Part shown: positions 1 to 30,246 of the stretch, in pieces
Position numbering within the stretch: the stretch's first letter is position 1
How the letters are laid out: each line of letters opens with the position of its first letter
Virus record (IMG/VR): IMGVR_UViG_3300019776_000309
Location: 1-30,246 of that record
DNA from: a virus
DNA length: 30,246 bases
Strand: one strand, 5' to 3'
Made by a program: the position numbers and the translations under genes
Notes under the pieces: model-generated
What the model was told of the DNA's origin: nothing
The model's input: the letters and a program-made list of their open reading frames with translations, nothing else
Databases searched by the model: none

Positions 1-2
1 AG

Positions 3-41
3 ATGCGGGCGGATCTGGCCGAGGCACAGCGCGAGCGATGA
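3..41 (+). CDS. 3' end of an upstream gene (partial)
   Basis: An open frame entering from the left edge reads MRADLAEAQRER and stops at the TGA at 39-41. That stop overlaps the ATG of the next gene (ATGA), the coupling seen throughout this region. Only about 12 residues are visible, charged and probably helical, so no function can be given. The true start lies outside the window. Confidence 0.5.
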   Translation: MRADLAEAQRER

Positions 42-223
42 CCCTTCCGGCCTCCGTCCGTGACTGGCCAACGTGGGCACGAGACGCGTACGAAGAAAGG
101 TCTGCGATCCTTGAGTACGACGCCCGACTTCCCCTGTCGGTGGCTGAGGCGGAAGCCGAGCGCATGGTGAGAGAACAGGCACAACGAAAGGAACCGAATG
201 CCCCCACCCGCCCCTCGCGTTAG
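38..223 (+). CDS. small helical phage protein, function unknown
   Basis: A 61-residue protein starting at an ATG that overlaps the previous stop by ATGA. It contains a motif of the type W-x4-RDAYEERSAILEYD followed by a helix rich in Ala and Glu. From memory, short phage proteins with a similar EER-A-I-x-EYD core often sit beside replication or DNA-binding genes, but I know no proven function. It overlaps the following zinc-ribbon gene by 26 nt. No membrane segment or signal peptide is visible. It is likely real because of the tight spacing and the recognisable core. Confidence 0.6.
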   Translation: MTLPASVRDWPTWARDAYEERSAILEYDARLPLSVAEAEAERMVREQAQRKEPNAPTRPSR

Positions 224-422
224 CTGCCCCGCGTGTGGTCATGCCGTCAGCCGTGTCATGCACGTCGAGTATCGCGGCGAAGGGCCAGCCGTCGAGATGT
301 GGCGACGGCGGCAGTGTGACGCCTGCCATGCGCGCTTCACCACACAAGGCACCGAACGAGTGGTGAGTGGCCCCACCATCTATCTGCGCGTGGATATTCT
401 TCCGCCTACCGCTTCGACCTGA
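198..422 (+). CDS. NrdR-like zinc-ribbon protein (stand-alone)
   Basis: A 74-residue protein with CPACGH at residues 10-15 and CDACHARFTT at about 40-49, preceded by WRRRQ. This spacing and the RRRxC-x2-C-x2-RFTT ending match the N-terminal zinc ribbon of the repressor NrdR, which binds NrdR boxes upstream of ribonucleotide reductase genes. The ATP-cone domain that senses nucleotides in NrdR (usually about 100 further residues) is absent, so this is the DNA-binding half only. AAGGA lies about 6 nt before the ATG. It may be a small phage regulator. The target is unknown, and an Ogr-like late activator is another possibility. Confidence 0.65.
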   Translation: MPPPAPRVSCPACGHAVSRVMHVEYRGEGPAVEMWRRRQCDACHARFTTQGTERVVSGPTIYLRVDILPPTAST

Positions 423-442
423 AAATAACCGCGATAGATCGC
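422..442 (+). promoter_or_regulatory. 21-bp repeated element, candidate phage promoter or operator (copy 1)
   Basis: The sequence is AAAATAACC followed directly by GCGATAGATCGC. The right part is a perfect inverted repeat, GCGAT-AG-ATCGC, and the left part is AT-rich in a GC-rich genome. It begins at the stop codon of the zinc-ribbon gene and lies in the 57-nt gap before the terminase genes. An identical copy at 11936-11956 precedes the capsid genes. No sigma70-like -35/-10 pair is evident, so it could serve a phage RNA polymerase, or be an operator or an activator site. Confidence 0.55.
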
Positions 443-479
443 ACCCACGATTTCGAGAAGGTGTGGCCTACTAGGGGCA

Positions 480-779
480 GTGGTGACCAAACCCACGCCC
501 ACCAAACAAGTGCCCGATACTGGACGACGCAAACCCCCCGCTGCCGGGAAGGGGCGTCCGAAAGGTGCCGTCAACAAGACGACGCGGGATAGTCGGGAGA
601 TGGCCACGAAGCTCGTGACCGATGCGGTCTACGTGGCGAACCTCCAATTGCGACTCCGTGAGGGCAAAGCGCCCCACATGGAGACGTTGCTCCACCATTA
701 CGCGTACGGGAAGCCGAAAGAGACACTCGACGGCACCGTGACCCATCTACACAAGGTGTACGGGTGGCAGGAGCAGTAG
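480..779 (+). CDS. terminase small subunit-like protein
   Basis: A 99-residue basic protein beginning at tandem GTG codons (480 and 483) after TAGGGGC. Residues 22-36 read GKGRPKGAVNKTTRD, a GRPKGxxNKTT leader typical of phage small-terminase-like DNA-binding proteins, followed by a helical segment. The C-terminal half contains HMETLLHHYAYGKPKE, also common in this group. Small terminase subunits recognise the packaging site and deliver DNA to the large subunit. The gene overlaps the large terminase gene directly, which supports the call. The exact start (first or second GTG) is uncertain. Confidence 0.65.
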   Translation: MVTKPTPTKQVPDTGRRKPPAAGKGRPKGAVNKTTRDSREMATKLVTDAVYVANLQLRLREGKAPHMETLLHHYAYGKPKETLDGTVTHLHKVYGWQEQ

Positions 780-2116
780 CCGTCGAACTCGTACGGCTCC
801 CTTACGCGCCGCGTCCCTTGCAGCGCGTGATTCATGCCGCGCTTGATGCGCACCGCTTTGCGGCGGTGGTCTGCCATCGGCGTTTCGGCAAAACCGTCCT
901 GGCGGTCAATCACCTGATTCGTGCGGCCATGCGCTGCGAAAAGGAGCGTCCACGCTTCGCGTACATCGCCCCGACGTACCGCATGGGCAAGGCCATCGCG
1001 TGGGACTACCTCAAACACTACTGCGCACCTGTTGACGGCGTGACCATCAACGAATCGGAACTGCGCGTAGACTTCCCGCTCAACGGCGCTCAGATTCGTA
1101 TTTATGGCGCGGATAACCCCGACGCGTTGCGCGGCATCTATCTTGATGGCTGCGTGCTAGACGAGTACGGGCTGATGGCCAGCAACCTCTTTTCGGAGGT
1201 GTTGCGTCCGCTCCTGGCCGACCGTAAAGGGTGGGCGCTCTTCGTGGGCACGCCCAACGGCAAGAATCAGTTTTACGACGTGGTGCAGACGGCCCAGCGT
1301 GAACCCGGCTGGTTTTATGCCGCGTACAAGGCCAGCGAAACACACCTAATCGACGCGCACGAGCTATCGGAAGCCCGCCGCGTCATGTCCGACGACGAGT
1401 ACGCGCAAGAGTTTGAATGCTCGTTTGAGGCGTCGGTCAAGGGCGCGATTTACGCCCGCGAGGTGGCGCTCGCCCGCGAGCAGGGACGCGTGGCCGTGGT
1501 ACCCCATGACCCCTCGCTGCTCGTCTCAACAGACCTGGACATCGGCGTCGATGACGCTATGTCGATCGTCTACAGCCAAGTCACATCGGCAGGCCAAGTG
1601 CGCGTCATTGATTACGACGAGGTGACCGGCAAGGGGCTGGACGAGTTTGCTCGTCTGGTGCGCAGCAAGCCGTATGTGTACGAAGCCCATTACGCGCCAC
1701 ACGATATTCAGGTGCGCGAATGGGGCGGTGGGGCACGAACGCGGCTGGACTTGGCGGCGTCGATGGGGCTGCACTTCAGCATCGCCCCGAAGGTCCAGAG
1801 CATTGCCGAGCGCATCTATGCGGCCCGGTCCATCTTCCCGCTGACGTGGTTTGACCAGCACAAGTGCGCACGACTGTTGGAGTGCCTCCAGCACTATCGC
1901 TGGAAGGAACGCACGGTAGACCCGACCGGCGCGGCGTTGCCTGTGCATGATTGGGCCAGCCACGGTGCCGATACCTTTGGCCAGCTCGCGTACCGCAATC
2001 CGCGCACCGCGAAGAAGGCGGAAGTACTGGCAGGCGTGGCTCTGCGTCGGGCGCAGCGTGATACCGATCCGTTCCGGTGGGATTCGACGCCGACCCGTAC
2101 GCGTGGCGGCTACTGA
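764..2116 (+). CDS. terminase large subunit (packaging ATPase/nuclease)
   Basis: A 450-residue TerL, the motor that pumps DNA into the prohead and cuts it. The ATPase half has a deviant Walker A, HRRFGKT (about 38-44), a Walker B, VLDEY (about 131-135), and a coupling motif, GTPNG (about 162-166). The RNase-H-like nuclease half has candidate acidic sites in STDLDIG (D257 region), HYAPHD (D314) and HDWASHGADTFGQ (395-407, D396 and D403). The GTG start overlaps the end of the small subunit gene. The length is normal for the family. This is the firmest anchor that the window is a tailed phage. Confidence 0.95.
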   Translation: MAGAVAVELVRLPYAPRPLQRVIHAALDAHRFAAVVCHRRFGKTVLAVNHLIRAAMRCEKERPRFAYIAPTYRMGKAIAWDYLKHYCAPVDGVTINESELRVDFPLNGAQIRIYGADNPDALRGIYLDGCVLDEYGLMASNLFSEVLRPLLADRKGWALFVGTPNGKNQFYDVVQTAQREPGWFYAAYKASETHLIDAHELSEARRVMSDDEYAQEFECSFEASVKGAIYAREVALAREQGRVAVVPHDPSLLVSTDLDIGVDDAMSIVYSQVTSAGQVRVIDYDEVTGKGLDEFARLVRSKPYVYEAHYAPHDIQVREWGGGARTRLDLAASMGLHFSIAPKVQSIAERIYAARSIFPLTWFDQHKCARLLECLQHYRWKERTVDPTGAALPVHDWASHGADTFGQLAYRNPRTAKKAEVLAGVALRRAQRDTDPFRWDSTPTRTRGGY

Positions 2117-2125
2117 AGGAGGTGA
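2116..2125 (+). promoter_or_regulatory. near-perfect Shine-Dalgarno sequence
   Basis: AAGGAGGTGA complements the 3' end of 16S rRNA over ten bases and lies about 7 nt (from GGAGG) before the ATG at 2130. It is the strongest ribosome site noticed in the window and heads the chain of coupled micro-ORFs leading into the portal gene. Confidence 0.7.
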
Positions 2126-2129
2126 GTGC

Positions 2130-2186
2130 ATGTCGAAGAAGATGACGACCAAGACGACCAAGAAGTCCGGCAAGCGAGGCTGCTAA
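2130..2186 (+). CDS. 18-residue basic micro-ORF
   Basis: Encodes MSKKMTTKTTKKSGKRGC, an 18-residue peptide with eight Lys/Arg. It follows a near-perfect Shine-Dalgarno and its stop (TAA) overlaps the next ATG as TAATG. It may be a real short basic peptide, for example nucleic-acid binding, or a translational leader that loads ribosomes for the portal gene. No family is recognised. The start is supported by the ribosome site, not by homology. Confidence 0.5.
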   Translation: MSKKMTTKTTKKSGKRGC

Positions 2187-2266
2187 TGGCGCAGACCTCT
2201 GCGATCTTTCCGGCTCTGTCCGACAACGTGAAGAAGACCACCCCCAAGCGAAAGCCCCGCCGCTAA
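2186..2266 (+). CDS. 26-residue basic micro-ORF
   Basis: Encodes a 26-residue peptide beginning MAQTSAIFPALSDN and ending in a Lys/Arg/Pro-rich tail (KRKPRR). It is joined by TAATG to the micro-ORF before it and by TAATG to the portal gene after it, so all three are probably translated by re-initiating ribosomes. No family is recognised. The cationic tail would allow DNA, RNA or terminase-portal contacts, but that is speculation. Confidence 0.5.
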   Translation: MAQTSAIFPALSDNVKKTTPKRKPRR

Positions 2267-4341
2267 TGTCCACAGCGCCTCGTTCTCCGTTCGACGTCCG
2301 TCTCAACGACGACGCCCGCAAAAAGCTCGCGATCTGGCTGTCGGACCAGATTCAGGATGGCCTGTCCGGTCGGGCGACGACGAATGAGGACGTGGCGTAC
2401 TGGTGGACGCTCTACGAGCAGGGGCGCATTCGTCGTGGCGACCGTGCCCCGTGGAAGGATGCAGCCGACCTCACCAGCTACATCGGGACCGAGAAGACCG
2501 ACGCCCTCCATGCGCGTTTGATGCGGACGGTGTTCGGCGTGGAGCCGGTGTACACCGTGGAAGGCTGGGGCGATGCGGCATCTCGCGCCCCGCTGGTCGA
2601 AGAGTTCCACCAGTGGAAAGTGGAAGAGGAACGCCTCCAGAGCGTGATTGACCGCTTGGCGCTGCAAGCTCTCGTCGAACCGCGTGGCCTGCTCGAAGTG
2701 GCGGAAGGCACCGACACCCGCACGGTGCGCAAGCAGATCAAAGCGAAACTCGCCATTCATCCGGAGACGGGTGGTCCGCTCATCAACGACGACGGCTCGC
2801 TGGCGATGGAGCGCGATAGCCGCGGGAACTTCATCGAATCGACCGACCCGAACGAACACGCCGCCGATACCGTCATAGACTCGCCGGAACTGGTCCGCAC
2901 GGGGCCGGTCTACCGTATCCTGCCGTACGCCGACTCGCTGATTCTGCCCGCCCATGCGCGAGATGCCGATGAAGTGCGGTGTTACGCCAAGCGGTTCTGG
3001 CGACGGATGGATCAACTCGAAGCCAAAGCCGACGCGGGGGTGTACGACGAAGACACCGTCGAGCGGATGCACGGAGTGAGCGACCGGGAAGGCAACGCGA
3101 GCCTCGACCGGGCGGGTGTGGCCGTCATGCCGACCGTGGACGGGCAGGCTGAGAAGGAACTGTGGGAAGGCATCATCCTGGTCGATCTCGAAGAACTGTA
3201 CGAGTCGCTGGGGATCGAGGCTCGTGTCGGCAAGGAACTGAAAGGCGAACGCTGGTACCTGTTCACGGTCCATCTGCCCACGCAGGGGCTGCTGCGCCTC
3301 CAGTTCGACGACATGGAGCGGCTCCGCTTCGTGCCGGTGATTCTGTTCCCCCGTGCCGACCGGGCGACGGAAGGCTATTCGCTCATCGGCCACAAGCTGA
3401 TCACGACCATCGAAGAGCACACGGCGTGGCGCAACATGGCCGCTGACCGTGGCGCGATGAAGAACGCGGCTCCGGTGAAGCGGATGCAGACGGCGCTATG
3501 GGATCCGCAGACCGACCCGTGGCGACCGGGTGCCGTGATTGACGTGCGCGACATGCGCGAAGTCGAGGCGATGGACGTGCCCGACGTGGCGCAGAGCGTG
3601 TTCGAGCACATCAACATGGCCGAACGCATTGCGGAACGCATCGCTGGCATCAACGACGTCGCGAGTGGTCAGGTGGCTTCGCAGAATCGCACCCTTGGCG
3701 AAGTCCAGATGGCGACGGAACAGAGTTTCGTCCGCATGGACCTTGTCGTGAAGCGGTTCCAAGAGGCGATGGAGGACTTGGCGCAGATTCGCCACGCCAT
3801 CTGGAAGCGCGTGTTAGCGGAACGTGGCGATGACGGTATCGACGCCCCGGCCTCACTGGTCAGCAATCTGGAAGGGCGCGGCGAGAGCATCGACAATGCC
3901 GCGATTCCCTCGCGCATCACCGCCGACATGCTCGACGGCGTGTTCCGGTTCAAGCCGCATGGCAGCGTGGAGAACGCGGACCCGAACCGCCAGCGTAACG
4001 ACTTGATGGGGATGCTTCAGGCGCTCCCAATGCTCTTGCAGGCGTTCCCGGCACTCGGTATGGCGTTCTCGTCCCCGATGGCCGCACGAGCGTTCGGGCG
4101 CGAGTTCTTGAAGGCGTTCAAGGTCAGGAACCAGCAGGCGATTCTCGGGTCGGTGAGCTTCGACATGCAGCAGCAGGCGCAACTCGACGCGCTGCCGATG
4201 GCTCCCGCGATTCCGCTCCCACCGCAGATGCCGATGGGTGGCCCGCCGCCGATGCCCGGTGGCCCGATGCCGCCGATGCCGCCCGAACCCATGCCCCCAC
4301 TCCCAGGAGGACCACAGGGCGGCTTCCCGCCCGCTGCATGA
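2266..4341 (+). CDS. portal protein (podovirus head-tail connector, P22-like)
   Basis: A 691-residue portal, the dodecameric ring through which DNA enters and leaves the head. The N-terminal region (about 60-100) contains APWKDAADLTSYIGTEKTDA and RTVFGVEP, typical of large podoviral portals in which RxPWKxAxD-type segments precede the clip and wing. Its size matches P22-type portals (about 700 residues) rather than siphophage portals (about 450-500). The last 45 or so residues are a Met/Pro/Gly tail (repeated PMPP and GGP). It lies directly after the terminase and overlaps the following methyltransferase by ATGA. Confidence 0.85.
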   Translation: MSTAPRSPFDVRLNDDARKKLAIWLSDQIQDGLSGRATTNEDVAYWWTLYEQGRIRRGDRAPWKDAADLTSYIGTEKTDALHARLMRTVFGVEPVYTVEGWGDAASRAPLVEEFHQWKVEEERLQSVIDRLALQALVEPRGLLEVAEGTDTRTVRKQIKAKLAIHPETGGPLINDDGSLAMERDSRGNFIESTDPNEHAADTVIDSPELVRTGPVYRILPYADSLILPAHARDADEVRCYAKRFWRRMDQLEAKADAGVYDEDTVERMHGVSDREGNASLDRAGVAVMPTVDGQAEKELWEGIILVDLEELYESLGIEARVGKELKGERWYLFTVHLPTQGLLRLQFDDMERLRFVPVILFPRADRATEGYSLIGHKLITTIEEHTAWRNMAADRGAMKNAAPVKRMQTALWDPQTDPWRPGAVIDVRDMREVEAMDVPDVAQSVFEHINMAERIAERIAGINDVASGQVASQNRTLGEVQMATEQSFVRMDLVVKRFQEAMEDLAQIRHAIWKRVLAERGDDGIDAPASLVSNLEGRGESIDNAAIPSRITADMLDGVFRFKPHGSVENADPNRQRNDLMGMLQALPMLLQAFPALGMAFSSPMAARAFGREFLKAFKVRNQQAILGSVSFDMQQQAQLDALPMAPAIPLPPQMPMGGPPPMPGGPMPPMPPEPMPPLPGGPQGGFPPAA

Positions 4342-4940
4342 CCCCATACAACCCGCACGGCGACCTGTGTCTCTCGATCTTTGCGGACGTGTACGCGACG
4401 GGCGCACTGGTCTTCCCTCCGAACGCCCGCGTGCTGGAAATTGGCTGCGCGGAAGCGGACTGGCAGACGCCCATGCTGGCGCTGCGGCCGGACCTCCAGA
4501 TTACCGGCGTCGATTGGCGCAAAGCCAAGCGCCCCGGAACCACGATTCAGGGCGACATCTTGACGCAGAACTTCGCGCCGGGGTCGTTCGATGTGGTGGT
4601 GGGCATCTCCAGCATCGAGCACATCGGACTGGGCCACTACGAGGCGGACCCGAAGTACCTCGACGGCGACGTGACGTGCATGGCCGACGTCGCGCAGTGG
4701 CTGGCCCCCGGTGGCTGGGCGTATCTCGACATCCCGTACAACGCGGCGGGCTACGAAGTCCTCAACACCGAAGCCCGCATCTACGACGACCGCGCCCTCG
4801 CCGAGCGTCTGACGCCGCTGGGACTGCGCGAGGCGGGCCGCTGGTATGCCGACCGCAGTGGGCGCTTCCTTGGTACCACGGCCCCAGAGCCGCGCCCCGC
4901 GCACAGCTTCGACTACGTGGCCCTGCTGCTGACCCGATGA
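4338..4940 (+). CDS. class I SAM-dependent methyltransferase
   Basis: A 200-residue Rossmann-fold methyltransferase. Motif I is VLEIGCAEADW (32-42), an acidic residue after strand 2 (GVDW, D59) would hold the SAM ribose, FDVVVGISSIEHIG (84-97) is motif IV, and LAPGGWAYLDIPY is the post-motif segment. It resembles small-molecule or sugar methyltransferases (methyltransferase 11/23-like) more than DNA methylases: there is no DPPY or PC motif. The gene sits between portal and chaperonin genes with ATGA overlaps at both ends. The substrate is unknown. It may work with the glycan genes downstream or modify virion proteins. Confidence 0.8.
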   Translation: MTPYNPHGDLCLSIFADVYATGALVFPPNARVLEIGCAEADWQTPMLALRPDLQITGVDWRKAKRPGTTIQGDILTQNFAPGSFDVVVGISSIEHIGLGHYEADPKYLDGDVTCMADVAQWLAPGGWAYLDIPYNAAGYEVLNTEARIYDDRALAERLTPLGLREAGRWYADRSGRFLGTTAPEPRPAHSFDYVALLLTR

Positions 4941-5206
4941 CCTACACCACCGAACAGATCGACGAACTGAAAGACCTCATCACGTCCCCCGGTTGGCGCT
5001 TGCTCTCGCAGTGGGCGACGAACGAGTACGGGCCGCTCGTGCTGTCCCGTGTGGCCAACGAAGAGGACGACACGAAGGCGCTGCTGCAACTGCGACAGGC
5101 GCGGGCGATTCAGGGCGCCGTCTCGGCGCTGCTGGAGTACCCCTCGCGCATCGTGTCCAAGTACACCGTGAACGACGCGCCGTCGCCGTCGAGAGGGGGG
5201 CTGTAA
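4937..5206 (+). CDS. small conserved-looking phage protein, function unknown
   Basis: An 89-residue protein starting MTYTTEQIDELKDLI, overlapping the previous gene by ATGA and the GroES-like gene by TAATG. It is mostly helical: a segment LLSQWATNEYGPLVLS is followed by the charged helix DDTKALLQLRQARAIQGAVSALLE. Short helical proteins of this type often lie between portal and scaffold in podovirus genomes, but I cannot name a function. The longer reading from 4238 is rejected because it runs through the methyltransferase. Confidence 0.7.
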   Translation: MTYTTEQIDELKDLITSPGWRLLSQWATNEYGPLVLSRVANEEDDTKALLQLRQARAIQGAVSALLEYPSRIVSKYTVNDAPSPSRGGL

Positions 5207-5469
5207 TGGGCTATCGACCGTTGGGAGATCGCCTCTTCGTGCAGCCTGACCCCGTCGTGACTGAGACGGCAGGCGGGCTGACGCTGGTCGAGGACTGGCC
5301 GCAGGAAACCTCCGGCACGGTGGTCAGTCTCGGAAGTTCCGTGCCTGACATTCAGGTCGGGGAGCGGGTGCTGTTCGCGCCGAGTGCGGGACAGGTCGTG
5401 GAAATCAATCAGGAGCGGCTCTTCATCCTGCGAGCGCGGGATGTGGTCGCGGTGGTGACGCATGAGTGA
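5206..5469 (+). CDS. GroES-like co-chaperonin
   Basis: An 87-residue protein matching the GroES fold along its length: RPLGDRLFV (4-12, compare the GroES start RPLxDRVxV), a shortened mobile loop ETAGGLTL (20-27, compare SAGGIVL, which binds GroEL), SGTVVSLG (36-43), VGERVLFAPSAG (51-62) and ERLFILRARDVVAVV (70-84). Co-chaperonins cap GroEL folding cages. Phages such as T4 (gp31) encode their own so that the host GroEL can fold the capsid protein. It lies between portal and scaffold genes, consistent with a role in head assembly. No GroEL is present in the window. It overlaps the scaffold gene by 8 nt. Confidence 0.85.
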   Translation: MGYRPLGDRLFVQPDPVVTETAGGLTLVEDWPQETSGTVVSLGSSVPDIQVGERVLFAPSAGQVVEINQERLFILRARDVVAVVTHE

Positions 5470-6325
5470 CGACGGACTGATGAATCTCGAAGACGACGCG
5501 CCGGTCACACCGGACCCCGCGCCGGTCCCCGAATCGCCCCAGGTGGAGGCGCAAGCCCCACCGGAGGAGGACGAACCCGAAGTCGTGGACATCGGCGGGC
5601 AGAAGGCCGTGCCGTACGCCGTCGTGAAGGAACTGCGCGAGAAGGTGCGCAATCTATCCGACAAGGCGGCGAAGGCCGACCAGTTGGAGGCGTGGCAGCG
5701 CGAGAACGAACCGGCGCTGCGCTTCCTCCAGAATAACAAGGATCTGCTGATCCAGCGGGCCGCGCCCGAACCGCAAGCGCCCGCCGCGCCCCAGCTTGAC
5801 CCGGACGCCCGCGAAGCCGCGCTGCTGATGGACTTCTACAAGCCGGACGGGACGCCCGACGACGAGCGCGGGGCTAAGTGGCTGGCGCTCCAGGAGAAGC
5901 GGGCCTCACGCATCGCGGACCAACATCTCGCCCCGATCCGGCAGCGGACGCAGCAGGAACAAGCCAGCGTGAACTACCAGATGGCGCGACAGGTGAAGGA
6001 CAGCAACGGCAACACGCCGTCTGAAGCGTCCCTGCGGGCGATCTGGAGCCAGATGCCGCCGGAACTGGTCGCCGACCAGAGTGTCGCGGGTGTCCTCGCC
6101 ACGTTGGCGCTTGGCCTCGACCAGTTGAACGGCGCGAAGAAGCCGACCATCGCAGCGCCACCCCCTGCGCTCGTCACGGAGTCGTCTGGAGGCCATCCGC
6201 GCACGCGTCCGACGCTGAGTGCTTTGGAAGAACGGATTGCCTCTGAGCGCGGCGTGAGCGCGACCAAGTGGCAGGAACAGACGCGCGGCTATACGCCCGG
6301 ACGGGCGATGTCGCTGGAGGACTAA
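5462..6325 (+). CDS. head scaffolding protein
   Basis: A 287-residue acidic protein. Residues 1-45 are rich in Asp, Glu, Pro and Ala (DDAPVTPDPAPVPES, PPEEDEPE), about 55-90 form a likely coiled coil (VVKELREKVRNLSDKAAK), and the rest is helical and charged with little hydrophobic core. This composition and the position between portal and capsid genes are typical of scaffolding proteins that template prohead assembly and are later lost. The start ATG overlaps the GroES-like gene. No catalytic motif is seen, so the assignment rests on composition and synteny. Confidence 0.7.
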   Translation: MSDDGLMNLEDDAPVTPDPAPVPESPQVEAQAPPEEDEPEVVDIGGQKAVPYAVVKELREKVRNLSDKAAKADQLEAWQRENEPALRFLQNNKDLLIQRAAPEPQAPAAPQLDPDAREAALLMDFYKPDGTPDDERGAKWLALQEKRASRIADQHLAPIRQRTQQEQASVNYQMARQVKDSNGNTPSEASLRAIWSQMPPELVADQSVAGVLATLALGLDQLNGAKKPTIAAPPPALVTESSGGHPRTRPTLSALEERIASERGVSATKWQEQTRGYTPGRAMSLED

Positions 6326-6868
6326 ATGGCACGTTCGAAGAAGGAACTCGACCCGACCGACGCGGCGACGACGCCGACCGTGACGCCCGACCGCATCAAG
6401 ATCTTCGAGCGCCGCCTCCAGAATCCCAACGGGCAGTCCACTGCGCCGATTGACCTCCGCGATCCGTCGCTGGTCTGCCGGTGGGTGAACGCGGCGATCT
6501 CGTCGGACAAGGTGTGGCGGGCCAAGAACGCAGGATGGGTACCAGTGCGACCGGAAGACCTTGCGGACCCCGACCAGGTGGGCGGCTACGTGAAGTCACC
6601 GGACGGCTTCGTGACGCGTGGTGACCGGGGGCAGGAGCTCCTGATGTCAATGCCGCGTGTGTGGCGCGACAAGATCGCCCTCGCCAAAGCTAAAGAGAAC
6701 ATGAAGAACATGGGCGACCCGACTGCGACGAAGAACGACGTCGTGGCGGCAGCGGCCGACAAACTCGGGGATCAGGCGGCAGACTACCTGAACCGCAAGC
6801 TGAACGTCGTGGGGGCCGTCCGTGACCAGCACGAGATGATCCACCGTGACGCCAACGTGGTCGAGTGA
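6326..6868 (+). CDS. phage protein of unknown function (head region)
   Basis: A 180-residue protein starting immediately after the scaffold stop. It has a Thr/Pro-rich N-terminus, then PIDLRDPSLVCRWVN (about 42-56), KVWRAKNAGWVPV (about 61-73) and a C-terminal basic helix (KIALAKAKENMKNM). Phage proteins with a comparable RWVN...GWVPV pattern lie near head genes, which suggests a virion or assembly role, but I know no tested function. It overlaps the nucleotidyltransferase start as GTGA, linking head genes and the glycan module in one operon. Confidence 0.65.
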   Translation: MARSKKELDPTDAATTPTVTPDRIKIFERRLQNPNGQSTAPIDLRDPSLVCRWVNAAISSDKVWRAKNAGWVPVRPEDLADPDQVGGYVKSPDGFVTRGDRGQELLMSMPRVWRDKIALAKAKENMKNMGDPTATKNDVVAAAADKLGDQAADYLNRKLNVVGAVRDQHEMIHRDANVVE

Positions 6869-7275
6869 TTCTCTGCTCGGGCGCGTTCGACGGGCTGCAT
6901 AGCGGGCACGTCGCGTACCTCAGGGCGGCGAAAGCACTGGACCCGTCCCAACCGCTGTACGTCGCGATTGCGCCTGATGCCTACATCGCGTCGGCCAAGC
7001 ATCGGCCGGCACGGTGGACGCAGGCGCAGCGGGCGGCAGTGGTGGACGCCTTGCGGGATGTCGCCGCCGTCGTCGTGCAGACGGAGCCGAGTGTCGCTGC
7101 CACCGTGCGGCAACTACGCCCGTCGATGCTCGTGAAAGGCATCGACTGGCTCGACCGCATCCCGCCCGATGTCGCGGCGGCGTGTGTCGAGAGCGGCACC
7201 GCGCTGGCCTTTGTCGATACCGACCACACCCATTGTTCGGAGGCGTTTTGGCAGGATCTCGGACGCTCCCTGTAG
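6865..7275 (+). CDS. HldE/TagD-type nucleotidyltransferase
   Basis: A 136-residue cytidylyltransferase-fold protein. GAFDGLHSGHVAYLRAAK (6-23) carries the HxGH nucleotide-binding motif (HSGH, 12-15), and MLVKGIDW (88-95) matches the LVKGGDY segment of the C-terminal domain of HldE (RfaE), which makes ADP-heptose. TagD-like CTP:glycerol-3-phosphate enzymes share the fold. It would activate a sugar phosphate or polyol phosphate with a nucleotide. The length fits a stand-alone domain. The GTG start overlaps the previous stop. It is the first gene of the glycan module, and its exact substrate and nucleotide cannot be read from sequence. Confidence 0.8.
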   Translation: MILCSGAFDGLHSGHVAYLRAAKALDPSQPLYVAIAPDAYIASAKHRPARWTQAQRAAVVDALRDVAAVVVQTEPSVAATVRQLRPSMLVKGIDWLDRIPPDVAAACVESGTALAFVDTDHTHCSEAFWQDLGRSL

Positions 7276-7874
7276 ACGCGCTGACGCACCTCGAAACGCT
7301 GATTCGCACCCAACAGCCCGCGACGACCGCATGGGTGCCAGTGACGGATTACACCGACGAGGGACGGCGGCGGATCGAAGGCAATAACCCGGCGCTGATT
7401 CTCGAACATCTGACGCAGGAAGGCGACGACGTGCTGGACTTTGGGTGCGGCCCCGCGCAGCACCTGGTGCGGCTCGTGAAGGAAGCCGACGACGACGGTA
7501 CGGTCACCATCTTCGGCTACGACCCGCAGATTCCGGCCAGCAAGCGGTTCATCGCGTACGACAGCACGTACGAACTGGTCATCTGCCGGGAAGTACTGGA
7601 ACACCTGACGCTCAAGGAACTGGTGCGCACGGTCCGGAAGCTCTGCGCGCTGTCCACGCGGTACGTCTACGTGACGACGCGGTTTGCCAAGTCGCCCGCG
7701 CACCTGTTGAGCGTGGACGAGTCGGACGACCTCGACCCGACTCATATCACGATGGTGACGCAGGACTTCCTGCGGTTGCTGTTTGTGCTGGAAGGCTTCA
7801 CGCGTCGGGCGGATCTGGAAGCGAAGATGGACTGGCAGCAGAAGGGCCGTTGTCTGGTGTACGAGCGCGTATGA
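7248..7874 (+). CDS. class I SAM-dependent methyltransferase (glycan module)
   Basis: About 208 residues if translation begins at the TTG at 7248, which has GGAGG 4-5 nt upstream. A CTG at 7281 or a GTG near 7330 are other possible starts, because no ATG is present before the conserved domain. Motif I is VLDFGCGPAQH (62-72), D92 in YDP follows strand 2, and ELVICREVLEHL (109-120) is motif IV. This is a typical sugar or small-molecule methyltransferase of the methyltransferase 12/23 type. It overlaps the nucleotidyltransferase by 28 nt and the next gene by ATGA. It probably methylates a sugar intermediate or glycan made by this module. Confidence 0.75.
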   Translation: MAGSRTLPVDALTHLETLIRTQQPATTAWVPVTDYTDEGRRRIEGNNPALILEHLTQEGDDVLDFGCGPAQHLVRLVKEADDDGTVTIFGYDPQIPASKRFIAYDSTYELVICREVLEHLTLKELVRTVRKLCALSTRYVYVTTRFAKSPAHLLSVDESDDLDPTHITMVTQDFLRLLFVLEGFTRRADLEAKMDWQQKGRCLVYERV

Positions 7875-8650
7875 CGAACGACGCCGTGTTCACCCACGCG
7901 CATCATCCCGATCTGTGCGGCGTGGCCAAGTTCTCGACGCAACTCGCACGGCGGCTCGGGGTATCAGTTCACTACGGCTTTGCCACGGTGAACGACTACG
8001 GGTATCCCCTTCTGAGCATCAAGGGAGCCGAACAGCCGTCGATGGCCATGCCGTGGCCTCCGTTCGACCTGTTCGCACACGATGCGACCGCGTCGGTGCT
8101 GGACCTGCTGCCGAAGGCGCGACGGGTGTACGCCGCCAACCGCGTCATTGCGCGGGCACTGCGAAGCGCGGGCCGGTCGGATGTCATCGAGGCATGGTGT
8201 CCGGCCATGCTCCAGGGCAACCCGACACGAGCGACCTACAACGTGTTGACGTTTGGTATGGCGCACAAACTCCGACTGGAGGCCTACCGCGATCTGAAGG
8301 CCACGCTCGACGCGGAACACGGCACCGACTACACCGTGTCTGTCTCGACGGCGGTGCATGAGGGGTCGCCGTGGGACGCCACCGCTGACGTGGCCGACAA
8401 GCTGCGCGGCATCTTCGGGGACCGGCTGCGCGTCTTGGGCTACCTCGCGGACGATGCGTTGGCGCGTGAACTCGACGCGTGTGACGCCGTGGCGCTGTAC
8501 TTCCCTGACGGGGTGCGCGAGAACAACACCACGTATTGGGCGGCAGTGGAGGCGCGGAAACGCATCTTCACGAACTACGACGCGGACAGCCCGACAGCAG
8601 CCCATCCGCATACCTGGGATCGACTCTTGGAGGTACTCCGTGCGGCGTGA
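7871..8650 (+). CDS. glycosyltransferase-like protein (GT-B type, short)
   Basis: A 259-residue protein. The N-terminus includes HHPDLCGVAKFSTQLARRLG (11-30), which resembles the GCGVAxYTxxLAxxL opening of GT4-type glycosyltransferases. The middle contains NVLTFGMAHKLRL, and the C-terminal third (RLRVLGYLADDALARELDACDAVALYFPDGVREN) resembles the donor-binding half, where a GYL-x4-L-x3-L-x-ACD-x3-L-P pattern and a late Glu are usual. It is shorter than the usual 350-400 residues, so part of the fold may be trimmed. It starts at an ATGA overlap and ends inside the NeuB start region. Confidence 0.65.
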   Translation: MTNDAVFTHAHHPDLCGVAKFSTQLARRLGVSVHYGFATVNDYGYPLLSIKGAEQPSMAMPWPPFDLFAHDATASVLDLLPKARRVYAANRVIARALRSAGRSDVIEAWCPAMLQGNPTRATYNVLTFGMAHKLRLEAYRDLKATLDAEHGTDYTVSVSTAVHEGSPWDATADVADKLRGIFGDRLRVLGYLADDALARELDACDAVALYFPDGVRENNTTYWAAVEARKRIFTNYDADSPTAAHPHTWDRLLEVLRAA

Positions 8651-9716
8651 ACTCACCATCGCAGGCCGGGTCATCAGCGACGACGCGCCCGCGTACGTCA
8701 TCGGAGAAATCGGACACAATCACGGTGGGTCCGTGGATCAGGCCGTCGCCCTCATCGCGGAGTGTGGGCGGGCGGGTGTGGACGCGGTCAAGTTCCAGAA
8801 GCGGACGAACAGCGCGATCTACACCCGGACGCTGCTCAATCAGCCGTACGACCACGAGCATTCCTATGGCCCGACCTACGGAGCGCACCGGGCCGCGCTG
8901 GAGTTCGACGTGGACGCCTTCCGGACGTGCTATCAGGCGGCGAAAACCGCCGGGATTGCGGCGTTCGCGACCGCATTTGACGAGTCAGCGGCCGACTTTC
9001 TGCTCCACGCGGGCAGTCCCGCGCTGAAGATCGCGTCGGGCGACCTCACGAATACCCCGCTTTTGGCCTACGTTGCGAAGATGGGGGTGCCGATCATCCT
9101 CTCGACGGGCGGCGGGACGCTGGAGGACATCGACCGGGCGGTAGACGTGGTCACAAAACACACGTCGGACCTCGCAATCCTGCACTGCACCGCCGCGTAC
9201 CCGGTTCACGACTTCGCGGAACTCAATCTGCGCGTGATTCCGGCGCTCCGCACACGGTATTCGGACTTCCAGATCGGCTGGAGTGGCCACGACAACGGGA
9301 TTGCCATGTCCGTGTTGGCCTATTCGCTCGGAGCGCGTCTCATCGAGAAGCATGTGACTCGGAATCGGGCGCTCAAGGGCACGGATCACGCGTTTTCGCT
9401 GGAGCCGAGTGGCCTCCGACGCATGGTGCGCGACTTGGAACGCGCCCACGTCGCGCTGGGCGACGGGATCAAGCGCGTCTACCCGTCTGAAGCGGCTCCG
9501 CTGCGCAAAATGCGCAAGTCACTGGTTGCCGCACGGCCGATGCAGGTCGGCCAGGTCATTCAGCGGGGCGATCTCCTACGGAAATCGCCCGATGGAGGCA
9601 TTCCGGCGTACCAACTCGACGCCGTGGTGGGCTTCACGCTCGTGAAACCGCTGGCTGAAGACGAACCACTCACGTACGAGCACCTCGAAGGGAGCCTCCA
9701 TGCTGCCGCAAGTTAA
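8640..9716 (+). CDS. neuB-like: NeuB-family nonulosonic acid (sialic acid-like) synthase
   Basis: A 358-residue protein, the normal NeuB length. The enzyme condenses phosphoenolpyruvate with a hexosamine such as ManNAc to make a nine-carbon sialic-type acid. Visible markers: VIGEIGHNHGG (20-30), DAVKFQKR (48-55), KIASGD (130-135), ILSTGGGTLEDI (153-164), ILHCTAAYP (180-188), WSGHDNG (214-220, replacing the usual GxSDHT), IEKHVT (235-240) and GTDHAFSLEP (247-256). A C-terminal SAF (antifreeze-like) domain spans about 293-350. The GTG start at 8640 follows TTGGAGG. The product could be sialic, legionaminic or pseudaminic acid. The sequence alone does not decide. Confidence 0.88.
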   Translation: MRRELTIAGRVISDDAPAYVIGEIGHNHGGSVDQAVALIAECGRAGVDAVKFQKRTNSAIYTRTLLNQPYDHEHSYGPTYGAHRAALEFDVDAFRTCYQAAKTAGIAAFATAFDESAADFLLHAGSPALKIASGDLTNTPLLAYVAKMGVPIILSTGGGTLEDIDRAVDVVTKHTSDLAILHCTAAYPVHDFAELNLRVIPALRTRYSDFQIGWSGHDNGIAMSVLAYSLGARLIEKHVTRNRALKGTDHAFSLEPSGLRRMVRDLERAHVALGDGIKRVYPSEAAPLRKMRKSLVAARPMQVGQVIQRGDLLRKSPDGGIPAYQLDAVVGFTLVKPLAEDEPLTYEHLEGSLHAAAS

Positions 9717-10098
9717 GGTCCAACTCCCGCGGGACATGGGCGACCGTACATGGGGACAGGAGTTGCTCGTCATCGATACGGAGAAGTACATCGGGAAGGT
9801 GATGCACATGCGGGCCGGGGGCGCAGGCGGCTTGCAGGCGCATGTCGAGAAGGACGAAGCCAGCTATCTCGTGTCGGGCCTTGCGTGGGTCTACACGGAC
9901 ACGGGCGATGGGACGCTGACGCGGTTCCAGTGGCATCCCGGTTCGGCTATTCACATCCCGCCGGGAGCCGTCCACAAGGTCGAAGCCATCGAGGACTGCG
10001 TCATCTTCGAGGCGTCCACGCCGCACTTCAACGACCGCATCCGACTCGAAGAGCAGTACGGACGCACGGATACGGGTGGACTCCCGACCACCAAGTGA
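9700..10098 (+). CDS. cupin-domain sugar-associated protein
   Basis: A 132-residue single-domain cupin. It begins RTWGQELLVI with EKYIGKVMHM, continues with the first cupin motif around GLQAHVEKDEASYLVSG (44-60; H48 and E53 present, with Gln at the usual first His) and has a second motif PGSAIHIPPGAVHKVEA (80-96; H92). It ends with FEASTPHFNDRIRLEEQYGR. Small cupins of this style are often found next to neuB and sugar-nucleotide genes, and the fold is related to mannose-6-phosphate isomerase. It may be an epimerase, isomerase or binding protein for the nonulosonic acid precursor. It overlaps NeuB by 17 nt. Confidence 0.75.
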   Translation: MLPQVKVQLPRDMGDRTWGQELLVIDTEKYIGKVMHMRAGGAGGLQAHVEKDEASYLVSGLAWVYTDTGDGTLTRFQWHPGSAIHIPPGAVHKVEAIEDCVIFEASTPHFNDRIRLEEQYGRTDTGGLPTTK

Positions 10099-10268
10099 GG
10101 TGCCTGCTGGTCGTGGCGCTCGTCTGTGCGGGCTGCGACTCGCCTACGGCTCCAAGTGCGGCCGCGCCTAGTCCAAGTGCGGCCGCGCCTAGTTCGGAAC
10201 GGTCGGCTTCGTGCCGTGAGCCGTGGACGCTGGTCGCAACGGAGGCGCGTCTCTGCTCGGGCCAGTAG
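10095..10268 (+). CDS. small lipoprotein
   Basis: A 57-residue protein whose GTG start overlaps the cupin stop (GTGA). Residues 1-13 form a short hydrophobic signal (MRCLLVVALVCAG) ending at Cys14 in VCAGC, a lipobox-like site with an unusual Cys at -3. Asp15 at +2 would favour inner-membrane retention under the rule known for enterobacteria. Then follows an Ala/Pro/Ser linker made of two exact 7-residue repeats (PSAAAPS) and a short C-terminal part with two Cys (SCREPW, RLCSGQ). It overlaps the start of the NeuA-like gene. Superinfection exclusion is one possible role, but nothing proves it. Confidence 0.55.
   Translation: MRCLLVVALVCAGCDSPTAPSAAAPSPSAAAPSSERSASCREPWTLVATEARLCSGQ
10151..10192 (+). 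repeat. exact 21-bp tandem duplication inside the lipoprotein gene
   Basis: Two head-to-tail identical 21-bp units, each starting TCCAAGTGCGG and ending CGCGCCTAG. The unit is a whole number of codons, so the protein keeps its frame and gains PSAAAPS twice. This is a likely site of recent slippage-driven length change in the linker. Confidence 0.85.
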
Positions 10269-11017
10269 TCGCGTTCATCCCGGCGCGAGGTGGGAGTAAG
10301 CGTGTGCCCCGTAAGAACCTCCACATACTGGGAGGTCATCCGCTGCTGGCCTACAGTATCGCGGCGGCAAAGGACGCGGGGCTGTTTGATGCGGTCTACG
10401 TCAGCACGGAAGACGCCGAGATTGCGAACGTGGCGCGGTACTACGGGGCGCAGATCATCGACCGACCGCCGCACTTCGCGCTCGACACGTCGCCGGATAT
10501 TCAGTGGCTCGGCCATGCGATTGACGCCATTGGGAAACCGGCGTATCTCCGGTGGGCGCTGCTCAGGCCGACCTCGCCGTTCCGCACCGCCGACACGATC
10601 CGGCGAGCGTGGCGCACGTTCCTCTCCCACGACTGTGCCGACAGCATCCGGGCCGTCGAGCCGGTGACGCAGCACCCCGGCAAGATGTGGACATGTGCAG
10701 GTGACGGGCACCCGATTCGTCCACTGCTCGACCAGAAGCTGTCAGACGGCACCCCGTGGCACTCGTCCCCGACGCAGAGCCTGCCGCGCTACTACGTACA
10801 GAATGCCTCGCTCGAAATGGGCTGGGGGGCCAACGTGTGGGAATACCACACCCTGCACGGCCGCAAAGCCGCCCCGTTCTTCACGACGGGCTATGAAGGA
10901 TTCGACATCAACCATGCCCGAGACATCCGAGAAGCCGACTACCTCCTCGCCAGCGGGGAAGCGACACTTCCGCCCGTATCTGTGGAACCAGTGGCGGCGC
11001 ACCTATGGGGCGTCTGA
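10223..11017 (+). CDS. neuA-like: NeuA-family CMP-nonulosonic acid synthetase
   Basis: Up to 264 residues. The hallmark is VVAFIPARGGSKRVPRKN (15-32), the CTP-binding loop of CMP-sialic acid and CMP-KDO synthetases, followed by GHPLLAYSIAAAKDAG and VYVSTEDAEIANVARYYGA, then LRPTSPFR at about 112-119, all in family order. The enzyme joins CMP to a sialic-type acid, activating it for transfer. The GTG at 10223 lies inside the lipoprotein gene. A CTG at 10253 with GGAGG about 7 nt upstream is an alternative start closer to the conserved N-terminus. Together with NeuB it completes synthesis and activation of a nonulosonic acid. Confidence 0.85.
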   Translation: MDAGRNGGASLLGPVVAFIPARGGSKRVPRKNLHILGGHPLLAYSIAAAKDAGLFDAVYVSTEDAEIANVARYYGAQIIDRPPHFALDTSPDIQWLGHAIDAIGKPAYLRWALLRPTSPFRTADTIRRAWRTFLSHDCADSIRAVEPVTQHPGKMWTCAGDGHPIRPLLDQKLSDGTPWHSSPTQSLPRYYVQNASLEMGWGANVWEYHTLHGRKAAPFFTTGYEGFDINHARDIREADYLLASGEATLPPVSVEPVAAHLWGV

Positions 11018-11942
11018 CGCGCCGATCTTCGTCGGGCCGTTCCTGGGGGAAGTGGGCTTCGAGGCGCTGTACTGGCTCCCGTTTCTTGCGCAACTGCGTC
11101 ACGATCTCGGCATCGAGCGCGACCGGCTGATTCCCATCACCAGGGGAGGCGCGGCCGTCTGGTACGACGCGCCGAAGGGGATCGAACTCTTCGACATGCG
11201 GACGCCGCAGGACATCCGCGTCGAGAACCGTCTGCGCCATGCGGAAACCGGGCAATTGAAGCAGACGCATGTGCGGCCGTTTGACCGTCAGGTGTACCGC
11301 GACGTAGCCGACACGCTGGGCATCACGTCGTATCAGACGCTCCACCCGGCATGGATGTATCAGACGCTGCGCCCGTTTTGGGAGGCTGAGACTGGCCTGA
11401 CGTGGCTGCAATCACGGGTGCGGTTCGCCCCGATGCCTGAATTGAACATCGACGGCGTGACGCTGCCGGAAGACTTCGTGGCCGTGCGGTTCTACTTCCG
11501 GCCGACCTTCCAGCGGACGCCGCTCAACGTGGACTTTGCGACCCACTGCATTCGGATGATCGCCAAGACACAGCCCGTCGTCGTGCTGAACAATCCGCAC
11601 ATGGTGGACGATCACTTGGACTTTCTGCCGAAGGATGAGCCAAACGTCACCGTGCTCTCCGATCTCGTGGAGTTGACCCCGGCCAATAACTTGGCCGTCC
11701 AAAGTGCGGTGCTCCAGCGGGCGATGGGCTACGCAGGCACGTACGGCGGGATGGCGCAGCTTGCGCTCCGGATGGGCAAGCCCTGCATCGCGTTGTACGA
11801 CGAGTGGCACGGCACGGCCCTTCCGCATCGGCATTTGTCCGACGCATTGGCGCTGTCACTCGGTACCACGTTCACCACGTTGCGCGTGGGCGATCTGCCC
11901 TTGTTGCAATCGGTGCTTCCCACGGTGACGCTCACAAAATAA
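10914..11942 (+). CDS. GT-B-like putative glycosyltransferase
   Basis: A 342-residue protein. It begins with a basic stretch and then VGPFLGEVGFEALYWLPFLAQL. The C-terminal part, LVELTPANNLAVQSAVLQRA, leads to AGTYGGMAQLALRMGKPCIALYDE, which resembles the GGxxxLAxxxGxPxIAL nucleotide-sugar site of GT-B enzymes such as heptosyltransferases (GT9) and O-fucosyltransferase-like proteins. It would be a natural enzyme to use the activated sugar made upstream, but no acceptor can be inferred. The ATG at 10914 overlaps the NeuA-like gene by 104 nt. I saw no later in-frame start before the conserved region. GAAGGA lies about 12 nt upstream. Confidence 0.6.
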   Translation: MPETSEKPTTSSPAGKRHFRPYLWNQWRRTYGASDAPIFVGPFLGEVGFEALYWLPFLAQLRHDLGIERDRLIPITRGGAAVWYDAPKGIELFDMRTPQDIRVENRLRHAETGQLKQTHVRPFDRQVYRDVADTLGITSYQTLHPAWMYQTLRPFWEAETGLTWLQSRVRFAPMPELNIDGVTLPEDFVAVRFYFRPTFQRTPLNVDFATHCIRMIAKTQPVVVLNNPHMVDDHLDFLPKDEPNVTVLSDLVELTPANNLAVQSAVLQRAMGYAGTYGGMAQLALRMGKPCIALYDEWHGTALPHRHLSDALALSLGTTFTTLRVGDLPLLQSVLPTVTLTK

Positions 11943-11956
11943 CCGCGATAGATCGC
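11936..11956 (+). promoter_or_regulatory. 21-bp repeated element, candidate phage promoter or operator (copy 2)
   Basis: Identical over 21 bp to the copy at 422-442, including the GCGAT-AG-ATCGC inverted repeat. It again overlaps the stop codon of the preceding gene and stands at the head of an intergenic region, here before the decoration and capsid genes. Matching position in front of the two main structural gene blocks supports a role in late transcription. Confidence 0.55.
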
Positions 11957-12031
11957 TTGCGCGCCCCGTGGTGACCTGCGATTCTGTGACCGTCGCTGGG
12001 CTTCTCTCTCGCACCTCCACTCATGGGGCTG

Positions 12032-12047
12032 TCTCTCTTCGGAGAGA
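12032..12047 (+). other. perfect RNA hairpin with UUCG tetraloop
   Basis: TCTCTC, TTCG, GAGAGA: six perfect pairs closed by the very stable C(UUCG)G loop. It is not followed by a T run, so it is not a standard terminator. In a leader between a promoter-like element and the capsid genes it may stabilise the mRNA 5' region or mark a processing site. Confidence 0.6.
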
Positions 12048-12072
12048 TGGCCTACATGGGACCAGCAACACG

Positions 12073-12098
12073 GTGCCGCCGACCACAACGGGCGTTTC
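12073..12098 (+). repeat. 26-bp leader repeat, copy 1
   Basis: Starts GTGCCGCCGACC and ends AACGGGCGTTTC. It matches copy 2 (12151-12176) at 23 of 26 positions. The 78-nt spacing is a multiple of three, so both copies are read in the same frame. A looser third copy (GCCGCCGAC, then CGGGCGTATCG) lies at 12181-12207. Confidence 0.65.
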
Positions 12099-12150
12099 TT
12101 GGCGTGAGGCTGACATCTGAGCCACGCGCCTCGTATCGGACGAGATGACT

Positions 12151-12176
12151 GTGCCGCCGACAGCAACGGGCGTATC
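12151..12176 (+). repeat. 26-bp leader repeat, copy 2
   Basis: Starts GTGCCGCCGACA and ends AACGGGCGTATC, with three differences from copy 1. It is preceded by ATGACT, so a 16-codon open frame (12145-12195) could run through it, but no convincing ribosome site was found. Confidence 0.65.
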
Positions 12177-12298
12177 GCGGGCCGCCGACGCGTAATCGGG
12201 CGTATCGGGATGACTGCTGTGGTCAGTTCGCAGCCATCCGGCACCTTCGCTGACCTCCACTTGTTCATTCGCACGCCTCGCGTGCAGAAGGTCATCGC

Positions 12299-12847
12299 AT
12301 GGCAGATTACGCCCTGAATTCTGGCGATTTCGTGCGTCCGCACAAGTCGCCCTGGGGTGCGTTCCCGACGCGCTCCATGAAGCTCTCGACCGGCATCTCG
12401 TCGAACACCGTCCGCGTCGGCCAGCTGGTTGGCCTCGACACGGCCAGCACGTCGTACACCGACTGCATCGTCCCGATTGCGCAGTCGAGCAACTCGCTGA
12501 ACCCCGGCGCGGGCACCATCGTCGGCTTCGCGGCTGAGAACAGCACGGCCAACGGCGCACAGACCGCGCAGGGCACCGTCATTCCGGTGTACGAAGCGAA
12601 CCCGCTCGTCGAGTTCCGCGCCCGGACCCGTTTCGGCCTGCTGAACTCCACCATCGTGGGTCAGCCGAAGGAACTCCACCGCGATTCCACGCTGGGAATC
12701 GATGTCGTCAACCTTGCGACCTCGTCGCTCGCCACGCCTGCGAAGTGTGTGATCGTCACGAGCCTCATCGACAACGCTGGAGACAGCGGCGGTGCGGTCA
12801 CGTTCCGGTTCAACACGTCGTCGGGTTACCTGGCGTTCTTCAAGTAA
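12299..12847 (+). CDS. putative capsid decoration protein
   Basis: A 182-residue protein directly before the major capsid gene, the usual place for head decoration or stabilisation proteins. Features are an N-terminal DYALNSGDFVRPHKSPWGAF, an internal beta-rich region (VRVGQLVGLDT, AGTIVGFAAEN, GTVIPVYEANPLVEFRA) and a C-terminal GGAVTFRFNTSSGYLAFF. The short-strand pattern with Gly and Ala turns suits a small beta-barrel bound to capsomers. No signal or membrane segment is seen. GAAGG lies about 7 nt before the ATG. The assignment rests on position and fold character. Confidence 0.6.
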   Translation: MADYALNSGDFVRPHKSPWGAFPTRSMKLSTGISSNTVRVGQLVGLDTASTSYTDCIVPIAQSSNSLNPGAGTIVGFAAENSTANGAQTAQGTVIPVYEANPLVEFRARTRFGLLNSTIVGQPKELHRDSTLGIDVVNLATSSLATPAKCVIVTSLIDNAGDSGGAVTFRFNTSSGYLAFFK

Positions 12848-12861
12848 GCGAGGGCTGACAC

Positions 12862-13782
12862 ATGGCACAGGTACGCGGCACGTTTGACGCCCTCTACGAC
12901 AACATCGACAAGTCGCTGATGGGCATCATGAAGGGCCAGCTCAAGGAGCTGCCCAAGATCTACAGCGAGTACTACAACATCAAGTCCTCGGATCGAAAGT
13001 TCGAGCGCGTGGTGACCTACGTACCCTTCGGGGACACGGCGGCGAAGGCTGAAGGTGATACGTTCGCGATGGATCAGATCCGTCAGGGCTACACCAAGGA
13101 TTTCACGCACACCGAAAACGGCCTCGGCTTCGAGGTGACGCAGACCGCGATGGAAGACGACGCGGAGAACCTGCTCTCCCGTGCGGGCGAGTGGCTCGCG
13201 TTCTCGGCCCGCTACGTCGAGGAAGGCCGTGCGGCGAACCCGCTGAACAACGGCTTCACCACGGAAACCACCCCGGACGGTGTGTCGCTGTTCAACACCG
13301 CGCATGTCCTGCGATCCGGTGGGACGGCGAAGAATCGCCCGTCCACCGACGCCGACCTCTCGGCGCAGTCGCTGGCGCAGGCGATGATCGACCTCCAGAC
13401 CGACCAGAAGGACGAAGCGGGCCATCTCGCCGCGCCGGTCACGTCGTGGAATCTCGTGATTCCGCCCGCGCTGGAGTTCCTCGCGGATCGTCTCATCAAC
13501 TCGACCGGCCTGCCGGGGTCGAGCGACAACGACCGCAACCCGCTGAAGTCGCGTCGTACGTGGAACATCATCGTGAATCCGCGTCTCACGGACCCGGACG
13601 CGTGGTTCCTGCTGGCGTCGAACAAGGCGCAGCACGGCCTGACGTTCTACCGCCGCGTCCCGATCACGCTGGAACCGTCCACCAAGGACGCCCGCACGGG
13701 GAACACGATCGTGAAGGTGCGTCACCGCTTCTCGGTCGGCGCGTGGACCTGGGTTGGCGCGTACGGCTCGGCCGGAGCCTAG
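12862..13782 (+). CDS. major capsid protein (HK97 fold, Mu gpT-like)
   Basis: A 306-residue protein without an obvious N-terminal delta domain. It resembles the Mu gpT-type major head subunit in size and motifs: KIYSEYYNIKSSDRKFE, a long spine-helix region (ENLLSRAGEWLAFSARYVEE, about 96-115), DGVSLFNTAHVL (LFxxAH is typical of this group, about 138-149), TSWNLVIPPALEFLADRL, RTWNIIVNPRLTDPDAWFL and a C-terminal beta segment VRHRFSVGAWTWVGAYG. It forms the icosahedral shell. It follows the decoration gene by 14 nt and is followed by a strong hairpin, a common arrangement for the most highly expressed phage gene. Confidence 0.85.
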   Translation: MAQVRGTFDALYDNIDKSLMGIMKGQLKELPKIYSEYYNIKSSDRKFERVVTYVPFGDTAAKAEGDTFAMDQIRQGYTKDFTHTENGLGFEVTQTAMEDDAENLLSRAGEWLAFSARYVEEGRAANPLNNGFTTETTPDGVSLFNTAHVLRSGGTAKNRPSTDADLSAQSLAQAMIDLQTDQKDEAGHLAAPVTSWNLVIPPALEFLADRLINSTGLPGSSDNDRNPLKSRRTWNIIVNPRLTDPDAWFLLASNKAQHGLTFYRRVPITLEPSTKDARTGNTIVKVRHRFSVGAWTWVGAYGSAGA

Positions 13783-13791
13783 TGTCGAGGC

Positions 13792-13825
13792 AGGAGGGGC
13801 CGCGCTCACGTAGCGCGGTCCTCCT
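13792..13825 (+). terminator. strong GC hairpin after the capsid gene (attenuator or mRNA stabiliser)
   Basis: AGGAGGGGCCGCGCT pairs with AGCGCGGTCCTCCT across a 5-nt loop (CACGT), with one small internal mismatch or bulge. It lies 10 nt after the capsid stop. No T run follows, so full Rho-independent termination is doubtful. It may act as a partial terminator or protect the capsid mRNA 3' end. Confidence 0.55.
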
Positions 13826-13846
13826 CTCATCGCAGGAGAACAACAG

Positions 13847-14323
13847 ATGGGTGTGTCTCGACTCTCAGGCCCGGTCTACGGCGCCAAAGCCGTCATCGCA
13901 ACCGCGACGATTGCCACGACCAGCACGGGGGCGTCGTCGGCGCTCGCGTGTTCGTGGGTCGTTCCGGCGTACGAAGACTGGTTCATCACGGAAATCTCGG
14001 GCTACTGCTCGACCTGTTCCAGCGGCGGCAACACGGCCACCATCAAGAGCGAAGGCGGCAGCACGACCGCAGCCCTCCGCGATTGGGGCGGCGGGTCCAA
14101 CAGCACCGTCGCGCAGACGGTCGGGTCCATCTCGTGGGGCACGTCCACCACGGGGCCGCAGATCGCCACCGTCACCGCGACGGCGGGCGAGTACGAGGGC
14201 AAATGGGTACCGGCGGGGTCCACAGTGCGTGCCGTGATTTCCTCGGTGGCGAACCCGATTGCCTCGCTGAACCTGACGCTGCGCGGCTTCACGCGCTTCG
14301 TCTCCTCGACGCGGGCGGAATAA
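13847..14323 (+). CDS. small virion-region protein, function unknown
   Basis: A 158-residue protein rich in Ala, Ser, Thr and Gly with alternating hydrophobic residues, suggesting an all-beta fold. It has two close cysteines (YCSTCSSG, about 53-60), WVVPAYEDWFITEISGY near the N-terminus and a C-terminal LTLRGFTRF. GCAGGAG precedes the ATG by about 9 nt. It comes straight after the capsid gene and its hairpin, so a head-surface, head-fibre or connector role is plausible, but no family is recognised. It is the first of five consecutive small proteins of similar composition. Confidence 0.6.
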   Translation: MGVSRLSGPVYGAKAVIATATIATTSTGASSALACSWVVPAYEDWFITEISGYCSTCSSGGNTATIKSEGGSTTAALRDWGGGSNSTVAQTVGSISWGTSTTGPQIATVTATAGEYEGKWVPAGSTVRAVISSVANPIASLNLTLRGFTRFVSSTRAE

Positions 14324-14327
14324 CACG

Positions 14328-14720
14328 ATGGCGTGGCGCGATTGGGGAAACCAACCGATCCAGTCCACCGGCTCGAATCCGGTGGCGAACCCGTCAACCT
14401 CGACGCTCATCGCTGAGGTTGACAGTACGCAGTTGGGCACCGCGTCGTTTGCGCCAAATCAGCACAAGACCCTTCAGGTAACGTGGCTGGTGGGCGCGGA
14501 CACCAACGCGACGTGGCAGCTTGAAGTCGCGGGGTCCACGTCACTCACGGCCGGTCCCTCGACCTCGGTGGACATGCTGTGGGTGAAGACGCCCAGCGGC
14601 CAGAGTGGCCAGTACGTGACGACGCACAAGGTGGGACCGAACGCACGCGTCCGGGCGCGGGTGAATAGCACCTTCACCGGGTCGGCGGTCGCCTCCATCA
14701 TCGCGGAGTACCTCACGTAG
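14328..14720 (+). CDS. small virion-region protein, function unknown
   Basis: A 130-residue Ser/Thr/Ala-rich beta-type protein starting MAWRDWGNQP. It carries strands such as LQVTWLVGADTNATWQLEVAG and VDMLWVKTPSGQSGQYVTTHKVG, ending VRARVNSTFTGSAVASIIAEY. The pattern of ligand-binding-like or fibre-tip beta domains fits a surface-exposed virion protein, but I know no homologue. It starts 4 nt after the preceding stop and its stop overlaps the next GTG start. Confidence 0.6.
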   Translation: MAWRDWGNQPIQSTGSNPVANPSTSTLIAEVDSTQLGTASFAPNQHKTLQVTWLVGADTNATWQLEVAGSTSLTAGPSTSVDMLWVKTPSGQSGQYVTTHKVGPNARVRARVNSTFTGSAVASIIAEYLT

Positions 14721-15241
14721 TGCCAACAGTCGGGAGCTTCCATAGCTTCTACTGGAACGACGCGACGCCGTCCACGGTGGTCATCGTACCCACCGGACGC
14801 GGCGTGGGTGGGTATCCGGCGTGGCAAGCCTCCGTCATTACGCCGTCGCTCTTCGGGGTGGTCGGTGCATGGATCGATCATCAGGTGCAGCGCCTCCGGT
14901 GGGCGCTGCGTCTGGTGCGTCGGATCGAACGCCTCGACGCCGAGCAACGGGATGTCCTGTCTCGTGTGCTGACCACGCTGGAATCGCCTGCATGGCCAGT
15001 GGCGCGGGTGTCTGTGCGGCAGACGGCCACGACGTTGGGCTTCAACCGCCCGGAAGCGTGGATTCACCTATCCCGTGAACTGAAAGCCTCACCGGGACGG
15101 GCGGAGAACACGTACCGGCATCTCCAGACCTGCACGACGCTTCGGAATCGCTTGCGGGAGCAGGGCAGCACGGTCACGAATCCACAGATGCATCTCGTGG
15201 CTGAATTGGCCTACCAGGGCTTCGCGGCGAGGGGACGGTAA
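14720..15241 (+). CDS. phage protein of unknown function with a helical C-terminus
   Basis: A 173-residue protein with a GTG start overlapping the previous TAG. The N-terminal 45 residues are beta/turn type (FHSFYWNDATPSTVVIVPTGRG). Residues 50-95 are basic and helical (VGAWIDHQVQRLRWALRLVRRIERLDAEQRDVLSRVL), followed by more helix to the end. This mixed make-up differs from its beta-rich neighbours. No DNA-binding or enzyme motif is certain. It may be a virion minor protein or an assembly factor. Confidence 0.55.
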   Translation: MPTVGSFHSFYWNDATPSTVVIVPTGRGVGGYPAWQASVITPSLFGVVGAWIDHQVQRLRWALRLVRRIERLDAEQRDVLSRVLTTLESPAWPVARVSVRQTATTLGFNRPEAWIHLSRELKASPGRAENTYRHLQTCTTLRNRLREQGSTVTNPQMHLVAELAYQGFAARGR

Positions 15242-15814
15242 GTGGCGATTACCTACAGCAACATCGCTGGGCAGGAACCCTCCACCGTTACGTTCCGGGT
15301 CGCCACGGTGGTCATCCCGCGTGGATCGACCAACGAGCAACAGGAAATCCTGAGCGTTGGTGATCCGCAGAGCAGCAACGGCATTGCCCGTGTCCTCGCT
15401 GATCCTCCAGCCTCCACCGAATTCGGGCTAGTGACGCGCATCGCGCAGCCGTCCGTGTGGACCTCGGCGTCGATTGCGGCGGAAGCCGCGAAGGCGTCGG
15501 TCAGTCGGTCCTCGGCCACGGGTGTCCGTCCGGTGTGTGTGGGCTTTACGGTGGCGATGGCAGCGACAAGCACCACGCCGAGTGCCTGGAGCGGGACCGT
15601 CTCCCTTGTGGATGGCGCCGCCGGTGGCAGCACGTACCTGTGGCGGTCGGTGTTCTCCCTGCCCGCAGCGGCGGGAGCCATGACGGCGATTGTTCGGTCG
15701 AATCTCTGGATTCCCGGCACGGTGGGCGCTCCGCTCACGCTGGAGTTTTCCTCATCGGGTGGGGCCAACACGGTGCAGTCCGTGTCGATGGAAGGGGTCA
15801 GCGTGAATGGCTAA
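15242..15814 (+). CDS. small virion-region protein, function unknown
   Basis: A 190-residue protein starting at the GTG that directly follows the previous stop. It is beta-rich and Ala/Ser/Thr-rich, with EPSTVTFRVATVVIPRGSTNEQQEILSVGD near the start and AGAMTAIVRSNLWIPGTVGAPLTLEFSSSGG near the end. The composition resembles tail or head fibre domains. It overlaps the next gene by 8 nt. Identity is unknown; a virion structural role is inferred from position only. Confidence 0.6.
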   Translation: MAITYSNIAGQEPSTVTFRVATVVIPRGSTNEQQEILSVGDPQSSNGIARVLADPPASTEFGLVTRIAQPSVWTSASIAAEAAKASVSRSSATGVRPVCVGFTVAMAATSTTPSAWSGTVSLVDGAAGGSTYLWRSVFSLPAAAGAMTAIVRSNLWIPGTVGAPLTLEFSSSGGANTVQSVSMEGVSVNG

Positions 15815-16124
15815 CACGAACGTGCAGGCGATCAAGGTCGCCAACGAGAAGATTCGGCCGCTTGCCGATCTGTTCGGACAGCTCTACAACCGCCTGAAGT
15901 CGGCGCAGATCGAGTACACCGCCGAAGGGTGGAGCACCCTCTTTCCCAACGACACGCAGACTATCAGCGACGGTAGCGACGTAGACGGCCGCACGCCGAT
16001 CACGAATGCGGACGTGCGGAACTTCATGCTGACGGATGCGGTAACGTTCCTCAACGCGCTGGAAGCCACCGCGAACGCAGGGCGGGACCGCGTGTTCAAG
16101 ATCGCCGTGAATCCCGAACGGTAA
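15807..16124 (+). CDS. small virion-region protein, function unknown
   Basis: A 105-residue protein, partly helical, starting MANTNVQAIKVANEKIRPLADLFGQLYNRLKSAQIEYTAE. It then has a Gly/Asp/Thr loop (TISDGSDVDGRTP) and a C-terminal helical half. In phages, proteins with a similar N-KVANEKIRPLAD start are found near fibre genes and may be head-tail or fibre-joining factors, but this is from memory. It ends one nucleotide before the beta-helix fibre gene, which suggests co-function. Confidence 0.6.
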   Translation: MANTNVQAIKVANEKIRPLADLFGQLYNRLKSAQIEYTAEGWSTLFPNDTQTISDGSDVDGRTPITNADVRNFMLTDAVTFLNALEATANAGRDRVFKIAVNPER

Positions 16125-17756
16125 ATGGCACTCGTCGGAACCACCATCTTCGAGGTTCGCACGACCGGAGATGACACGAACAACGGCGGCGCATTCGATC
16201 CCGGCCAAACCGCCGGGATGTTCACGGACGGCGCGGCTACGTCGGCCACGTCGGCTAGTCCCGTGTTCTCGTCGGCGTCGTACAACTTCGTGGCTGGGGA
16301 TGTCGGCGCGTGGGTGTTCATCGCGAGCGGCACGAACTGGACGCCTGGGTGGTACCAGATTGCGTCGGTGGCGAGTAATGTCGCTACGCTGAGTGCGGCG
16401 GCTGGTTCCGGCGTGATCGCGCTCTACGGCACCATCACGACGACGACGGCGCAACTCGGTCCGTCGACGGCGACTGGATGCGCAACCGTGGCCTCACCGA
16501 CCGCCGCGACGTGGAGCATTGATTACAGCCAGCAGGCGGCGGCGCAGTTCACGTATACGGACCTAGCCAGTGCGGGTGCTGGCCTCACGGTGAGCAGCGC
16601 GGCGAAGCCGTTCGCCAAACAGCACGTCGGCAATGCGCTGGTGATCACGGGCGGCACGAATTTCACAGCCGGTCGGTATGTGATCGCGTCGGTCGCGGCA
16701 AGTGTGGCGACGGTCGTGGGCGCTGGCAACATCACCACTGGCGTGGGTGCAAGCGGCACGGGCGGATTGGGAGGAGCGCTCGCCACACCTGGGCAAGCCG
16801 GGGCGCATATGTTGGCGTCGATGGCCTGTTACATCAAAACAGGGTCGTTCACGCAGACCAGCGCATCCACAAACGTGGCAGGCGGAAACTTCACACCGGC
16901 GGCTGCTGTGTTGCTTGAAGGCTACGACACGGTGCGCGGCGATCTGAATCCGATTGGGGCAACAGGCACACGCCCCACCATTACGGCAAGCGCGATTTCC
17001 ACGTTTACGATGATCGGGTCAGCCAGTCTGACGGGCCGTATCTCGAATCTCATTCTGGACGGTGCATCGTTGACATCCAGCCGTGGCGTGAACGCTGCTA
17101 ATGCGTGTGTGGTGACGTACGTGACAGCGAAGAACTGCACGAACGGTGGCATTACGGGAAGTGGCTATGCCGTGCGCTGCTCGACGACTGGATGCAGCAG
17201 TGTCGCCGCACTGTCGATCACGAACGCTATTGGATGCGTCAGTTACTCCAACACGATCAGCGGGATCACATCGACGGTGGCGGTTGCGTGTTTGGCGTAT
17301 AGCAACAGCGGTGCGTCGTCGGACGGATTTGCAACGACAACGGCTGTGAATTGTTCGTCCTACGGCAATGGTCGGGACGGGTTTCGTTCAGGTGTGCAGG
17401 GCGGCACGCTGCTGAATTGCATCAGCGAAGGTAATACCGGCGTGGGTTTCACGCTGAACGGTAACCCCGGTCAGGCTCTCATCAAGTGTGCCGCATACAA
17501 CAACACAGGGGGCGCGACCTCTGTGTCGAGCCGCGACGTTGTGACGGGATTGCTCACGCTGTCGGCTTCGCCCTTTACATCGGCCGCTGGCGGCGATTTC
17601 TCTCTGAATAACACTGCAAATGCGGGCGCGGCTTGTCGGGCCGCAGGTTTCCCCGGAGCCTTTCCGGGTGTGTCGACCACGGGGTATAGCGACATTGGCG
17701 CGGCACAACACGCGGATTCCCCAGCGGTGTTCGCCATGCAGATTTTCGGAGGCTAG
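16125..17756 (+). CDS. right-handed beta-helix virion protein (fibre or spike)
   Basis: A 543-residue protein. The N-terminal part (about 1-210) has repeated Thr/Ala-rich units, twice showing a VGNALVITGGTNFTAGRYVIASV-like pattern (first as GAWVFIASGTNW and GWYQIASV). From about 265 the sequence shows short regularly spaced strands with Asn ladders and Ser/Thr turns (CVVTYVTAKNCTNGGITGSGYAV, CLAYSNSGASSDGF, CSSYGNGRDGF, CISEGNTGVGF), typical of pectate-lyase-like beta-helix proteins. No catalytic residues are obvious. Many such phage proteins bind or cut surface polysaccharides. Base composition is less GC-rich in its second half, suggesting horizontal exchange. Confidence 0.75.
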   Translation: MALVGTTIFEVRTTGDDTNNGGAFDPGQTAGMFTDGAATSATSASPVFSSASYNFVAGDVGAWVFIASGTNWTPGWYQIASVASNVATLSAAAGSGVIALYGTITTTTAQLGPSTATGCATVASPTAATWSIDYSQQAAAQFTYTDLASAGAGLTVSSAAKPFAKQHVGNALVITGGTNFTAGRYVIASVAASVATVVGAGNITTGVGASGTGGLGGALATPGQAGAHMLASMACYIKTGSFTQTSASTNVAGGNFTPAAAVLLEGYDTVRGDLNPIGATGTRPTITASAISTFTMIGSASLTGRISNLILDGASLTSSRGVNAANACVVTYVTAKNCTNGGITGSGYAVRCSTTGCSSVAALSITNAIGCVSYSNTISGITSTVAVACLAYSNSGASSDGFATTTAVNCSSYGNGRDGFRSGVQGGTLLNCISEGNTGVGFTLNGNPGQALIKCAAYNNTGGATSVSSRDVVTGLLTLSASPFTSAAGGDFSLNNTANAGAACRAAGFPGAFPGVSTTGYSDIGAAQHADSPAVFAMQIFGG

Positions 17757-17774
17757 ATGACGCAGTTTTCCAGC

Positions 17775-18308
17775 TCATGGCTGAATGTGTCGCCATACGC
17801 GGTTAGCCGCTACTCTCTGAACAACTTTGCGTGGAAGATTCAGCGCCCGCATGATCTCGCATTGCCGCTTGCCTTCCATCAGCATTGTTCGGATGGCCAA
17901 CACGTTCGCGTCGTTCAACGGGCCACGTTTTGCAGCCCAGTGATTAGAGCCGCGTGGCATTGCTTCAGGATGTTCGCTTGCTGGTCCAAGCACAAGCCTA
18001 TTGCGGCGACCTTTGCGCATAGAGTCGTGGAAATTGTCAGCGACCGTGCCAAGAAACAAATGACTCGGATTACAGCATGGCGGGTTGTCGCAACGGTGGC
18101 AGACCTGACCGTTGTTAACAATGGTCCATCCTTGGTGAGCCAGAAGCCACGATACTACGTGCGCTCCCATGTTTTTGCGCCGAGCATGGACGTAGAACGC
18201 TCCGTATCCAAACGGAAACCGTCCAGCAGTCCAGTTCCAGCACTCGTCATGGCCACGCTTGTCGACTTTGGACCAGAACCGCTTAGCGGTAATTGGGTCA
18301 ATGTTCAT
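17775..18308 (-). CDS. HNH homing endonuclease
   Basis: A 177-residue protein on the opposite strand with the ATG at 18308. It has the CWNWTAGRFPFGYGAF segment (23-38), H50 in MGAHVVSWLLAHQG (47-60) and the zinc/HNH core VCHRCDNPPCCNPSHLFLGT (69-88), followed by N92. This is the phage HNH pattern (HxCDNPxCxNPxHL). The C-terminal part (about 131-175) is helix-turn-helix-like and may give DNA specificity. It lies between the fibre and adaptor genes, 18 nt from the fibre stop, opposite to every other gene around it except the one at 28354. By eye it has clearly lower GC. It is most likely a free-standing homing gene. Confidence 0.88.
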   Translation of the reverse strand: MNIDPITAKRFWSKVDKRGHDECWNWTAGRFPFGYGAFYVHARRKNMGAHVVSWLLAHQGWTIVNNGQVCHRCDNPPCCNPSHLFLGTVADNFHDSMRKGRRNRLVLGPASEHPEAMPRGSNHWAAKRGPLNDANVLAIRTMLMEGKRQCEIMRALNLPRKVVQRVAANRVWRHIQP

Positions 18309-18327
18309 AGCTATAGCATAGCATAAG

Positions 18328-19077
18328 ATGGCCATTTTCTCATCTCTGTACGGCACACGCCTCGATCGCGAACTGGGCAGCGCGGACTCGACGCAACTCT
18401 TCACGACGGCCCGGCGCAAGTCGGCTATCAACGAAGGGATGCAGCAGTTCGCAGATCTGGCCGAGTGCTATCGGCGCACCTCCACTCTCGCGTGGACGAG
18501 TGGCACGGAAGCGGTGACGCTGGGGTCGTCGGACTTTGTACGCCCGGTCGCAGACGGGATCGCCGTGCGCTACACCGACAGCGCGGGGCTGGTCACGATC
18601 CAGCGCGGCGACGATCTACCCCGTGTGGACCGGGCGTGGATTGCGCGGTACCGCCCCGACTGGCTGGATAGCACGATCAGCACAGGTACCCTACGTCTGC
18701 CGGAAGCGCACTACCTCGATAGCGAAGGGGGCGCGTACCGGCTGGGACTCGTCCCGGCTCCGTCTGCAGGGTCTACGACTGCCTCGCTCGCTGTGCAAGT
18801 GCCGTACATCGCACGGCCTCGGGCGCTGTCGAGCAACACGGACGAGCCGATGACGGACAGCAACGGCGTGACGCGCGACGACCTGCGGATGTACCACCAA
18901 GCGTTCGTCCACTACGGGGCGGCGCAGTTGGAGAAGTACCGCCGCGACGTGGAAGCGTCGGGCCTGCAAATGCAGGCATTCATGGGCTACGTCGAACGCT
19001 ACAAAGCGCAGATGAAGCGCAAGGGCGGGCAGGCCATTGCGATGGCGACGGCGTACTTCCGGAGAACCGGCCGGTGA
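18328..19077 (+). CDS. head-tail adaptor-like protein
   Basis: A 249-residue protein. The N-terminus reads MAIFSSLYGTRLDRELGSADSTQLFTTARRKSAINEGMQQFADLAECY, a helical module like that of phage adaptor proteins that dock under the portal (tail completion or gp10-like family). The middle has beta strands (EAVTLGSSDFVRPVADGIAVRY), and the C-terminal helix (HYGAAQLEKYRRDVEASGLQMQAFMGYVERYKAQMKRK) is also usual for these proteins. It probably forms the ring between portal and tail nozzle. It is the first rightward gene after the homing endonuclease insertion and overlaps the zinc-finger gene by GTGA. Confidence 0.65.
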   Translation: MAIFSSLYGTRLDRELGSADSTQLFTTARRKSAINEGMQQFADLAECYRRTSTLAWTSGTEAVTLGSSDFVRPVADGIAVRYTDSAGLVTIQRGDDLPRVDRAWIARYRPDWLDSTISTGTLRLPEAHYLDSEGGAYRLGLVPAPSAGSTTASLAVQVPYIARPRALSSNTDEPMTDSNGVTRDDLRMYHQAFVHYGAAQLEKYRRDVEASGLQMQAFMGYVERYKAQMKRKGGQAIAMATAYFRRTGR

Positions 19078-19229
19078 TTCGCTTGACCTTCAAGTGCGGG
19101 CATCGTCAGCCGTGGGAGGACGGGCAGGAACCCGTCTGTCGGACCTGCGGGGAACGGCAGATTGCGCGGGCGAGTGCGCCCCCCCCTCGAATTCGTGGCG
19201 CGGCAACAGGGCCGCATGTGCAGGGTTAG
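19074..19229 (+). CDS. small zinc-finger protein
   Basis: A 51-residue protein with a GTG start overlapping the adaptor stop (GTGA). It carries FKCGHRQPW near the start and VCRTCGERQI, giving a Cys/His set (CxH plus CxxC) typical of short phage zinc-ribbon proteins that begin with K/CGH. The C-terminus is Pro/Ala/Gly-rich and probably flexible. The role is unknown. Small metal-binding proteins of this kind between adaptor and tail genes recur in phages, but no function is proven. Confidence 0.55.
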   Translation: MIRLTFKCGHRQPWEDGQEPVCRTCGERQIARASAPPPRIRGAATGPHVQG

Positions 19230-19232
19230 AGC

Positions 19233-19670
19233 ATGGATACCTACGGACTCTCGTTTTCGCCTACGGCCTCGCTCGACAAGAGCAATAAGCCGACTGACCC
19301 GAACGCCAACGTGCAGGAGGCGATCCGCACACTGGCCCTCCGCATCCCGAAGGTGACGGGCGCGAAAGGCTTTGCCCCGGATGCCCTGATGAGCGCACAG
19401 GGCGCGTCAGCGGCCCCACAGGGCGGATTGGGGCTGGATCGGCTCCTCGCCATGCTGTTCGGGAATCAGACGCAGCAGGGACGCCCGCAGGCCGCGCCGA
19501 TGGCGGGTTTGGGCGGTAACGCGGCCCCGGCTCCGCGTGTGGGTGGACTGGGGAACGAGACGCCCGCGCAGGGGCTGACGATGGACGCTCCGCAGGCGCC
19601 CTCCTCGCCCATGCCGGAACCCATGCTGCCGCGCACCTACAACAAGCCGATTGATCCGGGCGGCTACTAG
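19233..19670 (+). CDS. virion-region protein, function unknown (low-complexity C-terminus)
   Basis: A 145-residue protein. Residues 1-45 (MDTYGLSFSPTASLDKSNKP, then NVQEAIRTLALRIPKV) look folded, and the rest is Gly/Pro/Ala/Met-rich low complexity (GGLGLDRLLAMLFGNQTQQG, MPEPMLPR) ending PIDPGGY. This composition suits a flexible virion component or tail-assembly factor. It starts 3 nt after the zinc-finger stop and is followed 6 nt later by the large nozzle gene. No known family is recognised. Confidence 0.6.
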   Translation: MDTYGLSFSPTASLDKSNKPTDPNANVQEAIRTLALRIPKVTGAKGFAPDALMSAQGASAAPQGGLGLDRLLAMLFGNQTQQGRPQAAPMAGLGGNAAPAPRVGGLGNETPAQGLTMDAPQAPSSPMPEPMLPRTYNKPIDPGGY

Positions 19671-19676
19671 AGACGG

Positions 19677-21599
19677 ATGGCGAAGTCGCAGGGGACGCGG
19701 GCCGCGAAAACCGCACGGGTGTACCAGATGCTGCCGGTCATTGGACCGTCAGCCGGTCTGGATCTGCGCACGGCTCCGACGCTGATGCAGGCGGATCGGG
19801 CGCGTACGCTCGTGAACTTCTCGCTGGCGGAACCGGGGGCACTCGTTGTCCGTTCGGGCTTTCAGGCGTTCTCGACGGGAACACTCGGTAGCGGCCGGAT
19901 GCAGGGCGCAAAGCGCGTCTACCTGAACACCGCGATTCCGAGTCAGGCGTCCACGGTGTTCACGCTGGCCGCGTGGAACGGCGGGGTCTACAACGCGACG
20001 GACTCGGGCGGGTGGCTCTCGACCACGCCGCAACTGTCGGGGCTGTCCACCAACGAGATTTATTTCGTCAACGACCGCGATCTGGTCGTGGCGATGGACG
20101 GCCAATCGACCGCGCTGCGCAAGTCCACCAACGGCGTGAACTGGACGCGGTTCGGGATTGCGCCGGGGTCCACGAGTCCGACCGTCTCGTCGCTCACCAC
20201 GGGCGCGATGTCGAGCGGGGAGTACGCGTTCACGTTCACGTACAAGGACCGCGATCAGGCGTACGAATCGAACGCGCCGACGGAGTCCACGATCACGCTC
20301 ACCGGGTCGAGTGGCAGCGTCACCGTCGTGGTACCGAACAGCACCGACGCGCAGGTCGATGCGATTGTCGTCTACGCCCGGAAGGTGTCGGCCGGGGAAA
20401 CCGTCGCCCGGAAGGTGTCGAGCCTTGCGCAGTCCGGGGGCGTGAGTTCCACGCTCGTTGTGACCTCGACGACCTGGACGACCAACGACGAAGTCCCGAC
20501 CGACCACACGCTCCCGCCTGCATTGGCGTTCGGCGTGGTGTGGAAGAACCGGTGGTGGGCGCGTGACGCCACAGTGACAAACCGGATTCGGTTTACGCAG
20601 ATTTTCGAGCCGCAGTCGTGGCCGGGGACGTACTACATCGACATCCCCTTTGAGCAGGGCGATGAGGTGCGGGCGCTCTACCCGCTGGGCGACACACTGA
20701 TTGTCTTCGGGAACACCAAGATTTTCATCATCCTCGGCCAGTCGTCGCTGGACTTTGAGGTCCGTCCGTCGCTTGGCTCAGAAGATGGGGCACTCGGCCC
20801 GCGCAGTGTCGCGGCGATTGAGAACGGCGTGGCCCATGCGGGCGCGTCCGGCGTCTACGTGTTCGATGGGACCAGCGACAAGCTGCTGTCCTTCGACATT
20901 GAACCGGGCTGGCTGGATCTAGTCAGTAACGTGTCGGCTGGGGCATTGGGGCGTGTGTCGCTGGTCTATCACAAGCGGCTGAAGGAACTGCGCATTGCGG
21001 TCCCGCGCCGGTATCCCTCGGGGGCCGTGGGGGAATGGATTCTGGACCTGAACCAGACCCGCGCGAAACAGAACCCCGCATGGACCTCGACCGACCGGGA
21101 CATCGCCGGATACATCCCGTGGGATGGCCCCGAAGCGGCGACGGGCGACCGTGGCCGGATGCTCTCGTGGCCGACCACCACCGCACGGCTGATGGAAGAG
21201 GGCGTCGGGACAAGCGCGAATAGCTCGAATCTGACCGGCGAGTACGAAGGACCAGGGCTGACGCTCGGCCCCTTCCGCGCTCGCTACATCGACCTCCGGG
21301 GGGAGTACGAGCCGCATACCGGATCGTTCGGTGTGGAACCCGTGGTGGACGGTGTGACGTTCGGGTCGCAGTCAGTCCCCATGACGCCCGGTGGCGCGGT
21401 CTACGGCACGGCCACGTACGGGACGTCGGTCTATGCGGGCGGCATCACGCGACGGCAGTTCTACAAGGAACTGCCCCTCGAAGCGGAAGGCCGGTCGTTC
21501 GTGCTGAAGGCGGTCTATACCGGACAGGAACGCTTCCGATTGTTCAGTTATCACGTTGGGCTGGTCCCTGAGACGGCCTCGCGGAGCTTCACGGAGTAA
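19677..21599 (+). CDS. tail nozzle / tubular protein (T7 gp12-like)
   Basis: A 640-residue beta-rich protein. Typical features of podoviral nozzle or stabilisation proteins include an early GLDLRTAPTLMQADRARTLVNF (about 25-46), fibronectin-like beta domains (SGEYAFTFTYKDRDQAYESNAPT) and a propeller-like centre (RIRFTQIFEPQSWPGTYYIDI, DEVRALYPLGDTLIVFGNTKIFII, VAHAGASGVYVFDGTSDKLLSFDIE). The LxxFGxxxxxI and YxFDG blades are recurrent in this group. The protein would form the distal tail tube. Its presence, with no tape-measure protein, supports a podovirus. Confidence 0.75.
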   Translation: MAKSQGTRAAKTARVYQMLPVIGPSAGLDLRTAPTLMQADRARTLVNFSLAEPGALVVRSGFQAFSTGTLGSGRMQGAKRVYLNTAIPSQASTVFTLAAWNGGVYNATDSGGWLSTTPQLSGLSTNEIYFVNDRDLVVAMDGQSTALRKSTNGVNWTRFGIAPGSTSPTVSSLTTGAMSSGEYAFTFTYKDRDQAYESNAPTESTITLTGSSGSVTVVVPNSTDAQVDAIVVYARKVSAGETVARKVSSLAQSGGVSSTLVVTSTTWTTNDEVPTDHTLPPALAFGVVWKNRWWARDATVTNRIRFTQIFEPQSWPGTYYIDIPFEQGDEVRALYPLGDTLIVFGNTKIFIILGQSSLDFEVRPSLGSEDGALGPRSVAAIENGVAHAGASGVYVFDGTSDKLLSFDIEPGWLDLVSNVSAGALGRVSLVYHKRLKELRIAVPRRYPSGAVGEWILDLNQTRAKQNPAWTSTDRDIAGYIPWDGPEAATGDRGRMLSWPTTTARLMEEGVGTSANSSNLTGEYEGPGLTLGPFRARYIDLRGEYEPHTGSFGVEPVVDGVTFGSQSVPMTPGGAVYGTATYGTSVYAGGITRRQFYKELPLEAEGRSFVLKAVYTGQERFRLFSYHVGLVPETASRSFTE

Positions 21600-21601
21600 C
21601 A

Positions 21602-22390
21602 GTGGCGAGCTACCCCAATTCGGTCAAAACCTTCGGGACCAAGAGTGCAGGCGACACGATCCAGCCCGCGCACGTCAACGATCTGCAAGACGAAGTCGCG
21701 GCCATCGAGGACGGCCTGCTGAACGGCACCGCGCCGATCAACTCGTCGCGCATCACCGCGCCGTCGATGCAGATCGGCAACGCGACCATTTCGTCGCTGA
21801 CGGTCACGGCGTTCACCTTCCCGGCGAATTCGACCTTTACCAATGTGAACGTCACGGGCGGTTCGACGCTGACCACGTTGAACGCGACGGGTGGGTCCAC
21901 GCTGGCGACGTTGAATGTGACGGGCATGTCCAGCCTCGCCGATTTGCAGGTCGCGGCGGCGGCGCCCGCCGTGCGGGTGTCGAACAGCGCCAATATCGCT
22001 GTCGGTGACGCCAGCACGACACGCCTCACCTTCAACACGGATGTGTTTGCCTCAACCTCGGGGATGCACTCGACGGGCACGAATCCGGGTCGGCTGATTG
22101 CCACCTCGTCAGGCATTTACTGCATTACAGGTACGGTGACGTGGGCGCCGAACTCCAGTGGCTTGCGGCAGGCGCGCATTCTCATCAACGGGTCCTCGTT
22201 TGCCACGATTCAGAGCGTGCCGTCCGCCAGTGGGACGTTCAACACGGATCAGAACATCACCACGATCTATCGCTTTGCGAGTTCCGGCAGTTATGCGGAA
22301 CTGGAGGTGTACCAGAACAGCGGGGGGTCGTTGAACATCTTGGCGGCTGGGGACCACTCGCCGACGTTTGCGATGACGAAAATCCGCTAA
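21602..22390 (+). CDS. tail fibre-like protein with C1q/TNF-like C-terminal domain
   Basis: A 262-residue protein starting at a GTG 2 nt after the nozzle stop. Residues 1-40 include GDTIQPAHVNDLQDEVAAIE, a helical attachment segment common in phage fibre proteins. About 55-120 hold a fibrous beta region with three imperfect units (NVTGGSTLTTL, NATGGSTLATL, NVTGMSSLADL). About 125-262 look like a jelly-roll trimeric head (TRLTFNTDVFASTSGMHSTG, GIYCITGTVTWAPN, SYAELEVYQNSGGSLNI). It may bind host or other surface sugars. Its TAA overlaps the next ATG. Confidence 0.65.
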   Translation: MASYPNSVKTFGTKSAGDTIQPAHVNDLQDEVAAIEDGLLNGTAPINSSRITAPSMQIGNATISSLTVTAFTFPANSTFTNVNVTGGSTLTTLNATGGSTLATLNVTGMSSLADLQVAAAAPAVRVSNSANIAVGDASTTRLTFNTDVFASTSGMHSTGTNPGRLIATSSGIYCITGTVTWAPNSSGLRQARILINGSSFATIQSVPSASGTFNTDQNITTIYRFASSGSYAELEVYQNSGGSLNILAAGDHSPTFAMTKIR

Positions 22391-22743
22391 TGGCGAGCGG
22401 CTACGTTGACACGCTCCTGAACGCCCTCCCCGCTGACAGCAAGCGGGTACTCACGCAGGTGTTCGACTACCTCCAGAACAACTGGAAGGTCGGAACGGGC
22501 GTGCGGGCGACGAACGCGCAGTGGTACCGGATGGAGTCCACGACGGCGAGCGTGGCGAACGTGGAATTCTCGGTCAAGCACGGGTTAGGTGTGGCTCCGC
22601 ACACGCTGATTCCGGTGGTGGATCTGACGCAGGCGGGCGCGAGTCTCGTGCCGCTCACGGTGTCACGGGCGGCGGATGCGGAACGCGTGTACTTGAAGAG
22701 CAGCAGCACGGGTGCGGTGTTCACTTTCTTCGTGGAGAGTTGA
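22390..22743 (+). CDS. small virion-region protein, function unknown
   Basis: A 117-residue protein linked to the previous gene by TAATG. The first 40 residues are helical (VDTLLNALPADSKRVLTQVFDYLQNNW), and the remainder is beta-like (EFSVKHGLGVAPHTLIPVVDL, AERVYLKSSSTGAVFTFFVES). The helical start followed by a small beta domain resembles adhesin or fibre-tip proteins that pair with an upstream fibre. No known family is recognised. Confidence 0.6.
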   Translation: MASGYVDTLLNALPADSKRVLTQVFDYLQNNWKVGTGVRATNAQWYRMESTTASVANVEFSVKHGLGVAPHTLIPVVDLTQAGASLVPLTVSRAADAERVYLKSSSTGAVFTFFVES

Positions 22744-23574
22744 TTGGAACGAGTTTGCATCGTCGGCACAGCCGGATCGTGGACGCAGACCCCGTGGACG
22801 GACGCGGGGCTGTCGATTCTCAGCCTCAACGACGCGTACCGGCTGAAAGGCTTTCAGCGAGCCGATGCGTGGTACGACCTGCATCCGCTCGACCACTTCG
22901 TGCATCCACCGAGTGATGGCCCGATGTTCGCGCACCAGGTGCCGCCTGGGTACTACGTGCGCCCCTCTGATCATCGTGAGTGGCTGGCGAAGCAGGATAT
23001 TCCGGTGTGGCTGCATCCCGACTACGCCACGCAGTGGCCCGACGCGGCGACGTGGCGCAGTGCGCGGGCGTTTCCCAAGGCCGACATCGAAGCGGCGTTC
23101 GGGCGGTACTTCACGTCGTCCCCGGCGTGGATGCTGGCCCACGTCATCTTGCAGGGCGCGAAGGAAGTCCACGTCTACGGCATCCATCTCGCGACCGAAC
23201 ACGAGTACATCGAGCAGCGGCCGAACTTCGAGTACTTGCTCGGGCGCGTCCTCGGGCCGTCGCGGGTGAAGCTGACCGAGAAGGACCACTGCCGGTACTA
23301 CGAGACGAAGGACGGACTCGTCGTACTGCCGCAGTCCACGCCTATTCTCGCGTCGGATTTCCAATACGCGTTTCAGCCGCGCCCCCGTGCCAACGTCGAG
23401 CCGCTGAAGTGGGAACTGCACAAGTACACCGTGAAGGCGAACCGCGCACTGGCGGAACTCAAGACCGCGCCGTGGTGGAAGCCCACCGGCCGCATCAAGG
23501 CAGACATGGCCCGATGGGACGCGTACATCGCGGACACGCAGGAACAACTGGCGCGGATCAATCTCGGCGCGTAA
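22744..23574 (+). CDS. Rossmann-like protein, possibly sugar-transfer related (function unknown)
   Basis: A 276-residue protein with a TTG start directly after the previous stop and GGAGAG about 5 nt upstream. It opens with VCIVGTAGSWTQTPW (4-18), a Gly/Ser-rich first loop, then LSILSLNDAY (23-32), ADAWYDLHPLDHF (40-52) and AKEVHVYGIHLATEHEY (139-155), a Rossmann-like alternation. It loosely recalls the Maf/MptE (DUF115) family, whose members include flagellin nonulosonic acid transferases, but the motifs are too divergent to call. I know similar proteins in other phage tail regions without a proven function. The C-terminal helix is long and charged. Confidence 0.5.
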   Translation: MERVCIVGTAGSWTQTPWTDAGLSILSLNDAYRLKGFQRADAWYDLHPLDHFVHPPSDGPMFAHQVPPGYYVRPSDHREWLAKQDIPVWLHPDYATQWPDAATWRSARAFPKADIEAAFGRYFTSSPAWMLAHVILQGAKEVHVYGIHLATEHEYIEQRPNFEYLLGRVLGPSRVKLTEKDHCRYYETKDGLVVLPQSTPILASDFQYAFQPRPRANVEPLKWELHKYTVKANRALAELKTAPWWKPTGRIKADMARWDAYIADTQEQLARINLGA

Positions 23575-23584
23575 GGAGACAGCA

Positions 23585-24394
23585 ATGCCCGGCGATTACA
23601 CGTACTACGACCCGAACGATCCCAACATGGGATCACAGACGGACGCCTCTCAGCAGGAATCGGCAAACGACTACATCTATTCGTCATTTGCGCGATCGGC
23701 ACAGGCGTCTCGCGCATACCAGTCGTTTCTGGCATCACGCGGCGGATCGTTGTCGGATGATGACCGGCGACAGGCGGAGGCGATTCTCCGCAGTGAGGGG
23801 CTGACTGTACCGCCTGGTATGGAAGTCACAAGCGACGGGCGCGTACTGCCTATCGATAAGACCACCCGCAACCGCATTATCACGGGTCTGATGGCGGCAC
23901 CGCTGCTCTTGCCTGGAAGCGGTGGAGCAGCGACTGGTGCTGCGGGCGCAGGCGGCAATGCTGGGCTGGCTGGAAGCGGTTACGTCGTGCCAAGCGCGGC
24001 GCTGGGCGCGGGCGGTGGCGTGACGTCGGCGGCGGGGTACGGCGGCATGGCTGGCCTCGCAGGCAGCGATTATGTCGTGCCCAGTGCGGCGCTCGGAGCC
24101 AATGGAGGCGTCGGCGCTGGAGTGGCTGGTACGGCGGGCGCGGCGACAAGCGCAGCATCGCGTGGGGCGTGGTCGCGTGTGGGCGACGCGTTCAAAGTGG
24201 CGGCGAAGGCTGCGCCTCTGGCGGCTGCGGTGGCCACACGCCCTAATGGTGGTGCCAACGGGTCTGGCTCCATGTCGCCCGAACTGCAGCAGTTGCTCGC
24301 GCAGGCGCTGAAGCGCATGTCGTCACAGGACGGCTTGTTCAATGCGGTCAACGCGCAGGCGATGGCTGGGCTTCCCACGATCTATCAGCGGTAA
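23585..24394 (+). CDS. putative internal virion / ejection protein with Gly/Ala repeats
   Basis: A 269-residue protein with AAGGAGACAGC before its ATG. The N-terminal region is polar and helical (SDDDRRQAEAILRSEGL). From about 100 it becomes Ala/Gly-rich, with a duplicated unit: GLAGSGYVVPSAALGAGGGV and GLAGSDYVVPSAALGANGGV, about 35 residues apart. The C-terminus is helical (SPELQQLLAQALKRMSSQDG). Hydrophobic Ala/Gly segments without a signal peptide suit a protein packaged in the head and inserted into the envelope during DNA delivery. The call is inferred from composition and position before two other internal-type proteins. Confidence 0.5.
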   Translation: MPGDYTYYDPNDPNMGSQTDASQQESANDYIYSSFARSAQASRAYQSFLASRGGSLSDDDRRQAEAILRSEGLTVPPGMEVTSDGRVLPIDKTTRNRIITGLMAAPLLLPGSGGAATGAAGAGGNAGLAGSGYVVPSAALGAGGGVTSAAGYGGMAGLAGSDYVVPSAALGANGGVGAGVAGTAGAATSAASRGAWSRVGDAFKVAAKAAPLAAAVATRPNGGANGSGSMSPELQQLLAQALKRMSSQDGLFNAVNAQAMAGLPTIYQR

Positions 24395-24403
24395 CTAACC
24401 ACG

Positions 24404-25501
24404 ATGGCTGTCTACACACCGACCACGAACTGGGACGACATCAACGCGCGCGGGGGCGTGTCTGGCACGACGCAGGCGCCCACGCTGGCTCCGTCGTCGG
24501 ACCCGAACGCCGAGACGACGAATACGGACTGGTCGCAGGTGTTGCCGCGTGGCGGGGTGTCCGGCACCACGACGCCGCAGACGCCGACCGTGGACCGTGG
24601 CGGGATTGCGGCGGCCTACCAGAAGTACCTCGGGCGCGCCATCAACCCCGACGAGTACCAGTACTGGCAGAACACGCCGAACTACGAGCAGGCGATTGCG
24701 GGATCCGCAGAGGCGCAGCAGTACGCCTCGCGTGGGTCGGCAAGCGCGAGTGCTGCGGCTGGCTCCATGCCGTGGGTCCAGCAGCAACTGGCCCGCTACA
24801 AGTCCACCGACGATCCGAACTATTGGGTCCGCGTCATGGCGGCAGACCCGAAGGTCGCGGCCGGGGACCAGTCGGCCATCGACTACTGGCTGATGCGCAT
24901 GTCGATTGGTGACGGTGCGGAAGATGTCCGCATGGGCCGCAAGTCTCCGTTTCAGGACGGTGGCGGCAGTGGACGGAACGGCTACACCGGCACCACGGCG
25001 TTCTCGGACCCAGCGACCCAGCAGTGGGAGACGATGCTGCGTCAGGTGGCGGACCGGTTGATGAACCCGACGCCCGATGCGACGAAGGAGTTGCAGCAGA
25101 CGCAGGCCCTTGACCCGCTGGAACGGCAGCGGCAGACGATGAAGCAGCAGACCGCGCAGCGCCTGTCGCAGCGAGGGATTACGCCGACCTCGGGCACCTG
25201 GGACGAAGCCATGCGCGAGGTGGACCGGCAGTTCAATGAACTGCGGACGCGCACGCAGGCGGGCTTTGCAAACACCTTCGCGCAGAACGACGAGAACCGG
25301 ATGCTGCAGGCGACGAACTTGTTCAAGCAGATCCCGCAGTATCAGGACACGCGGTTGGAACTCGCCCGCAACACGCTGATTCCGACGAACGTCGGGTCAC
25401 TGTTGAACATTCAGCAGCAGGGCAACCAGTGGGACGCGCAGCAGCAGCAGGCGTTCTGGCAGACCTTGGCCAAGACGATCAGCGACCTCCTGAATCGGTA
25501 G
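24404..25501 (+). CDS. putative internal virion protein
   Basis: A 365-residue protein. It begins with two short repeats containing RGGVSGTT (about 16-23 and 49-56), then YQKYLGRAINPDEYQYWQ (about 70-87), which resembles the YxxxLGRxxDxxGxxYW motif of DUF4214-like segments in large phage internal proteins. The C-terminal half is Gln-rich and helical (LERQRQTMKQQTAQRLSQRG, NEXR-type coils), with QQQ runs near the end. No enzyme site is seen. Its position between other internal-type genes suggests a role in genome ejection. Confidence 0.55.
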   Translation: MAVYTPTTNWDDINARGGVSGTTQAPTLAPSSDPNAETTNTDWSQVLPRGGVSGTTTPQTPTVDRGGIAAAYQKYLGRAINPDEYQYWQNTPNYEQAIAGSAEAQQYASRGSASASAAAGSMPWVQQQLARYKSTDDPNYWVRVMAADPKVAAGDQSAIDYWLMRMSIGDGAEDVRMGRKSPFQDGGGSGRNGYTGTTAFSDPATQQWETMLRQVADRLMNPTPDATKELQQTQALDPLERQRQTMKQQTAQRLSQRGITPTSGTWDEAMREVDRQFNELRTRTQAGFANTFAQNDENRMLQATNLFKQIPQYQDTRLELARNTLIPTNVGSLLNIQQQGNQWDAQQQQAFWQTLAKTISDLLNR

Positions 25502-25508
25502 ACCTCCT

Positions 25509-26888
25509 ATGTATCCACCGAACGATCCACCGCTTGATCCGCTAGGCCTCCCGCCCGCGCCGTCTGCGCCTGCTGCGCCACAGCCTGTGCAGCCGACGTC
25601 CATGCCGACCGCTGCCAAGGTCATCTTGACGGCGCTGGCCGCGCTGGCTGGACCGGGTCGTGGCACAGGCATCTTGCAGGGGATGCAGCAGTCGGACCTG
25701 TCCGCGCAGCAGCGGGCCGTGCAGGAGAATACGCGGCTCCAGCAGGACTACCAGCGGCAGCACCTGGCGTTTCAGGACGAACAGCGGGCGTATCAGGCGC
25801 AGCAGGAACAGCGGGCCGCACGGCTGAAGCAGATGCTGGACTCGTTCCAGACGGAACTGGCGAGCACGCCCGACGATACCAGCGCGGAGAACCTGTACAC
25901 CGCCGCGGGGCAGGCGTTTCAGGCGATGGGGTTCCGGGGCTTCGACGTGGACAGCCTGAAGCGGAAATACAAGTCGCCGTCGATGGTGGACCGAGCCGCG
26001 AAGGTGTTCAACAAGTGGAGCGACAACCCGCAGATCAAGGAACGGCTCAAGAGCGATCCGGAATCGCTCGTTGACTGGACTATTGGCGACGTAGGCGGGG
26101 TACCGATGACGTTCGGCCAGTACGCCGAACTCGCGCATTACGCGGTGCTGCCGCCACAGCCGAAGGAACCGTCGAAGCCGCCAGCGGTGGGCACCTTCGA
26201 GGACTACGTGACGCGGACGTATGGGGACGCGCCGACACCGGCACAAATTCTCGACGCCCGCAAAGCGTACAACCAGGCCGACGACCGCGCCCCGCGTGTG
26301 ACCGTGAACACAGGTGGGCAGACCGGCGCGTTCCCGCCCGCGATTCAGTCGCGCATCGACGCGAAGGGCAAGGAGTTCAACAGCCAGCCCGTCGTTAAGC
26401 GCATCCAGCAGATGGCCGAAGCGGTGACGTTTGCGGACAGCATGAACCCGCAGACCACGAACCCCAACGACGATCAGGCGTTGATCTACGCCTTTGCTAA
26501 AGCGATGGACCCGGATTCCGTCGTGCGCGAAGGCGAGTACGCGACGGTGCAGAAGTACGCGCAGAGTTGGGCGGACGTGTTTGGCTTCAGCGCGAGACGC
26601 ATCTTCTCCAATGGGCCATTCTTGACGCCGCAGGCCCGCGAGAACATGAAGGCCACGATTAAGGCCAAATACAGTTCGGCTGTGCCGCAGTACCGCAATG
26701 TCCGCAAGAACTACATCGGACAGGTAGACCGCATCATCGGTACGCCGGGTGGTGGTGCGGACTGGATTGTGGACTACGAAGCCGCCTTCCCACAGGACCA
26801 GACCGAGACACCGCCGACCGCGCCGGATGTCGAGAGCGCTCGGTCGCGCACACGCGATCTGTACAAGTCGCGTCAGGGGGCGAAGTAG
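25509..26888 (+). CDS. putative internal virion protein with coiled coil
   Basis: A 459-residue protein. The N-terminus is Pro-rich (PPNDPPLDPLGLPPAPSAPAAP), followed by AKVILTALAALAGPGRG (about 36-52), a possible membrane-active stretch, and then a Gln/Arg/Glu coiled coil (QQRAVQENTRLQQDYQRQ, to about 115). The remaining part is mostly helical with no catalytic motif. Long helical proteins of this type are ejected with the DNA in podoviruses. It starts 7 nt after the previous stop and its TAG abuts the next ATG. No homologue can be named from sequence alone. Confidence 0.55.
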   Translation: MYPPNDPPLDPLGLPPAPSAPAAPQPVQPTSMPTAAKVILTALAALAGPGRGTGILQGMQQSDLSAQQRAVQENTRLQQDYQRQHLAFQDEQRAYQAQQEQRAARLKQMLDSFQTELASTPDDTSAENLYTAAGQAFQAMGFRGFDVDSLKRKYKSPSMVDRAAKVFNKWSDNPQIKERLKSDPESLVDWTIGDVGGVPMTFGQYAELAHYAVLPPQPKEPSKPPAVGTFEDYVTRTYGDAPTPAQILDARKAYNQADDRAPRVTVNTGGQTGAFPPAIQSRIDAKGKEFNSQPVVKRIQQMAEAVTFADSMNPQTTNPNDDQALIYAFAKAMDPDSVVREGEYATVQKYAQSWADVFGFSARRIFSNGPFLTPQARENMKATIKAKYSSAVPQYRNVRKNYIGQVDRIIGTPGGGADWIVDYEAAFPQDQTETPPTAPDVESARSRTRDLYKSRQGAK

Positions 26889-28403
26889 ATGCCACGTCGT
26901 ACGCTGTCGCCGGAAGAACTCGCCGGAATTGAGCGCGAGATTGCGAACAAGCTGCCTGCGGGCCTGTCCGATGACGACTTCGACCGGCTCTTCGGTCCCG
27001 CCTACGAGCAGGCGCTCGGCATTGCTGAGAACAGCCCAGCGCCACTGAAAGGCTCGGCGCTGTCCCGTGCGATGTCGGGCTTGTGGCAGGCGTTGCCCTC
27101 TCCGAAAGCGTTGTACCGGTCGCTGCCGATTCCGCAGGCGTTGGGTGGGGGTGGGGTCATCGAGGGGCCGCTGAACGCGGTGTCAGGACTCGCCAACGCG
27201 CAGGTCGAGGAAGTCCGCAAAGCCGTAGACGCGAAGACGGGATTGGAGCGCGGTGGGCACGCGCTGGCCGCGTTGATTCCGGTCATGGGTCCGATGGCCG
27301 CAAACGTCGGGGAACGTGTCGCGCAGACCGGCGACATTGCAGGCGGAGTCGGTGGCGCGGTCGGCGTGGCGGGTCCAGTGGCGGCACTCGCCGGGATGCG
27401 TGCGGGCGTAGCCGCGAAACAGCGGGCAGGCGTTCCTGCGCTGCTGGAACGCGAAGCCGTGCAGCAGGTAGCCGACCGTGTGCTGGCTCCTGGCAACGTC
27501 AAATTCCGTGGCCGTGCGCAGGAGGCGGCACGCGGCATCCTTGACCGTGGCATGACGGGAAGCCGTGACGCCTTGCGCGAAGCGGCCGACGCGGGGATGC
27601 AGAAAGCGGGCGGCGAGATTGACGCGGCGATTCAGCGGAATGGCGGGCCACAGTCAGGCGTCTACATCGATCCGATTGTGCAGCAGATGCGGCAGGCGAT
27701 TGACGATCTGACCATCAACGGCGCACCGATCAAGGGCGCGGAACGCCGCGTGGCTGAACTCGAAAGCCGTATTCAGCAGATTGAAGCGCAGTCGAAGACG
27801 CAGCCGATGGGGCAGACGCCGGTACGGGGTACACCCCCACCGCCTCAACGCGCCATGTCCTTCGAGGACTTGCGCAAGATTCGCGACGAGCAGTACCGGC
27901 AGGCGGAAGAGGCCAAAGCCTATCAGCGCAACGGCGACCCGCAACTGTCCGACCAGGGCTTTGCCGCCGCGCAGACCGGCAGCGCGATTCGGCAGGAGTT
28001 TGGACGCCTCGCGCCCGATCTCGCGCAGGCCAACGCCGATTACAGTTTTTTCAAGACACTCGGGGACGTGTTGGACCCGGCACAGGGACGCCCGAAGCAG
28101 ACGACGCCCACAAGCGGCGTGACTGGCGGGAAGCGCACGGTGGGCACGGTCGCGGGGAACATCATGGGCGGCAAGATGGGTGCGTTTGTGCTCGGCACGG
28201 TGCTGCCGTGGATCGAGGAGTACAAGAGCCGTCCCGAATGGCAACTGGCCGACGCGCAGTCAAAGATGCGGCTAGCGTCCGCGATTCGTGCGGGCAACAT
28301 CGGACGGGCGCGAAGCCTGATGACGCATATCAGCGCCGTCGCCCCGCGTCAGTCTACCAGCCCCACCGAATCCCGAACCCAAACCACAGCACCAGCATGG
28401 TAA
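26889..28403 (+). CDS. putative internal virion / ejection protein
   Basis: A 504-residue protein. Residues 1-50 carry an acidic LSPEELAGIEREIANKL-type helix. About 120-180 is a Gly/Ala/Val hydrophobic region (HALAALIPVMGPMAANVG, GGVGGAVGVAGPVAALAG) that could enter a membrane. A long helical middle with coiled-coil potential (AERRVAELESRIQQIEAQSK) and the Arg/Glu-rich MSFEDLRKIRDEQYRQAEEAK follow. The C-terminus contains GNIMGGKMGAFVLGTVLPWI. There is no enzyme motif. Its last 50 nt are overlapped by an antisense gene and contain one copy of an 11-bp repeat. Confidence 0.55.
   Translation: MPRRTLSPEELAGIEREIANKLPAGLSDDDFDRLFGPAYEQALGIAENSPAPLKGSALSRAMSGLWQALPSPKALYRSLPIPQALGGGGVIEGPLNAVSGLANAQVEEVRKAVDAKTGLERGGHALAALIPVMGPMAANVGERVAQTGDIAGGVGGAVGVAGPVAALAGMRAGVAAKQRAGVPALLEREAVQQVADRVLAPGNVKFRGRAQEAARGILDRGMTGSRDALREAADAGMQKAGGEIDAAIQRNGGPQSGVYIDPIVQQMRQAIDDLTINGAPIKGAERRVAELESRIQQIEAQSKTQPMGQTPVRGTPPPPQRAMSFEDLRKIRDEQYRQAEEAKAYQRNGDPQLSDQGFAAAQTGSAIRQEFGRLAPDLAQANADYSFFKTLGDVLDPAQGRPKQTTPTSGVTGGKRTVGTVAGNIMGGKMGAFVLGTVLPWIEEYKSRPEWQLADAQSKMRLASAIRAGNIGRARSLMTHISAVAPRQSTSPTESRTQTTAPAW
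28350..28360 (+). repeat. 11-bp direct repeat, left copy
   Basis: CAGTCTACCAG, followed by C and then a C run. The same 11 bp occur at 28526-28536. The two copies bracket the antisense membrane-protein gene: this one contains its stop codon (CTA on this strand). Confidence 0.6.
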
Positions 28404-28518
28404 GGACCAGCAGCATCAGGATCGGCCCGGTGATGAACAGGATCACCGCCATGTACAGGCGGTATGCCTGCCAAACCCACCCGACGCCACGCATGACGGC
28501 GCTGATCAGTCTGTGCAT
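28354..28518 (-). CDS. small antisense membrane protein
   Basis: A 54-residue protein on the opposite strand (ATG at 28518, stop TAG at 28354). It begins MHRLISAVMRGVGWVWQAYR and continues with a strongly hydrophobic run (about 22-48, rich in Leu, Ile, Val, Met) ending FGIRWGW, giving one clear transmembrane segment with a basic start. Codon third positions are mostly G or C, as in the real genes. The ribosome site is weak; an ATG ten codons upstream (28548) follows GGAAGG closely. It overlaps the end of the preceding gene and lies next to the lysis genes, so a lysis or envelope role is possible. Confidence 0.5.
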   Translation of the reverse strand: MHRLISAVMRGVGWVWQAYRLYMAVILFITGPILMLLVLTMLVLWFGFGIRWGW

Positions 28519-28525
28519 CGTCAGG

Positions 28526-28536
28526 CAGTCTACCAG
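28526..28536 (+). repeat. 11-bp direct repeat, right copy
   Basis: CAGTCTACCAG, followed by A and then a C run, identical to 28350-28360. It lies just upstream of the ATG of the antisense gene. Recombination between the copies would remove nearly that whole gene. A 7-bp hairpin (CACTTCC, loop, GGAAGTG; 28556-28574) follows. Confidence 0.6.
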
Positions 28537-28643
28537 ACCCCCCTCCATTCCCTTCCACTTCCCTCGCGGAAGTGTCGCGCTCGGAGTTTTGCATGTGGCT
28601 GTTTGTGAATGTCCCTCCAGTGAAGCCCCCACAGGAGGCATGT

Positions 28644-28928
28644 GTGACTGAACGACAGCGGGCGCAGTGGGCCGATCTCGGGCAGATCGTCGTGGTGATG
28701 ACCACGGCGTGTCTCATCGTCGTGGCCGTGGCGTACGCACAGACGAACTTCGCGTCGGAACAGGCGGCGATTGCGCAGGCGACGACGAACGCCACGCTCC
28801 AGACGCGCTTGCAAGCCATCGACGAACGGGTATCGAAGGTGGAAGGCAAGATGGACTACGCCTTGTTCGCCGCGTTCGGAATCCTGATGACGCAGTTTGT
28901 CAGTCTCGCACTGGCGCGGAAGAAGTAG
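28644..28928 (+). CDS. holin-like membrane protein
   Basis: A 94-residue protein if started at the GTG at 28644, which has AGGAGG about 6 nt upstream. An ATG at 28593 with GGAG would add 17 residues. Residues 13-32 (GQIVVVMTTACLIVVAVAYA) form one transmembrane segment, 38-70 a helical or coiled-coil linker (TNATLQTRLQAIDERVSKVEGK), and 72-90 (YALFAAFGILMTQFVSLAL) a second hydrophobic segment ending ARKK. Its place directly before a lysozyme and its TAG/GTG overlap with it suggest a holin or a holin-associated protein that lets lysozyme reach the wall. Confidence 0.65.
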   Translation: MTERQRAQWADLGQIVVVMTTACLIVVAVAYAQTNFASEQAAIAQATTNATLQTRLQAIDERVSKVEGKMDYALFAAFGILMTQFVSLALARKK

Positions 28929-29347
28929 TGGATCTGGACGCCCTGAAAGCTCAACTGACGCGCCACGAAGGGCTGCGCCTGAAGCCGTACCGCGACACCC
29001 TCGGCCATCTCACGATTGGCGTGGGGCGCAATCTCTCAGAGGTGGGCATCAGCGAAGCGGAAGCCCTCACCCTGCTCGACGCGGACATCCAGACGGCGAT
29101 GCGCGGCCTCGACCTGCGGATGCCGTGGTGGCAGACGCTGGATGATGTGCGGCGGATGGCGCTGGTGGATCTCGCGTTCAACGTCGGCGTGGAAGGCGTG
29201 ATGAGTTTCCGCCGAATGCTCATGGCGCTTCGGGCGCGTCAGTACGACATCGCGGCTGCTGAACTTCTGCTCTCGAAGTGGGCCACACAGGTCCAACCCA
29301 CGCGCCGGGATACCTTGGCGCACATGCTCAGGACGGGTGAATGCTGA
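28928..29347 (+). CDS. endolysin, T4-type lysozyme (GH24)
   Basis: A 139-residue muramidase that cuts the bacterial wall for cell lysis. It aligns by eye with T4 lysozyme: RHEGLRLKPYRDTLGHLTIGVG (12-33) supplies the catalytic E14, D23 and T29, then ISEAEALTLLDADIQTAMRGL, LDDVRRMALVDLAFNVGVEGVMSF and RRDTLAHMLRTGE follow family order. It has no signal peptide, consistent with a cytoplasmic enzyme that needs a holin. The GTG start overlaps the holin-like gene stop. It is somewhat shorter than T4 lysozyme (164 residues), closer to the P22-type forms. It overlaps the next gene by 7 nt. Confidence 0.9.
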   Translation: MDLDALKAQLTRHEGLRLKPYRDTLGHLTIGVGRNLSEVGISEAEALTLLDADIQTAMRGLDLRMPWWQTLDDVRRMALVDLAFNVGVEGVMSFRRMLMALRARQYDIAAAELLLSKWATQVQPTRRDTLAHMLRTGEC

Positions 29348-30246
29348 AACGAACTTTGGCTGTGCTGCTGTGGTGTCTGACGATCGCCGCGTGCGTCCCG
29401 ATTCGACCGACCCCACCGCCGCAACCGCCGACACCTTCAGCGCCTCGGGTACTCGTGGCGACGGTGCGAACGCCTGACGGGGCCATTGTCCAGACGGGAA
29501 CCGGCACGCTCTCGGATGACTTCGGCCACGTCGTACCGTGTCTGTGGGGTGGGGACCGGCTGACCTGCACGCCGGTCGAGAGCATCCAACCAGGGTGGCA
29601 GGCGTATCTCCGCATCGTGGACGTGCCCGACCTCGACCCGTACGAGCAGCGCATTCCACAGCTACCGGCTGACGCGATCACGGACCTCGGCGAGATTCAC
29701 CTCGACGCCGCGCACTTCGACCCGTCCGGTATCCCGCTGGAGCAGTTGGCGCGGATTCGCGGAGCGATGTGGACGGAAACGTGGGCGTGCGACCTCGGGC
29801 CGCGTCCGTGGCAACCGAACAACGTGTGCGCCACGGACTTCCTTTGGAACTACAGCGAGGCGCAGCGGCTGGCGATTGTCCAGAACCTGACGAGCCTCGG
29901 CTATACCCATGCGGTGATCGGACCGCTCGTGGACAGCGACGGCTACCACGGCGCGTGGACGCCGAACAACTGGACGCAGAAGTTCGACCAGTTCCTCGAC
30001 ATGGCGCAGTACCTGTGGGACAACGGCCTTGCCCCGGTGGTGTTCATCCACCCGGACAACTGGACACTGGAGCAGACGCAGAGCCTGACGCCGCTGCTGC
30101 AACAGCCCCGCGCACAGAAGCTCCTGCGCATCATCATTCCGGCAGGTTGGGAACCCACCAAATATTCGTGGTCGAACGCGACGTGGACGGCGTACATGCA
30201 GTGGGGACGGCAGACGCTGCCGAATGCGCTCGTGCTGCTGCACACC
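29341..30246 (+). CDS. lipoprotein with possible glycosidase-like domain (partial, runs off the window)
   Basis: An open frame from ATG 29341 to the end of the window, 302 codons with no stop. Residues 1-17 are a signal peptide (MLKRTLAVLLWCLTIAA) ending at Cys18 in the lipobox IAAC, then a Pro/Thr linker (PIRPTPPPQPPTPSAP). About 40-115 form a beta-type domain (VLVATVRTPDGAIVQTG). From about 125, helical and strand elements rich in aromatic residues (FLWNYSEAQRLAIVQNLTSLGYTH, GYHGAWTPNNW, LAPVVFIHPD) recall TIM-barrel glycoside hydrolases, though no catalytic pair was identified. It overlaps the lysozyme gene by 7 nt. Confidence 0.7.
   Translation, partial: MLKRTLAVLLWCLTIAACVPIRPTPPPQPPTPSAPRVLVATVRTPDGAIVQTGTGTLSDDFGHVVPCLWGGDRLTCTPVESIQPGWQAYLRIVDVPDLDPYEQRIPQLPADAITDLGEIHLDAAHFDPSGIPLEQLARIRGAMWTETWACDLGPRPWQPNNVCATDFLWNYSEAQRLAIVQNLTSLGYTHAVIGPLVDSDGYHGAWTPNNWTQKFDQFLDMAQYLWDNGLAPVVFIHPDNWTLEQTQSLTPLLQQPRAQKLLRIIIPAGWEPTKYSWSNATWTAYMQWGRQTLPNALVLLHT

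Follow-up and report, generated by a model that had tools for sequence, protein, structure and literature searches.

How a set of sugar synthesis genes came to lie among the head genes of a phage, and what the sugar might be used for, are the questions raised by the stretch of viral DNA analysed here, which has a length of 30,246 nucleotides and is called the window below. The module in question spans positions 6865-11942, with all genes on the plus strand and overlaps of 4-104 nt between adjacent genes. Upstream, a scaffold-like gene is located at 5462-6325, followed by a conserved gene of no known function (6326-6868), and downstream lie a decoration-like gene (12299) and the major capsid gene (12862), in agreement with the initial annotation, which had placed the module between the scaffold region and the capsid genes. 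The relevant features of the window are:

6865-7275, + strand: NT, cytidylyltransferase-like protein (CTP_transf_like) of 136 aa
~7248-7874, + strand: MT, class I SAM methyltransferase; TTG start, start uncertain
7871-8650, + strand: GT1, conserved protein, GT-B/GT4-like by eye
8640-9716, + strand: NeuB, 3-deoxy-2-ulosonate synthase family with C-terminal SAF domain; GTG start
9700-10098, + strand: cupin-fold protein, sugar isomerase/epimerase-like
10095-10268, + strand: lipoprotein-like ORF of 57 aa, containing a 21-bp tandem repeat
10223-11017, + strand: NeuA, CMP-ulosonate cytidylyltransferase
10914-11942, + strand: GT2, GT-B fold, GT9/heptosyltransferase-like
21602-22390, + strand: Ser/Thr-rich (27%) virion-type protein, putative acceptor
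22744-23574, + strand: GT42-like (CstII sialyltransferase-like) protein by predicted fold, in the tail gene region

Conservation and distribution of the module

The module is real and old. Chance can be excluded, since at least 12 further contigs, as well as bacterial chromosomes, show the gene set with an almost unchanged order, and an assembly chimera was ruled out by neighbouring genes that are conserved across many independent contigs. Every module gene tested is under purifying selection, with dN/dS (omega) values of 0.04-0.39, and no membrane-spanning segments were predicted in any module protein. The initial annotation had counted eight coupled genes, seven of which (NT, MT, GT1, NeuB, cupin, NeuA, and GT2) were retained. 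The lipoprotein-like ORF was rejected as a member; having no counterpart in related phages and containing a tandem repeat, it probably lies outside the module.

The carriers are uncultured tailed phages of soil type, and at least one member of the capsid clade encodes an integrase, indicating a temperate phage. In this clade, each of the 13 long related records carried NeuB wherever that part of the genome was covered, and while the capsid proteins are 70-93% identical, the module proteins mostly share 35-65%. Genomes of the L036/L040/L111 type revealed a rearranged segment downstream of GT2. A location within the head operon is not a feature of all NeuB-bearing phages, since the outgroups G014 and G028 carry NeuB and the module elsewhere, in G028 within the early region, where a gene judged by eye to be of Cro/CI type lies nearby. 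In L006, an unrelated HK97-type phage, the terminase and portal genes flank a NeuB-SDR-NeuA set, and the capsid gene is closely followed by a GT42-like one.

NeuB, NeuA and the probable sugar

The assignment of NeuB (with SAF domain) and NeuA to their families, originally made from motifs, was confirmed by profile searches. NeuB matched the Pfam domains NeuB (E=2.3e-70) and SAF (E=3.4e-9) and displays the PEP/metal residues E25, K53, K129, H215, H236, and D247, with T110 and E234 likewise conserved; its active-site residues are invariant across the related phage records. NeuA matched PF02348 (CTP_transf_3, E=1.2e-17) and, in the PDB, CMP-NeuNAc synthetases (E=6.5e-23), and it shows the conserved ARxGSKR..KN motif (pattern ARxGSKxxxxKN), whereas TIGR03584 (109.6 bits) remained below its cut-off. 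From the intact PEP/metal residues of NeuB together with the nucleotide-binding motif of NeuA, the product is likely to be a CMP-activated 3-deoxy-2-ulosonic acid.

The initial annotation had expected a sialic-type acid made from a host-supplied hexosamine, and a true sialic-, legionaminic-, or pseudaminic-type biosynthesis with an N-acetylhexosamine precursor from the host would fit the family membership of both enzymes, the best NCBIfam match of NeuA (PseF, cut-off not reached), and the DegT aminotransferase (Pfam match) that takes the place of MT in L005 and L045. The properties of NeuB nevertheless make it unlikely. In comparison with N. meningitidis NeuB, the phage NeuBs carry D, G, S, or A at position E134, which contacts the N-acetylhexosamine in sialic acid synthase, and A at N184; at position 314 they have Ser, as in the window, or have lost the whole SAF domain, which only the window, L050, and L042 retain among the 20 clade NeuBs read, the sequences of L103/L104 being examples of its absence. 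Arg314 and Asn184 position ManNAc in the meningococcal enzyme (PMC6795526). All seven reference NeuBs retained Arg314, while N184 varies in PseI/LegI/NeuB references too and is weak evidence taken alone. In NCBIfam, NeuB also scored below the sialic acid synthase and PseI cut-offs. A phylogenetic tree, proposed earlier as a check, placed the phage NeuBs in one clade (98% SH-aLRT) together with a separate bacterial NeuB type that is associated with SDR, aldehyde dehydrogenase, and transketolase genes; neither PseI (100%) nor the NeuC/LegB-linked NeuBs (95%) belong to it. Neither clade placement, nor E134/N184, nor an Arg314-bearing SAF domain assigns these proteins to the known synthases. The precursor epimerase NeuC (PF02350), already noted as missing from the window, itself a fragment, was found in none of 34 related records, while the control search gave matches in 11 genomes, and the sister bacterial clusters examined contain SDR/ALDH/transketolase genes, not NeuC or PseBCHG.

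From the loss of the ManNAc-contacting residues, we infer that NeuB uses an aldose other than an N-acetylhexosamine. With such a non-N-acetyl substrate, which the residue pattern makes likely, the missing NeuC may not matter. Judging from sequence, Neu5Ac, legionaminic acid, and pseudaminic acid are all improbable products, and the sugar would rather be a deaminated or otherwise unusual relative.

The remaining module genes were assigned with varying precision. NT, initially called HldE-like, is indeed a nucleotidyltransferase (PF01467, CTP_transf_like, E=3.8e-8), but HldE is only one of several equal options: rfaE_dom_II ranks first in NCBIfam with 62.2 bits, far under the 181.5-bit cut-off, and the best PDB sequence matches (5x3d/5x9q/3elb) are mixed cytidylyltransferases, among which phosphonate/ethanolamine-phosphate cytidylyltransferase outranks HldE-type entries. 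NT and MT are fused into a single ORF in six records, from phages and from bacteria (L103, L104, L111, L116, L119, and L196). MT matched PF13489 (Methyltransf_23, E=1.2e-9), with homologues of 41-54% identity in phages and bacterial clusters. The cupin matched phrog_7851 (E=2.6e-15) and Cupin_2 (E=1.3e-5, below the Pfam cut-off), and L116 has an SDR in its place. GT1 found no match in Pfam, PHROG, or NCBIfam; its R-x-NNT and FGM-HK motifs are invariant in a 15-member alignment, and it is GT-like by eye. GT2 was likewise unmatched in these three databases and was not found among 50,697 deposited phage records. Its AlphaFold2 model (pLDDT 89.6) revealed a GT-B fold, as initially suggested, and was closest to GT9 in a Foldseek search of the PDB (3tov, E=2.8e-6; also WaaC and TibC).

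The GT42-like gene and the destination of the glycan

The AlphaFold2 model of the 22744-23574 protein (pLDDT 84.4) had CstII/CstI as its top seven PDB fold matches (E 2e-4 to 2e-2), the best with E 2e-4 and prob 1.00; the TM-score reaches 0.46, which is moderate and places the similarity to these Campylobacter jejuni GT42 enzymes at the fold level. By eye, an R-x-[FI]-T-S stretch aligns with CstII, but in the family alignment no conserved His was recognised at the place expected for His188, the catalytic residue of CstII. The model makes this protein a candidate CMP-sugar transferase. Its gene occurs in all NeuB-bearing records of this phage family except one 30-kb fragment, always in the tail/structural region where mapped, including G014 and G028, which have the module at the other genome end. 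Among 18 long relatives without NeuB, 17 also lack it. As a counter-example, L082 has the gene together with NT, MT, GT1, and GT2 but no NeuB. Fisher's test on the association of NeuB and GT42 gave p 4e-8, a value that overstates the link because the capsid tree shows just one or two independent changes. The Ser/Thr-rich protein encoded at 21602-22390, close upstream, might be the acceptor. Ser/Thr-rich proteins encoded downstream of the capsid gene (13847, 14328, 14720, and 15242) were dropped as acceptors by co-occurrence, since the module-bearing outgroups L090 and L116/L204 lack them.

Glycosylation of the virion or the cell surface, as first proposed, stays the most sensible use of such a synthesis-and-activation module. 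We give an even chance to a phage-owned pathway, derived from a bacterial surface-glycan cluster, whose CMP-ulosonate glycan is added to a virion protein. NeuB would condense PEP with a non-N-acetyl aldose to a 3-deoxy-2-ulosonic acid, and NeuA would convert it to the CMP form; NT and MT might provide another nucleotide-linked building block that bears a methyl group, or might methylate such a block, the cupin (an SDR in one relative) might adjust a sugar, and GT1 and GT2 could build the glycan. The GT42-like protein may then transfer the CMP-ulosonate, with addition to a tail-fibre-like or capsid protein in the cytoplasm, and the glycan would shield the particle or change adsorption.

The same pathway could instead supply a glycan for the host surface (LPS, capsule, or exopolysaccharide), so that receptors change and competing phages are kept out of infected cells or lysogens. 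This is possible but less probable: the bacterial source clusters lie among surface-glycan-type glycosyltransferase genes, an integrase occurs in the clade, the G028 module lies by a Cro/CI-type gene, and pelagimyophage glycosyltransferases have been interpreted likewise (PMC7029224), yet the window-clade module sits within a packaging/head gene run, a late, lytic context, the GT42-like gene is grouped with virion genes, and no flippase, polymerase, membrane-anchored transferase, or transmembrane segment accompanies the module. A role of the glycosyltransferases in DNA modification (hypermodified bases), fed by the sugar pathway, has a precedent in phage glycosyltransferases cited in PMC12619734, but is very improbable here, as the GT folds match GT9 and GT42, not DNA glucosyltransferases, and no pyrimidine-hydroxymethylating enzyme was recognised in the window and the G003 stretches read, where genes outside the window were mostly judged by eye. 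The position of the module outside the head operon in G014 and G028 was counted against addition to virions, and the Cro/CI-type neighbour in G028 also suits lysogenic conversion.

Known systems and the probable bacterial source

The NeuBCA, LegBCFGI, and PseBCFGHI pathways share with the phage module the NeuB and NeuA core, PEP condensation being followed by CMP activation; the module differs in having no NeuC/PseG/LegG, in the clade of its NeuB, and in the lost ManNAc contacts. According to Freeman et al. (2023), as cited in PMC12363180 and PMC12619734, glycosyltransferases of mycobacteriophages Che8, Corndog, and Myrna modify structural proteins; compared with what these citations report, donor-sugar synthesis and CMP activation also appear to be phage-encoded here. 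Nonulosonic acids in the capsules of Acinetobacter are likewise targets of phage O-acetyltransferases (PMC6586298), but there the sugar that is modified is made by the host and belongs to its capsule, whereas sugar synthesis itself is phage-encoded in our case. Nothing on point about phage nonulosonic-acid synthesis was found in a search of mainly open-access journal literature. If the virion pathway is true, phages would have retained a whole donor-sugar pathway, beyond a glycosyltransferase alone, over long divergence, offering a system to ask why particles are glycosylated in soil, without vertebrate immunity; candidate benefits are defence against predators or proteases, a change in adsorption, and evasion of bacterial outer-surface defences. 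Together, an uncharacterised NeuB subfamily with altered substrate-binding residues, present in many Acidobacteria, and a phage GT42-like family should lead to a nonulosonic-type sugar and a sialyltransferase-like enzyme that are both new.

More tentatively, the phages may have acquired and retained a bacterial transketolase/SDR-linked, non-N-acetyl NeuB pathway, not described before, for a new CMP-ulosonic acid, placed on virion proteins by a phage GT42-type transferase, a combination of NeuB-NeuA and a GT42-like gene having arisen independently in the head cluster of the unrelated HK97-type phage. Acidobacterial/Tistlia chromosomes (L119-L126, L186), among others, carry a cluster of GT2, NT-MT, GT1, NeuB, SDR, aldehyde dehydrogenase, NeuA, and transketolase, which is not named in any paper found and adjoins glycosyltransferase genes of surface-glycan type. 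A search of prophages for the host yielded distant capsid relatives only, in 2 of 25 cluster-bearing bacterial genomes and 1 of 396 Acidobacteriota genomes. The near-identical gene order and a NeuB that is 50-56% identical to that of the phages, in the same 98% SH-aLRT clade, suggest that such a surface-glycan cluster is the likely source of the phage module. While the bacterial cluster is chromosomal, the phage versions are located within a phage genome, have lost transketolase and aldehyde dehydrogenase, have gained the cupin, and often lack SAF; an exception on the phage side is L116, which retains the SDR and a transketolase.

Position and conservation of the module

The window, an IMG/VR virus record of 30,246 bases and probably a fragment, carries on its plus strand, in this order, genes for the large terminase, portal, a methyltransferase, a GroES-like protein, a scaffold-like protein, a gene without assignment, the module, a decoration-like protein, the major capsid protein and tail proteins.

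Features of the window
Before the portal gene, plus strand: large terminase (PHROG, 1.3e-34)
5206-5469, plus strand: GroES-like co-chaperonin gene between portal region and scaffold gene (by eye)
6865-11942, plus strand: module of NT (cytidylyltransferase-like), MT (methyltransferase), GT1 (glycosyltransferase-like), NeuB, cupin, NeuA and GT2 (GT-B-fold glycosyltransferase)
After module and decoration-like gene, plus strand: major capsid (Phage_capsid_4, 8e-18)
22744-23574, plus strand: GT42-like gene

All eight ORFs of the initial annotation lie where it placed them, and seven are backed by conservation; the 57-aa lipoprotein-like ORF, which contains a 21-bp tandem repeat, had no counterpart among the related phages searched. 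Using tblastn on related viral contigs, NT, MT (or a DegT aminotransferase), GT1, NeuB, cupin, NeuA and GT2 were found together in at least 12 other contigs with capsids 70-93% identical to that of the window, mostly in the same interval; in one of them, L024, the cupin gave no tblastn match. Every module gene tested is under purifying selection (omega 0.04-0.39). In whole-record searches, NeuB was present in all long clade members with that part covered and in two outgroups, G014 and G028; the 18 other long relatives all lacked it.

The described location inside a head operon holds for the window's clade but not for these outgroups, and is therefore a trait of that clade, not a universal one. 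G028 carries NT-MT-GT1-NeuB-cupin-NeuA at the opposite genome end, encoded by the other strand, and its GT2 gene lies upstream of that for the terminase; in G014 (locus L116) NT-MT, GT1, NeuB, SDR, NeuA, transketolase and GT2 are likewise distant from the head genes. G027 retains NT-MT, GT1 and GT2 without NeuB. In L036 the module lies elsewhere in the record and the stretch after GT2 is rearranged; early genes lie upstream of the decoration gene there and in three clade fragments (L027, L029, L031).

The GroES-like gene has divergent counterparts in relatives. An exact 21-bp repeat with a palindromic core, AAAATAACCGCGATAGATCGC, occurs directly upstream of the packaging genes (422-442) and overlapping the GT2 stop codon (11936-11956), as well as 3' of GT2 in two further contigs (L021, L022); it may bound a packaging-scaffold-module transcription unit.

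NeuB chemistry and the bacterial cluster

The module NeuB keeps the N. meningitidis NeuB residues E25, K53, T110, K129, H215, E234, H236 and D247. In the clade, position E134 is D, G, S or A and position N184 is A; E134 is kept in PseI, LegI and NeuC-linked references, among which N184 varies, so that E134 and Arg314 weigh most. Arg314, the sole SAF residue reaching the active site, positions the N-acetyl group of ManNAc (PMC6795526). It is replaced by Ser where the SAF domain is kept (window, L050, L042), and all other clade NeuBs read lack this domain; bacterial sister NeuBs mostly have Ser (Val in two), and reference PseI, LegI and NeuB proteins Arg. Conservatively, these residues suggest a PEP-dependent ulosonate synthase acting on an acceptor other than an N-acetylhexosamine. 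NeuC would then not be needed, and the absence of NeuC reported for the window extends to all 34 records searched. Given the loss of E134 and Arg314, a hexosamine precursor from the host or an outside gene, as proposed initially, is not favored.

Nor did the NeuB tree place the phage proteins in a sialic, legionaminic or pseudaminic group: phage-module and bacterial-cluster NeuBs form one clade (98% SH-aLRT), outside of which fall PseI references (100%) and NeuC/LegB-linked NeuBs (95%). When genome contigs were scanned with GT2, most of its relatives came from Acidobacteria and some from Tistlia, Gemmatales and Solirubrobacterales; in many of these genomes GT2, NT, MT, GT1, NeuB and NeuA are clustered. 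The acidobacterial locus L119 (GT2 domain, NT-MT fusion, GT1, NeuB with SAF, SDR, aldehyde dehydrogenase, NeuA, transketolase) is most closely matched in layout by G014. We infer that the bacterial cluster was the source of the phage module, the direction of transfer included.

L132, titled as a Bifidobacterium breve MAG, holds two GT2 homologues resembling acidobacterial ones and is probably mislabelled or contaminated. The Methylomagnum plasmid L195 (3895-9507) appears to carry a related, uncharacterised pathway to an ulosonate, with genes for transketolase N and C halves, a class III aminotransferase, SDR, SAF-less NeuB and HAD hydrolase.

Transferases and the possible target of the glycan

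NeuA has the CMP-sugar synthetase motif; NT is cytidylyltransferase-like, and its family matches allow for more than one substrate. The predicted GT2 structure has a GT-B fold nearest to GT9 heptosyltransferases, with TibC, a protein-modifying heptosyltransferase, among the fold matches. The protein of 22744-23574 had no family match; the seven best PDB fold matches of its model (pLDDT 84) were all CstII/CstI sialyltransferases (best: E 2.1e-4, probability 1.00, TM 0.46). Whole-record searches found this gene in 15 family records, namely G001 (a fragment), G027 and all NeuB-bearing records but the 30-kb fragment G004, and not in 17 of 18 NeuB-less long relatives, an association strong by count, yet with one or two independent changes behind it. 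Deposited phages contain three relatives of the module NeuB, one weak relative of the GT42-like protein and none of GT2.

Wherever mapped in the window's phage family, the GT42-like gene lies in the structural region, even with the synthesis genes elsewhere, and membrane-spanning segments are absent from all module proteins, which points to the virion as target; a Ser/Thr-rich (27%) virion-type protein is encoded nearby (21602-22390). Alternatively, the glycan may modify the host surface, via infected cells or lysogens. At L199 18186-19783 the long relative G003 encodes an integrase of the tyrosine type, assigned by Pfam, next to what looks by eye like a Cro/CI-like repressor, so that the clade includes temperate members, and the G028 module lies near an early regulator (by eye). 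For mycobacteriophages it is established that glycosyltransferases of the phage modify the virion (Freeman et al. 2023, cited by PMC12363180 and PMC12619734). Acetylation of host nonulosonic acids by phage enzymes is likewise known (PMC6586298). A phage ulosonate synthesis module is without description in the literature searched.

NeuB in other phages

L006, an unrelated HK97-type phage, has NeuB-SDR-NeuA between terminase and portal genes (9998-13159, including an FkbM methyltransferase) and a GT42-like gene 3' of the capsid gene (18044-19789), seemingly split by an intein-like insert. A separate phage group (L008, L009, L010, L011, L014, L018) has a NeuB of about 620 aa, fused in L008 (9992-11866) to a xylose-isomerase-like TIM barrel (PF01261). 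One contig stretch of L020 holds three NeuB-like genes and L010 two, which suggests that such phages may make more than one ulosonic acid.
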